Assembly (NCBI GenBank): GCA_016182605.1
Contig: JACPGE010000112.1
Coordinates: forward strand, 1 to 47,840
Direction of reading: 5' to 3'
Length of the DNA stretch: 47,840 bases
Source of the DNA: Candidatus Hydrogenedentota bacterium
Lineage (GTDB): Bacteria; Hydrogenedentota; Hydrogenedentia; Hydrogenedentales; JAEUWI01
Each line of letters begins with the position of its first letter. Positions within the stretch are counted from its first letter, which is position 1. Position numbers and translations under genes: made by a program. Below are positions 1 to 47,840 of the stretch, one piece after another. Below the pieces are notes generated by a model. The model worked only from the letters and a program-made list of their open reading frames with translations. It ran no database searches and was not told where the DNA came from.

Positions 1-34
1 AAATACTGCGTAAAATCAAGCACAATAATTGCAT

Positions 35-511
35 TTACATGGGTACATATAGCATCAAAATCTTGGCCCATTCCTTTGCAAACGCCTGTATCCATAGGGG
101 TGATAGAAGCGGGAAGCAATCAAATCGGGTATGAACTTCGGTGTAAAGCGCGCCGCCGTAGCGGTAGGCGTAGGTGGCGGAATTGCTGCCCATCGTCTTG
201 GAGGTCAAGCGCCCCCAGGCGTCGTAGTTGTTGGAGATGGTCGAGCCCTGGGCGCTGTTCGCCATCTGCGTGAGTTCGTTGCCGTTGTTGTTGGTATAGG
301 TCCACGTAGATTGCGCCGCGCTATCGATGACGAGAATGTCGTCCAGCCGGAACTTGGAATTGATGCAGGCCTGGAAATCGATGCGGATGCTCCAGAGGGC
401 TGCGGCCGTGGTGGTGGAGAGCACCTCCTGAAAAGCCTGGCCCCGAATTGCCCGGTATACCTTGACCGTGCTTCCATCCGGTTTGGGATGAATGCAATAA
501 AAGGGGCCCAT
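35..511 (-). pseudogene. RHS/YD-repeat protein remnant
   Basis: The minus-strand reading frame contains RHS/YD-type repeat sequence: NNYDAWGRLTSKTMG followed by ATYAYRYGG, preceded by WTYTNNNGNELTQM. RHS proteins are normally very large secreted or toxin-delivery shells with dozens of such repeats. Here only about 100 residues look RHS-like. After ALYTEV the frame runs into unrelated, AT-richer sequence and stops, and upstream of residue 1 no RHS frame continues. No start with a good ribosome binding site is visible. I read it as a decayed internal fragment of an RHS gene. The flanking AT-rich 1-110 segment suggests a junction with foreign DNA. Confidence 0.6.
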
Positions 512-766
512 AGCAAATGCCGCTTCAGGCTAATGACGCCACCCGGCGAGCAGCGTGCTACCATCAGGCCTGCCTCCAAAGTAGGCCTTCGCTCGCCGAG
601 CGTAGGCATTCCGCGTCGAAGCGTCCGCCTGCACCCTGTCAAACAGATAGAAAGTCTTGAAAGCTGCGTCCGAACTCCGTACCGCACGAAAAGCTAGCGC
701 CTTTCAGGATGCCCCCAGATTCCGGATGGGATTCACTCCGGACGCGCAGGCCTTTTTCCACGGTGA
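512..766. other. Intergenic debris upstream of the RHS remnant
   Basis: No convincing gene. On the minus strand a short open stretch (about 652 down to the TAG at 530-532) reads FYLFDRVQADASTRNAYARR and ends GSTLLAGWRH. It has no start codon or ribosome binding site and no recognised domain. It may be the tail of a degraded gene or a dispersed repeat. A TCCGGA pair around 720-740 could form a weak hairpin downstream of the cytochrome operon, but no T-run follows. Confidence 0.3.
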
Positions 767-2008
767 CTACTCTATCCATTCCCCTTCGCGTTTTAAGCGC
801 TCGAAGATCTCGCGTTGCTTGGCAATCAGCTTTTGGGCATCGCTTTCGCTGAAGTGCATCCCTGCTATCCACTCGCTGACAAGCTCAACTGCCTCGGCGT
901 TCGACAGGCGGCGCCCGACAGGCGGCATCATGACTGCGGGGTCGCACGACGTGAGCCGGCCGACCAGAAATGAAGCCTGGGGGTTTCCCGGCTCTATGCT
1001 GTATCGGTGCCCTTCCGAGCCCCGGCCCGCCGCAACAGGTGGTTTGTACACGCCCAGACGTATCGGGCTGGCCTCAGTCAGCCGCAGGTCAAGACCGGAA
1101 ACACCGGCTGCGCCTGCTGGATTGTGGCAGTGGGCGCAGTTCACCTGCAGCCACGCGCGGGCACGGTGTTCAACCGTTCCGTCAGTTGAATCGTTCCAGC
1201 GAACCAGCCTTGGCAGGTCATCCGGCATACCCGGGGCGCCAGTCAGTATTCCCCGTTGCAACCAGTGTTCAATCTGGTTCCGGCTGCCGTCCGCGTACGC
1301 GTAGTCCAGATTGACATTTCCCAGCACCAGACCGATGACCAGCATCGCGCCCTGGTTCTCATGACACCGTTTGCAGTCGTTCGCATTGGGCACAATGTAA
1401 CGGAAGGACTGTTCTTGGCCCGCCGGGTCTACCCAGGTTACAGGGACAATCCCCCCGGCAAGCGCTCGCCGCGCATCGGTGCCTTCCTTGTTCCACGAAT
1501 ACGCGACCCCGTCCCAACCGGTTTCCAGCCTGCGCATCACGCGTGTCTCGATCAATCGCTCGGGCAACGCCGGATCGGGTGGATATGCGGGATAACTAAA
1601 CGTTTGCAGCAACAGCGTTCCCACGGGGAACGTGGGCACGCCGTCGGTCGAATAGTGTATTTGCGCATCTTGAGGAACGCGGACAAAGCGCCTGACATGC
1701 GCGTAGTCAGCGAAATGTTCGGTGTTCAAGCCGTAGGGAATAACGTTCGCTGCCGGAATCTGCCGCGCCATGTCCTGGAACGCGCCGAATTCGCTCAACA
1801 TCGCGGGCATGGGTTTCGCATCGGCGGTCTCGAAAAAGAAATCGTCGGCATCGGTGTCCGCCTGCCCGGCCGGCGGCTGGGGAGGCGGACTGCTGATTGG
1901 TGCGCCGGAACGCGCGGGCGCGCTCGTATCGCTCACCGGCGGGGGCGAACAACCCGCCAGGGCGATCAGGATTGCGGCGATGCAAGCGTGTTGTGTTTGT
2001 GTGCGCAT
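767..2008 (-). CDS. SO_2930/HNE_0200-family dihaem c-type cytochrome lipoprotein
   Basis: 413 residues. A lipoprotein signal is present (hydrophobic stretch then LAGC, Cys20 as lipidation site), followed by a Pro/Ala-rich linker to about residue 55. Two haem-binding motifs are seen: CKRCH near 212-216 and CAHCH near 291-295. The C-terminal segment (VMMPPVGRRLSNAEAVELVS) supplies a conserved PPVG/PTVG region also present in the neighbouring paralogue. The layout matches the uncharacterised TIGR03806 (HNE_0200/SO_2930) family, which is usually encoded beside a beta-helix protein, as here. It is the last gene of a three-gene operon and starts 8 nt after the paralogue's stop. The product is predicted to be an outer- or inner-membrane-anchored periplasmic electron-transfer protein. 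Substrate and partner are unknown. Confidence 0.88.
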   Translation of the reverse strand: MRTQTQHACIAAILIALAGCSPPPVSDTSAPARSGAPISSPPPQPPAGQADTDADDFFFETADAKPMPAMLSEFGAFQDMARQIPAANVIPYGLNTEHFADYAHVRRFVRVPQDAQIHYSTDGVPTFPVGTLLLQTFSYPAYPPDPALPERLIETRVMRRLETGWDGVAYSWNKEGTDARRALAGGIVPVTWVDPAGQEQSFRYIVPNANDCKRCHENQGAMLVIGLVLGNVNLDYAYADGSRNQIEHWLQRGILTGAPGMPDDLPRLVRWNDSTDGTVEHRARAWLQVNCAHCHNPAGAAGVSGLDLRLTEASPIRLGVYKPPVAAGRGSEGHRYSIEPGNPQASFLVGRLTSCDPAVMMPPVGRRLSNAEAVELVSEWIAGMHFSESDAQKLIAKQREIFERLKREGEWIE

Positions 2009-2016
2009 TCACGCCC

Positions 2017-3096
2017 TCAATTCGTCTGTTTCGGCGCGGCCATGTCCGCAATCCACTCTCTTATCAGCTCGACGCCTTCATCATGCTCGAGACTTCTACC
2101 GACAGTTGGCATGCGCACACCGGGATCGGTCGTAGTCAGTCTATACAACAGGATCGATTTATCCGGATCGCCTGGCACAATATCGTATTGACCAATACTT
2201 GCTCCGCGCCCGGCGGCCACGGGCGATTTCAGAACGCCATACCGCATCGGCGTTGTCTGATCGAATCGCAGGTCCAGTCCCGATGTATACGCGAGACCGC
2301 CCGGACTATGGCAATGCGCACAGTTGATATCCAAGTACGTGCGCGCGCGTTCATCGAGCGTGCCCGAATTGGGGTCGTCCCAATCCGGTGCTTTGGGCGC
2401 GGTTGCCGGGTCGGCAAGCCCGGTCAACCGGCCTGTCCTTATCCAATAGACAAGTTGGTTCTCGGCGCCGGCCGGATAGGCATAGTCCATGTTCAGATAG
2501 CGCGCCTTCGGTCCGGCCGGGAGCGGCGCGCCGCCCCCAATATGGCAGTGCTTGCACTGGTTCACGTTCGGCACATTGAATTGCATCGACCGTACGGCTC
2601 CATCGGTGTGGACCCACCTCACCGGCACGCGCGCCCCGGCAAGGGCAAGGCGGGCGTCCGTGCCTTGCTCGTTCCACACGTATGGATACATTTTCCACGT
2701 TGCCTTTGTGCGTACCAACAGCCTTGTTTCGACAAGTTGTTCGCCCTCTTCCGGGCGCCGCGCGTCGCGGGGAAACGCAAAGGTCTTGACCAGGATTGTG
2801 CCCACAGGGAATTCGAAGACGTCGTAATCTTGGTACGTTGCGGATGTGCCAGGTGGCATCCACACAAACCGGTGCTTCACCGCGTAATCGGAAAAGAGCA
2901 GCGCACTCAGGTCGTACGGCATCACGCCGTCGCTGGGTATTTGCCGGGCCAGGTCCGCGAAAAGATCGTATGCGCTCAGCCATTCGGGTGGCGGGGCTTC
3001 AAAGCCGGCTTTGCCCGCGGGCCCTGCTGCATGGCACAGCGCGCAGAAACACATGCCCGCTATGCCCGCCCACAGCGTGTCACGAAACGTATTCAT
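2017..3096 (-). CDS. SO_2930/HNE_0200-family dihaem c-type cytochrome (second paralogue)
   Basis: 359 residues, colinear with the downstream cytochrome. Shared blocks include ARQIP, WN(E/K)(Q/E)GTDAR, NLDYAY/NMDYAY and SGLDLR. Haem motifs are CKHCH (about 181-185) and CAHCH (about 259-263). It has an ordinary signal peptide ending near CHAAG rather than a lipobox, so the two paralogues are probably held differently in the envelope. Its start overlaps the stop of the upstream beta-helix gene by 4 nt (3093-3096), a sign of translational coupling. Family knowledge says TIGR03806 members pair with TIGR03805 beta-helix proteins, but no biochemical function is established. Having two copies in one operon is less usual. 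Confidence 0.88.
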   Translation of the reverse strand: MNTFRDTLWAGIAGMCFCALCHAAGPAGKAGFEAPPPEWLSAYDLFADLARQIPSDGVMPYDLSALLFSDYAVKHRFVWMPPGTSATYQDYDVFEFPVGTILVKTFAFPRDARRPEEGEQLVETRLLVRTKATWKMYPYVWNEQGTDARLALAGARVPVRWVHTDGAVRSMQFNVPNVNQCKHCHIGGGAPLPAGPKARYLNMDYAYPAGAENQLVYWIRTGRLTGLADPATAPKAPDWDDPNSGTLDERARTYLDINCAHCHSPGGLAYTSGLDLRFDQTTPMRYGVLKSPVAAGRGASIGQYDIVPGDPDKSILLYRLTTTDPGVRMPTVGRSLEHDEGVELIREWIADMAAPKQTN

Positions 3097-4466
3097 TGCG
3101 CGGCGCCGGGAATCGCAACAGGCTCGATCGCCGGCAACTCGCCCACGTGCTCCGAAAGGTCGCGTGTTACAACCGCTTCCGCCGGGTTCGGCAGGATGGC
3201 GGCGCCGCCGATCGACACGAACGTTACTTCGCCTTCGGTATCTTTGTTATCGCGGATATAGATGCGCGACTCGGGCGGCAGCTTCCCATCGACAAGCCGG
3301 GCTTCGTTTACAATGCCGTCCCACACAATGTCAGGAAGTGGGGAACCGGCAATCGCCGCAATCAATCCGCCACGTTCGCCGCCGGGCTTGTTTCCGCACA
3401 CGCCAAACGTATTGTGGTGAATGTGAATAGCCTCGGCATACGGATAGTAGTCCGGGTCCTTTATCTCAAGCAGGGTGGATTGGTAGCTGACGATGAGCAT
3501 GTTTGCCGTTTCGTGGCCGCGAATTTCATTGTTGAAAATCTCGACATTTGAATTCGCCATCACCATGACCCCCGTGCCGGTCGGCACAGTCGCCACGATG
3601 TTGCCTGTTGGCGCGAAGTTTGGCGTGTTGTTCGCGAAGACCGCGTTATCCAGCAGCCGGATATCATGCCCCTTTTGCTGGGGAAGGTCGGGCAGGTCGA
3701 ACACGAGGATGCCTCCGGTGTTGTTTGTAGCCGTACACCCATACACGTCCGCTCCGTGGCAATTCTCGATTTCGATCCCGGCGACGTTGAATTCCACGCG
3801 GCAATTTCGAACGATGACATTCTTCGACTGGCCCACATAGATACCCGAGTCCGAGCCCCCTATGGCAACGCAGTCTTCAACAAGCACGTTGACCGAACTG
3901 ACCGGATAGATGCCGTACGCGCCGTTCGTTTCCTTGGGGCCACCGGTCCATTCCGCGCGAACGCGCCGTATGACGATATTCTCCGAACCCTGTGTCTTGA
4001 TTCCGTTGCCCTTCGTGTCGACAACCGCAAAGTCTTCGAGAACCACGTTCTTGCTCGTGACGAAAAGTCCTTCGCTCCCCGCTTCCTGCCCTTGGAAATT
4101 GAGGACCGTCTTGTCTATGCCGCGCCCCCGAACGATCACCCCGTCAATGTCGAGCGAGAGGCCAAGCTGGAATTCGTAGGTCCCTTCTTCAAGCTGAACG
4201 ATGCTGCCGGGCTCCGCAAGTATGAGCGCCTCTTGCACGGCCGTTTGGACGTCAAGGCCCGGGGGAATTACGGTCGTTTTCGCGGAGCTCGGCGGAGTCG
4301 CTGGCGCCGGTGCCAGAATCGTGTTCGGCGCATCCGTTGTTGGCGAGGCCGCGGGAGCTGGCTCGCTTTCCTTTTGCGCGGGAGACGGAGAGGCATCCGG
4401 CGCGGGTGTGCATCCCATTGTCGTCCCCAGCACAAGAATCAATCCGGCCCAAGTAGTCATTCGCAT
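3093..4466 (-). CDS. Parallel beta-helix repeat lipoprotein (TIGR03805-like)
   Basis: 457 residues from the ATG at 4464-4466. That start is preceded by GGGAGG with 9-nt spacing and by a good promoter; the frame is open further upstream but lacks both. The lipobox (TTMGC) is followed by an Ala/Pro/Glu-rich linker. Next comes a right-handed beta-helix with repeated turns such as NVVLEDFAV, NIVIRRVRAEW, NVLVEDCVAIGG, NVIVRNCRVEFN and ADVYGCTATNN. The family (TIGR03805) typically occurs as the upstream member of a gene pair with TIGR03806 cytochromes, exactly as here. Beta-helices of this type often bind or cleave polysaccharide, but no catalytic residues can be assigned from sequence. It probably works with the dihaem cytochromes in the envelope. 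Confidence 0.85.
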   Translation of the reverse strand: MRMTTWAGLILVLGTTMGCTPAPDASPSPAQKESEPAPAASPTTDAPNTILAPAPATPPSSAKTTVIPPGLDVQTAVQEALILAEPGSIVQLEEGTYEFQLGLSLDIDGVIVRGRGIDKTVLNFQGQEAGSEGLFVTSKNVVLEDFAVVDTKGNGIKTQGSENIVIRRVRAEWTGGPKETNGAYGIYPVSSVNVLVEDCVAIGGSDSGIYVGQSKNVIVRNCRVEFNVAGIEIENCHGADVYGCTATNNTGGILVFDLPDLPQQKGHDIRLLDNAVFANNTPNFAPTGNIVATVPTGTGVMVMANSNVEIFNNEIRGHETANMLIVSYQSTLLEIKDPDYYPYAEAIHIHHNTFGVCGNKPGGERGGLIAAIAGSPLPDIVWDGIVNEARLVDGKLPPESRIYIRDNKDTEGEVTFVSIGGAAILPNPAEAVVTRDLSEHVGELPAIEPVAIPGAAQ

Positions 4467-4493
4467 TTGGATTGTCCTCCCTTGTTTGGTCCC

Positions 4494-4523
4494 ATCATAT
4501 GGCCCCCCCGCCACACACGTCAA
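4494..4523 (-). promoter_or_regulatory. Sigma70-type promoter of the beta-helix/cytochrome operon
   Basis: On the minus strand, TTGACG (4518-4523) and TATGAT (4494-4499) are separated by 18 nt. Transcription would start around 4487, about 20 nt before the ATG at 4466, leaving room for the GGGAGG ribosome binding site. This supports the shorter start of the beta-helix gene. Confidence 0.6.
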
Positions 4524-4869
4524 GTCGTCATGACTCGGTTGTATCGAGGCCTGTTCGCGAAAGATGACGGACTCGGCAAGTTCCGCTAGAGTGCTTTCGC
4601 CGAGCAGTTCATGCCTTTCCCATTCGTGTGCATACGTGTCCATTTGCGGTTCACCCCCTCCCCTCCTCCTCCCCTCTGTGTCCACCGGTATCCATCCGTG
4701 TCTGCTCGTCAGTCCAGACCCTCGTTTCGCCCCCCCCTCCCCGCAGTGCAGCGCGCCGCCATAAGGGGAGACAGCCTGGCGCCCCAACAAAAAGACGTTA
4801 AACTTCGCGCGCATACTGGTATCATCTGTCGGACTCTAAACTTTTCTACCCAACGCTAAGGCGGCACAC
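4524..4869. other. Divergent intergenic region with GTGTCCA-type repeats
   Basis: No gene is supported. It contains two related stretches rich in CGTGTCCA/CCATCCGTGTC units (4621-4652 and 4676-4712) separated by a C/T-only tract (about 4652-4676). The hydrolase downstream at 4870 has a plausible but weak promoter (TTAAAC 4798-4803, 16 nt, TATCAT 4820-4825) and AAGGCGG before its ATG. Confidence 0.5.
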
Positions 4870-5883
4870 ATGACACGATTTCGCAAATGGCTCAAGATTC
4901 TCGGCCTTTCCGCCTTGGCGCTGCTCCTGCTGGCCATGGCCCTGCCCTACGCTTTCCCCATCGCGCCCTACGATGCGGCCATCACGGGCCCCTTCCCGGA
5001 AAGCAGGACGGCGGTGCTTGCGGGCGCGCGCATCCACTACCGCTATTGGCAGCCCGCCACCGCGCCGAAGGGCAACATCGTGCTGGTGCATGGGTTCTGT
5101 GGCTCGACCTTTTCCTGGCGGAAGAACATTCCCTTTCTCGTGGAGAAGGGGTTCCGGGTGCTCGCGGTGGACATGCCCTCCTTCGGCTACAGCGATCGAT
5201 CGCCGGAAATGAACCGGGGCATGGCCGCGAGCAACGCCTATGTGTGGGGCGCGGTGGACGCCGCAGCACAGGAAAACGCGATTCCTGCCGGAGAACGGTG
5301 GTGGCTCGCGGGGCATTCGATGGGAGGCGGTATCATCGAGGGCATGGGGCAAGTCGCGCCCGAACGCGTCGCGGGCCTCATCTTCGTGGATGGGGGCGGC
5401 TTCGGCAATGAGGGAGCAGGCGGCGTGATATCTTCGGGGATCCGTACTGTCTTGAGCATTGGGCCGCTGCGGCGCTGGGTGGAGGTCTATGCGAAGCACC
5501 GCGCCTTCACCGAGAGCAACATCCGCACGCTGCTGGCCAGCGCCTTCGGCGAGGAGCCCGACGACGAGGCCGTGCGGGGCTACCTCGACGCGCTGAAAGT
5601 GCCGCGCACGGCCAGTGCCATTCTCGATCTTGCGCGCGCCCGCAGTAGCGCAGAGATCAAGCTCGACGCGGCCAGCATTACCGCGCCCGCGCTCATCGTC
5701 TGGGGCGAGCAAGACTCTTGGCTGCCGCTGGAACGGGGCAAACGCCTGAACGAACAGATCAAGGGCTCCGAGATGGCGGTCATCCCCGGCACGGGACACA
5801 ATTGCATGGAGACGCGCCCGAAAGAGTTCAACGAAGCGGTGTGGAAGTTCCTGGAGAAGCACACCGCCGTGGCCGCGAGCTGA
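4870..5883 (+). CDS. Alpha/beta hydrolase with N-terminal membrane anchor
   Basis: 337 residues. An N-terminal hydrophobic segment (about 11-30, LSALALLLLAMALPYAF) acts as signal anchor or signal peptide. The hydrolase fold follows: oxyanion loop HGFCGST, nucleophile elbow GHSMGG, a strand ending WGEQD that carries the likely catalytic Asp, and GTGHN with the catalytic His. A cap region rich in Ala, Arg and Glu lies between about 200 and 255. The fold covers esterases, epoxide hydrolases, dehalogenases and C-C hydrolases, and substrate cannot be assigned. It stands alone with its own upstream region; the next gene follows after 80 nt and has its own promoter. Confidence 0.85.
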   Translation: MTRFRKWLKILGLSALALLLLAMALPYAFPIAPYDAAITGPFPESRTAVLAGARIHYRYWQPATAPKGNIVLVHGFCGSTFSWRKNIPFLVEKGFRVLAVDMPSFGYSDRSPEMNRGMAASNAYVWGAVDAAAQENAIPAGERWWLAGHSMGGGIIEGMGQVAPERVAGLIFVDGGGFGNEGAGGVISSGIRTVLSIGPLRRWVEVYAKHRAFTESNIRTLLASAFGEEPDDEAVRGYLDALKVPRTASAILDLARARSSAEIKLDAASITAPALIVWGEQDSWLPLERGKRLNEQIKGSEMAVIPGTGHNCMETRPKEFNEAVWKFLEKHTAVAAS

Positions 5884-5897
5884 TCGGCATAGCAGGG

Positions 5898-5926
5898 TTG
5901 AAACCGGATTGGCCGTGATCTACAAT
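5898..5926 (+). promoter_or_regulatory. Sigma70-type promoter of the orphan membrane-protein gene
   Basis: TTGAAA (5898-5903), 17-nt spacer, TACAAT (5921-5926), located just after the stop of the preceding hydrolase and about 38 nt upstream of the ATG at 5964. The match to consensus is good in spacing and in both boxes. Confidence 0.55.
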
Positions 5927-5963
5927 GTTGCGCGGTATCATTGCGAACCATAGGTAATTATAT

Positions 5964-7034
5964 ATGGAAAAAAAGAATTTACTAAACGCACGCGTTGAGA
6001 ATGCCTTCCTCAAAATATTAATCTCTGCGATATTGGGCATCGTGGTGGCGTACCTCCTGCTTTCTTGCGGCCAAATTTCCGAATGGACCTTCAATCTTAT
6101 CTTTAGCGCACTCGTTCCGGGTCTGATCACGGTGTTACTAATCGAATGGATCGTCTCGCCCCACCGGGAACAGAAGCTCCAGGAGGAGTTCTTGAGTGCG
6201 GTAACTCTACGGATCCCGGATTTCATTTCCGACGGGAAACTCGAAGTCATATTGGACAGCCTATTGAACCGGCTCTACGATCCGTCGCTGGTGGCGGACT
6301 TCCGGCATCACATTACGGAGAGCATTTCAAAACCCCTTCACGGCATACGAAATTTCCCGCTGTATTCGATCGAGCTGGACGCGATAACCCCGGATTCCAG
6401 GCCCTACCTCGTTTCGCTGTTGAACGAAAACGATTGGGCGCGATTCTGGCGCATGACCATCAAGGTGACCTTGCAGATAACAGATCCCAATGCAAAGGGG
6501 CCGTTTCACATCCTACTGTCGTTCAACAACCAACAACTGAGCAACGCGTTCGAAGCTTCCCAGGATGGCTGCATTTTTCGTGAGATCGTGCGCGTGCCCG
6601 AAGAAGACTTCCAACTTATTCAAGCGAGACTGAGTAACGAAAATGCGCTGACGCCATTTACGGAATGGGTCAAGGCGGTCGACAGTGGTAATCGTTCCAT
6701 TCAGACAGCCCAACCGAGCTATACCCCGGAGTTTGGGCTGCAATGGTCGTTTCCGAAGTACTCTAACAAGCGCTTCGATATTCACTTGGACCTTATCTGT
6801 CCGCGCGAGGCCTACACGATGCCCATCGTTTTCCGCGAACCGACGTACGTGGGCACGGTTGCCCTGAATTTGAAGGGATCCGGCGCGAAGGGGGATTACT
6901 ACGCTTTATTGAGCCCAAAATGCGATGAGTTCAATTGGGTGCCCTCTCCCAATGAATCGTTTAACCTGACCGTGAACCGGCGTCTCTTTCCAGACAGCGG
7001 GTTCATATTCTGGTGGGCTCCGAAAGACGGATAA
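5964..7034 (+). CDS. Hypothetical protein with two N-terminal membrane helices
   Basis: 356 residues. Two hydrophobic helices (about 16-34 and 43-63) are followed by a charged segment (HREQKLQEEF) and a roughly 290-residue soluble region with no motif I recognise. The middle (about 130-260) alternates beta-like strands such as RMTIKVTLQI and FHILLSF. The C-terminus ends FIFWWAPKDG. Base composition is visibly less GC-rich than the hydrolase and dipeptidase on either side, and codons such as ATA and TTA are commoner, so it may have been acquired. It has its own promoter. The coding assignment is secure from length and codon pattern, but the function is unknown. Confidence 0.75.
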   Translation: MEKKNLLNARVENAFLKILISAILGIVVAYLLLSCGQISEWTFNLIFSALVPGLITVLLIEWIVSPHREQKLQEEFLSAVTLRIPDFISDGKLEVILDSLLNRLYDPSLVADFRHHITESISKPLHGIRNFPLYSIELDAITPDSRPYLVSLLNENDWARFWRMTIKVTLQITDPNAKGPFHILLSFNNQQLSNAFEASQDGCIFREIVRVPEEDFQLIQARLSNENALTPFTEWVKAVDSGNRSIQTAQPSYTPEFGLQWSFPKYSNKRFDIHLDLICPREAYTMPIVFREPTYVGTVALNLKGSGAKGDYYALLSPKCDEFNWVPSPNESFNLTVNRRLFPDSGFIFWWAPKDG

Positions 7035-7165
7035 CGCTGCACGCCATGCGAAGCCCCCGCCTACGCTTGCATTCCTGCCGTACTTGTTCGCATGATGCTG
7101 ACGTGCTTGTGCACAGGCAACTCGTTCAAGGCCATGTCCGCCCTCGACTCGAAGAGCATTACCTC

Positions 7166-8026
7166 ATGGAACCAACCGAATCGCCCGCTTCCCTGGACTT
7201 GCGCGCCATCCCGATCCCTTCGCCCACCGCGTTTCTGACCACCGAGCACTACCATCAGCAGCCCTATCGTGCCAGCGCGCTGTCAAATGAAGCGCTGGTG
7301 CGGCCCTGCGAAGCGGGCCTTCTCTGCAACAGCTACTATGCGATCGAGAATGGGACAAACCCGCCGTATGGCCGCCCGATTCAAGGCGCCCTCAAGGAGG
7401 TCTGGTGCCGGGAGAGCGTTGCGGAAAAATTGCTCGCCGTAAACCGGAGTCTGGCCGCGTACCATGTTCAATTGATGTTGCTGGATGGTTTCCGCACACT
7501 GGAATGTCAGCGCGATCTTTGGCAATTCTTCCATGTGCAGACGCGAAGTGAAAATCCTGCGCTGGGCGATGAGGCACTGGATCGCATCGTGAGCCAGTAT
7601 TGCTCGCGTCCCGTGGCCCCCAATCCCGCCGATCCGGAAACGTGGCCCACGCACTGCACCGGCGCGGCGATCGATGTGACCTTGTGCAGTCTGGATTCCG
7701 CGGAGGCCCTTGATCTGGGATCGCCCTTTGATGACGCCCATCCAGTCAGCCACTCGTGCAGTCTGGAAGATGACCTTCGCGTCCAGACAGACGACGCAAT
7801 GCGGGACAAGGCGGCAGCACGCCGCGAGGCCGCTCGCAACCGCCGGCTCCTCTACTGGTCGATGACTCTGGCCGGGTTTGCCAACTATCCCTTTGAATGG
7901 TGGCACTTCGATTGGGGCAATCAGATGTGGCTGCAAAACAGGCTCCCCGGCCAACCGGGCACTGAGGCGCCAGAGAGAGCGTGGTATGGATGCGCCGATT
8001 TCAGCCTGCACCGTGGCGGCCTGTAG
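7166..8026 (+). CDS. D-alanyl-D-alanine dipeptidase, VanX-like (M15D)
   Basis: 286 residues from the ATG at 7166; the frame is open 150 nt further up, but that part does not resemble the family. It has the VanX/DdpX-type metallopeptidase signatures. LDGFR (Arg110) corresponds to the VanX transition-state Arg. HCTGAAIDVTL supplies zinc ligands His163 and Asp170. EWWHFDWG supplies the catalytic Glu244 and third zinc ligand His247. GSPFDD and RRLLYWSM also match. No signal peptide is present, so it should act in the cytoplasm and hydrolyse D-Ala-D-Ala. It converges on a D-Ala-D-Ala ligase gene 23 nt away. The pairing suggests control or recycling of the dipeptide pool. No vanH or VanRS homologue is nearby. 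Confidence 0.88.
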   Translation: MEPTESPASLDLRAIPIPSPTAFLTTEHYHQQPYRASALSNEALVRPCEAGLLCNSYYAIENGTNPPYGRPIQGALKEVWCRESVAEKLLAVNRSLAAYHVQLMLLDGFRTLECQRDLWQFFHVQTRSENPALGDEALDRIVSQYCSRPVAPNPADPETWPTHCTGAAIDVTLCSLDSAEALDLGSPFDDAHPVSHSCSLEDDLRVQTDDAMRDKAAARREAARNRRLLYWSMTLAGFANYPFEWWHFDWGNQMWLQNRLPGQPGTEAPERAWYGCADFSLHRGGL

Positions 8027-8049
8027 CGTGTACGTCGCGGAGCCCCGCC

Positions 8050-9294
8050 TCAGCCGGAGAAGATGGCTTTGAACTCGCCCTTGGACTGAAGCGCGCGCCG
8101 GGCCGCGTGGCGCTTGAGGGCGCCGTCGATCTGATGGCTCAGTTGTTCCGTATAGAAAAGATACGGCGCGTTCTCGTTGAAGAGATAAAAGGCCAGTGAA
8201 CCGGGAATCGTGTTGATCTCGTTGAAGTACGCGCGCTGCGTGCTCTTGTCCACGATGAAATCCACGCGTGCAACACCGTGGGCGTGGATGGCCGTAAAGA
8301 TGGCTGCCGCGTACGCGCGCACCGCCTCTTTCAATTCCGTGGCAATGTCCTGCGGATCGATCACCCGATCGAGTCCCGCCATGCCATCCGCCGGGCCCTG
8401 ATCCCCGGGTGTCTTGCCGCCGCGCATGTACTTGTCTTCATAGGACAAGACCCCGTCCTTCGAATCCGGCCGGGGCATCTCCACGACCGAAGCTGTGGGC
8501 GGTTCCCCCTCCAGGACGGCAACATTGAGTTCCATGATGTCCTGGATCTTGGGTTCGACGATGGCGTGGGTATCGTACTTAAAGACGCGGACGAGTCCTG
8601 CGGCGAGTTCGGATTCGTTGTTGCACGCGCTCACGCCGATGCTGGAGCCCAGGTTGCAGGGCTTCACGAAGAGTGGGAATCCGCCCAGCGTGTCTTCGCT
8701 CAGAATGGCGTCCAGCACGCCCCGGAGATTGGCGCGGGCTTCGGATCGGCCCACGGTGAGCCCCGGAAGCACGGGTATGCCATGTGCTTGTGCGACCTTC
8801 TTGCAGAGCCCTTTGTCCATGCCCACGGCGGAGGCGGGCACGTTGGAACCGGCATAGGCCACAGAGGCCAGTTCGAAGAGGCCCTGGATGCTACCGTTCT
8901 CCCCCGTGCCGCCGTGCAGGACGGGAAAGAAGACATCGACAGAAATGCGGGCCTCCGCGCTACGGTTGAAAGAAAACGCAGGCTTGGGGGCAATGGTGGT
9001 CAGACCGCCCTGTCCGGGAACGGGCAGCAACGCGACCTGCGTGCAGCTTTCCAGTATCGCAGGATTCTGCGCGACGCGGCTGAAGAAGGTTTTGTCCGCG
9101 AGTTCCTTGCCGGTGTACCACAGGCCGTTCTGCGCGATATAGACCGGAATCACCTCGAAGCGAAGCTGATCCATTGCGGCGATCACCTGGGTGCCGGAAA
9201 TGACGGAGACCTCGTGCTCGGGAGAGTCCCCCCCGAAGACGACGGCGACACGAATACGGCGGTCTGCGCTGTTCACGTTCACGTTATCCTGCAT
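8050..9294 (-). CDS. ddl: D-alanine--D-alanine ligase family (ATP-grasp)
   Basis: 414 residues. The N-terminal domain has VVFGGDSPEHEVSVISG, and LHGGTGENGSIQGLFEL holds the conserved Glu/Ser region. The ATP-grasp part contains FVKPCNLGSSIGV, DFIVD and FNEINTIPGS. The residue equivalent to E. coli DdlB Tyr216 is kept (SYEDKY), which points to D-Ala rather than D-lactate as second substrate. It is longer than DdlB (about 306) because of an insertion around KYMRGGKTPGDQGPADGMAG and a C-terminal extension, as in some clostridial and VanC-like ligases. It lies 5 nt after the membrane MurF-like gene, in the same operon, and faces the VanX-like gene. It probably makes the D-Ala-D-Ala used by the MurF-like partner. 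Confidence 0.92.
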   Translation of the reverse strand: MQDNVNVNSADRRIRVAVVFGGDSPEHEVSVISGTQVIAAMDQLRFEVIPVYIAQNGLWYTGKELADKTFFSRVAQNPAILESCTQVALLPVPGQGGLTTIAPKPAFSFNRSAEARISVDVFFPVLHGGTGENGSIQGLFELASVAYAGSNVPASAVGMDKGLCKKVAQAHGIPVLPGLTVGRSEARANLRGVLDAILSEDTLGGFPLFVKPCNLGSSIGVSACNNESELAAGLVRVFKYDTHAIVEPKIQDIMELNVAVLEGEPPTASVVEMPRPDSKDGVLSYEDKYMRGGKTPGDQGPADGMAGLDRVIDPQDIATELKEAVRAYAAAIFTAIHAHGVARVDFIVDKSTQRAYFNEINTIPGSLAFYLFNENAPYLFYTEQLSHQIDGALKRHAARRALQSKGEFKAIFSG

Positions 9295-9299
9295 TTCAA

Positions 9300-10940
9300 T
9301 TAGAATCGCTTTGGGGCCTCGTGTATGTCACTCAGATCGTTCTCCAACAGCACGATTGGTGGCGCCTCCCGGGAAGCATACTCTTCAAGCGCTTTCAGGG
9401 CGGCGGGCATGGACTCGTGGACCACAACGGCGCTCTCGGGCATGCCGCCTTCCAGCAGCGCACGGGCCCAGGTGGCGCGGTTGACGGATTCCACAAGCAG
9501 GATCCTGCTGCAGATTCTGGCCGCGCGTTGTGCCACGTTCCGATTCTCCTCCTCCTGACACGGGCCCAGTTCGATCATGCCCGGCGTAACGAGGATTTTA
9601 TCCTTCGCCGGGTATTGCTCCAGCACGTCCAGTGCATCCATGAACCCCTTCGGGTTCGAATTGTACGCGTCGTTGAGGAAGCTCATCTTCTTCGACTTGG
9701 TCAGGCTGAGCCGGTTGTCCACGGGCTCGATATTGGCCAGGACGGCCGCGGTGTAAAAGGGCTCCGCGCCGAGCGCACAGGCCATGGTGAAGGCCCCCAG
9801 CATGTTAGAGACCGCGTTCTTGCCGAACATGCAGGTTTGCACGGGATAGACCGCGCCCTTCCAATGCAGTTGGAACGCGATCCCCTTGTCGTTCATGAGC
9901 AGATCGGAGGCGAGACAGTCCAGATCGCCGGTGTCTTCAAAGCCGTACAGCAGGGTGGTCTTCTTGGGAAATTCCGCGGCGATGCGCCGCGCACCGGCGT
10001 CGTCACCATTGCAGACCAGGATCCCGTCATCGGGCAGACTGCGCGCAAGTTCCGATTTTGCCTGGTACACATTCTCGTGGGTGCCAAATCGCTCCAGGTG
10101 CATGACGCCCACCGTGGTGACGATTCCGGCCGTGGGGCGGACGAACTCGCAGAGCCCCGCGATGGAGCCTTTCGTGTAGGCGCCCATCTCAAACACGGCA
10201 TAACGGTGCAATGCAGAGAGCGTGACGCGAATCTCGCGCGTGATGCCCATCGTGGTGTTGATGCTCTTGGGCGGTGCGAAGGCCGGTTCGAGGGCTTGCG
10301 TGAGCAGGCCGGCAAGGATCGACTTCGTGCTCGTCTTGCCATAACTTCCGGTCACGCCGATAACGATCGGGGCAACGGCGCGCAGGCGTTCCACCGCCTC
10401 GTCCTTGAGCTGGCGTTGAAGGCGCTGTTCGTGCGGCTGGAGCACCCGGACGGCCAGCGTCAATAGCAGCGGGCACACAGGGTGACACATCAGTTGCGCG
10501 ACCCACAGGGAGGCGAGCACATTCAACTGGAGACCGTAGTGAAGGAGCGCCATGATCGCGGCAAGCAGCACGAGATTGAAGAGCAGTGCCGTCCGTTCAA
10601 TGCGTTTTGCGCGCGGCGTCCGCACCAGCGGCTTTCGCCCAGTCTTCCGGGGGTCGCCTTCGAATCGAACCCAGGCATGGAGCGCCAGCGCGCCGAAGAA
10701 GTAAAACCATCGGCCGGTAATCCCCTCCACCAGCAGCGCGCCCGCGAGCACGGCGAGGGCGGTGGTCCATCCCCGGGTATCGAAAGACTTGTTTCCCGTC
10801 AGCCACCGGAAGAACCGGTGCGGCGTATAGTCTTCCTGTTGAAAATAGTGCAGGTAGCGCCGGGTGCGGTGGAGGATGAAAATGACCCCGCTGCACAACC
10901 CGAGCAAGAAGAGCAGCGTCTGTGTCCAATCGTTAAGCAT
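9300..10940 (-). CDS. MurF-like Mur ligase fused to an N-terminal membrane domain
   Basis: 546 residues. About 165 N-terminal residues form four or five hydrophobic helices (about 7-23, 60-75, 77-90, 117-135 and 143-166). The Mur ligase core follows: P-loop GVTGSYGKTSTK at 195-206, SINTTMGITREI, FEMGAYTKGSIAGL and a C-terminal domain with NDAYNSNP. These match UDP-MurNAc-tripeptide:D-Ala-D-Ala ligase (MurF) rather than MurC, D or E. Ordinary MurF is cytosolic and about 450 residues, so the membrane domain is unusual. The gene overlaps the upstream hydrolase gene by 8 nt and is 5 nt from ddl. The substrate could be the usual Park-nucleotide precursor, a lipid-linked one, or another carboxylate acceptor. 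Confidence 0.87.
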   Translation of the reverse strand: MLNDWTQTLLFLLGLCSGVIFILHRTRRYLHYFQQEDYTPHRFFRWLTGNKSFDTRGWTTALAVLAGALLVEGITGRWFYFFGALALHAWVRFEGDPRKTGRKPLVRTPRAKRIERTALLFNLVLLAAIMALLHYGLQLNVLASLWVAQLMCHPVCPLLLTLAVRVLQPHEQRLQRQLKDEAVERLRAVAPIVIGVTGSYGKTSTKSILAGLLTQALEPAFAPPKSINTTMGITREIRVTLSALHRYAVFEMGAYTKGSIAGLCEFVRPTAGIVTTVGVMHLERFGTHENVYQAKSELARSLPDDGILVCNGDDAGARRIAAEFPKKTTLLYGFEDTGDLDCLASDLLMNDKGIAFQLHWKGAVYPVQTCMFGKNAVSNMLGAFTMACALGAEPFYTAAVLANIEPVDNRLSLTKSKKMSFLNDAYNSNPKGFMDALDVLEQYPAKDKILVTPGMIELGPCQEEENRNVAQRAARICSRILLVESVNRATWARALLEGGMPESAVVVHESMPAALKALEEYASREAPPIVLLENDLSDIHEAPKRF

Positions 10941-11757
10941 GCTGGCGCTCGTGAATTCTAATGCTGGAATCGCAGGCGGGGTCTTCGGTCACGCGGGACG
11001 CATGCGCGAGCCGGGGCATCAGACGCGTCTTGATGTACGTGGCGCACAGATCCGGCATCGTGCCAAAGGGAACGTGCCCCGCTCCAGGCAGGATAACCAG
11101 ATCGGCGCCCGAGATGAGTTCCGAATACTTCCGTCCCATTTCGCACGGCGTCTCGGTATCGTGTTCGCCCCAAAGCAACAGCGCAGGGGTCTGAATGGTT
11201 CTGGCCACGGCGCTCAGGTCTTCATTGACCACTTTGACGAGGACGGGCCGCATCAGGCCGGCGTTCCGGTAATCCACGGAACCGAAGCGCGCTTCGTGCC
11301 GCTGCTTGAGCCGGGTGCGCACGAAGAAATCGATCCAGGCCGCGGACTTGCCCAAGAAGCGGACATACTTCAACCGGACACGTTTCCGCAGCGTTTTTGT
11401 GGTGGGAATTCCGGCCGAGGCAATGAGCACCAGTCCGCCGACCGCGTCGGGATAGTTGCCAGCCAACTGCACGCACACGCGCCCGCCGAAAGAATGGCCG
11501 GCCATCACGGGTCGCTCCAGGGCGTTGGATTTCAGATAAGCGTGGACATAGTCTGCGTATTCCCTGCTCCCCCACACCTCGCCGGGCATCGGAACGCCGC
11601 CAAAGCCGGGCAGGGTCAGGGAGTGAACCTGGCCGAAGGTGGCGAGCAGTTTCGCGAGCGGGCGCATATGATTCAGAGTGCATCCCCATCCATGGAGCAA
11701 CACAAACACCTGCCCGCCGCTGCCGAGCACCTCTTCCGTCTTGTTGTCGATCGCCAT
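10933..11757 (-). CDS. Alpha/beta hydrolase of the MurF-Ddl operon
   Basis: 274 residues, no signal peptide. Motifs: LLHGWGCTLNHM (oxyanion loop), GHSFGG (nucleophile Ser), WGEHD (Asp) and GAGHVPFG (His). It is the first gene of the operon that continues into the membrane MurF-like ligase (8-nt overlap) and ddl, which suggests a linked role in handling D-Ala esters, peptidoglycan precursors or related amides. A basic patch (TLRKRVRLKYVRFLGK) lies in the cap. Substrate is not assignable. Upstream, 180 nt away, is the leftover copy of the hisC 3' end, so before insertion of the OLD cassette this operon would have lain directly behind hisDC. Confidence 0.85.
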   Translation of the reverse strand: MAIDNKTEEVLGSGGQVFVLLHGWGCTLNHMRPLAKLLATFGQVHSLTLPGFGGVPMPGEVWGSREYADYVHAYLKSNALERPVMAGHSFGGRVCVQLAGNYPDAVGGLVLIASAGIPTTKTLRKRVRLKYVRFLGKSAAWIDFFVRTRLKQRHEARFGSVDYRNAGLMRPVLVKVVNEDLSAVARTIQTPALLLWGEHDTETPCEMGRKYSELISGADLVILPGAGHVPFGTMPDLCATYIKTRLMPRLAHASRVTEDPACDSSIRIHERQHA

Positions 11758-11937
11758 GATTCGCAGTCTGTCTCGCAGGTTAAACGCTGTCGCATATTCT
11801 ATTGTTCAGAGCCGCCAAAAGGTTCCACTGTGCCGCGCGCACGCCGGGGCTAAGGTAGCAGATCCCCGCGGCGCATTTACAGCGCAAGTGCGCAGGAAGG
11901 CGCAAGAATGTGCCCCCGGAGAGCCGTTTCGGGCCCC

Positions 11938-11982
11938 TTATGCCCCCGGCGCCGCGCCCAAGATCCCGTCAATGGCCGCCAA
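11938..11982 (-). pseudogene. Displaced duplicate of the hisC 3' end
   Basis: Positions 11950-11982 match 13908-13940, inside the end of hisC, at 32 of 33 bases; the only difference is C at 11965 versus T at 13923. Read in the hisC frame this copy encodes LLAAIDGILGAAPGA followed by a TAA at 11938-11940. The intact gene instead reads LLAAIDGILGAAK and TAG. It looks like the original hisC terminus left behind when the 1.9-kb OLD cassette inserted. No more of hisC is present here. Confidence 0.8.
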
Positions 11983-12023
11983 CAAGGGACACGGCACCGG
12001 GTTGCACGCTCTTGTGCTGCGCA

Positions 12024-13826
12024 TCAATCTTCCGTCGTCTCTTGGTGAGAATGCGCGCGCTTGAACAATGCATATAACAAATCCAACTTCTCGACAACCT
12101 CTTGTGGAACCAGAGCTTGGTCACACAGTGGAACAAGTTGGTGTAATTCACCTTTCCGCAGGAGCATGGGAGAACCTAGAGCATTGCTCAAACCTCTGAA
12201 AAACTCCTCGGCGACATCGCTAAGTTTAATACGTTCGGTTTTTGTTTCCCAAATGAGGCGCGCCGCGTTCGGGGGGCTCGTGCGCCATATCTCCAAATCA
12301 CCAGCGTCCCCCTCAAAGACGCGCACAAGCAATGTCTGGTTCAAGACTTCTTCAATCTGTGTCGAGAACCCGTCGAAGAGTTCTATATCCACGAATCTCT
12401 CAAGTGCGTAACGGCGGAGTACATCCGGCACTATGAAATAGTTCTCGGCCTCGTATCGGCGCCAATGGACAATCTTCAATCCATCTTCCTCTCCATCTTG
12501 GCGATTGCGCCCATCGTTGTCCAGGATGGCTAGACCCTGAAGCCCAGGAACAATTCCCTTTAAGGCACGGAAGTGATGCTTGGGGGTTATCCCGAAGCCG
12601 CCTTCCACCCGCTTCAACTCGCTTTCCAATGACTTTAAGGGATAGTTGTCCTTGACATAGAAGGAATTGATTCTCTCATCCCAAATATCGGCCACCGGAT
12701 GCTGCAAATGACGCGCCAACGCGCGCAACATGTCGATATCCGTTCCCCCTTCAACGTAAAGTACGTAACCCCGCTCTTGAGCCCGAATATAATGTTCCGC
12801 GCCGAAATGCTTTAGCGCAGCCCGAATGTCCTTCTTGGCCGCCAAATCATCCGCCTTGCCCTCCACAAGCAGTGTCAAATTGGTATCCAGCGCCTCCTCC
12901 AAAATCACTTCTGAATGGGTTACGATCACTACTTGGGAAGCATTTGCGCTTGCGATGTCTCGAAGCAATACATAGACCTGCTTTTGCCGCAACAATTCCA
13001 GATGTGCGTCCGGTTCATCCACCAGCAATACACTTCGGCGATGCGAATAGAGGTACGAGAATATCAGCAGCATCTGCTGAAAACCCCTTCCGGCCATGGC
13101 TACGTCCAGCTGTTCCTTAACCGCAGTCTGTTTATAATGCAGCTCTATTGCGCCCCGTGTGGTCTCTTGGGGGTAACCCAATTCCACCGAGAACAGACGG
13201 TTCATGAGTTCGACGATGCGCTTCCAGTCCTCTGGTGAGTCTTGGGCAACCAACAGGCACAGATTACGAAGTACCTGTGCCGTCTGTCCTTGGCCAAGCA
13301 ATACTCCAATTCGCCCCGGCTGCAGAATTGGCTCCTCTGTCTCCAAGCCAGACATAGGATAAAGCAATTCTACATTAATGCTTGCTGCGTGCTTGAGAAC
13401 ATCCATCCTTTTTAGAGCTTCGTCATCCGGGCTGCAATAGATGAGTTCATCGCCTTGATTGCGAAAACGCATCGTAACGGGCTCGACCCGGTTTTCATAC
13501 GATACCCCAACGGTTATGAGCAACGGAATGTCTTTGTTCTGTAATCGAACCGATGTATTGTGCCAGTAGTATCGGGTGCGTTGAACCGGGACGGAGACAA
13601 TATTGAGGCGATTCAACGCAGTTGCCGTCCGCTCGGATGCGCTAGAGTCTTTACGCACATCGAACCAAGTCTTGAGCGCTTGCGACCAGAGAGCAATGGC
13701 CTGAATCGCAGTTGTCTTGCCACAGTTATTTGGCCCAATTATGACTGTGGGATGTTCCAGCTCGATCCTTTGGCGATCCCCAAAGCGCTTGAAATTCTCA
13801 ATCTCCAGATACTGCAACAGTCGCAT
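12024..13826 (-). CDS. OLD-family AAA ATPase with C-terminal TOPRIM nuclease domain
   Basis: 600 residues from the ATG at 13824-13826, which has GAGAGGAA upstream; an earlier in-frame ATG at 13853 lies within 2 nt of the -10 box. The ABC-type ATPase half has P-loop GPNNCGKTT (31-39), a signature-like AGRGFQQML (245-253), Walker B LLVDEPDAHL (267-276) and VTHS (H-switch, about 302-305). The TOPRIM half has LYVEGGTD (Glu359), AILDNDG (DxD-type metal site) and WRRYEAENYF. OLD proteins are ATP-dependent nucleases, and many act in phage defence (class 1 alone; class 2 as Gabija with GajB). No UvrD-like or reverse transcriptase partner is adjacent, so this would be a solitary class 1-like member. 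The cassette position strengthens a defence role. Confidence 0.87.
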   Translation of the reverse strand: MRLLQYLEIENFKRFGDRQRIELEHPTVIIGPNNCGKTTAIQAIALWSQALKTWFDVRKDSSASERTATALNRLNIVSVPVQRTRYYWHNTSVRLQNKDIPLLITVGVSYENRVEPVTMRFRNQGDELIYCSPDDEALKRMDVLKHAASINVELLYPMSGLETEEPILQPGRIGVLLGQGQTAQVLRNLCLLVAQDSPEDWKRIVELMNRLFSVELGYPQETTRGAIELHYKQTAVKEQLDVAMAGRGFQQMLLIFSYLYSHRRSVLLVDEPDAHLELLRQKQVYVLLRDIASANASQVVIVTHSEVILEEALDTNLTLLVEGKADDLAAKKDIRAALKHFGAEHYIRAQERGYVLYVEGGTDIDMLRALARHLQHPVADIWDERINSFYVKDNYPLKSLESELKRVEGGFGITPKHHFRALKGIVPGLQGLAILDNDGRNRQDGEEDGLKIVHWRRYEAENYFIVPDVLRRYALERFVDIELFDGFSTQIEEVLNQTLLVRVFEGDAGDLEIWRTSPPNAARLIWETKTERIKLSDVAEEFFRGLSNALGSPMLLRKGELHQLVPLCDQALVPQEVVEKLDLLYALFKRAHSHQETTED

Positions 13827-13854
13827 GCGCGGCTTCCTCTCCAGTTGTCCCATC

Positions 13855-13883
13855 AGTATCGTGGCTTTTAAAACTTAATGCAA
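13855..13883 (-). promoter_or_regulatory. Promoter inside the OLD cassette
   Basis: On the minus strand, TTGCAT (13878-13883), 17-nt spacer, GATACT (13855-13860). It lies between the hisC stop and the OLD gene, within the inserted DNA, so the cassette brings its own expression signal rather than relying only on hisDC read-through. Confidence 0.5.
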
Positions 13884-13901
13884 GGCAACCAGCGCGGCAA
13901 A

Positions 13902-14960
13902 CTATTTCGCCGCGCCCAAGATTCCGTCAATGGCCGCCAAGAGTGCGTCGCATTCCGCATCGGTGCCAATCGTAATGCGCAAGGCGTTCTCCAGCCTGCG
14001 CGCGCTGAAATACCGCACGAAGATCTGTTGCGCGGAAAGGGCCTGAAAAATGTCCTTGGCAGACGGTGTGCCGTTCCAGTGGGCGAGCAAAAAATTGCTT
14101 TGGGATTCGGGGACACGGAAACCGCGCGCGACTAGTGCTTCGCGCAGACGCTGGCGCGTGGCGCAGACCTTGGCCACACTCGCAAGCATGTGATCGTAAT
14201 CGGTGATGGCGGCGAGGGCGGCGGCCTGGCTCGCGGCGTTCATATTATAGGAGTCTTTGGTCTTCAAAAACTCGCGGACCAGTTGCGGCTGGGCCTTCAT
14301 CGTGCCCACACGCATGCCGGCCAGACTGAAGGACTTGGAGAAGGTCCGCATGACGATGACATTGTCGAAACGATCGGGAAAGTCCATGCAGGTGTCGGCA
14401 GCGAAATCGGCGTACGCCTCATCTATCACGACAATGCCCTGAAAACGCGCACAGAAATCCGCCACCGCTTCCCTGGGCGCGGCCACGCCGGTTGGGGCAT
14501 TGGGCCGGGTGAGAAAGCAGAGCCGCCCCGACGCGCTCATGAAGTCCGGCGTCAATTGAAAGTCATCATCGAGATCGACGTAGTGCAATTTTGCGCCATG
14601 GAGAACGCAGAGGATCTCGTAGAGGGAATAGGTGGGATAGGTAGCCACGACGGTGTCGCCGGGATCGACAAAGGTCCGCAAGACCATGGCGAGAAGCTCA
14701 TCCATGCCGTTGCCCGCGAAGATCCAGGACTCATCCGGAGCGCCATAGCGCTGTGCGCAGGCGCGGCGGAACGCCACGGAAAGCGGGTCCGGATATTTCC
14801 GGAGCGCGTCCGCGGAGAGATTGCGCAGGGCTTCCAGCACGCCGGGCGCGGGCGGATACGGATTTTCGTTGGTGTTCAGCTTGATCAGGTTGCTGCCCTG
14901 CGGCTGCTCACCGGGCGTGTAGCCCTCAACGTCTTTCAGGATCTCGCGCACAAATCTCAC
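13902..14960 (-). CDS. hisC: Histidinol-phosphate aminotransferase
   Basis: 352 residues, normal length. Class I/II PLP aminotransferase acting in histidine biosynthesis (imidazole acetol phosphate to histidinol phosphate with Glu). Motifs: LNTNENPYPP near the N-terminus, RPNAPTG (substrate and cofactor contact), VVIDEAYADF with the pyridine-N Asp, TFSKSFSLAG with the PLP Lys209, and LRITIGT near the end. It overlaps hisD by 4 nt (14957-14960), so the two are coupled. The last codons (AAK then TAG) sit at the junction with the OLD cassette. The displaced copy at 11938-11982 suggests the gene formerly ended AAPGA. The change falls outside the catalytic core, so function should be intact. Confidence 0.95.
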   Translation of the reverse strand: MRFVREILKDVEGYTPGEQPQGSNLIKLNTNENPYPPAPGVLEALRNLSADALRKYPDPLSVAFRRACAQRYGAPDESWIFAGNGMDELLAMVLRTFVDPGDTVVATYPTYSLYEILCVLHGAKLHYVDLDDDFQLTPDFMSASGRLCFLTRPNAPTGVAAPREAVADFCARFQGIVVIDEAYADFAADTCMDFPDRFDNVIVMRTFSKSFSLAGMRVGTMKAQPQLVREFLKTKDSYNMNAASQAAALAAITDYDHMLASVAKVCATRQRLREALVARGFRVPESQSNFLLAHWNGTPSAKDIFQALSAQQIFVRYFSARRLENALRITIGTDAECDALLAAIDGILGAAK

Positions 14961-16261
14961 AAGCGCACCTCAATCGAGCGGGCGTGTGCCTGAAGCTCTT
15001 CCGTATTCGCAAAAGTCATGATGTCGTTTGCTTCCCGCTGCAGCCGCTCGCTCGTGTAGTAGAGCACACTGGTAACCTTGCGGAAATCTTCCGCCGTGAG
15101 CGGCGACGAGAAACGCGCCTTCCGCCCCGTGGGCAGCGTGTGGTTTGGTCCGGCGTAGTAATCGCCGACGGCCACAGGCGTGTTCGCCCCGACCATGATG
15201 GCGCCCGCGTTGTGTATTTTTTCGAGCAGCTTGCGCGGAAAGTCCGCCTGTATACTCAGGTGTTCCGGGGCATACAGGTTGGTAATCGCCACGGCCTCGT
15301 CCATGTTGCGCGTGCGAATCAGCATGCCGCGGTTGTCCAGCGACTTCTTGATGATGTCCCTGCGCGGCAGATTCGGCAGTTCTGCGGCAATCCGCGCCTG
15401 CACCGCCGCAATCAACTCGGCAGACGGCGTAACGAGCAGGCACATGGCCTCTTCGTCGTGTTCCGCCTGGGCCAGCAGCTCCGCGGCCACGTGGGCGGGA
15501 TTCGCCTTCTCGTCGGCGAGCACGAGCACTTCGGAAGGCCCTGCCTCGGAGTCGATCTCGACGCGTCCGCGCACGATGGCCTTGGCCGCGGTGACGTAGG
15601 TATTGCCTGGGCCGGTGATCTTGGTTACCGCGGGAATGGTGGCCGTGCCATAGGCGAGCGCGGCGATGGCCTGGGCGCCGCCAATACGGAATACCCGGCT
15701 CGCACCGGCGATACGGGCTGCCGCCAGGGCCACGGGGTGAATGTCTCCATTGAAAGTGGGCGGCGACACCATGATAATTTCTTTTACGCCGGCCACGCGC
15801 GCGGGTGTGATGTTCATCAGCGCGGTGGAGGGATAGAAGGCCTTGCCACCAGGCACGTAGACGCCCGCGCTTTCCACGGGGGTCACGCGCTGCCCAAGAA
15901 CGGTGCCGTCGTCCAGGGTTTCTTCCCAGGATTCGCGCAGGTGCTTGGAATGAAATCGGCGGATATTTTCGTGCGCACGTTCGAGAATGCGCACCAGATT
16001 CTTGTCGACCCCGGCGAGGGCCTTGTCCATTTCTTTGGGCGACACCTCGAAGCGATCCGGGGTCAGGGCCACGCCGTCGAAACGCTCGGTAAACTCGGCC
16101 ACGGCAGCGTCGCCATTCTTGCGCACGGCTTCCACGATCCAGCGCGCCTGCTCCAGCTTCTCCTGGATCGAACGGTCGGCGTTGGCCGCGTCGGAGAGAC
16201 CGAGAATGAACTCGTCCAGTTCCTTGCGCACGGTGTCGTTGCTAATGTCGATGTGTTTCAT
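14957..16261 (-). CDS. hisD: Histidinol dehydrogenase
   Basis: 434 residues, full length. Zinc- and NAD-dependent enzyme that oxidises histidinol to histidine in two steps. Motifs: GVYVPGGKAFYPS, KITGPGNTYVTAAK (NAD site), EAGPSEVLVLAD, AEHDEEAMCLL (zinc and catalytic region) and GDYYAGPNHTLPT (catalytic His and zinc ligand). It lies 35 nt downstream of murA and overlaps hisC by 4 nt, forming murA-hisD-hisC. Placing hisDC after murA is a recurring arrangement in several phyla. No his leader or attenuator was seen. Confidence 0.96.
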   Translation of the reverse strand: MKHIDISNDTVRKELDEFILGLSDAANADRSIQEKLEQARWIVEAVRKNGDAAVAEFTERFDGVALTPDRFEVSPKEMDKALAGVDKNLVRILERAHENIRRFHSKHLRESWEETLDDGTVLGQRVTPVESAGVYVPGGKAFYPSTALMNITPARVAGVKEIIMVSPPTFNGDIHPVALAAARIAGASRVFRIGGAQAIAALAYGTATIPAVTKITGPGNTYVTAAKAIVRGRVEIDSEAGPSEVLVLADEKANPAHVAAELLAQAEHDEEAMCLLVTPSAELIAAVQARIAAELPNLPRRDIIKKSLDNRGMLIRTRNMDEAVAITNLYAPEHLSIQADFPRKLLEKIHNAGAIMVGANTPVAVGDYYAGPNHTLPTGRKARFSSPLTAEDFRKVTSVLYYTSERLQREANDIMTFANTEELQAHARSIEVRL

Positions 16262-16296
16262 GATCGCTTCCGCCGGTGCGTACCGTCCCCTGATTG

Positions 16297-17550
16297 TTAC
16301 GTGCGAACCCGCTCGATGTCCGCGCCCACGCCCGCCAACCGCTCTTCGATGCGCTCGTAGCCGCGATCGATGTGATAGACCCGCGAGATCGCGGTTTCAC
16401 CCCGGCTCGCGGCGAGCCCCGCGATGACCAGCGCGGCGCTAGCGCGCAGATCCGACGCCATGACCGGCGCGCCGCTGATGGCCTTCACACCGCGCACAAT
16501 GGCAGCGTTGCCGTCGAGTCCGATGTCCGCGCCCATGCGGTTCAACTGCGCCAGCTGCATGAAGCGGTTTTCGAAGACCGTTTCCTTGATAATGCTCACC
16601 CCTTCCGCGCACGTCACCGCCGCCATGATCTGGGCCTGCAGGTCCGTGGCAAAGCCTGGATAGGGCAGGGTCGTAATATTCACCCCGCGCAGTCCGTTCG
16701 CCGCGTGCGCGCGGATGCGGCTGCCATGCACCTCCACCGTCGCTCCCATCTCCCGCAGCTTGTCGAGAAAGACCGGCAGGTGATCCGCGTTGGCGTTCAA
16801 CACCGTCACGTCGCCACGCGTCGCCACGCCCGCGGCGAGGAAGGTCCCCGCCTCAATACGATCGGGCATCACCACGTGTTCCGCGCCGCCGAGCGCATCG
16901 ACCCCCACAATGGTGATGAGGTCGGTGCCCGCGCCGGAGATCTGGGCGCCGAGCGCGTTCAGGAAACGCGCCAGGTCTTCGATCTCGGGTTCGCGCGCCA
17001 CGTTGGCAATGCGCGTGACCCCGGGGGTCATGCAGGCGGCCATGAGCAGATTCTCGGTCGCACCGACGCTGGGAAAGTCGAGAGAGACGTTTGCGCCCTG
17101 GAGCGGCCCCTCCGCCACCACATAACCGTCTTCTATGCGTATTTTGGCGCCGATCGCTTCGAGGCTCTTGAGATGGATGTCCACTGGCCGGCTGCCTATC
17201 GCGCAACCGCCCGGCAGAGAGACCCGCGCCTTGCCGAAGCGGGCCAGGAGCGGGCCCAGGACGAAGAACGAAGCGCGCATCCGCCGGACCAGGTCATATT
17301 CGGCTTCCGGCTTGTTCAGCCCGCCCGGGTCGAGGGTCATCGTGCGCCCGGTGAAGTCGATCTTCATGCCCATGTCCGAGAGAAGCTTGTCCATGGAGAA
17401 GACATCGTGCAGACACGGCACGTTGTGCAGAATGCACGGGGCTTCCGCCATCAGCGCGGCCGCCATGAGCGGCAGCACGGCGTTCTTGGCGCCCCGCACG
17501 TGAATCACACCATTCAACGGCTTGCCGCCGCGTATTAGAATCCTGTCCAC
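16297..17550 (-). CDS. murA: UDP-N-acetylglucosamine 1-carboxyvinyltransferase
   Basis: 417 residues from a GTG at 17548-17550 preceded by AGAGGAG. The frame stays open through the upstream secG region, but that part is a low-complexity shadow. It catalyses enolpyruvyl transfer from PEP to UDP-GlcNAc, the first committed step of peptidoglycan synthesis. Lys22-Asn23 lie in GAKNAVLP, and the active-site Cys116 lies in LPGGCAIGSRPVD (Cys-type, therefore expected to be fosfomycin-sensitive). MPDRIEAGTF and GYPGFATD-like regions are present (LPYPGFATDLQAQ). A terminator separates it from secG upstream; hisD follows 35 nt downstream. Confidence 0.96.
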   Translation of the reverse strand: MDRILIRGGKPLNGVIHVRGAKNAVLPLMAAALMAEAPCILHNVPCLHDVFSMDKLLSDMGMKIDFTGRTMTLDPGGLNKPEAEYDLVRRMRASFFVLGPLLARFGKARVSLPGGCAIGSRPVDIHLKSLEAIGAKIRIEDGYVVAEGPLQGANVSLDFPSVGATENLLMAACMTPGVTRIANVAREPEIEDLARFLNALGAQISGAGTDLITIVGVDALGGAEHVVMPDRIEAGTFLAAGVATRGDVTVLNANADHLPVFLDKLREMGATVEVHGSRIRAHAANGLRGVNITTLPYPGFATDLQAQIMAAVTCAEGVSIIKETVFENRFMQLAQLNRMGADIGLDGNAAIVRGVKAISGAPVMASDLRASAALVIAGLAASRGETAISRVYHIDRGYERIEERLAGVGADIERVRT

Positions 17551-17569
17551 TCCCGGCTCCTCTGTATTG

Positions 17570-17601
17570 AAAAAAGGCCCAAAGCCTGATGCTTTGGGCC
17601 T
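17570..17601 (-). terminator. Rho-independent terminator after secG
   Basis: Perfect 11-bp stem (17575-17585 with 17591-17601; AGGCCCAAAGC paired with GCTTTGGGCCT) and a 5-nt loop. On the minus strand it is followed by six T residues (17570-17575 read in reverse). It lies between the secG stop and the murA start, so murA expression depends on read-through or a promoter hidden in this short gap. Confidence 0.9.
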
Positions 17602-17632
17602 CCCTGAACTCGTACAACTTCTACGGCGCGCC

Positions 17633-18178
17633 TTATTGTGCGGGCGTGCTGGCGTCCGCCGGGGTTTCCGCCGCGGGCTGCACCACTTCCGCATCGGGAA
17701 TGGCGGCTTCCACGGGCGGCGTGGCCGCATCCGGCGCGGGCGCCGCAGGGGATTCCACCACGGTGACAGCGGGGGCTTCCCCAGGCGTTTCCGCAGGCGC
17801 CGCTGCCGGGGTGGCAGCAGCGTCGGGAATGGGCTGCCCACTGAGCAGGGCGTCGACGGCCGCGCTTGGGGCCGATTCGCTGGCTTCGAGCAATTCGGGC
17901 GCGGTACCGCGGCCCACCTTGCCGGAGAGCATCGACATGATCAGGGCGAGGAACATGAAGAGCCCCGCCATGGTATAGGTAATTTTCTGGGGGAGACTGC
18001 GCGCGGAGCGGGGGCCAAAGACGGCCTCAGAACCCGGGCCCGCGCCAAAGGCGCCCGCGAAGCCGACCCCTTTGCCCTTTTGCAGCAGCACCACGATGAT
18101 CAGACCAAGACAACTGGGGACGTACAAGAACATGATCAGCCACCAGAGGGTCGTCCAACTAAAAATCGCATCCAACAT
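17633..18178 (-). CDS. secG: Preprotein translocase subunit SecG with long Ala/Pro-rich tail
   Basis: 181 residues, against about 75-110 for typical SecG. The first 100 residues carry the family features: two membrane helices (about 11-33 and 67-86), the LLQKGKGVGFAGAFG loop and GSEAVFGPRSARSLPQKIT. The remaining 80 residues are a low-complexity Ala/Pro/Glu/Val tail (AATPAAAPAETPGEAPAV and similar) with no fold signature. SecG is the accessory subunit of the SecYEG channel in the inner membrane. It lies 51 nt downstream of tpiA, a common pairing (tpiA-secG), and is followed by a strong terminator. Confidence 0.93.
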   Translation of the reverse strand: MLDAIFSWTTLWWLIMFLYVPSCLGLIIVVLLQKGKGVGFAGAFGAGPGSEAVFGPRSARSLPQKITYTMAGLFMFLALIMSMLSGKVGRGTAPELLEASESAPSAAVDALLSGQPIPDAAATPAAAPAETPGEAPAVTVVESPAAPAPDAATPPVEAAIPDAEVVQPAAETPADASTPAQ

Positions 18179-18229
18179 TGCTCGCCTGTCCTCACGCCCA
18201 TTCGGGCAATTCCAACCTGGGCGGCCGAA

Positions 18230-19009
18230 TCAGACCGCCACGCCCGCCGCCGCTTTCACAATCGCGGCGAAACTGTCCGCCTTGAGGGCGGCTCCCCCAA
18301 CCAGGAAACCATCCACGTTGGGGTTCGCTATCAACTCGGCGGCATTGTCCGGTTTGGCACTGCCACCATACTGTATCCGCAGTGCATCCGCAATGGTTGC
18401 ACCGAAATGATCGGTTACCAGCTTGCGCACGAACGCGTGCGCGTCTTCCGCCTGTTGCGACGTCGCCGTTACGCCCGTGCCAATGGCCCACACCGGTTCG
18501 TAGGCAATCGCCGTGCCGGCGAAGCCCGCTGCGTCCAGCCCTTTCAGGCCCTCCACCACCTGGCGCGTCAGCACGGCATTCATCGTGCCGCCTTCGCGCT
18601 CTTCCAGGGTCTCGCCAATGCAGAACATGACCTTGAGACCGGCCTTGCGCGCGAAGTGCAATTTCTCATTCAGCAACGCGTCGCTCTCGTTAAAATACTG
18701 ACGCCGCTCGCTGTGGCCAATTATGGTCCACGTGCAGCCCACGTCCTGCAACATCTGGGGCGCTATCTCGCCGGTATATGCGCCATTGGCCTTCGTGTAG
18801 GCGTTCTGCGCACCGAGGGCGATATTCGAACCCTTCAGCGCCTGCGCCACGGGGTACAATGTCGTAAACGTCGGGCAAACAACCACTTCCACCGAATCCA
18901 GGCCCGCCACCGCCGGTTTCAACGCCTCCACCAGCGCCACGGCTTCCGCCGTGTGCAAGTTCATTTTCCAGTTGCCCGCAATAAGGGGCGTGCGCGATGT
19001 ACTGCTCAT
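18230..19009 (-). CDS. tpiA: Triosephosphate isomerase
   Basis: 259 residues from the ATG at 19007-19009; a TTG at 19022-19024 could add 5 residues. It interconverts dihydroxyacetone phosphate and glyceraldehyde-3-phosphate. Catalytic residues are all present: Lys in AGNWKMN, His in IIGHSERR, Glu in AYEPVWAIGTG. The phosphate-binding GGSAKPDNA and the C-terminal VGGAAL are also present. It is the first gene of a tpiA-secG unit. The upstream stretch to 19194 has no gene. Confidence 0.96.
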   Translation of the reverse strand: MSSTSRTPLIAGNWKMNLHTAEAVALVEALKPAVAGLDSVEVVVCPTFTTLYPVAQALKGSNIALGAQNAYTKANGAYTGEIAPQMLQDVGCTWTIIGHSERRQYFNESDALLNEKLHFARKAGLKVMFCIGETLEEREGGTMNAVLTRQVVEGLKGLDAAGFAGTAIAYEPVWAIGTGVTATSQQAEDAHAFVRKLVTDHFGATIADALRIQYGGSAKPDNAAELIANPNVDGFLVGGAALKADSFAAIVKAAAGVAV

Positions 19010-19194
19010 ACTACCATTCCCCAAGCGAATTCATGCTTTTGTCAAGGTTCAGGGGGAGATACGGAGCCCATAGCCTAGCATAGGACCGTTTCGGGAAACA
19101 ACTTGCAGCGCTTGGGCATGGGTCTGGACCCGGTCCTCCGCTTCCTTCCCCCGGACGCTCCAGAAGTGCACCAAAGCGCCTTACGGGGGGAAGC

Positions 19195-20310
19195 CTATGG
19201 GCCCGCGACCGGATAACCCTGCCACACATACTCCAGCGCTTCCGGCAGCAATTGTTCCTTCACCGCGCCTTCGCAGTGTTTCGCGTTGCGGGCGAAAACA
19301 AACTGATAGGGATAGCCTTTTTCCGCCAGCACCCGGGCCATATTTTCGTTGGCCACCACCCAATCGTGCATCTTGTCGGGCATGATGTTGGGGTTGTACA
19401 AGTCCCGATCGCCGACGTGCATCCATATGCGCAAGGGCTTGCGGGGGCTCTCTGGAATGAGGCGCTCGTGGAACTCCCACGCGCCGTGGGGCGTCTCGGG
19501 ATTGTGCGGCCATTGCTGGTTGACGAAAGTACCGGAGAAGGACAGGACCCGGCGGTACAGATCCGGGCGGTACCAGGCCATGATCAGCGCGCAAGACGCG
19601 CCAGAGCTGCACCCCATGGTCGCGCGGCCTTCGGGGTCCCGGGTCAGTTTCACCTGGCACTGCGCCTCCACGTACGGCAGCACTTCGGTCTCCACGAACT
19701 CCGCATACAGACCGGACATCGTGTCGTATTCCAGGCCCCGCTGGCTGCCCTGGGCATCGCCGCTGCCATTGCCGATGGAGATGGCAATCATCACCGGCAC
19801 ACGCTTCTGGGCGATGAGGTTGTCCAGTGCCGTCAAGAGCATGGCGTCGGGACCGTCTGCCCCGACAATGAAGGGCGCGGCCGTGCCGGGGACGTATTGC
19901 TGCGGAACGTAAACCGTCACCGTGCGCGTATACGGCGCGGGATGGCTGGTGGTGACGATCAGTTTCGCGGGATCCGTGGGGTCGACGGTGCCAAAGGTGC
20001 CCGGCTCCCGCGCGATACCGGGGTAGATTTTGCTGTCGGCCGAATGCATGACGAGATCATGAATGGCGCCCTGCGGCACACCCGCCTGCACGACCATTTC
20101 CGGCGCCGGGGCATGCGTCGGACCAATGATAAAGTTGCCGTCCACATCGGCGGGGGGCACCGCGCCATCCGGCAACTCCGTCGCGCTGACGTAACCGGGC
20201 GTATGCGGATCGCGAACCGGCGGCTCCGGGCCCGTTTGAGCGGCGGCGGCGGCGGGTATGAATGCAAAGAGGGTGATCAGAATCGCGACGTACAATCGGG
20301 GTGTATTCAA
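19195..20310 (-). CDS. Secreted esterase (enterochelin-esterase-like alpha/beta hydrolase)
   Basis: 371 residues if it starts at the TTG at 20308-20310, which follows GGGAGCC. That start gives a clean signal peptide (YVAILITLFAFIPAAAAAQ); an upstream in-frame ATG at 20358 would place 16 charged residues before it. The C-terminal domain is an esterase_D/Fes-like hydrolase with strands TVTVYVPQQY and VPVMIAISIGNG, the nucleophile motif GCSSGA, FSGTF, and a late His in NAKHCEG. The N-terminal 90 residues (PDGAVPPADVDGNFIIGPTH) match the region before the hydrolase in planctomycete-type esterases. It sits 44 nt after the DUF1080 gene on the same strand, and both are predicted secreted, suggesting joint polysaccharide or ester degradation. 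Confidence 0.82.
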   Translation of the reverse strand: MNTPRLYVAILITLFAFIPAAAAAQTGPEPPVRDPHTPGYVSATELPDGAVPPADVDGNFIIGPTHAPAPEMVVQAGVPQGAIHDLVMHSADSKIYPGIAREPGTFGTVDPTDPAKLIVTTSHPAPYTRTVTVYVPQQYVPGTAAPFIVGADGPDAMLLTALDNLIAQKRVPVMIAISIGNGSGDAQGSQRGLEYDTMSGLYAEFVETEVLPYVEAQCQVKLTRDPEGRATMGCSSGASCALIMAWYRPDLYRRVLSFSGTFVNQQWPHNPETPHGAWEFHERLIPESPRKPLRIWMHVGDRDLYNPNIMPDKMHDWVVANENMARVLAEKGYPYQFVFARNAKHCEGAVKEQLLPEALEYVWQGYPVAGP

Positions 20311-20354
20311 TGCCGGCTCCCTGTGGTTCCTGTGGGGGCACTTCCCATATGGAC

Positions 20355-21008
20355 TCAATCTTTCAGTTCCTTGACGCGAATGTTCCGGAAGTACACAACA
20401 TCATCGTGCCCCAGAAAGCCGATGCGGCCTGTGGGGCGCAGGAGGCCGGGGTGTTCTTTGCCGTCCACCGTGCCGTTTTTGCTGGCCTCGGCGATGTCCG
20501 CATCGACGATGACCTCGCCGTTCAGGGTGATCTTGATGTGATGGCCGTCTGCAATGATTTCTTCCTCGTTCCACTCACCCACGGGCTTCAAGTGTCCCGG
20601 CTTCGCGGGTACGACACCATAGACCGATCCGTGGTACTGGTAGTCATGGATGTCCTTGTACTTCTCGTTGGGGTCGTCCAGGATCTGAATCTCCATGGCG
20701 TCATACGAGGCGTGGGTGCCCGGTTCCACGCGGAGTCCGACACCATTGTTGCCGCCGGGCGTGAGCTTGAACTCGAAGCGGAAAACAAAGTTGGCGTAAT
20801 CCTTATCCGTGTAGAGGTTGCCGCCGGGCTTGCAGTACAACTCGCCGTTTTCCACAGCATAACCGGCGGTGTCGCCGGTCCACCCGGTGAGGTCTTTGCC
20901 GTTGAAGAGGGACGTGAAATCCGGTTCATCGGCGGCATGGGCGGGGGTCGGCGCACGAAGTGCCAGCAGCAGGGTGAGAAACAGGATACAGTGTGCGAAT
21001 CGCTTCAT
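20355..21008 (-). CDS. DUF1080 (3-keto-disaccharide hydrolase-type, LamG-like) secreted protein
   Basis: 217 residues from the ATG at 21006-21008, preceded by AAGGAG. A signal peptide (CILFLTLLLALRAPTPAHA) is followed by one DUF1080 domain: FTSLFNGKDLTGWTGD, YANFVFRFEFKL, GNNGVGLRV, a conserved YDAMEIQILDD, GSVYGVVPAK, HHIKITLNGEVI and GRIGFLGHDDVVYFRNIRV. The family is abundant in planctomycete-like genomes. Some members hydrolyse 3-keto-glycosides, others are probably carbohydrate-binding. It precedes the secreted esterase by 44 nt, probably in one operon. Confidence 0.9.
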   Translation of the reverse strand: MKRFAHCILFLTLLLALRAPTPAHAADEPDFTSLFNGKDLTGWTGDTAGYAVENGELYCKPGGNLYTDKDYANFVFRFEFKLTPGGNNGVGLRVEPGTHASYDAMEIQILDDPNEKYKDIHDYQYHGSVYGVVPAKPGHLKPVGEWNEEEIIADGHHIKITLNGEVIVDADIAEASKNGTVDGKEHPGLLRPTGRIGFLGHDDVVYFRNIRVKELKD

Positions 21009-21095
21009 TGGAGGCTCCTTTGGGCGCGCACGGCGCGGCCCGGGGGACAGGGTATCGGGCGGCGCGAGCGGGATCAAGCGCGGCGTGGAGAAAGA

Positions 21096-21842
21096 AAAGG
21101 ACGAAAAAGACCGAAGGGACCTAAATGAATAACGTCTTGCCAGGTGGCTACGAATGCTTAACTGTGATCTTCGCGTGGTTTGTTTCGCGCGTTGAGGCGC
21201 GCACGGGTCATGCGCTCGCGGAGGCCGCCCTGTTCAAGAAAGTCTCGCTCCAGCTTGCGTAACTGCTGATCGAGCAGATACGTAGTCACCTTGATCAATC
21301 CGATAATCACGTTGGCGCAGATCGCGGGATCAGGGTGCTCTATGCCCTTGCGAAAGGTTTCGTAATTCGCGCCGGGTTGGCGATTCAGTTGCCGCAGGCG
21401 CTCTGTGTAGGGGTGATCGCGTGTCCACTCTTCCAACTTGCGGCCACGGAGGAAATCACGGTAGTCGGCAAGCAATTCCTCCAGGCTGGCTCTGGCAACA
21501 TTGGTCAGCTTAATCTCCATCTCTTTGGAGGTGCCCGAAGCCTGGCTGCCCTCGATGATGTTTTGTTTGCCAGAGCGTGCCGCCTGAATCATCTGATCGC
21601 GCGTGCGATCGCGCTTGTCAACGAAGCGATCACCGAAGTAGACCGTGGCATCAAACACGATCTCGGCTTTCTGATACGAAAGCAGGCTGGCATAACCGCC
21701 GTGGGGAGGAAGAAAACCTTCGGCCATTTATGCGCTCCCGGACTAGAACCAAAGTGAGCTCAGAGACCAAAAGCTCAAATGCGATCCGCGGATACTGCGG
21801 CCCTTTCCACCGTTTAGGTCACTTTCGTCCTTTGGGTCCTTT
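21096..21842. mobile_element. Four-helix-bundle gene enclosed by imperfect inverted repeats
   Basis: Sequence 21096-21127 (AAAGGACGAAAAAGACC then GAAGGGACCTAAATG) matches the reverse complement of 21811-21842 at 25 of 32 positions. Between them lies one gene of the rRNA-intervening-sequence/four-helix-bundle type, a group known for scattered, horizontally moved occurrence. Both repeats are purine-rich GGAC-AAA strings, unlike the surrounding DNA. I read the 747 bp as a candidate mobile unit; no transposase is included. Confidence 0.45.
21158..21727 (-). CDS. Four-helix-bundle suffix-domain protein (S23/IVP-like)
   Basis: 189 residues, preceded by GGGAG. It carries the family block RTRDQMIQAARSGKQNIIEG, then ASGTSKEMEIKLTNVARAS and a helical C-terminal part (ANVIIGLIKVTTYLLDQQL) typical of the four-helix-bundle suffix family. 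Related S23 proteins are encoded in intervening sequences of 23S rRNA genes, but many copies, like this one, are far from rRNA. No enzymatic residues are known and the function is unclear. It is flanked on both sides by inverted GGAC/AAA repeats (see the enclosing element). Confidence 0.85.
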   Translation of the reverse strand: MAEGFLPPHGGYASLLSYQKAEIVFDATVYFGDRFVDKRDRTRDQMIQAARSGKQNIIEGSQASGTSKEMEIKLTNVARASLEELLADYRDFLRGRKLEEWTRDHPYTERLRQLNRQPGANYETFRKGIEHPDPAICANVIIGLIKVTTYLLDQQLRKLERDFLEQGGLRERMTRARLNARNKPREDHS

Positions 21843-21878
21843 GCCTTTGATTTCTGTTCGTTACGGCCACCCGGCCTC

Positions 21879-23108
21879 TTAAGCGGTGCTCACTTCGATC
21901 CGGTTCCGGCCGCCGTCTTTTGCCCGATACAGGGCGGCGTCGGCCATCTTGATGAGATTCGTGGCCGTCACGCCTTCGGCGTTCGGGTCCATCGCGACGC
22001 CCACGCCAACGCTGACCGTCACCTGGATCTGCACGTCTGCGACGTGCACCGGGGAGGAGGCCACCTGATTCAAATAACGATCCGCGGTTGCCTCCACGCG
22101 GCTAAGGTCTGAGGTGGACAAGATCACGAGAAACTCTTCGCCGCCGTAACGGCCCACAGAGTCCTCTTTTCTCGACGCCTCCGCAAGCCGTGCGGCAACC
22201 GCCCGGAGCACGTCGTCCCCCGCGAGGTGCCCGAAGCTGTCGTTGATCTGTTTGAACCTGTCGACGTCTGCCATGATGACCGCGATGCCGCGCTGTGCGC
22301 GCTTTGCACGGGCCAGTTCTTTTTCCAGCAATTCCAGGATGGCGCCGCGGTTCCAGAGTTTGGTGAGCCCGTCATGCGTTGCCTGATGCGCGAGAGCGTT
22401 CCGGGCCTCCATCAGATCGTGGTTGAGGTTGTAGAGATCTTCATAGAGCCTGCTCTTTTCGACAATCATGGCGATCTGGCTGGCAACGCGGCAGAACAGG
22501 TGCTGGTGCATGTCTTTGTAGGTGTTTTTTTCATTGCTGGAGAAAAAGAGGAAGCCGACGGCCTTCCCGAGTGCGAAGAGCGGGCAGGTGAGACTGGAGC
22601 GGATGCCCTCGGCCAGGATCAGCTTGGTGGCTGCCGATTCCGGGTGCGCGGCGAGGTGCGCTTCGAGATCGTTGATGACCCGGGGTTCACCGGTCTGCAG
22701 GATACGTTCGAGACTGCTCCCCTTCAGGGGTTGGGCATAGCCGTTTCCGATCTGAATACTGGCGGAGTCCGAGCGGGACCAGTGGGCGCGCAAGACCTTG
22801 CCATCATCTTCGATCAAGGAGAAGCCCATGCGGTCATAGGGAATAACCGGCCTGAAATTTTCGTACACGTAGTCGAGGACATCGTTGATGAACACGCCTT
22901 GATTGATCTGGGCGGTGATGTCCAGCAGACGGCCATGGTCCTGGTACCATCGATCCATGACTTGGGCCAAGTCGTAGAGCGCCTTGCCGAGCTGTCCCAG
23001 GGGATCCGGGCCATCGTCCGTCTCCATCACGTGGAACTGAAGGCGCTGCATCGCAATGACGTATTCGGTGTACTTGTTAATCCGCGGATCGTTTATACAG
23101 TCGCACAT
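21879..23108 (-). CDS. GAF-GGDEF diguanylate cyclase
   Basis: 409 residues from the ATG at 23106-23108, with CAGGG six bases upstream; the frame is open for another 24 codons. A helical N-terminus (1-62) is followed by a GAF domain (about 65-222) that senses an unknown ligand, and a GGDEF domain (about 240-409). The active site is GGEEF (322-326), which is compatible with activity. The allosteric c-di-GMP inhibitory site RxxD is present as RKED (313-316), five residues upstream. HDGLTKLWNR, DVDRFKQINDSFGH and a late ALYRAKDGGRNRI match the domain. No membrane helix is present, so it is cytoplasmic. It is transcribed away from the SDR gene at 23304. Confidence 0.93.
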   Translation of the reverse strand: MCDCINDPRINKYTEYVIAMQRLQFHVMETDDGPDPLGQLGKALYDLAQVMDRWYQDHGRLLDITAQINQGVFINDVLDYVYENFRPVIPYDRMGFSLIEDDGKVLRAHWSRSDSASIQIGNGYAQPLKGSSLERILQTGEPRVINDLEAHLAAHPESAATKLILAEGIRSSLTCPLFALGKAVGFLFFSSNEKNTYKDMHQHLFCRVASQIAMIVEKSRLYEDLYNLNHDLMEARNALAHQATHDGLTKLWNRGAILELLEKELARAKRAQRGIAVIMADVDRFKQINDSFGHLAGDDVLRAVAARLAEASRKEDSVGRYGGEEFLVILSTSDLSRVEATADRYLNQVASSPVHVADVQIQVTVSVGVGVAMDPNAEGVTATNLIKMADAALYRAKDGGRNRIEVSTA

Positions 23109-23168
23109 AGTAGACCCTGCATCGAGATTTCCCCTCGCCAATCGGCGTCTGATGCTGTTCCCAGACGC

Positions 23169-23174
23169 AGTATA
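23169..23174 (-). promoter_or_regulatory. -10 box upstream of the diguanylate cyclase
   Basis: TATACT on the minus strand, about 60 nt before the ATG at 23108. The -35 region is weak (AACAGA at suitable spacing), so activation by another factor is possible. Confidence 0.35.
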
Positions 23175-23258
23175 ACGCAAGCCGGCCGGTTTCTGTTACC
23201 CGTCCCGATCCGCTGGTCCGGCCTGGCGGAGCCTCTTCCCCTTTTCCCGGGATTGCGC

Positions 23259-23264
23259 TATAGT
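23259..23264 (+). promoter_or_regulatory. -10 box upstream of the SDR gene
   Basis: TATAGT on the plus strand about 40 nt before the ATG at 23304, preceded by GATTGCGC, a context similar to the -10 regions at 24400, 41021 and 43677. No clear -35. Confidence 0.35.
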
Positions 23265-23303
23265 GGCAGCACCCTCGAAACCCCAGGCCAGGAGCAAGAC
23301 CCC

Positions 23304-24107
23304 ATGAGCATCGCAAGCAAATATCCCGGCGCCGCATTGATCACGGGCGCGTCGGTGGGCATTGGCGCCTGTTTCGCGCAGCGGCTCGCCGCAGACAAAA
23401 TGGACCTCGTTCTTGTGGCGCGCAGCGAGGACAAGCTGGAGGCGCTGGCGGGAAAACTCCGGCAGCAACACGGCATCAAGGCCGTGGTGGCGCCGCAGGA
23501 TCTGTCCGCGCCGGACGCCGCGGCGCGGGTGAAGGAAGCGGTGGACGCCTCCGGGCTGGAGGTGAGCCTGCTCATCAACAATGCGGGCTTCGGCAGTTGG
23601 GGCAAGTTCCAGGAATTGCCGCTGGAGGAGGAACTTCGCATGGTGGAGTTGAACTGCCGCACGCCCGTTGCCATGACGGGGCTTTTTCTGCCGGCCATGC
23701 TGGAGCGGCGGAATGGCGCACTCATCTTTCTCGGCAGTTCCGCCTCTTTTCAGCCGTGTCCCTTCTTTGCGACTTATGGCGCTACCAAGGCCTTCAACCT
23801 CATGTATGGCGAAGCCCTCTGGCACGAACTTAAAGGTACGGGCGTGGATTGTACCGTCATCTGTCCGGGCTACACGAAAACGGAGTTCCAGCCACGTGCG
23901 GGCATCAACATGGCGCCGCCGATGGGCCTGTGGGCGACGCCGGAGGCCGTGGTGGACACCTGCTTCCGCAGCCTGGGCCGGCGCCCCTCCGTCGTGCACG
24001 CCTGGTACAACGCCGTGGGCGCGCTGGCGCCGCGTTTCTTTCCGAGGGGCATGACGGCCGCGCTGGCCGGCAACATGATGGATCCCGCGAAGCACCGGAA
24101 GAGTTAG
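23304..24107 (+). CDS. Short-chain dehydrogenase/reductase (DltE/YqjQ type)
   Basis: 267 residues from the ATG at 23304, which follows AGGAG. The frame is open far upstream, but that part lies antisense to the diguanylate cyclase. Classical SDR: TGASVGIG (nucleotide-binding Gly-rich loop), NNAGFGSWG, catalytic Ser in GSSASFQ, and the Tyr-Lys pair in ATYGATKAF. The Arg after the second strand (VARSEDKL) favours NADP(H). The C-terminal region (VVDTCFRSLGRRPSVVHAWYNAVGALAPRFFPR) resembles the DltE-like subgroup. Substrate unknown. It appears to be a single-gene unit. Confidence 0.9.
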   Translation: MSIASKYPGAALITGASVGIGACFAQRLAADKMDLVLVARSEDKLEALAGKLRQQHGIKAVVAPQDLSAPDAAARVKEAVDASGLEVSLLINNAGFGSWGKFQELPLEEELRMVELNCRTPVAMTGLFLPAMLERRNGALIFLGSSASFQPCPFFATYGATKAFNLMYGEALWHELKGTGVDCTVICPGYTKTEFQPRAGINMAPPMGLWATPEAVVDTCFRSLGRRPSVVHAWYNAVGALAPRFFPRGMTAALAGNMMDPAKHRKS

Positions 24108-24375
24108 CCCGGATAAATCACGGGATCCAAACGATGTAGTCGTAACACCCATTCATACATATCGTTGTTCCAACTTCAAGCTTGGAAATAACAAACAGCC
24201 CGTGATTTAGCCTGCCCGGTGAACGCCAGCACCATCGCCACGCTGAGCATATTTCACCACCTTCCAAGTCGAACTCGTTGCCAAGAAACCTTGACGTGGT
24301 GAAATATGCGGGTTAGCCGCGAAGTACCGCATGCGCAAGGACCCAGGGGAATGGGGCGACCTACAATCGTCGAAG
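24108..24375. repeat. Intergenic region with two perfect inverted repeats
   Basis: Two long hairpin candidates are present. The first is TAAATCACGGG at 24114-24124 with its exact complement at 24199-24209 (11 bp). The second is GCATATTTCACCAC at 24247-24260 with its exact complement at 24296-24309 (14 bp, 35-nt spacer). Neither is followed by a clear T-run. The first arm begins just after the SDR stop. The composition is more AT-rich than the flanking genes. It could be an insertion-sequence remnant, a MITE or a structured transcript. No gene is supported. Confidence 0.5.
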
Positions 24376-24405
24376 TGGCAGCAAATGGGCCGGATTGGGT
24401 ATACT
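24376..24405 (+). promoter_or_regulatory. Putative promoter of proA
   Basis: A good -10 box TATACT (24400-24405) preceded by GATTGGG; the -35 candidate TGGCAG (24376-24381, 18-nt spacing) is poor. The start codon at 24443 follows after 37 nt with AAAGGA as ribosome binding site. Confidence 0.4.
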
Positions 24406-24442
24406 TTGTGGCTCAACCGGTGTCTTCCGTAAAGGACCTATC

Positions 24443-25708
24443 ATGGCCGTGGCAACGACATTACAGCAAGAATTGGAACAGATGGGCCGTCAGGCGGTGC
24501 AGGCGGCCCATGCCCTGCGTTCGCTGACGCGCGCCCCGAAGGACCAGGCTTTGCAGGACATCGCCGCGCGGCTCCGGGCGGAACGGACCCGCTTGAAAGC
24601 GGAAAATGCCAAAGACATGGCAGTGGGCCGGGAAAAGGGCCTCTCCAGCGCGATGCTGGACCGGCTTGAACTGACGGACAAGCGTATCGACGCGATGGCC
24701 GAAGGCCTGGAGCAGGTGGCGGCGCTGGCCGACCCCGTGGGCGACATTGTCTCCCAATACGTGCATCCCAACGGCCTGCGCATTGCCCGTATCCGGCAGC
24801 CCATTGGCGTGGTGGGAATCATCTACGAGAGCCGCCCCAATGTGACGGCGGATGCGGCAGCTTTGTGCCTGAAGTCGGGCAACGCGTGCATCCTGCGCGG
24901 CGGCTCCGAAGCTTTTCATTCCAACACGGCCATTGCAGAGATCTTCAAAGAGGGCGTGCTTGCCGCGGGCATACACGAACATGCGGTGCAAATGCTGGCG
25001 ACCACCGATCGGGCTGCCGTGGGCGAGATGCTCAAACTGGACAAGCATATCGACGTGATCGTTCCGCGCGGCGGGCGCAGCCTCATTGAGCGCATCCTCA
25101 ACGAATCGCGCATTACGGTCATCGCCCACCTGGACGGGGTCTGCCATACCTATATTCACGACGACGCCGATCCCGCGATGGCCGAGTCCATTGCGATCAA
25201 CGCCAAGCTGCAGCGGCCCGGGGTATGCAATTCCATGGAGACGCTGCTGATACACGAGGCAGCGGCGCCGCTGCTGCTGCCTTCAATTGCGGAGCGGCTG
25301 CGCGAAGGCGGCTGCGAATTGCGCGGCTGCGATCGCACGCAACAGCTCATCGACTGCCTTTCCGCCACGGAAGAAGACTGGCGCACGGAGTACGTGGACA
25401 AGATCCTGTCGATTCGCGTGGTGCGCTCGCTGGAAGAAGCCATCGAACACATCAACGAGTATGGGTCGCACCACTCCGATGCGATCATTACCGAGGGTTA
25501 TGCCGCGGCGGAGAAGTTTCTGGAGCAGGTGGACAGCGCTACGGTCTACGTGAATGCCTCCACCCGCTTCACTGACGGCTTTCAGTTCGGCCTGGGCGCG
25601 GAGATTGGCATCAGCACGAACAAACTGCATTGCCGCGGCCCGATGGCCCTTGAAGGCCTCACCACGATGAAGTACATCATCCGTGGATCGGGCCAGATCA
25701 TTGAATAG
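24443..25708 (+). CDS. proA: Glutamate-5-semialdehyde dehydrogenase (gamma-glutamyl phosphate reductase)
   Basis: 421 residues, normal length. It reduces gamma-glutamyl phosphate with NADPH in proline biosynthesis. Family signatures: GVVGIIYESRPNVTADAAALC, KSGNACILRGGSEA, VIVPRGGRSLI, HLDGVCHTYI, catalytic Cys in QRPGVCNSMETLL, and NASTRFTDGFQFGLGAEIGIST near the end. Its end overlaps the start of nadD, forming proA-nadD-yqeK-methyltransferase, all transcribed together. proB is not in the window. Confidence 0.96.
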   Translation: MAVATTLQQELEQMGRQAVQAAHALRSLTRAPKDQALQDIAARLRAERTRLKAENAKDMAVGREKGLSSAMLDRLELTDKRIDAMAEGLEQVAALADPVGDIVSQYVHPNGLRIARIRQPIGVVGIIYESRPNVTADAAALCLKSGNACILRGGSEAFHSNTAIAEIFKEGVLAAGIHEHAVQMLATTDRAAVGEMLKLDKHIDVIVPRGGRSLIERILNESRITVIAHLDGVCHTYIHDDADPAMAESIAINAKLQRPGVCNSMETLLIHEAAAPLLLPSIAERLREGGCELRGCDRTQQLIDCLSATEEDWRTEYVDKILSIRVVRSLEEAIEHINEYGSHHSDAIITEGYAAAEKFLEQVDSATVYVNASTRFTDGFQFGLGAEIGISTNKLHCRGPMALEGLTTMKYIIRGSGQIIE

Positions 25709-26294
25709 GCCGCGCCGGATCGGGATCTATGGCGGCACCTTCGATCCCATTCACCGCATCCACATTCACATCGGCCGCACCGCGCTGGAATCGATCCCGC
25801 TGGACGAAGTGCTCTTCGTGGTGGCGGCACACCCGCCCCACAAACGGCGCGAGACGCTGACCCCCGTGGCGGAGCGCTTCGCCATGGTGGAGGCGGCCCT
25901 GAAGGACGAGCCCGGCCTGAGCCCCTCTTCCATCGAGATCGACCGGCATGGCCCATCGTACACGGCCGACACCCTGGAAACGATCCATGCGCTTCACCCG
26001 GAGAGCGAACTCTATCTCATCCTCGGCGAGGATTCCGTGGAGGACTTTCCCGGCTGGCATGCGCCAGACCGCATCCTGCAGCTCGCGCGGCTGGTCGTGG
26101 CCGGCCGGCCAGGCTTCCGCACACCGACGGAGGCGCTCCATACTCCCGTAGTCGAACTGCCCGTGGAAGAGAGTGGCTTGTCCTCCACCGCCTTGCGCGA
26201 GGCCATCACGCGGGGAGATGATGTGCGGCACTGGCTTCCGGAGCCGGTGTTGCGCCATATCCGGGAGAAGGAACTCTACCGTGCCCATCGTTAA
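25683..26294 (+). CDS. nadD: Nicotinate-nucleotide adenylyltransferase
   Basis: About 200 residues. The start is uncertain: GTG at 25683 or TTG at 25701. Both lie inside the end of proA, so translation is probably coupled. It adenylates nicotinate mononucleotide in NAD synthesis. GIYGGTFDPIHRIHIHIG corresponds to the nucleotidyltransferase signature, although the usual HxGH reads HRIH here. PPHKRR, GEDSVEDFPGWH and the C-terminal LSSTALREAI (ISSTxxR-like) fit NadD. It is followed by an overlapping yqeK, a linkage conserved in many bacteria. Confidence 0.9.
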   Translation: MDRARSLNRPRRIGIYGGTFDPIHRIHIHIGRTALESIPLDEVLFVVAAHPPHKRRETLTPVAERFAMVEAALKDEPGLSPSSIEIDRHGPSYTADTLETIHALHPESELYLILGEDSVEDFPGWHAPDRILQLARLVVAGRPGFRTPTEALHTPVVELPVEESGLSSTALREAITRGDDVRHWLPEPVLRHIREKELYRAHR

Positions 26295-26865
26295 GACCGA
26301 GCGCTTCAAAGAATACATTCGGGTGCTCCGGAAGACCCTGCCTGAAGCGCGTGTGAGCCACTGCATCTTTGTGGCGGAGTATATCGCCTCTTTCGCGGAA
26401 TCCATCGGCGTGGACCATGACAAGGCGGTCACGGCGGGCCTGCTGCACGATCTCTGCCGCACGCTGGACAACGCCACGATGCTCGCCCGGGCCCAGGAGT
26501 ATGGCATCCCCGTCAGCGCCACGCAGGCCGATCGCCCGATGATCCTTCACGGTCCCGTGGCGGCCGCCGAGTGCGCCAACCGGCTGGGAATTGAGGACGC
26601 GGAAATCTGCGAGGCCATCGCGTGCCACACCACGGGCAAGGCGGGTTTCGGGCGGCTCGCGCAGGCGCTCTATGTGGCCGACTACGCCGAGCCCACGCGA
26701 AAGTACCCGGAGGCCGCGCAGACCCGTGAGATCCTGCGCCACGAAGGATTCGACGAAGCGCTGTATTACGTTGCCACGCAAAAGGTGACGCACGTTCGGG
26801 AGAAAGGCATTCTCGATCCCGCCACGGAACATTTCTATCTCTGGATACAGGAGCATTTCGGCTGA
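26281..26865 (+). CDS. yqeK: YqeK-type HD-domain Ap4A hydrolase
   Basis: 194 residues from a GTG at 26281 with GAAGGA upstream, overlapping nadD by 14 nt. HD-domain metal ligands are seen in RVSHCIFVAEY (His), LLHDLCR (His-Asp), MILHGPVAA (His) and YVADYAEPTR (Asp). This pattern matches YqeK, which cleaves diadenosine tetraphosphate symmetrically to ADP. The position right after nadD is the conserved one. The ribosome silencing factor gene rsfS, often next in line, is absent, and a methyltransferase follows instead. Confidence 0.9.
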   Translation: MPIVKTERFKEYIRVLRKTLPEARVSHCIFVAEYIASFAESIGVDHDKAVTAGLLHDLCRTLDNATMLARAQEYGIPVSATQADRPMILHGPVAAAECANRLGIEDAEICEAIACHTTGKAGFGRLAQALYVADYAEPTRKYPEAAQTREILRHEGFDEALYYVATQKVTHVREKGILDPATEHFYLWIQEHFG

Positions 26866-27647
26866 TGTCCCCGAACGATCCTTTTGCGCAGCTCGCGCGC
26901 TACTACGATCCCATCATGGATCATGTGAACTACGATCGGTGGCTGATCGTCGCCACGGGCCTTTGTGAATTGCTGCCGGCGCCCTTCCGCCACGCCGACG
27001 TGGGGTGTGGCACGGGCACCCTGCTGCGCATGCTCCAGCGGGGCGGGTGGCAGTCGGTAGGGCTCGACTTTTCGCCCGCCATGCTGCGCGCGGCCCGGAA
27101 ACGCTCCGAGGAGATTCCGCTGGTCTGCGCGGACATGCGCGCCCTGCCGCTCGCGGGCAGCGTCGGTTTCATCACCTGCCTTTTCGACAGCCTGAACTTT
27201 CTGCTGGATGACGGCGGTATCGACGAAACGTTCCGCTCCTTCTACGACGCCCTCACGCCGGAGGGACTCCTCTACTTTGACATCGTCACGGAACGGATGG
27301 TGACCGAGCACTTCAACAATCAGGGCTGGATAGAGGATAACGGCCGGTTCACGACGCGCTGGGCGAGCACCTACAACCAGAGCACATCTATCACGGAGAC
27401 GAGCATCCGTGTGAACACCCAGCAGCCCGCGCTCATCCGCGAACGCATCTATGCGCCGGAACAGATCGAGCAGGCCGCGGAGCGCGCGGGATTTCATATC
27501 CTTTCCGTGCTCGACGCGGAGCGCTGGCGCAAACCCACGCCACGCAGCACGCGGCTGGATTTCATCGTCTGGAAGGGCGACTTATCGGGCCAGCGAAACA
27601 AGGTCAAGCGCGTGATCCGCGATCTGCGCCCCTTGCTGGAAATGTAG
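26865..27647 (+). CDS. Class I SAM-dependent methyltransferase (YqeM-like)
   Basis: 260 residues. The start overlaps the yqeK stop by 1 nt (TGATG). SAM-binding motif I reads ADVGCGTGTLLRML, followed by VGLDFSPAMLRAAR (motif II acidic residue) and ITCLFDSLNFLL (motif IV). The C-terminal half (INVNTQQP-like IRVNTQQPALIRERIYAP) matches the YqeM/CypM-like group that lies beside nadD-yqeK in Firmicutes. Substrate is unknown; a small molecule or RNA is possible. Last gene of the operon. Confidence 0.88.
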   Translation: MSPNDPFAQLARYYDPIMDHVNYDRWLIVATGLCELLPAPFRHADVGCGTGTLLRMLQRGGWQSVGLDFSPAMLRAARKRSEEIPLVCADMRALPLAGSVGFITCLFDSLNFLLDDGGIDETFRSFYDALTPEGLLYFDIVTERMVTEHFNNQGWIEDNGRFTTRWASTYNQSTSITETSIRVNTQQPALIRERIYAPEQIEQAAERAGFHILSVLDAERWRKPTPRSTRLDFIVWKGDLSGQRNKVKRVIRDLRPLLEM

Positions 27648-27691
27648 GGCGAGCTTGGCGAAAGCCACAGGCCGATCCACCAGACGCGGAC

Positions 27692-29464
27692 TTATTTCTC
27701 GATCGCCAGTTCATCGCGCACGCGGCCGTCCGCCTCCCGCGCGGTGTATTCGAGGCGGTTGCCGTCGATGTGAATGGTCTGATAGAGGGGCGGACCGCCG
27801 AACCAGATAGCGCCGAAATCCTTGGCGGGCAACTTGCCGGGACCATTGGGAATGGCAATCGAAACCACGTAGATCGTGCCCTCTTTCGGGGAATCCACAA
27901 CCTGCTGGTTCCTGATGGGCTTGGAGCGCATGTAGCTGTGGACGTGGCCGGAAAAGACCATGTCCATATGATACTTATCGAACAGGGGACCCCAAGCCGC
28001 GCGAATGTCCGCATAATCGAGATCGAAGTCCGTTTCCATGCAGTAGGGCGGGAAGTGGAAGATGGCGAATTTCCAAGTGGCGCTGCTGCCCACGAGCTGT
28101 TGCTCCAGCCAGGCCGTTTGATCCTCGATGACCTGGGTCACATCAAGGATGACAAACAGGGCGTTGCCGTATTCGAAACTGTAGGCCCGCTCTTTCTCGA
28201 GCTTGTCCGGGCCGTTCTCTGGCAGGGCAAAGTTTTCCAGGTACATCCAGCACCCCAGACCATCCTGATCGTCGTGATTGCCAATCGACGGCATGAGCGG
28301 ACGCTGCGAGACCACATGTTCCGAATATGCGAAAAGATGATCCCAGTGATCGCGGTAGAGCCCCGTGCTGACCAGGTCGCCGCCAATCGTGTAGAAGGCC
28401 GTTTCGGGGTGCCGCGCGAAGGCCTGCGTGATGGTGTTACCCCATTCCGGGGCCTTGTGTGTGTCGCCGAAGTAGACCCAGGTAAAGGGTTCCTTCTTCG
28501 CGGGCGCAGTCTTGAAACGGTTGTAGCCACTCCACAAGTTTGCTGCGGGACTCCCCACATAGTACTCGTACTCCGTGGCGGCCTCCAGGCCGTTCAGATC
28601 CGCGGTCCAACGGTGTATCCGTGTATCGTTGCGCAAGAGACGATCTTCGAACACAAAAGACCTTGCGGCGGCTTCAACAAAGTCTCCTTTGCTCCCGGCT
28701 TTCCGATAACGCACCACACCATCTTCAATTGCCGTGCCCGTGCGCCACTGGATGGCCTGCGTCGTTTTCGGATCGCCGCTCCAGGTGAGCATGATCTGAT
28801 CCGGCTTGCCCGACGAGGGGAAGGGCGTTTCGCGGAAGGCCTGGATGATGTGGGCCTCGCGGGAACGTCCCCGTACCGTCGTGAGAAAGGTGTGTCCCAG
28901 GAGCGCCTCGGGGACTTCCTTGAGCACCAGATCGCTCCAGTCCCAGTAGCAGGGCGCGCCGGGTTCGAGGGTGACCATAGCGTGCTGTGCGGGATAGCGA
29001 TTGGAAATAACGGGTTTCGCGCCTGCTTCCTGCGGCCCGACGCCCACGAGGTAGTGGGCGCGGTGCTGATCGAAACCGTTGATGCCGAGTTCCACGCGGC
29101 CCGCGGGAAAAGACTTCTGCCAGACCTCGTAGTTCCAATCGAGCATATTGGTCACGACGAGACCGCTTTTTTCGAAGCCACGCTCTGTCAGCCAAAAGGG
29201 CACGACGGACTGCTGTGCATCGCGAAGTACGGATACGACGACCGGAATATCGACATCGAAATAACTGTGTTTCGTCGCGAGCACCGCGCGCTCTTCCGGA
29301 GTTATCCGGCTGAGAATCGCATCGGAGTCGAGCGCATCCATTGCGGCCGGGTCCATCTCCGCGGTGAAGCGCGCGACGATGGCATCCATCGTCGCCTGTG
29401 TAGACTCCTGAGCGCGGGCGGTGGCGCAAATCAGGAACAGCAGGGCAATCTGGGCGATTCTCAT
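27692..29464 (-). CDS. Secreted purple-acid-phosphatase-like metallophosphoesterase (copy 1)
   Basis: 590 residues with signal peptide (IALLFLICATARA). Domain order: an unrecognised N-terminal domain (about 45-215, shared with the upstream paralogue), a fibronectin-like PAP N domain (about 225-310, QIMLTWSGDPKTTQAIQW), and a calcineurin-like phosphoesterase domain (about 320-540). Metal-site motifs: YFGDTHK, TIGGDLVSTG, IGNHDDQ, FHFPPYC and FSGHVHSYMR. A short C-terminal beta region ends ELAIEK. It is probably a periplasmic phosphomonoesterase or phosphodiesterase. It follows its paralogue by 33 nt and is predicted to be cotranscribed. Confidence 0.88.
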   Translation of the reverse strand: MRIAQIALLFLICATARAQESTQATMDAIVARFTAEMDPAAMDALDSDAILSRITPEERAVLATKHSYFDVDIPVVVSVLRDAQQSVVPFWLTERGFEKSGLVVTNMLDWNYEVWQKSFPAGRVELGINGFDQHRAHYLVGVGPQEAGAKPVISNRYPAQHAMVTLEPGAPCYWDWSDLVLKEVPEALLGHTFLTTVRGRSREAHIIQAFRETPFPSSGKPDQIMLTWSGDPKTTQAIQWRTGTAIEDGVVRYRKAGSKGDFVEAAARSFVFEDRLLRNDTRIHRWTADLNGLEAATEYEYYVGSPAANLWSGYNRFKTAPAKKEPFTWVYFGDTHKAPEWGNTITQAFARHPETAFYTIGGDLVSTGLYRDHWDHLFAYSEHVVSQRPLMPSIGNHDDQDGLGCWMYLENFALPENGPDKLEKERAYSFEYGNALFVILDVTQVIEDQTAWLEQQLVGSSATWKFAIFHFPPYCMETDFDLDYADIRAAWGPLFDKYHMDMVFSGHVHSYMRSKPIRNQQVVDSPKEGTIYVVSIAIPNGPGKLPAKDFGAIWFGGPPLYQTIHIDGNRLEYTAREADGRVRDELAIEK

Positions 29465-29497
29465 AACTCACCTTTGCGGCGCCGCATGCAGCGCCGG

Positions 29498-31279
29498 TTA
29501 CTTCTCAATCACAAACTCGTCGCGCACCTTGCCTTCAATATCATAGGCCTTGTAGGTGAGCTTGTTCCCGTCGATCTGGAGATCGAGCACCTGATAGGTG
29601 GCGACATTGGTCATGCCGAACTCGGTATAGTCGAAACTGCCCTGTTCGTAGAACTTCGTACCCGACACCGACACGATATAGATGGTGCCTTCGGCCGCGG
29701 AGCCCACACGCTGCTGATTCTTCATGGGCCAGGTGCGCAGGTAGGCGTGATCGTGACCCTGCAGCGCTAGATCCACGTGATACTTGTCGAAGAGCGCGCC
29801 CCACTGCTCCCGCACCTCCTGATTGTTCCGGTCGGGGCCCGAGGAGTAGGCGGGGTGGTGATACACGACGAATTTCCAGGTCTTGTCCGATTGGGCGAGT
29901 TGCTGGTCCAGCCACGCCGATTGGGTTTCCGGCTCCATGTTGGAATCCAGCACGGCGAAGAGGGCATTGCTGTAGGTGAAGGTGTAGGCCCGTTCCGGCT
30001 CGATGTCCGCAGGGCCATTCAACGGCAGATTGAAGAGCGACAGATACATCCACGGCCCCTGATCGCCCTGGCATTCGTGGTTGCCGATGCAGGGCACCAG
30101 TTGGCGCCGGTCGAAAACACCCGTGGCATTGTGGAAGAAGCTGTCCCAATCGTCGCGTTCATTCCCGCGGTTTACGAGGTCGCCCGCCATGATGTAGAAC
30201 GCGGCCTCGGGCACCGTCGTATAGGCGTGGTGCACGAGCTTGCCCCAATCGTCAAGGCCGTTCTGGGCATCGCCCATGTAGACGAACTTGAAGGGCACCG
30301 TTTCGGCCGGCGCTGTGGTGAACTCTGCAGCGGGACCATTGTCCACTTCGTATTCGTAGGTGGCGCCCGGTTTCAAACGCACCAGGTTTGCGGTGTGCCG
30401 GTGATTCCGCGAATCGTTCACCGTGCCCGGGGTCTTGAGTGACTTGGTCTGTGCGGTTACCGTCGTCCAGGATGCGGACGCCTCCGTGCCTGCCGCCGCT
30501 TTCTCGCGGTAACGGACGGTGCCCTTGGCAACCTTCGTGCTCGTGCGCCACTGGATGGACTGGGTGGTCATCGGATCGCCTGCCCAGGTCAGCACCACCT
30601 GATCCGGCGTTTCCGTCGCGGGATAATCCGTGACGCGGAACAACCCGATCAGTTTGGCGGTGCGCCGGTGATCCATGTCGCCCCGCAGCAGCGTCTGCCC
30701 TTTGAAGGCCTCGGCGACTTCCGTGAAGATGCGTTCATCCCAGCCAGCGTAGGCGCGTTCACCCAGTTCCACCTTACCCAGCGTGTGCTGGCCAGGGTAG
30801 ATGTCCGAAACGTGGATCTCCGTGCCAGGGGTCTGTGGCGCGAGCGCAACGAAATATTGATCGCCATCGCCGCTCAGGGAATTCACACCCAGGCCGATTT
30901 CCCCCGCGGGAAAGGCGAGTTGCCAGGCTTCGAAGCGATCGCGCTCCACGGTGACGGTTTGATCCGGCTTGGTGAAGCCACGTTCCGCGAGCCAGAACAC
31001 GACTTCTTTCTGCGCCGTCTCCCGGAACACAGTCACAACCACGGGCACATCCACCTTGAAGGTCAGTTGCGTGGTCGAGAGCAGGCTCCGCTCTGCCGCG
31101 GTGAGCTGCTCCAGGGCCTGAGGCACCGTAAGCGCCGTCAAGGTTTCCGCGGGCAGGGAGTTCTGCCATCGCGTGATGATCCCCGACACGGTATCGTGGA
31201 TGGAGGGTTGCGTGCCCACGTGGGCGCGGAGCGGCAGGGCGCACGCAAGCAGTAGAGCGAGGAGGAAGAGTTTGCGCAT
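29498..31279 (-). CDS. Secreted purple-acid-phosphatase-like metallophosphoesterase (copy 2)
   Basis: 593 residues from the ATG at 31277-31279 (AAGGAAA upstream) with signal peptide KLFLLALLLACALPLRAH. It has the same three-part layout as the downstream copy: a shared N-terminal domain (VPVVVTVFRETAQKEVVFWL), a PAP-N fibronectin-like domain (QVVLTWAGDPMTTQSIQW), and a phosphoesterase domain with MGDAQNG, MAGDLVNRG, IGNHECQG, YHHPAYS and LQGHDHAYLR. The two C-termini match as well (VRDEFVIEK against VRDELAIEK). Divergence is substantial, so the duplication is old. The canonical GDxH at metal site 1 reads GDAQ here, whereas copy 1 has GDTH, so the metal site may differ between copies. Confidence 0.88.
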   Translation of the reverse strand: MRKLFLLALLLACALPLRAHVGTQPSIHDTVSGIITRWQNSLPAETLTALTVPQALEQLTAAERSLLSTTQLTFKVDVPVVVTVFRETAQKEVVFWLAERGFTKPDQTVTVERDRFEAWQLAFPAGEIGLGVNSLSGDGDQYFVALAPQTPGTEIHVSDIYPGQHTLGKVELGERAYAGWDERIFTEVAEAFKGQTLLRGDMDHRRTAKLIGLFRVTDYPATETPDQVVLTWAGDPMTTQSIQWRTSTKVAKGTVRYREKAAAGTEASASWTTVTAQTKSLKTPGTVNDSRNHRHTANLVRLKPGATYEYEVDNGPAAEFTTAPAETVPFKFVYMGDAQNGLDDWGKLVHHAYTTVPEAAFYIMAGDLVNRGNERDDWDSFFHNATGVFDRRQLVPCIGNHECQGDQGPWMYLSLFNLPLNGPADIEPERAYTFTYSNALFAVLDSNMEPETQSAWLDQQLAQSDKTWKFVVYHHPAYSSGPDRNNQEVREQWGALFDKYHVDLALQGHDHAYLRTWPMKNQQRVGSAAEGTIYIVSVSGTKFYEQGSFDYTEFGMTNVATYQVLDLQIDGNKLTYKAYDIEGKVRDEFVIEK

Positions 31280-31393
31280 GGGATGATTTCCTTTTGCGAT
31301 GGCGGGCTTTATTGCGGGGGCTAAAGAATACCGGCCTGCGACGGACCTGCGCAACTCTGACGCAACGCTCACAATCGATGTGCGTGCGGCAGA

Positions 31394-32686
31394 TTATGCG
31401 AGCGAGCGCAGCAGGGCGGTGCACTGCGCGGTGAATTCGCGGCCCACAGCGGGCGTGAAGGGCGGCAGGTCGAGAATCTTGGGCACGGCAATGGCCGCAT
31501 ATTCGTTCTTCTCATAAGCTACCGGGTCGGGCAGATAGCCCACGAAAGTTCCGGTGTAACCGATGCAGAGGGTTGTGGCAAAAGGCGCATCGCGGCGCAG
31601 TGCCAGACCGTAGCAGGAATACAATTCGCCGGGATGAAAGAGCAGGCCCAAGCTGCCGAGACTCACCGCCGTCACGGGCGCCTCCAGTGCGGGCGTGTCC
31701 TGTTTCCAGTGTTGTGCGGACTCAAACCAGGCCTGAGCGAAGGCCGCGTCCACCCAGGTATCCTTCGTGCACTGCTCGGGGTGCGCGCGGTACAACGCCA
31801 GTTCTGCCTGCAAGCGGCCATAGTCGAAAGGCAACTTCACCTGCGCAGAAGCCACGCGAAGTGCGCCAAGTTCAATCAGTTCGGCGTGGGTGGAGGCGTG
31901 ATACAGGGCTGAGGCTACCGCGCTTGCAGTCTCTTCGAGATCGCCCTGCCACGGTGTGCCGTCGCCCGGATTCACATCGCCAATGTGTCCCTGGAGAAAC
32001 GCGGGCCGCACGCCCACGGCACTCTCCAGCCGTTGCGCAACGACCCCCGGCCAATCCGCGCCTGCCTGGTCATCCGCGTGGCATACGGGATGTGCGCAGA
32101 AGTGATACCACGCAATGTTTCCCCTGGCCTCTTCGCGCTGAAACTGAAGCACATGCAGGTCCGTGTCGAGCCATCGTTCGGCGTCGCTTGAATCCGGCCC
32201 AAATTCCGCATTGGTCTTCCAGGTTTTCGCGGTCCGGTTAAAATTTCCGCCCGTTACCGTGGCCTTGCCGAGATAGGCATCGGCCTCGGCCAGATCCGCC
32301 TTCGCCTGCACCACGGCCTCCACGGCACTCGCAACAACACGGTCCCGGTAGTCCGCGTCCACCGCGCCCCATTGGCGGAATGGAATGAACGTGGGCATGC
32401 TGTGCGTGTGGGTCGCGGTGACCTGCACGTGCGCCGCGGGAATTCCCGTGCGCGCCTCGGCCTGCTGTTGAACGGCCTGGGTGAAGGCGAGGGACAACGC
32501 GCACAGGTCGATGGAGACGATGGCCAGCATTTCCCCATCCACCTCGAGCACGAGTGCGCGCAATTCGGTTGCATCCCGTATCGCCGCAATGCGCCGTTCC
32601 TGGCCCACGGGCTTGTGGAAGCCGGCCATCTCTATGCCCAGGGGCGGGGTGATGTCGATACGTGCATGTCCGGCGCGCAGGGGCAT
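31394..32686 (-). CDS. Neutral/alkaline ceramidase-fold protein, probably not a ceramidase
   Basis: 430 residues, no signal peptide. The N-terminal pattern RIDITPPLGIEMAGF, VTATHTHSMPT (HxH zinc ligands) and FCAHPVCH follow the neutral ceramidase N-terminal domain. In true neutral ceramidases the nucleophilic Ser lies in a GDVSPN motif; here the region reads GHIGDVNPGD, with Asn instead. The C-terminal immunoglobulin-like domain of ceramidases is also missing, as the protein ends soon after LPPFTPAVGREFTAQC. It is probably a zinc amidohydrolase of another specificity. It lies 114 nt upstream of the phosphoesterase pair on the same strand. Confidence 0.82.
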   Translation of the reverse strand: MPLRAGHARIDITPPLGIEMAGFHKPVGQERRIAAIRDATELRALVLEVDGEMLAIVSIDLCALSLAFTQAVQQQAEARTGIPAAHVQVTATHTHSMPTFIPFRQWGAVDADYRDRVVASAVEAVVQAKADLAEADAYLGKATVTGGNFNRTAKTWKTNAEFGPDSSDAERWLDTDLHVLQFQREEARGNIAWYHFCAHPVCHADDQAGADWPGVVAQRLESAVGVRPAFLQGHIGDVNPGDGTPWQGDLEETASAVASALYHASTHAELIELGALRVASAQVKLPFDYGRLQAELALYRAHPEQCTKDTWVDAAFAQAWFESAQHWKQDTPALEAPVTAVSLGSLGLLFHPGELYSCYGLALRRDAPFATTLCIGYTGTFVGYLPDPVAYEKNEYAAIAVPKILDLPPFTPAVGREFTAQCTALLRSLA

Positions 32687-32749
32687 GGTGCTCTCCCGGC
32701 AGGTTGTGGTGCGTACTGCCGCGAATCATCCTAATGATGCGCGTGGAAT

Positions 32750-32881
32750 GTGTCAAGGCCTTGGCTGGACACACGGGAAACCGGTACGATTTCTCTGGGC
32801 GAACATGAGCCTGCCAAGAGCATCGTTGCCCACGTTCTGGAGCGGCTCCGGGTCAAGCAGGACGTGACCGGAGAGGCCTGA
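32750..32881 (+). pseudogene. Possible C-terminal gene remnant (43 codons)
   Basis: A plus-strand frame reads LDTRETGTISLGEHEPAKSI and continues VAHVLERLRVKQDVTGEA to a TGA. It has strong G/C third-position bias, unlike its other frames. No ribosome binding site precedes the GTG at 32750. The N-terminal part is not recognisable. It may be the leftover tail of a deleted gene between two minus-strand genes. Family unknown. Confidence 0.25.
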
Positions 32882-32887
32882 GGCGGC

Positions 32888-33862
32888 TCAGTCGCGCAAT
32901 CGGCGCATGCCCTCGTCGATACTGACGGCGGGCACATAGCCCAGGTCCCGCTTCGCGGCATCGATATTGAACCAGCTCGCGCTGCCGAGAATCTGTGCGC
33001 CCACGCGCGTCATGGGCGGCTCGTCTTTCTTGCCCAGGAGGGTGTAGGCCGCTTCGAGCGCCGCGCCCAGGGTGTAGAGCAGCGGGAGCGGCATCGTTTT
33101 CTTCACGGGGGGCAGACCGTGTGCGGCGAGGATCTTGTCCAGCAGCGCCCGCATCGGGATCGGTTCGCCATTACTGATGAAATAGGCTTTGCCTGCGACC
33201 GCTGCCCCGGGCGACAGGGCGTCGCACGCGAGCACGTGCGCGGTTGCCGCGTTGTCGATGTAAGTCACGTCCACGCGGTGGCTGCCATCGCCCACGACAA
33301 ACAAGCGCCCGGTCTCCGCCAGCTTCACGATACGTGGAATGACATGCGGATCGCCTTTGCCCCAGATAAGCCGCGGACGAAGCGATACGGTGGCGAGTTC
33401 CAGGCCGTTTGCCGCAAGTACCGCCGTTTCGGAGAGCGCCTTTGTCTTGGCGTAGTGGCTGCTGAAGCGCCTGGGATAGGGCGTGGACTCATCGATGCCT
33501 TCCTGATTGGCGCCGGTGAAAATACTGCTGGGCGAGCCGGTGAAGACAAGCCGTCCCACGCCCTGTTTGCGGCAGGCCGCGATCACATTCTCCGTGCCGG
33601 TGACATTGGCTTCGTGGTATTCGGGGTAGGGTCCCCAGATGCCGGCCTTCGCCGCGAGATGGTAGACAACGTCGCAACCGGCGGCCGCATTGGCCACTGC
33701 GGCGGCATCCGTGAGCGCCGTGGACACATGTTCCACGCCCAAGGCATCCAACTCGGGGTAGCTGCCGCGCGAGAGCGATCGCACCGCGTCTCCCCGCGCC
33801 ACGAGCCGCTGGATGAGGGCCTTGCCCAGAAAACCGCCGCCGCCCGTTACGAGTGCCCGCAT
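32888..33862 (-). CDS. NAD-dependent epimerase / 3beta-hydroxysteroid dehydrogenase-like
   Basis: 324 residues from the ATG at 33860-33862 with GAGGAG upstream. Extended SDR: VTGGGGFLGKAL (NAD loop), VVYHLAAKAGIWG, FTGSPSSIF, and catalytic Tyr and Lys in HYAKTKALSE. RPRLIWGKGDPHVIPRIV and RVDVTYIDNAATAHVLA match the 3beta-HSD/OleD-like subgroup, which acts on beta-hydroxy acids or sterols in OleABCD hydrocarbon synthesis and related routes. OleA, OleB and OleC are not in the window. It follows lspA by 11 nt. It could serve lipid or isoprenoid metabolism, and the neighbouring pfaD-like gene hints at fatty-acid chemistry. Confidence 0.87.
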   Translation of the reverse strand: MRALVTGGGGFLGKALIQRLVARGDAVRSLSRGSYPELDALGVEHVSTALTDAAAVANAAAGCDVVYHLAAKAGIWGPYPEYHEANVTGTENVIAACRKQGVGRLVFTGSPSSIFTGANQEGIDESTPYPRRFSSHYAKTKALSETAVLAANGLELATVSLRPRLIWGKGDPHVIPRIVKLAETGRLFVVGDGSHRVDVTYIDNAATAHVLACDALSPGAAVAGKAYFISNGEPIPMRALLDKILAAHGLPPVKKTMPLPLLYTLGAALEAAYTLLGKKDEPPMTRVGAQILGSASWFNIDAAKRDLGYVPAVSIDEGMRRLRD

Positions 33863-33873
33863 GGAAGTTCTCC

Positions 33874-34422
33874 TCACGTCTCCGGATCTTCGGCCCGCGT
33901 GAATTCCTGCTGCTGGCGGTACGCCCGCGTGAATTCCAGTACAAACACCAGCACCAGGCCGGCGACAATCGCCACGTCGGCCACATTGAAAATGCCGGTG
34001 CGGGGTTCCCACCCGTAGATACTGACCCAAGGCAGGCCCAGATTCATGAAGTCGATCACGCGGCCATCGTTAACGATGCGATCGATCAGATTGCCGATGC
34101 CGCCGCTGAGGATGAGCGAGAGCGCGACGGCCAGCATGGTCTCCATCTTGGGCTTCGCCACCAAAAAAACGGCCACGGCGAGCAGGACCAGGCTGTTCAC
34201 GCCTGTGAGCAGCCAGAACCGGAGCGAATCCGACAGCGTGTCGCCCAGGCTTAGAAAGGCGCCTGTGTTCTCCGCATAATGAAAGCGGAACAGATCGTCC
34301 AGGAAGATGATCGGCGGCCGGCTGGCGAGGGTGGCGCGCGCCACGTACTTCGAGATCTGATCGACAATCACCGAGCTGAAGACGACTGTAGAGATAAGTG
34401 TGTACCGGTACGTATTGTTCAT
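33874..34422 (-). CDS. lspA: Lipoprotein signal peptidase (signal peptidase II)
   Basis: 182 residues with four membrane helices (about 9-22, 75-92, 97-113 and 147-165). It cleaves prolipoproteins at the lipidated Cys in the inner membrane. Catalytic aspartates lie in GGIGNLIDR and FNVADVAI; VDQISKYV and ENTGAFLSL are the other conserved blocks. It is preceded within 6 nt by the pfaD-like stop and followed 11 nt later by the dehydrogenase, so it is part of that operon. At least two lipoproteins in this window would be its substrates. Confidence 0.94.
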   Translation of the reverse strand: MNNTYRYTLISTVVFSSVIVDQISKYVARATLASRPPIIFLDDLFRFHYAENTGAFLSLGDTLSDSLRFWLLTGVNSLVLLAVAVFLVAKPKMETMLAVALSLILSGGIGNLIDRIVNDGRVIDFMNLGLPWVSIYGWEPRTGIFNVADVAIVAGLVLVFVLEFTRAYRQQQEFTRAEDPET

Positions 34423-34428
34423 GGCCGC

Positions 34429-36021
34429 CTATTCGAATGCTGCGGCAAGGGACTTGCCTGAGACCGGCTTCCACCCGAAGACCTCCACAGGCACCGGCAC
34501 GCCTTGCAGACGCAGGCCGGTCGCGCGCAGGTGCAGGGCGGCGCCGAAAAGAATGTTGTGCGCCACGGCAACCACCGTGCGGTTCTCCGTCTCTTCCAGT
34601 GTGGTTCCCGCCGCCCACTCATTGAAGGCGCCCATCGACGGCCCGCACCAAATCTGGTAATCGTCTTCCCGGCCATCCTGGCCCACGTTGGCCCAGCGCG
34701 AGGATTGCCCCAAATACCACCGGAACGCGAGCGCCATCTTGTGGCGCGGATTCTGCTCCGCCTTTTCCACCTGCGCGGGATCGCGCTCCTCGAAGAAGGC
34801 CCGGGTCTGGGCCCAGATCTCCGTCAGGGGCGCCTGAAAAATCTGTTCTTCGATCTTTTGCCGCTCGTCGGCCGGCAGGGCATCGATGCTATCGTAGGCG
34901 CGGTACAATTCGTAGAGTTTGGCGCCACGCACCACGAAGCGCGTCCCCTTCTTCAGCACCTGCACCGTCACGCCCATCTCAAACATATCGGCCGCGGGCG
35001 CCTGACCCACGTCCGTTTGCGACGCCTTGGCCAGCATCGCCCGTACCTTGTCCGAGGATCCGGATTCGACGCAAGCCTGGTTCACCGATCCGGTCACGAC
35101 GTAGGCGGCGCCCATCGCAAAAGCGGCCGCGGCCGCCGCTGCGGTTCCAATGCCGCCACCGGCGCCCACACGCAACTTGCATGCGTAGTTGTATTGCGCC
35201 GCCATCTCGTCACGCAGCGCGATCATCGCGGGGAGTACCGCGGGCATCGGCCGGTGATCCGTGTGGCCGCCGGAATCCGCCTCGACCGTCACGTCCTGCG
35301 CCACGGGGATTTCCTGCGCCATACGCGCCTGATCTTCGGTAATGTGGCCGGATTCCACCAGCTTTCGCACCATCTTTTCCGGTGGCGGAGCAAAGAAGCG
35401 GCGCGCCACTTCCGCGCGCGACACCTTGGCGACAACGTGGTTGGGCGCCACAACACGGCCCGAGGCATCGCGGTGGATGCCATGCACGCGGTATTTCACC
35501 AGGGGCAATGACAGACTGAGATAGGCCGAGGCCTCCACCAGCCGCACACCATACTTGATATACAGATCGGCGACGGCTTCCTGCCAGAGGGGATCGTTGG
35601 GAGAATTGATCAGGTTAAAACCAAAGGGAAGGCCCTTCATCGTTTCTGTCAAGCGCTTGCAGGCAGCCTCGATGCGCGCGGGGGACAAGCCCGCGGCGCC
35701 GAAGAAGCCCAGCATGCCCGCACGGCCCATCTCCTCCACAATCGCCTCCGAGGCGATGCCATTCGCCATGGCCCCGGTGTAGTAGGGATATTTAAGGCCG
35801 TGATCGCGCAGAAAGGTGGGATCGCCGAGGTTCGCAAAGGTGAGCGCGGGCGCAATCGCGCGTATGGGGATGCCCGTTCCGCCCACACTACCGCCCTGAC
35901 CGTACACGAGCGCGCCTTCTTTCGCGCACACATACAGCGGGACGTCCAAAGCCGAAAGCCCGTCCAGAAGGGAGACTTCCTTGCCGCCTTGCCAATAGCC
36001 CGCGTAGCCGTTTTGAGTCAT
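34429..36021 (-). CDS. pfaD: PfaD-family enoyl reductase (PUFA/polyketide type)
   Basis: 530 residues from the ATG at 36019-36021 (AAGGAAA upstream). FMN-dependent TIM barrel of the nitronate monooxygenase/PfaD group: GYWQGG at the N-terminus, YTGAMANGIASEAIVEEMGRAG, FGFNLINSPNDP, VEADSGGHTDHRP (FMN and catalytic His region), LRVGAGGGIGTAAAAAAAFAMGA, VTGSVNQACVESGSSD, and a long C-terminal part. PfaD acts as a trans enoyl reductase with PfaABC in polyunsaturated fatty-acid synthesis and in some polyketide pathways. No ketosynthase or acyl-carrier gene is present nearby, so this copy is isolated, coupled instead to lspA and a 3beta-HSD-like gene. Confidence 0.92.
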   Translation of the reverse strand: MTQNGYAGYWQGGKEVSLLDGLSALDVPLYVCAKEGALVYGQGGSVGGTGIPIRAIAPALTFANLGDPTFLRDHGLKYPYYTGAMANGIASEAIVEEMGRAGMLGFFGAAGLSPARIEAACKRLTETMKGLPFGFNLINSPNDPLWQEAVADLYIKYGVRLVEASAYLSLSLPLVKYRVHGIHRDASGRVVAPNHVVAKVSRAEVARRFFAPPPEKMVRKLVESGHITEDQARMAQEIPVAQDVTVEADSGGHTDHRPMPAVLPAMIALRDEMAAQYNYACKLRVGAGGGIGTAAAAAAAFAMGAAYVVTGSVNQACVESGSSDKVRAMLAKASQTDVGQAPAADMFEMGVTVQVLKKGTRFVVRGAKLYELYRAYDSIDALPADERQKIEEQIFQAPLTEIWAQTRAFFEERDPAQVEKAEQNPRHKMALAFRWYLGQSSRWANVGQDGREDDYQIWCGPSMGAFNEWAAGTTLEETENRTVVAVAHNILFGAALHLRATGLRLQGVPVPVEVFGWKPVSGKSLAAAFE

Positions 36022-36154
36022 GAATCTCGATTTCCTTCGGGGAGTGAACGTGGCTGCGCCTGCCCGGCGCATGCGCCCCATTGGGAGCAAACTGTTGGGC
36101 ACGAGTATACGAAAGCCTCGAAAGGGGATGCAAAGACGGGTGCGCGCACCCCCG

Positions 36155-36904
36155 TTACTCCTGCTCTCCGGCTTGTCCGGCAGTCTGCGCCTGAAGCGCG
36201 CGCCGCGCGACGCGGGTAACATAGAACACCCCCGCAAAGGCCGCCGCCAGTCCAAGAACCATAAGAACCATGTCGCCTGGAGTGCGTGTTCGATCGGCGG
36301 CGGTGGCCAACAGCAGGCTTTGTGCGGTGGCGCCGATGTACACATAGAGCAGCGCCCCGGGGAGCATGCCTGCCCAGGAAGCAAAAAAGTAATCGCGGAG
36401 CGAAACCGAACTCAGCCCAAGGGCGTAGTTGAGCAACGTGAATGGAAAGGCAGGAGAAAGGCGCAGGAGGAAAACCAATTTCCATCCATCTGCACCGATT
36501 GCCGCATCCAACGCGGCGAAGCGCGCGTTGTTCGATACCCAAAGGACGACGCGCGCACGCGCCAGGGTCCGGCCTAGCAGAAACGCGGCCACGGCGCCCG
36601 CGGTGCTCCCTGCCGACACGGCGGCCGTTCCCATGAGCAATGCCCACAATAGATTCTCCGGCCACAGCGACGCCGCCAGCGCACCGGCCCCCATCGTGAG
36701 TATGGATCCGGGAATGAGCAGGATACAGGCGGCAACATAAAAGATCGCGAGCAGGACAAGCCCCCAGGCGCCAAGCCTTTCGAGCAGCGCGGTCACTTCG
36801 AAGAGCAGCATGCGGAGCTGTTGGGGGAAGAGCAGCGGAATCGTGGCCAGGACCACACACAGCGCAAGCGCAGCCTTGTGGCGCAATGCAAGGCCCTTAC
36901 TCAT
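36155..36904 (-). CDS. TVP38/TMEM64 (VTT-domain) membrane protein
   Basis: 249 residues with about six hydrophobic helices. The VTT/SNARE-associated core contains LLIPGSILTMGAGAL, AGSTAGAVAAFLLGR, LVFLLRLSPAFPFTLLNYALGL and SVSLRDYFFASWAGMLPGA. DedA/VTT proteins are inner-membrane lipid scramblase or transporter-like proteins; undecaprenyl phosphate recycling is shown for some. The start overlaps the end of the DUF547 gene by 8 nt, and the two are predicted to be translationally coupled. Confidence 0.92.
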   Translation of the reverse strand: MSKGLALRHKAALALCVVLATIPLLFPQQLRMLLFEVTALLERLGAWGLVLLAIFYVAACILLIPGSILTMGAGALAASLWPENLLWALLMGTAAVSAGSTAGAVAAFLLGRTLARARVVLWVSNNARFAALDAAIGADGWKLVFLLRLSPAFPFTLLNYALGLSSVSLRDYFFASWAGMLPGALLYVYIGATAQSLLLATAADRTRTPGDMVLMVLGLAAAFAGVFYVTRVARRALQAQTAGQAGEQE

Positions 36905-37793
36905 TCGGAATGGATCCCGATCCGAACTCCACCTTCCTGGCGCCGCCCGTGCCGCGCGTGGCCTGGCTGTTCAGGGCCCAATCGTACTCGCTGTAGGCCA
37001 CCTTCAACTCCCCCTTCGCGACGCGCGCGATCGCTTCCCGGAGCGCGGCATCCTCCACCCGCTCTGCAAGCCACGGCAACACCCCGCCGTGATTCTCCCA
37101 GTCCTCGCCATACCAGTCGAGAATGGGACTGAGCAGCACGGCCTGTTTTTCCGGGTCGTAGGCCACATAACGCGGACTGTTTGCGAAGAGCCGTGCCTGA
37201 TCGGCCAGTTGCGCATCGAGCCGTTCGCCCACAAAAGCTTCCGGACGTATCGCGGGGCAACTTTTCGCCGCACAAACCAGGGCAACATGAATGCGTGGCT
37301 CGTCGAAGTCTTCGCGGATGACCTGGTGCTCGAGATGGTTGAGGCTCATCGTTTCGCCGCCAAAAATGTGGCGTTTCTGGTCGAAAAAGCCCGTGCCGTC
37401 CACGGCCGCCGCTTCGTCCATTACCGAGCCGGTCACTTTCTGCGTGATCACGCCATCGACTACGAAAGCGTTATAGGCATTGCACAACAAGGCGATCTTC
37501 TCCGCGTCCGTTTCCAGCTTACCCACGTCGCAGGCGCCGAGTTGCGCAAGATAGGTCCGGAACAGATAGTCGCGCGCCATGCCCTCGTAGTCGATCAGGC
37601 CATTGGCCACGTAGGCCTTCAGGAGATAATCCCACAGGGCGTGGTCCACCCCGGACGCATCGGGCGCGGGCGTGGGCTTGGTGGCCGGCAGGGCGACGCG
37701 AAAGGCCTGCACGGCCACGACCAGGGGAACGATAAACGCGATCAAGGACAACCAGAAGAACGCGCCGTAATAATTTTGCCGCTTGGCTTCCAT
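36897..37793 (-). CDS. DUF547 protein with N-terminal membrane anchor
   Basis: 298 residues from the ATG at 37791-37793, 4 nt after the oxidoreductase stop, with GGAG inside the end of that gene. One membrane helix (about 10-31) is followed by a periplasmic DUF547 domain: LLKAYVANGLIDYEGM, ALLCNAYNAFVVDGVI, SLNHLEHQVIREDFDEPRIHVALVCAAKSCP (His and Cys cluster) and ILDWYGEDW. The invariant Asn-Ala-Tyr-Asn and His/Cys residues suggest a transglutaminase-like or papain-like fold, but the function is unknown. It is flanked by the FAD/4Fe-4S oxidoreductase and the VTT protein. Confidence 0.9.
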   Translation of the reverse strand: MEAKRQNYYGAFFWLSLIAFIVPLVVAVQAFRVALPATKPTPAPDASGVDHALWDYLLKAYVANGLIDYEGMARDYLFRTYLAQLGACDVGKLETDAEKIALLCNAYNAFVVDGVITQKVTGSVMDEAAAVDGTGFFDQKRHIFGGETMSLNHLEHQVIREDFDEPRIHVALVCAAKSCPAIRPEAFVGERLDAQLADQARLFANSPRYVAYDPEKQAVLLSPILDWYGEDWENHGGVLPWLAERVEDAALREAIARVAKGELKVAYSEYDWALNSQATRGTGGARKVEFGSGSIPNE

Positions 37794-37797
37794 GACT

Positions 37798-40170
37798 TTA
37801 CAACTCCGTCGCGCCCGCGGGGCGCGCCTTGTTCCCGGGCGCCTCGCCCACGTGCAAAATCTCCATGGGGCAGCGCACCACACATTCCGCGCACCCGACG
37901 CACGGCGTGTCTTTGAGGGTTACGGGAATTCCCTGCAACGCGCGCGACTTGATGTCGATTCCCATCTGACAGTATTGATTGCACACATTGCAATCGATGC
38001 ATTTGCCCTTTTCCGGGCTGATCTTGAACTGGGACCAGCGTCCCCAGAAGTTCATCCAGAATGCGAGCGGGCACCACATGCGGCACCAGACCCGCTGTCC
38101 GAAGAAAGGGTACAGGCCTATGGCCACGGTACCCGAGAGAAAGGTCCCGATCGCCAGGTTGTACCAATGCAAGCCCGCGCCGAAGCCAAGGAAATCCGCC
38201 ATGGTGACGAGGGAGGCCAGCAACACCACGGCGAAGCCCCACTTCTCCAGTTTGCGGGGCGTGTCGCCCTTGGGACCCCGGTGCCGGTACCCGTTGCCGA
38301 CGGTCTCCGCGAGGGCGCCGCAGGAACAGATGTAGCTGCAATAGATCTTGCCCCAGCGGATTGTGAAGAGCGGGATGAGCACAAAGGTGAGCAGCACGGC
38401 CCACACCACGCCCGCAAGCGCCACAGTGTGCCACCACGCCGGATCGCCCGGCCCCACGAGCGGATCCATCCTGAATGCGTCCATTTTGAGCGGCCAGGCA
38501 TTGAGCGAGCGGCCGATGAGGGGTGTCCACGGATTGCGCCCGAGAAAGACCACCAGGAAGGTGGGAATGCCCCACCACAGGGTCCATTGCGTGAGGATGA
38601 TGGTGAGGTTGCGCCGCCACACGATGCGGCTCTTGTAGCGGAACGCCCAGTAGAAGCCGAAAACCGTAATCAGGCTGAAGTACAGCAGGTAATAGAAGCC
38701 ATAGAGATTCGTGAAATTGCCATGCTCCGGGATCAAGAAAAAGATCCACTGGAGACCGGGGATGTAGTAGGGTCCCGGGCCCGCTTCTGCCGGGTCCAGC
38801 GTGAGGAAGGATGGAGCTGCGAGATGGAACGCGTATACCAGGGCGCCAAGAAGCAGCAATGGATTCAAAGAGGGTATTCGCAGCAGTGCGGGGCGCCCCC
38901 TGGAAGTGAGCCCTGAATTCACGGTGCGCACCCCGAGGAGCAACAGCCACAGCACGGGCAAAACCCAGCCCAGCACGATCGCCGCCGCGTGCGCGACGGC
39001 AGTGCCCCTGAGTCCCGCAAGCGCACTGGCAAAGACTTTGCCGCTGGCTTCGTCTGGATGGATCACGAAATATTTGGAGAAGAAGTAGATGAACACGCCC
39101 AAGGCCAGGCCCAGCAGCGAGTAGAGCACGCGCTTGCGGGTCCACACGCCGTCCAGTTCCAGGCCCATATCCAGCAAGAAACCCACGGGCGGCAATGTGC
39201 CGATCAGGATCAACACATGGTCATTGGGAATGGTTTCCTGTTTCCCCTCCACCGCAAGTTCCACTTCCTGCTCCCGGATCGCCTTCACCTGGCTCTTCCG
39301 CAGGATGCGAATCCGGCCATCTGCTTCAGCAGCCTCGAGCAGGTTCCTGTTTTCTTCTTTTGCGCGGTAGAAGGTGTCGCCACGATACGAGAGCGTCACG
39401 CGGTTCGAGTCCTTCAGCATTAGCGCCGCCTCGATTGCCGCATTTCCCCCACCGACGACCAGTATGTCCTTGTTTAGATAGTCGTCTTTGGTGTGGAGCC
39501 GGTAGGTCACCTTGTGCGCCATCTCCGCGCCGGGCACTTCCAGCAAGCGCGGCTGCCCCTGCCTGCCCACGGCCACGGCCACCGCGCGCGCGGGAAAGAC
39601 CTTGCCATCCTCGGTCACCACTTCGAATTGGCGCTCGCCCTTCTTCACCACCCGCTTTACCTCGACCCCCTCCTTCACTTTCAGCGCCTTGCGATCCACC
39701 ACGGCGTCGACCATGGCGAGAAACTCCGACTTCTCCTTGTCGCCTTCCGCGTCGAACTGGCTCTTGTTGGGCAAGTAACGCGGCTCCGAATAGACCTTTT
39801 TACCCGGCGGAAAACTCCGCACGGTGCTGGCCACCTTCGCGCGTTCCAGCAACACGTAGTTGAGACCGCGATCATGCGCTTCCGCCGCCGCAGAGAGACC
39901 TGCGGGCCCGCCGCCAATGATCACCAGGTCCAGCCGCCCGTCGCCACCCGTTTCCCGCCGCAACTTCCCCTGCTTCTCCATCTTCTCCAGCAGTTCCGCG
40001 CCTTGATTTGCCGCCACCTTCACCAGAGGCACGCCTGTAACATCGCCAATGACATAGATACCGCGAACGCTGGACTCAAAGTTCGCGTCCACAATGGGCA
40101 GGATCTCCTGCGGGGGAACCGTTGCCACGATACGCCGCTTGGATCCGGATTGAGGTTGGAGGGGTTGCAT
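37798..40170 (-). CDS. Membrane FAD/NAD(P) oxidoreductase fused to 4Fe-4S NapH/NosR-like domain
   Basis: 790 residues. Residues about 20-65 resemble the C-terminal GD motif of thioredoxin-reductase-like flavoproteins (GIYVIGDVTG, AANQG). The FAD loop IIGGGPAGLSAAAEA follows at about 84-98 and the NAD(P) loop VVGGGNAAIEAAL further on. After residue about 335 come at least eight membrane helices with CSYICSCGALAE and CRMWCPLAFW, as in NapH/NosR-type proteins. Two 4Fe-4S motifs close the protein: CIDCNVCNQYCQMGI and CVGCAECVVRCPMEI. It probably moves electrons from NAD(P)H through FAD and FeS clusters into or across the membrane. The start is uncertain (ATG at 40170, no close ribosome binding site). 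First gene of the DUF547-VTT operon. Confidence 0.87.
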   Translation of the reverse strand: MQPLQPQSGSKRRIVATVPPQEILPIVDANFESSVRGIYVIGDVTGVPLVKVAANQGAELLEKMEKQGKLRRETGGDGRLDLVIIGGGPAGLSAAAEAHDRGLNYVLLERAKVASTVRSFPPGKKVYSEPRYLPNKSQFDAEGDKEKSEFLAMVDAVVDRKALKVKEGVEVKRVVKKGERQFEVVTEDGKVFPARAVAVAVGRQGQPRLLEVPGAEMAHKVTYRLHTKDDYLNKDILVVGGGNAAIEAALMLKDSNRVTLSYRGDTFYRAKEENRNLLEAAEADGRIRILRKSQVKAIREQEVELAVEGKQETIPNDHVLILIGTLPPVGFLLDMGLELDGVWTRKRVLYSLLGLALGVFIYFFSKYFVIHPDEASGKVFASALAGLRGTAVAHAAAIVLGWVLPVLWLLLLGVRTVNSGLTSRGRPALLRIPSLNPLLLLGALVYAFHLAAPSFLTLDPAEAGPGPYYIPGLQWIFFLIPEHGNFTNLYGFYYLLYFSLITVFGFYWAFRYKSRIVWRRNLTIILTQWTLWWGIPTFLVVFLGRNPWTPLIGRSLNAWPLKMDAFRMDPLVGPGDPAWWHTVALAGVVWAVLLTFVLIPLFTIRWGKIYCSYICSCGALAETVGNGYRHRGPKGDTPRKLEKWGFAVVLLASLVTMADFLGFGAGLHWYNLAIGTFLSGTVAIGLYPFFGQRVWCRMWCPLAFWMNFWGRWSQFKISPEKGKCIDCNVCNQYCQMGIDIKSRALQGIPVTLKDTPCVGCAECVVRCPMEILHVGEAPGNKARPAGATEL

Positions 40171-40397
40171 GGGACGGGGACGGAGCCTTTCTCATTCATG
40201 GGCTATGCGGCTCTAAATGTAGCACGGGACCGCATCCATGTCACAGCGCGTTCTCCAGCCCGGATTGACGGCAAAACGTCCCGTTTCATGTAGTGATTGC
40301 TCCTGTGTTACGATGGCCCCGGGAACACGCCAACACGCGCCGTGGGGAATTCGGTTTCGAATGCTTGTTTGCGGCAAAGGTGCACGGAGGTCCGAGC

Positions 40398-40940
40398 ATG
40401 TCTGAATCCTTCGATCCGGTTGGGAAGGAGATGAACTCATCGACTGCGGCCAATGAGGCTTGGCTCCGTTTTGCCGCGGAACAAGGGGTGCGCGTATCTC
40501 CGGAAGCCTTTGTCGATCGCAGTCTCGGCGAGTTCATATGCAATCCAAGCGTCCGGCAGCTCTGGGACAGCGTCCTGAACCGGGTTCGCAGCACCAATAA
40601 GCCGATCACGTTCAGCGTCCGCTGTGACAGCCCCGAGTGCAGGCGCTTTATGGAGATCGACGTATCTCCCCAAGACGACGGCCAGCTACTCTTCGCGAAC
40701 CGGCTAATCCGGGAAGAGCCCCGCACGGTTCCATCGGCGCTGGATCCCTATTCCTGCCGAACAGAGGACATCGTCGTGGTATGCAGTGTTTGCAGCAAGA
40801 TCCGGACCGGTGAAGAAACCTGGATGGAGGCGGAGGGCGCCGTAAGTACGCTGGGGCTGATGGACCGGGATGTTCAGCCCGTATTGAGCCATGGACTGTG
40901 CAGGTCATGCCTTGCCCAGTTCGAAGTGGAGATGACTTAG
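40398..40940 (+). CDS. Stand-alone zinc-type sensor-tail protein (CxxC...HGLCxxC)
   Basis: 180 residues from the ATG at 40398 behind GGAGG. Residues about 60-110 (TFSVRCDSPECRRFMEIDVS and FANRLIREEPR) and the C-terminal block VCSVCSKIRTGEETWMEAE followed by LSHGLCRSCL match a module found alone or at the end of bacterial PAS/sensor and regulator proteins. The four cysteines (129, 132, 168, 171) form a probable zinc site. No kinase, PAS core or DNA-binding domain is visible. The 15-bp palindrome GATGACTTAGTCATC (40931-40945) overlaps the stop. Function unknown, probably regulatory. Confidence 0.75.
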   Translation: MSESFDPVGKEMNSSTAANEAWLRFAAEQGVRVSPEAFVDRSLGEFICNPSVRQLWDSVLNRVRSTNKPITFSVRCDSPECRRFMEIDVSPQDDGQLLFANRLIREEPRTVPSALDPYSCRTEDIVVVCSVCSKIRTGEETWMEAEGAVSTLGLMDRDVQPVLSHGLCRSCLAQFEVEMT

Positions 40941-41020
40941 TCATCCCGTCCGGTAGGCGCCGTGGAAGGACCTATCCCGGCGCACCCCAAGAATGCTTCC
41001 CAAACGGGCGCGATTGGGCG

Positions 41021-41026
41021 TATGCT
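41021..41026 (+). promoter_or_regulatory. -10 box upstream of the secretin-N-like gene
   Basis: TATGCT preceded by CGATTGGGCG, 85 nt before the ATG at 41111. The best -35 candidate (TTCCCA, 40997-41002, 18-nt spacing) is weak. Confidence 0.35.
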
Positions 41027-41110
41027 GGGAGGGGCAGGACAGCCGCCTGTCCCGCGCCCGAGGCAACCCGATTATATGCCGGGCACAGCCCAGATTAGAG
41101 GAGGCCGAAG

Positions 41111-42175
41111 ATGCGTTGCACCTGCTTCACCGCGCTCGTGATGCTTCTTGCCCAAATCGTACTTTGCGCATTTCCTTCAGGCGCCCAGGACGCACCGGTG
41201 ACACCGCCCGGACTGACGGACGAACTGACCGATGTCCTGGATGTTCTGGAACAAGAGTTGGAGATACACGGCGAAGCACTGCAGAAGGAACTGAGCGAGC
41301 ATCAGGGCGAGATAGAGCAGGGTTTGCAGAGCACACTGGACGAACTCTACCAATCCCTCAAGTCCGAACTGGATGCCGCGGGCAAACTCATTGATGAGTA
41401 CAACGCCGGTCAGCAGACGGAACAGCGGACACCAGACGCAGAAGCAGCACGTCCCAAACCCGAGGGCACGAATGTGGAAAGAACGGCAACGGTTACCCGT
41501 GCCGTCCCGCTGAAGCACCTCGCTCCCGAAGCCTTCTCGAAACTGGCGGAAGGCATGTTTTCTGTCGAGGAGATCCGCGCGGACAAAGCCCACAAGATCG
41601 TACTGGTGCGGGGCACTGCGGAAGCAGTGAAGGCTGTGGAAGCGGCGGCCGCCAAAATGGATGTGGCGCCTGTGGCCGTTCCCAACATACTCTTGCACGT
41701 CTATTTCGTGGAGGCCTCGCCCACCCCGGCGGACGCAAAACCGCTTCCGGCCGCGCTGCAGGCGGCTCTGTCTGAACACTCCCCGGCGGACACTGCCATT
41801 TCGTACACCCTGGCCGGTGAGCTGCTGATGCGCGTCCGCAATGAATGTTCTACCGAAAGCGAAGGCATGATCGCGCTACGCGATGCCATAAGCATGCCGG
41901 GCGCCAAAGTGAGCGTGAACCAAGTCTCCCTGGGGGCCGATCGGAAATCGGTGCGGCTGGACGAGTTCATGGTGGGCGTTGAGGGCATTCCCGTGGCGCT
42001 TGGCCCCTCAGCACCGGGCAACGCGGCGAACGGCCCGAAGGAAACCCGGGGCAGGACCGCCGGCTTCTCCGCCGATGTGGATCTGGCCCCGGGACGCGCC
42101 GCCATCGTGGGCAAGACCGGCATCAACCACCAGGGCAACGAGTTGCTGATTCTCGTAGAGGCCGCGCCGGTCTGA
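41111..42175 (+). CDS. Secreted protein with secretin N-domain-like region
   Basis: 354 residues, with GAGGAGG six bases before the ATG. A signal peptide (ALVMLLAQIVLCAFPSGAQ) is followed by a Glu/Leu-rich helical stretch (about 35-100) suited to coiled coil and a polar linker. A segment then resembles the NolW-type N domain of secretins (AVPLKHLAPEAFSKLAEGMF, then KIVLVRGTAEAVKAVEAAAAKMD, about 130-190). After this come a beta-rich part starting ILLHVYFVEA and a C-terminal part ending ELLILVEAAPV, which echoes secretin strands. The conserved secretin pore domain is not present in full length. It may be a periplasmic assembly or pilotin-like factor or a diverged secretin. Confidence 0.72.
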   Translation: MRCTCFTALVMLLAQIVLCAFPSGAQDAPVTPPGLTDELTDVLDVLEQELEIHGEALQKELSEHQGEIEQGLQSTLDELYQSLKSELDAAGKLIDEYNAGQQTEQRTPDAEAARPKPEGTNVERTATVTRAVPLKHLAPEAFSKLAEGMFSVEEIRADKAHKIVLVRGTAEAVKAVEAAAAKMDVAPVAVPNILLHVYFVEASPTPADAKPLPAALQAALSEHSPADTAISYTLAGELLMRVRNECSTESEGMIALRDAISMPGAKVSVNQVSLGADRKSVRLDEFMVGVEGIPVALGPSAPGNAANGPKETRGRTAGFSADVDLAPGRAAIVGKTGINHQGNELLILVEAAPV

Positions 42176-42181
42176 ACTGGA

Positions 42182-43621
42182 TTATTTGAACTGGATGGCG
42201 AACAGCTCGGCGTCCTTCATCACGAAGCGCAGCCGCACCGTCTGGCCCGCTATCGGGGCGAGGGATGCGCCGCCTTTCCACGATACGCGCCGCTCCAGTT
42301 CGTTGCCAATCGCAGGCTCGGCATCGTCCAGCGCGAAACCGGGAAGGGCCGATCCGTTTGCATCCAGAATTTCAACGCGCACCTCGCCCGCGGCCGAAGT
42401 CGCGAAGTTGAGGTAGAGCCCCTCTCCCGTGAAGGTGAGGGGATGGGTCCGCATTTCGCCGCCCTTGTAGCCTGTATAGAGCGACGCAAAGCCGTCGGGC
42501 CGCAGGCTGTAACGGCGCAGCCGTGCCGTGGGCTGGCCGTAGTTTTCCTGCACATAGAACGAGAGTTCGTCTTCGCGGGTCTGGATGAAGCCGCGCGCGG
42601 GATAGTTGGTGCGCGAAGTCCAGTTCTCCAGGCCAATACCCGGTTTGAGAAAGCCCTCCATGAAAGTGCGGTCATACTGTGCGCCGCCACGGCTTGTCAT
42701 CAACACGCTGTCGGAGCAATCGCCCGCGTAGGCGCCCTCGACACCAAGCGATTTCGCCATCTCTTCGGAGACAACCCGCCGGCCCGGCATAAAGCGCGCC
42801 GCAAGCGATACGTAGAGGTGCGGCGCGCGCGGATAGGGTGTGGTCTGGTTGGTGTACAAGTGCTCCAGCGGGGTATCGCCGAATTCCATTTGCTGCGGCG
42901 CGCTCCACGTGACGAAATCCGGGGAGGTGGCGCGGCTCACCGTGCGGATTCCGTCGTAGTCCCCTTCCGACCAGGTGCGGAAATAGGCCACGTAACACTG
43001 TTCCGCTTCGGACCAGAACGCCACGTTTTGCGAATCGAAGGCGCCCTCGGCAATCACCGCCTCATCCACCAGTTTGCGCCAGGAGTAGCCGTCTTCCGAG
43101 GCGAATGCCGCGAGCCCGGTGGCCGAGGTTCCCGCGAGCGCCTTGTAGCGCGCATCCGGCGCCACACCGGGGCGGCTGTCCAGGAAGGGCGCGAAATTGT
43201 GGGAGAAGGGCGGGAGCCCGGCCAGGACCACATTGTTCGACTTCGATCCGTTCACTTCGAAGAGGCCCAGTTCCGGTTTGGTCCAGTGCAGACCGTCCGC
43301 ACTTTCCGCCACACACGTGACCTCGGTATCGGATCCGTCTTTCCCCGCGAGCGGCAACCCGCGATAATAGATGCGGTGCGCCGGCCCATCGGTGCAGAGG
43401 GAGACGTATCCACAGTAGCGGCCCTCCCAGGGCGCGTCGAAAGTCAGCACCACGTCTTCCTTGACAGGATGCCCCAGGCGCAATTGGGTGTCCGTGAAGG
43501 ACTCGACAAGAAAGCGATCCACGAAAAGCTCGCGGCGGCTTCCCAATTCGAGCGGTTCTCCGGCCATCACCAGGCCGTGCACATACCCGCTCAACAACAG
43601 GCACTGAAACATAATCCGCAT
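42182..43621 (-). CDS. Secreted glycosidase-like five-bladed beta-propeller protein
   Basis: 479 residues from the ATG at 43619-43621 with AAGGA upstream and a signal peptide (MFQCLLLSGYVHGLVMAG). The start ELGSRRELFVDRFLVES, repeats of the type SADGLHWTKPELGLFE, SEDGYSWRKLVDE and RATSPDFVTWSAP, and YVAYFRTW fit the glycoside hydrolase 32/43/130-like propeller proteins abundant in planctomycete-type genomes. The C-terminal part (EVRVEILDANGSALPGF) looks like a beta-sandwich. Catalytic acids cannot be assigned confidently. It is divergent from the PSC1 cytochrome gene, with only 115 nt between start codons, so the two may be coregulated. Confidence 0.78.
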   Translation of the reverse strand: MRIMFQCLLLSGYVHGLVMAGEPLELGSRRELFVDRFLVESFTDTQLRLGHPVKEDVVLTFDAPWEGRYCGYVSLCTDGPAHRIYYRGLPLAGKDGSDTEVTCVAESADGLHWTKPELGLFEVNGSKSNNVVLAGLPPFSHNFAPFLDSRPGVAPDARYKALAGTSATGLAAFASEDGYSWRKLVDEAVIAEGAFDSQNVAFWSEAEQCYVAYFRTWSEGDYDGIRTVSRATSPDFVTWSAPQQMEFGDTPLEHLYTNQTTPYPRAPHLYVSLAARFMPGRRVVSEEMAKSLGVEGAYAGDCSDSVLMTSRGGAQYDRTFMEGFLKPGIGLENWTSRTNYPARGFIQTREDELSFYVQENYGQPTARLRRYSLRPDGFASLYTGYKGGEMRTHPLTFTGEGLYLNFATSAAGEVRVEILDANGSALPGFALDDAEPAIGNELERRVSWKGGASLAPIAGQTVRLRFVMKDAELFAIQFK

Positions 43622-43651
43622 GGGTCTGGTCCTTCTCCGCTGGAAATCCGT

Positions 43652-43682
43652 TTGGAACGGAACTTTTTCGATAGGGTATGCT
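43652..43682 (+). promoter_or_regulatory. Putative promoter of the PSC1-LamG gene
   Basis: TTGGAA (43652-43657) and TATGCT (43677-43682) with a 19-nt spacer, the -10 preceded by CGATAGGG. It lies in the 115-nt divergent region. Confidence 0.4.
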
Positions 43683-43736
43683 ATGCGGCCTGACGATGCA
43701 ACGCTCAGGCCAGAAATTACCCACCCAGGAGGTTTT

Positions 43737-44729
43737 ATGAAGTTCACGCAGTACACGTTTTCCGCCGTAGCCGGTCTGGTGCTCGCTTTCGGCGCCACGG
43801 CCCAGGACGTGCCGCCCGCGGCCGCCATCGAGGTCGATTTCGTCCAGCACATCAAGCCCATTTTCGAGGCGCGTTGTTTCGAGTGCCACGGCCCGGAGAA
43901 ACAGAAATCCGGCCTGCGCATGGATATCCAGGCGGATCTCATGAAGGGGGGCAGTGAAGGCCCCGCCATGACCGCCGGGGATGGCGCCAATTCGCTCATG
44001 GTCCAGTTGCTCCTGGGCGCCAACGAAGACTTCGATCGCATGCCCCCGGAGGGCGACCCGCTCACGCCCGAACAGATCGGGCTGATCCGCGCCTGGATCG
44101 ATCAGGGCATCAAGTGGAACGACACGGCTGCTCCCGCGGCTGCGGTCGCGGAAGCGCACCCGGAGAAGGCGATGGTGGAGGCGCTTGGCAACGCCTGGAA
44201 AGTGGAGGCCACGCATCAGGAGGGCCCGCTGGCGACATGGGAAGTGTCCACGAGCATTCCCGCCCCCGATGCGGGCGCACAGGTGATTGCGCTCACCGCG
44301 CCCAATCACAAGGCGGGCGCAACCTATAACCTGCTGTGGTCGCCGGTAAAGAAGTTCCTCAACGGTGCGATCTCCGCCAAAGTCAAGGCGATTTCGGGCG
44401 AAGAAGATCAGGGGGGCGGCCTGATCTGGCGCGCGCGCAACAAGGACAATTACTACGTGGCGCGCTACAACCCGCTGGAGAAGAACCTCCGCCTCTACCG
44501 GGTGGTAGAGGCGAACCGCGACCAGATCGCCAGTGCCGATATCGAGGTGCCGGCGGACCAGTGGGCCGAACTGACCATTACGCACCAGGACAACCTGATC
44601 ACGTGCAGCCTCAACGGCCAGAAGCTCATCGAAGCCACGGACGACGCCCATCTGAAGCCGGGCGGTATCGGCTATTGGACCAAAGCGGATGCGGCGACCG
44701 CGTTCACTGAAATTGCAGTAACCCAATAG
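43737..44729 (+). CDS. Secreted PSC1-type cytochrome domain fused to DUF1080/LamG-like domain
   Basis: 330 residues from the ATG at 43737, which follows AGGAGG. A signal peptide (AVAGLVLAFGATAQ) is followed by a planctomycete-type cytochrome domain (about 32-125) with haem motif CFECHGPEKQKSGLRMD (Cys47 to His51) and RMPPEGDPLTPEQIGLIRAW. A C-terminal concanavalin-like domain (about 150-330) contains GGGLIWRARNKDNYYVARYN, LTITHQDNLITCSLNGQKL and GGIGYWTKADA. A haem domain tied to a sugar-binding or -cleaving fold suggests oxidative polysaccharide handling, but this is inference. A strong terminator follows. Confidence 0.87.
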   Translation: MKFTQYTFSAVAGLVLAFGATAQDVPPAAAIEVDFVQHIKPIFEARCFECHGPEKQKSGLRMDIQADLMKGGSEGPAMTAGDGANSLMVQLLLGANEDFDRMPPEGDPLTPEQIGLIRAWIDQGIKWNDTAAPAAAVAEAHPEKAMVEALGNAWKVEATHQEGPLATWEVSTSIPAPDAGAQVIALTAPNHKAGATYNLLWSPVKKFLNGAISAKVKAISGEEDQGGGLIWRARNKDNYYVARYNPLEKNLRLYRVVEANRDQIASADIEVPADQWAELTITHQDNLITCSLNGQKLIEATDDAHLKPGGIGYWTKADAATAFTEIAVTQ

Positions 44730-44745
44730 ACTGAGATAGAGTAGC

Positions 44746-44778
44746 GGCCCGGGGAATCATTCCCCGGGCCCTTTTTTT
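44746..44778 (+). terminator. Rho-independent terminator after the PSC1-LamG gene
   Basis: Perfect 11-bp stem (44746-44756 with 44760-44770; GGCCCGGGGAA paired with TTCCCCGGGCC), 3-nt loop, then C and seven T residues (44771-44778). Confidence 0.93.
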
Positions 44779-44801
44779 CTCAATGCTTCCAAGGATTTCT
44801 C

Positions 44802-45245
44802 ATGGCCTCCATGACCCCGAACGATTTCTGGAATGAGTACGCGGGTGCGATGAATCCCGCCGACTTCATCCTGCAGTTCCAATCGCGCAATCCCCGCCGC
44901 TGCGCGGAGCACCACGTGCGCGCCATCGGCAGCTTCCTGGGGATCGTGCACCGCGGCTCCTGGACCAAGACCTTTGCCGCGGAGTATCAGCACTTGCGCG
45001 AGGAAGTCATCTGCGGCATTACGGCCCATCTCGAAGCCTGCCGCGACTCCTGGGAAGAGGCGGTCCGGAACGCCGATAGTGCCGCTTCGCGTACGGTGAT
45101 CGAAGACGAGACGCCGCCCGTGGAAGACGCTTCCGAGGACTTGCCCGTTGTCGAACAGGGCGCCATGTCCGACGAGGAACTGGAACAGTACTACCGCGAG
45201 GAATTTGGCGCTTCCGACCGGGGTCCCGCCCCTGAAGGCGGCTGA
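44802..45245 (+). CDS. Hypothetical acidic protein
   Basis: 147 residues with AAGGA six bases before the ATG. The N-terminal half (NDFWNEYAGAMNPADFILQF, then RCAEHHVRAIGSFLGIVHRG) is helical; the C-terminal half is acidic and low in complexity (EDETPPVEDASEDLPVVEQ). No domain recognised. It is the only gene after the terminator. Its last 55 nt overlap, tail to tail, the end of the transporter gene on the other strand (45191-45245), so at least one of the two C-termini lies in unconstrained sequence. Confidence 0.6.
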   Translation: MASMTPNDFWNEYAGAMNPADFILQFQSRNPRRCAEHHVRAIGSFLGIVHRGSWTKTFAAEYQHLREEVICGITAHLEACRDSWEEAVRNADSAASRTVIEDETPPVEDASEDLPVVEQGAMSDEELEQYYREEFGASDRGPAPEGG

Positions 45246-46168
45246 TCGGATCCGGCGCCGCGGCGGCTCCACCATGCGGCCAGCATGGATCCCGTCAGGT
45301 TGTGCACCACACTGAAAAGGCTGGCGGGCAGCGCGGTAAGGGCGCTCTGGAAATGCGCCGCCGCCAGCGCCACACCCAGGCCGCTGTTCTGCATGCCCAC
45401 TTCAATCGCCACGGTGCGCCGCGCTTGTTCCGATAGCCCGAAGAGCGCGGCAAATCCATAGCCCGATGCATAACCCAGCACATTGTGCAGCACCACGAAA
45501 ATCCCCACTTTGCCGATGACACCAGGAAGCTGTTCTGCGGCAGACGCAATGATGGCCGCGATCACGAGCACAATGATCCCCACCGACAGCGCCGCGAAGA
45601 CGGGTGCGCCGCGTTCCACCCTTTCTCCCAAGGCCTGACGCACACCCACGCCGAGAGCGACCGGCACCAGCACGACCTTAAGCACGCTTCCCAGCAGGTC
45701 CCAGGCGTCGACCGGCAAGATCGTGCCGCCGAGCAACCACACCAGCAGCGGCGTCATCACAACGGCGGCCACGGTACTGCATGCCGTCATGCTCACGGAC
45801 AGGGCCACATCCGCCTTGGCGAGAAACGCAATCACGTTGGATGCCGTGCCTCCCGGGCAGCAACCGAGCAGAATAAAGCCCATGCTCAACTCCGGCGGGA
45901 AACCGCCCAAGCGCACCAGCAATACTGCCAGGAATGGCATCAATAGAAATTGGCCGAGTAACCCGCACACGACCGCGCGCGGCATCCGCGCGACCCGGGC
46001 GAAATCCGCCGGCAGCAGCGTCATCCCCATGCCAAACATGATCACTCCGAGCCCAGTCACAATCCAGGGCTTCAACGGCACGAAGACGAACGGCCACACG
46101 TAGGCCGCAAGAGCGAACAGCATCACCCACACCACGAAGTATTCCGTCCATCGCCGCACCCACTTCAT
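45191..46168 (-). CDS. Bile acid:sodium symporter family (BASS) transporter
   Basis: 325 residues with nine or ten hydrophobic helices. Family features: MFGMGMTLLPADF, LLGCCPGGTASNVIAFLAKADVALSVSMTACSTV (the sodium-binding crossing region) and IEVGMQNSGLGVALAAAHF. BASS/SBF transporters import organic acids such as pyruvate, pantoate precursors or bile acids with sodium in the inner membrane; the substrate here is not assignable. The last 20 residues (GAGSDQPPSGAGPRSEAPNS) are low-complexity and overlap the convergent small gene. It is 31 nt downstream of the SDR gene on the same strand, possibly cotranscribed. Confidence 0.92.
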   Translation of the reverse strand: MKWVRRWTEYFVVWVMLFALAAYVWPFVFVPLKPWIVTGLGVIMFGMGMTLLPADFARVARMPRAVVCGLLGQFLLMPFLAVLLVRLGGFPPELSMGFILLGCCPGGTASNVIAFLAKADVALSVSMTACSTVAAVVMTPLLVWLLGGTILPVDAWDLLGSVLKVVLVPVALGVGVRQALGERVERGAPVFAALSVGIIVLVIAAIIASAAEQLPGVIGKVGIFVVLHNVLGYASGYGFAALFGLSEQARRTVAIEVGMQNSGLGVALAAAHFQSALTALPASLFSVVHNLTGSMLAAWWSRRGAGSDQPPSGAGPRSEAPNSSR

Positions 46169-46199
46169 ACTGCTTGCTCCTCCTGCCGCGCTCCGCGAT

Positions 46200-46904
46200 T
46201 CAGTCTTGAGGGTTCGTCGCCCACACGGTCATCTCGGTGGTGAATCCCACGTCGTCCATCGAAAGCATCGCCAGGGCCGCATGTGCAATGTCTTCTGCGT
46301 GCAGCTTGGTGGGGTTGTCGGTCTGTGTGTAGCCCGCCGCCGCCGCAAAGCCGGTGATCACCTCACTCGGGTTCAGCAGCATCACCCGGACATTGTGCTT
46401 GCGCAACTCCGCGCGCCAGCACTCCGTCATGCCCCGGAGCGCGAACTTGCTCGCCACATAGGCCGAGGCCCCCGCACCGCCACGCAGTCCCGAAGTTGAG
46501 CCAATATTCATAATTGTGCCCGTTCGCTGCGCGGTGAAATGCCGGGACGCCTCCCGGGCCATGAGCATCGCCCCGGTCACATTCGTTTTCAGCACCGCTT
46601 CGAAGTCCGCGCAATCTTGTGTGGACAGTTCCGCAAAACGCCCAAAAGCCGCATTGTTGACCAGCACGTTGAGCCCGCCCAGACCGGCGATGGCGCTGGC
46701 CACGAGCCGCTGGGCATCGGCCTCATTCCCCACGTCGCCCACGAAGCCCAGACACCCGAGGGCGGACGCGGCCTCCTCCACCCGATCCCGGCGCCGGCCA
46801 CAAATGGCGGCTTCGGCCCCTTCTGCTATCAATCGACGTGCTATTTCGCGGCCGATTCCCGTTGCCCCGCCGGTCACCAGAGCCTTAATCGTGTGAAACC
46901 GCAT
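46200..46904 (-). CDS. Short-chain dehydrogenase/reductase (3-ketoacyl-ACP reductase type)
   Basis: 234 residues from the ATG at 46902-46904 (AAGGAG upstream); the open frame extends 19 codons further. Classical SDR: VTGGATGIGREIARRL (Gly-rich loop), ICGRRRDRVEEA (Arg-rich, so NADPH likely), NNAAFGRF, catalytic Ser in NIGSTSGLRG, and the Tyr-Lys pair in AYVASKFAL. Substrate unknown. It precedes the BASS transporter by 31 nt, so a transported compound might be its substrate; this is only suggestive. Confidence 0.9.
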   Translation of the reverse strand: MRFHTIKALVTGGATGIGREIARRLIAEGAEAAICGRRRDRVEEAASALGCLGFVGDVGNEADAQRLVASAIAGLGGLNVLVNNAAFGRFAELSTQDCADFEAVLKTNVTGAMLMAREASRHFTAQRTGTIMNIGSTSGLRGGAGASAYVASKFALRGMTECWRAELRKHNVRVMLLNPSEVITGFAAAAGYTQTDNPTKLHAEDIAHAALAMLSMDDVGFTTEMTVWATNPQD

Positions 46905-46974
46905 TTGCTGTACTCCTTTTCCGCCACGGCGCACAATTGCCCTCGTCGCGGTTTCCTGCATTTAATAGTTAAGA

Positions 46975-47004
46975 TTGACAAATCCCGGGCCGAAATGAAA
47001 TACT
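46975..47004 (+). promoter_or_regulatory. Promoter of the XRE-type regulator
   Basis: TTGACA (46975-46980, perfect -35), 18-nt spacer, AATACT (46999-47004). Transcription from here would give a leader of about 150 nt before the GTG at 47161; no structured element was recognised in it. Confidence 0.5.
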
Positions 47005-47160
47005 TGTTTCGTCGAATCGCAGGTATACGCGCTTCAACATATCATGTCAACCAGTGGCGCCGGCAGAATCGCGCTGCTGGCGCTATCCGCGCACGCAATC
47101 GGGGCGCGGCACTATGGTCCAAGGCAATTGTGCTCGTTGTTAACTGAAGAGGAACCTATT

Positions 47161-47601
47161 GTGGCGAATTTCAATAAACTCTTCCACGAAGAAGTGCGCC
47201 GGCTCGCTCGCAAAGAGGTCAAAGAGGCTGTTGCGGCGCTGAAAAGCGAGAATACCCGGCTTCGCAAGACGCTTAGCCAAGTCAAACAGCGCCTTGACGA
47301 ACTCGAACGCACACACCGGAGAAAGAGCGGCAACGGCTCCGTCAATGGCGCCGCATCCAGCGACGCGGCTTCGGAGTCCCGCCCCCGTATCACCGGGAAG
47401 ACGGTCCGATTACTACGGGAACGCCTGAAGCTTACCCAGGCCGAATTCGGGAAACTGCTGGGCGTAAGCGGCCAATCGGTCTACCAATGGGAACGGCGCG
47501 ATGGTAAACTTCGGCTGCGCCATGCCACCATTCGCGCCTATCTCGCCGCCAAACAACTGGGCGTCCGGGAAGCGCGGAAGCATGTCGACGAGAATCCGTA
47601 A
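47161..47601 (+). CDS. XRE-family helix-turn-helix protein with coiled-coil N-terminus
   Basis: 146 residues from the GTG at 47161, which follows AGAGGAA; the frame is open to an ATG at 47044, but that stretch does not look coding. Residues about 8-55 form a charged coiled coil (EVRRLARKEVKEAVAALKSE, then LSQVKQRLDELERTHRRK). After a Ser/Gly linker the DNA-binding domain (about 78-130) reads LLRERLKLTQAEFGKLLGVS, GQSVYQWERRDGKLRLR. The HTH recognition helix GQSVYQWE is typical for XRE/Cro-like proteins. The target is unknown; the coiled coil probably makes it multimeric. Confidence 0.82.
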   Translation: MANFNKLFHEEVRRLARKEVKEAVAALKSENTRLRKTLSQVKQRLDELERTHRRKSGNGSVNGAASSDAASESRPRITGKTVRLLRERLKLTQAEFGKLLGVSGQSVYQWERRDGKLRLRHATIRAYLAAKQLGVREARKHVDENP

Positions 47602-47701
47602 GCGCTCTTCCGCCTGAAAACTGCGCATACTGCGTTAAGTGCCGCCCGAGCGCTGCCGCAATCGGGAAACCGTGCGTGGAGTGCCGTGTCCCGGCGCCGG
47701 C

Positions 47702-47840
47702 CAGGGCAATCGCATTAAAACTCACATTTTTAGCAGCAGTTGCTCCAGATAGCGGTCATCCCATCCGGCCCGTTTTCGTTTTCCTCTGATGCTGTCGTTG
47801 TTGGAGCCGTCGTTTTTCATGACGTTGAGTGCCATTTTCC
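47702..47840 (-). mobile_element. ISAs1-like insertion sequence, 3' part (continues past the window)
   Basis: The minus-strand frame that ends at 47722-47724 (TGA) encodes the C-terminal end of a transposase: MALNVMKNDGSNNDSIRGKR, KRAGWDDRYLEQLLLKM. The ALN-(L/V)-(L/M)-K, GKRKRAGWDDRYL pattern is typical of ISAs1-family transposase C-termini. The element end may be the CAGGGCAATCGCATT stretch that starts at 47702, since ISAs1 ends often carry a similar sequence. The rest lies beyond the window, so integrity cannot be judged. Confidence 0.6.
47722..47840 (-). CDS. ISAs1-like transposase, C-terminal fragment (cut by window edge)
   Basis: 39 codons visible. Partial only because the window stops at 47840. 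It belongs to the mobile element described for 47702-47840. DDE catalytic residues, if present, lie outside the window. Confidence 0.65.
   Translation of the reverse strand, partial: KMALNVMKNDGSNNDSIRGKRKRAGWDDRYLEQLLLKM

Follow-up and report, generated by a model that had tools for sequence, protein, structure and literature searches.

A membrane-integrated MurF in an operon that very probably displaced the ancestral murF and ddl of a Candidatus Hydrogenedentota bacterium

When the 47,840-nucleotide stretch of contig JACPGE010000112.1 (the window) was analyzed, the presence of four genes at 7160-11757 was confirmed, namely those of an alpha/beta hydrolase, a MurF-like ligase, a D-alanine--D-alanine ligase (Ddl) and a convergent VanX-type dipeptidase. 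The hydrolase (274 aa, 10933-11757, minus strand; Pfam Abhydrolase_6) is the first gene of a conserved operon, and the gene coordinates bear out what the first-pass annotation had reported, that it overlaps the gene of the MurF-like ligase (546 aa, 9300-10940, minus strand) by 8 nt, that the gap from the latter to ddl (414 aa, 8050-9294, minus strand) is 5 nt, and that the dipeptidase (288 aa, 7160-8026, plus strand) faces the ligase genes. Pfam assigns N- and C-terminal Dala_Dala_lig domains to Ddl, an Abhydrolase domain to the hydrolase and Peptidase_M15 to the dipeptidase. The hydrolase-MurF-Ddl trio, hereafter the cassette, recurs across phyla and therefore a chance arrangement of these genes is ruled out. 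The catalytic triad of the hydrolase, Ser89-Asp200-His228, is invariant in 84 homologues, a GSxDY motif is present, and the gene lies upstream of the membrane MurF in 67 of the 69 loci with room for it. As a low-confidence guess, its role might be to hydrolyze the stem peptide, or its ester, in editing or repair.

The MurF-like ligase consists of a membrane domain (residues 1-190; 10371-10940, minus strand) and a MurF ATPase plus C-terminal ligase core (residues 191-539), as judged from Pfam, AlphaFold2, fold search and alignment. In Pfam, residues 196-386 match Mur_ligase_M (E=4.5e-32) and residues 410-523 match Mur_ligase_C, and no domain was found in the residues before 196. Both hydropathy and the AlphaFold2 model (mean pLDDT 91.7, pTM 0.91), a prediction that had been proposed earlier as a check, place helices 2-35, 55-74, 79-93, 109-136 and 141-189 ahead of the core. 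Thus the earlier description of a ligase with membrane helices, coupled to Ddl and a hydrolase, holds, and its "four or five" helices are here read as four transmembrane segments. The nearest folds to the protein are those of MurF, with 3zl8 at Z 39.8 and rmsd 3.9 over 371 aligned residues. Homologues were collected with a DNA pattern of the P-loop (TGSYGKTSTK, residues 197-206; 10323-10352, minus strand), which is a family signature. When 57 full-length homologues were aligned, the P-loop and H281 were invariant and K295, E297 and N429 near-invariant, that is, the ATPase domain and the C-terminal donor-binding domain both have their catalytic residues. What is missing is the N-terminal domain that binds UDP-MurNAc: the match to TIGR01143 starts only at model position 61, the UDP-MurNAc-binding part being positions 1-60, and PF01225 was found in 0/58 membrane MurFs versus 5/6 canonical controls.

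In the membrane domain Q34, Y38 and T108 are invariant, and R110 and P169 near-invariant, in the 57 full-length homologues. The 58 members have no Pfam family in common in this domain, and it had no match among Pfam, NCBIfam and PDB families. When the domain alone was searched against the PDB, Foldseek gave a best E of 0.36, which is not significant, and the VIA fold search gave a best Z of 5.2; since such scores are within the noise for helical bundles, the domain may still have an already known fold. A tblastn search of plasmids with the membrane domain returned nothing real, full-length MurF as a tblastn query matched other Mur ligases in their core region only, and the P-loop pattern had one match in viral contigs, which was irrelevant. 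No paper on a membrane MurF was found in the open-licence literature, and it may be described elsewhere.

Compared with MurF (TIGR01143; 3zl8, 4qf5, 4cvk, 1gg4), the window protein has the same ATPase and C-terminal domains, P-loop and fold, the carbamylated-lysine position (K295) and the DAYNSNP donor motif, and in Poribacteria the membrane form sits in the slot of MurF in the dcw cluster. It differs in having a 190-residue membrane domain where MurF has its UDP-MurNAc domain, in its TIGR01143 score (210.2 bits, below the cut-off of 288.6; the canonical MurFs of relatives score 378-391), in its ENDLPD C-terminal signature and in being tied nearly always to a hydrolase gene. MurT is a Mur-ligase relative without the UDP-binding domain that acts on lipid-linked muropeptide and has no membrane helices. 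MurT/GatD, the lipid II isoglutaminyl synthase (9sq9), is the nearest functional precedent for the acceptor proposed below, but MurT has a different C-terminal domain and GatD as partner, and the NCBIfam MurT model gave the window protein only 28.5 of 800 bits. In PgsB/CapB-type proteins, too, a Mur-ligase core is attached to the membrane; the window protein would differ from them in that its best family and fold matches are to MurF, its donor motif is that for D-Ala-D-Ala and a Ddl accompanies it.

The cassette Ddl scored 281 bits on NF002528 (cut-off 262) and 246.7 on TIGR01205 (cut-off 245.65), and its catalytic positions are invariant in 60 cassette Ddls, for which NTIPGSLAFYL is the C-terminal motif. 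The tyrosine expected for D-Ala-D-Ala, which had been noted before, is indeed there as the omega-loop Tyr of an intact Y..KY loop. A ddl pattern had no match in viral contigs, and a plasmid ddl-murF set from Anoxybacillus was rejected as a relative of the cassette because its MurF is of the ordinary soluble type. The dipeptidase has an M15 domain (Pfam, E=1.9e-18) and, in an alignment to VanX 1r44, keeps the metal and catalytic motifs THCTGAAIDVTL (H/D) and EWWHFD (E/H), with a score below the VanX equivalog cut-off. In Obscuribacterales (L127) and Aquibacillus (L122), too, a dipeptidase of the same subfamily adjoins the cassette. Among the 117 cassette loci fetched only 2 have a dipeptidase next to them, and most of the cassette genomes tested have none; the dipeptidase is accessory to the cassette, and the idea that the locus makes and erases D-Ala-D-Ala finds no support. 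Glycopeptide-resistance (van) clusters, e.g. of the vanI and vanG type, contain a Ddl-family ligase and a VanX-type dipeptidase, sometimes with a MurF, and the window shares that pair. It is unlike them in that its ligase is of the D-Ala-D-Ala type (193 of 495 bits on the VanG model and 122 of 775 on the VanA model, which does not place it with D-Ala-D-Lac or D-Ala-D-Ser ligases) and its dipeptidase is not conserved with the cassette. By Pfam, neither a VanH dehydrogenase nor VanRS two-component genes were found among the 28 window ORFs scanned, in agreement with the first reading, and a van-type resistance cluster was rejected.

When the rest of the genome was examined, the only Mur ligases besides that of the window were MurC, MurD, MurE, Mpl and FolC, and no canonical MurF was found across the genome by TIGR01143. 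All 8 relatives in which this stretch is complete have murF placed between murE and mraY. Here the dcw cluster runs unbroken on contig C47, and murE and mraY are spaced by 386 bp, an empty murF slot in which no remnant of murF was found in any frame. The ancestral Ddl is still an open frame but has lost HGxxGED, GSSVG, the FFDYxAKY loop, RSDF and EVNTxPG, whereas the Ddls of relatives are intact at about 300 bits. Thus the second canonical murF and working ddl that had been suggested as a check are lacking, an accessory second MurF was rejected for this genome, and the cassette is likely the sole source of D-Ala-D-Ala and MurF activity. This argues that the cassette has very probably displaced the ancestral murF and ddl and is the housekeeping route, of another kind.

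The hydrolase-membrane MurF-Ddl operon is conserved in more than 10 phyla. Of the four genes that had been proposed for a search of other genomes these three do recur together, nearly always without the dipeptidase, and of the 62 loci with room for Ddl it is unlinked in 15. No canonical MurF was found in 33-35 of 43 cassette genomes, among these 33-35 being isolates of Gracilibacillus, Aquibacillus, Peptoniphilus and Salinivenus; many cassette genomes are MAGs of unstated completeness. In the order of Gracilibacillus canonical MurF is present in 139 of 150 genomes and the membrane form in 10 of the other 11, and 8 tested genomes with canonical MurF were without the membrane form. In the order Obscuribacterales about 18 genomes have the membrane form only, 29 the canonical form only, 2 both and 4 neither (Fisher p about 2e-8), and so in these two orders the two forms are nearly mutually exclusive. 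In a Poribacteria genome (ftsI-murE-hyd-murF-ddl-mraY) and in Methylomirabilota (murF-ddl-mraY) the cassette occupies the place of murF within dcw. Both MurFs are present in some genomes (Bacteroidota with MurF-Alr-size fusions, Nocardioides and a Chlamydiae MAG), and in these the membrane form may therefore serve a different purpose.

The explanation that we favor, with somewhat more confidence than doubt, is that a horizontally acquired operon replaced murF and ddl and that the addition of D-Ala-D-Ala takes place at the membrane, with a lipid-linked tripeptide as the most likely acceptor. The cassette in this genome was horizontally acquired; gene content, displacement, conservation and fold are what sequence and genomics establish. 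The replacing operon would now supply peptidoglycan precursors with their D-Ala-D-Ala end. Ddl would produce D-Ala-D-Ala, which from the motifs and the operon we infer to be the MurF donor, and the MurF core, which four transmembrane helices would keep at the cytoplasmic face, would activate the tripeptide carboxylate with ATP and then join D-Ala-D-Ala to it. This addition would follow the MraY step, MraY/MurG making from tripeptide the lipid I or II that serves as acceptor. Because the domain that grips the UDP end of UDP-MurNAc-tripeptide has been lost, its place being taken by a membrane domain in which juxtamembrane residues are invariant, polyprenyl-pyrophosphate-linked MurNAc-tripeptide (lipid I or II) is the acceptor we consider most likely, at an even chance or slightly better, although the substrate of MraY is classically the pentapeptide. 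In placing the action at the membrane the first-pass annotation was probably right.

A possible but less probable account is that the membrane MurF does the canonical job on soluble UDP-MurNAc-tripeptide and that its membrane domain merely docks it beside MraY, MurG or MurJ, channelling the product. The core fold and the donor-binding YNSNP motif shared with canonical MurF, the one-for-one replacement in two orders, the adjacency to mraY in some genomes and the complexes that Mur enzymes form elsewhere (MurE-MurF 8f5d) all agree with this, but the nucleotide-holding domain of the structurally known MurFs is absent in 58/58 homologues and, with its invariant Q34, Y38 and T108, the replacement domain is more than a hydrophobic anchor. 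The reading given earlier, a side pathway for alternative peptidoglycan, lipid-linked peptide, or repair and recycling next to normal murF and ddl, would fit those Bacteroidota, the Nocardioides and others that have both forms. It is very improbable here, where the genome lacks a canonical murF and its ancestral Ddl no longer has the residues for catalysis, and the near exclusion of one form by the other in two orders also speaks against it. Its author had accepted that a lack of any other murF or ddl, or conserved neighborhoods lacking the dipeptidase, would refute it, and both were found; the outcome is nevertheless not an ordinary one, the housekeeping MurF itself having been replaced by a membrane form. 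That murF is just missing from an assembly of 130 contigs (97.9% complete), the cassette being accessory, is hardly credible given the contiguous dcw and its clean murE-mraY slot, and the eroded Ddl is a second, independent sign of replacement.

MurF and Ddl are regarded as near-universal cytoplasmic steps and antibiotic targets, and in textbooks UDP-MurNAc-pentapeptide is the last soluble precursor. Our favored explanation suggests that in many bacteria the D-Ala-D-Ala step may occur at the membrane and not in the cytoplasm, a membrane-integrated MurF having spread over many phyla by horizontal transfer in place of the cytoplasmic step. This cassette is widespread but so far unnamed, and family models rate its MurF as a weak MurF only, its substrate-binding domain being different. 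It also joins a conserved hydrolase to core peptidoglycan synthesis genes. There is an even chance that a large and so far overlooked fraction of bacteria completes the stem peptide on the membrane, MraY transferring MurNAc-tripeptide and the integral-membrane MurF afterwards attaching D-Ala-D-Ala to lipid I or II, in which case the order of MurF before MraY would not be universal. An altered response to MurF and MraY inhibitors is predicted, and the assumption about the last soluble precursor can be put directly to the test in cultured species, Gracilibacillus and Aquibacillus among them.

The four genes that the first-pass annotation had grouped into one locus are real and are arranged as it described them, with an alpha/beta hydrolase (10933-11757, minus strand), a MurF-like ligase (9300-10940, minus) and a Ddl (8050-9294, minus), together called the cassette here, facing an M15 dipeptidase (7160-8026, plus). 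The 546-aa ligase matched no Pfam domain before residue 196, and its match to TIGR01143 (murF) was 210 bits, below the cut-off of 288.6, and starts at model position 61. In its AlphaFold2 model (pLDDT 91.7, pTM 0.91, 58 aligned sequences) the C-terminal part has the fold of a MurF core, with MurF 3zl8 as the top VIA-align match (Z 39.8, rmsd 3.9, 371 aligned) and 4qf5 (Z 38.8) among the best, and residues 2-189 are helical, which we read as four transmembrane segments, the last one continuing into the P-loop. For this membrane domain no PDB fold match was found and no Pfam family is shared across the 58 members, and PF01225, the UDP-MurNAc-binding domain, was present in 0 of 58 membrane MurFs compared to 5 of 6 canonical controls. 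The basic stretches RTRRYLH and RKTGRKPLVRTPRAKRIER lie on the same side of the membrane domain as the ligase core, which by the positive-inside rule would place the core in the cytoplasm. Among the homologues, Q34, Y38 and T108 of the membrane part are invariant and R110 and P169 are conserved in at least 90%, these residues mostly adjoining the predicted cytoplasmic edge. In the core the P-loop and H281 are invariant, and K295, at the carbamylated-lysine site of Mur ligases, and N429, within the donor motif DAYNSNP, are near-invariant.

When the window's genome (6.76 Mb, 130 contigs, estimated 97.9% complete, the window being the entire contig C54) was searched with Mur_ligase, Mur_ligase_M and TIGR01143, no further MurF was found; its Mur-type ligases are MurC (C91), MurD and MurE (C47), Mpl (C62) and FolC (C90), assigned from motifs and neighbouring genes, and the window protein. 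In all eight relatives with a fetched dcw stretch murF lies between murE and mraY, and here the order is ftsI-murE-(386 bp)-mraY-murD-ftsW-murG, with no murF remnants in the 386-bp gap. In relatives MurF is usually an ordinary protein of 450-480 aa, and among 68 species' genomes of the phylum, all of one order, none except the window's own had a matching membrane domain, so the sequences indicate that the cassette was acquired from outside and that the native murF is gone.

Contig C1 carries a second Ddl-like open frame, 346 aa long, next to a dapF-like frame (G000:C1:68319-69251; locus L199, also L011). Ddl was above the family cut-off in 19 of 24 relatives searched, mostly at about 300 bits, whereas the C1 copy scored 196 and, aligned to them, has lost almost every catalytic motif with its frame intact: SxEHEVSL has become RARHAASL, HGxxGEDG HGPYGSDG, GSSVG GLTQG, RSDF QSDF and EVNTVPG KLETVPG, and the FFDYxAKYTPGAT loop is lost. 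This is the ancestral copy, either an enzyme that recently became inactive or one acquiring a new role. The cassette Ddl retains the motifs that the C1 copy has lost, and thus, with native murF gone, both native functions appear to have been displaced by the cassette.

A single DNA pattern for TGS[FY]GKT[ST]TK retrieved at least 117 loci from the GTDB collection, the great majority of which encode the membrane form. Hosts among the matches listed are Bacillota, Bacteroidota, Actinomycetota, Chloroflexota, Rhodothermota/Balneolota, Poribacteria, Synergistota, Spirochaetota, Chlamydiota, Melainabacteria (Obscuribacterales), Pseudomonadota, Mycoplasmatota, Methylomirabilota and several CPR phyla. 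The genes share a strand and run hydrolase-MurF-Ddl; among the matches listed, 67 of the 69 loci with room upstream carry the hydrolase, and 47 of the 62 with room downstream carry a Ddl. The hydrolase, its Ser-Asp-His triad invariant in 84 sequences, is a near-obligate partner of the membrane MurF. In a Balneolaceae MAG (G084, L124) the membrane MurF has neither a hydrolase nor a ddl linked to it, and TIGR01205 gave no strong Ddl there. In the tree the window MurF groups with Chlamydiae, Chitinophagales and Obscuribacterales proteins (SH-aLRT 100) and next with Alphaproteobacteria, a position that does not follow organismal kinship.

In other genomes, too, the membrane form mostly occurs where canonical MurF is absent. 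Cassette loci led to 43 genomes, of which 33-35, isolates included, lack a full-length canonical-type MurF; the 8-10 that have both include Nocardioides, a Chlamydiae MAG and Bacteroidota with frames of 830-845 aa. In 150 genomes of the Gracilibacillus order (completeness at least 95%), 139 had canonical MurF and 10 of the remaining 11 the membrane form; nine of these, newly tested, matched the alignment of full-length membrane MurFs at 655-673 bits, the tenth being Gracilibacillus itself, and in eight canonical-MurF genomes tested the match was confined to the core. The sole genome with neither type above threshold (G165:C22:142549-143658) has a MurF-like match at 58-417 within a 717-aa frame. 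The order of the Obscuribacterales genome held about 18 membrane-only, 29 canonical-only, 2 with both and 4 with neither, three of the membrane-form calls resting on shorter frames (Fisher p ~2e-8, descriptive as the genomes are related). In Poribacteria (L079) the cassette occupies the murF slot itself, ftsI-murE-hyd-murF-ddl-mraY, and another locus (L168) reads murF-ddl-mraY. This distribution and the placement in the murF slot or next to mraY link the cassette with normal peptidoglycan synthesis. Other MurF-like genes were also seen: Haloplasma and a Bacillales genome (G085:C65:57411-61216; G212:C1:3034435-3046374) carry tandem extra soluble paralogues of ~460-480 aa, matching the model from position 35-37 and neither canonical nor membrane MurF, and plasmid pDSM15939_2 of Anoxybacillus amylolyticus (L051) carries a mobile peptidoglycan gene set of ddl, soluble murF, murG-like and alr.

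The dipeptidase, which looks active from its sequence, did not prove to be a conserved part of the locus: it adjoins the cassette in only 2 of the 117 other loci listed, Aquibacillus (L122) and Obscuribacterales (L127), and was found in few cassette genomes and in 0 of 23 relatives. It probably travelled with the cassette as an accessory, perhaps serving D-Ala-D-Ala turnover as in DdpX, and its presence in both the window and Obscuribacterales cassettes supports a common donor lineage. As the annotation had stated, vanH is absent from the window ORFs that were scanned, and so are van regulatory genes. Elsewhere in the window, an OLD/Gabija/AriA-like AAA ATPase (12024-13853, minus), a candidate defence gene, abuts the cassette in a stretch of GC 0.515 against ~0.61 in its surroundings, and may have been imported along with the cassette. 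Upstream on the cassette's strand are hisC, hisD and murA (13902-17841, minus), the last (TIGR01072, 541 bits) a second peptidoglycan gene close by, and at 31394-36384 (minus) lie in a row a neutral ceramidase-like protein, a 3-beta-HSD-like epimerase and a PfaD-family polyunsaturated fatty acid/polyketide protein.

By analogy with known enzymes, Ddl would make D-Ala-D-Ala and the MurF-type core would couple this dipeptide to the stem tripeptide. MurNAc-tripeptide on a lipid carrier is a likelier acceptor than the soluble nucleotide, because the nucleotide-gripping domain is replaced by a membrane domain with invariant residues; MurT/GatD, in which a relative of the Mur ligases works on lipid II, is a precedent. 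That the protein simply docks at the membrane, its soluble substrate unchanged, is a possible but rather less likely explanation. The locus is a membrane-type MurF module replacing the textbook MurF. The earlier suggestion of an extra pathway does not hold here, as the genome has no other MurF and the C1 Ddl has lost its motifs; the plain housekeeping copy set against it is right in that no other MurF was found and the C1 Ddl is eroded, but not in kind, the module being a membrane-type replacement. No published description of it was found in the open literature, which is limited evidence of novelty. A membrane-type replacement of MurF is more interesting biology than either an extra pathway or a plain housekeeping copy.
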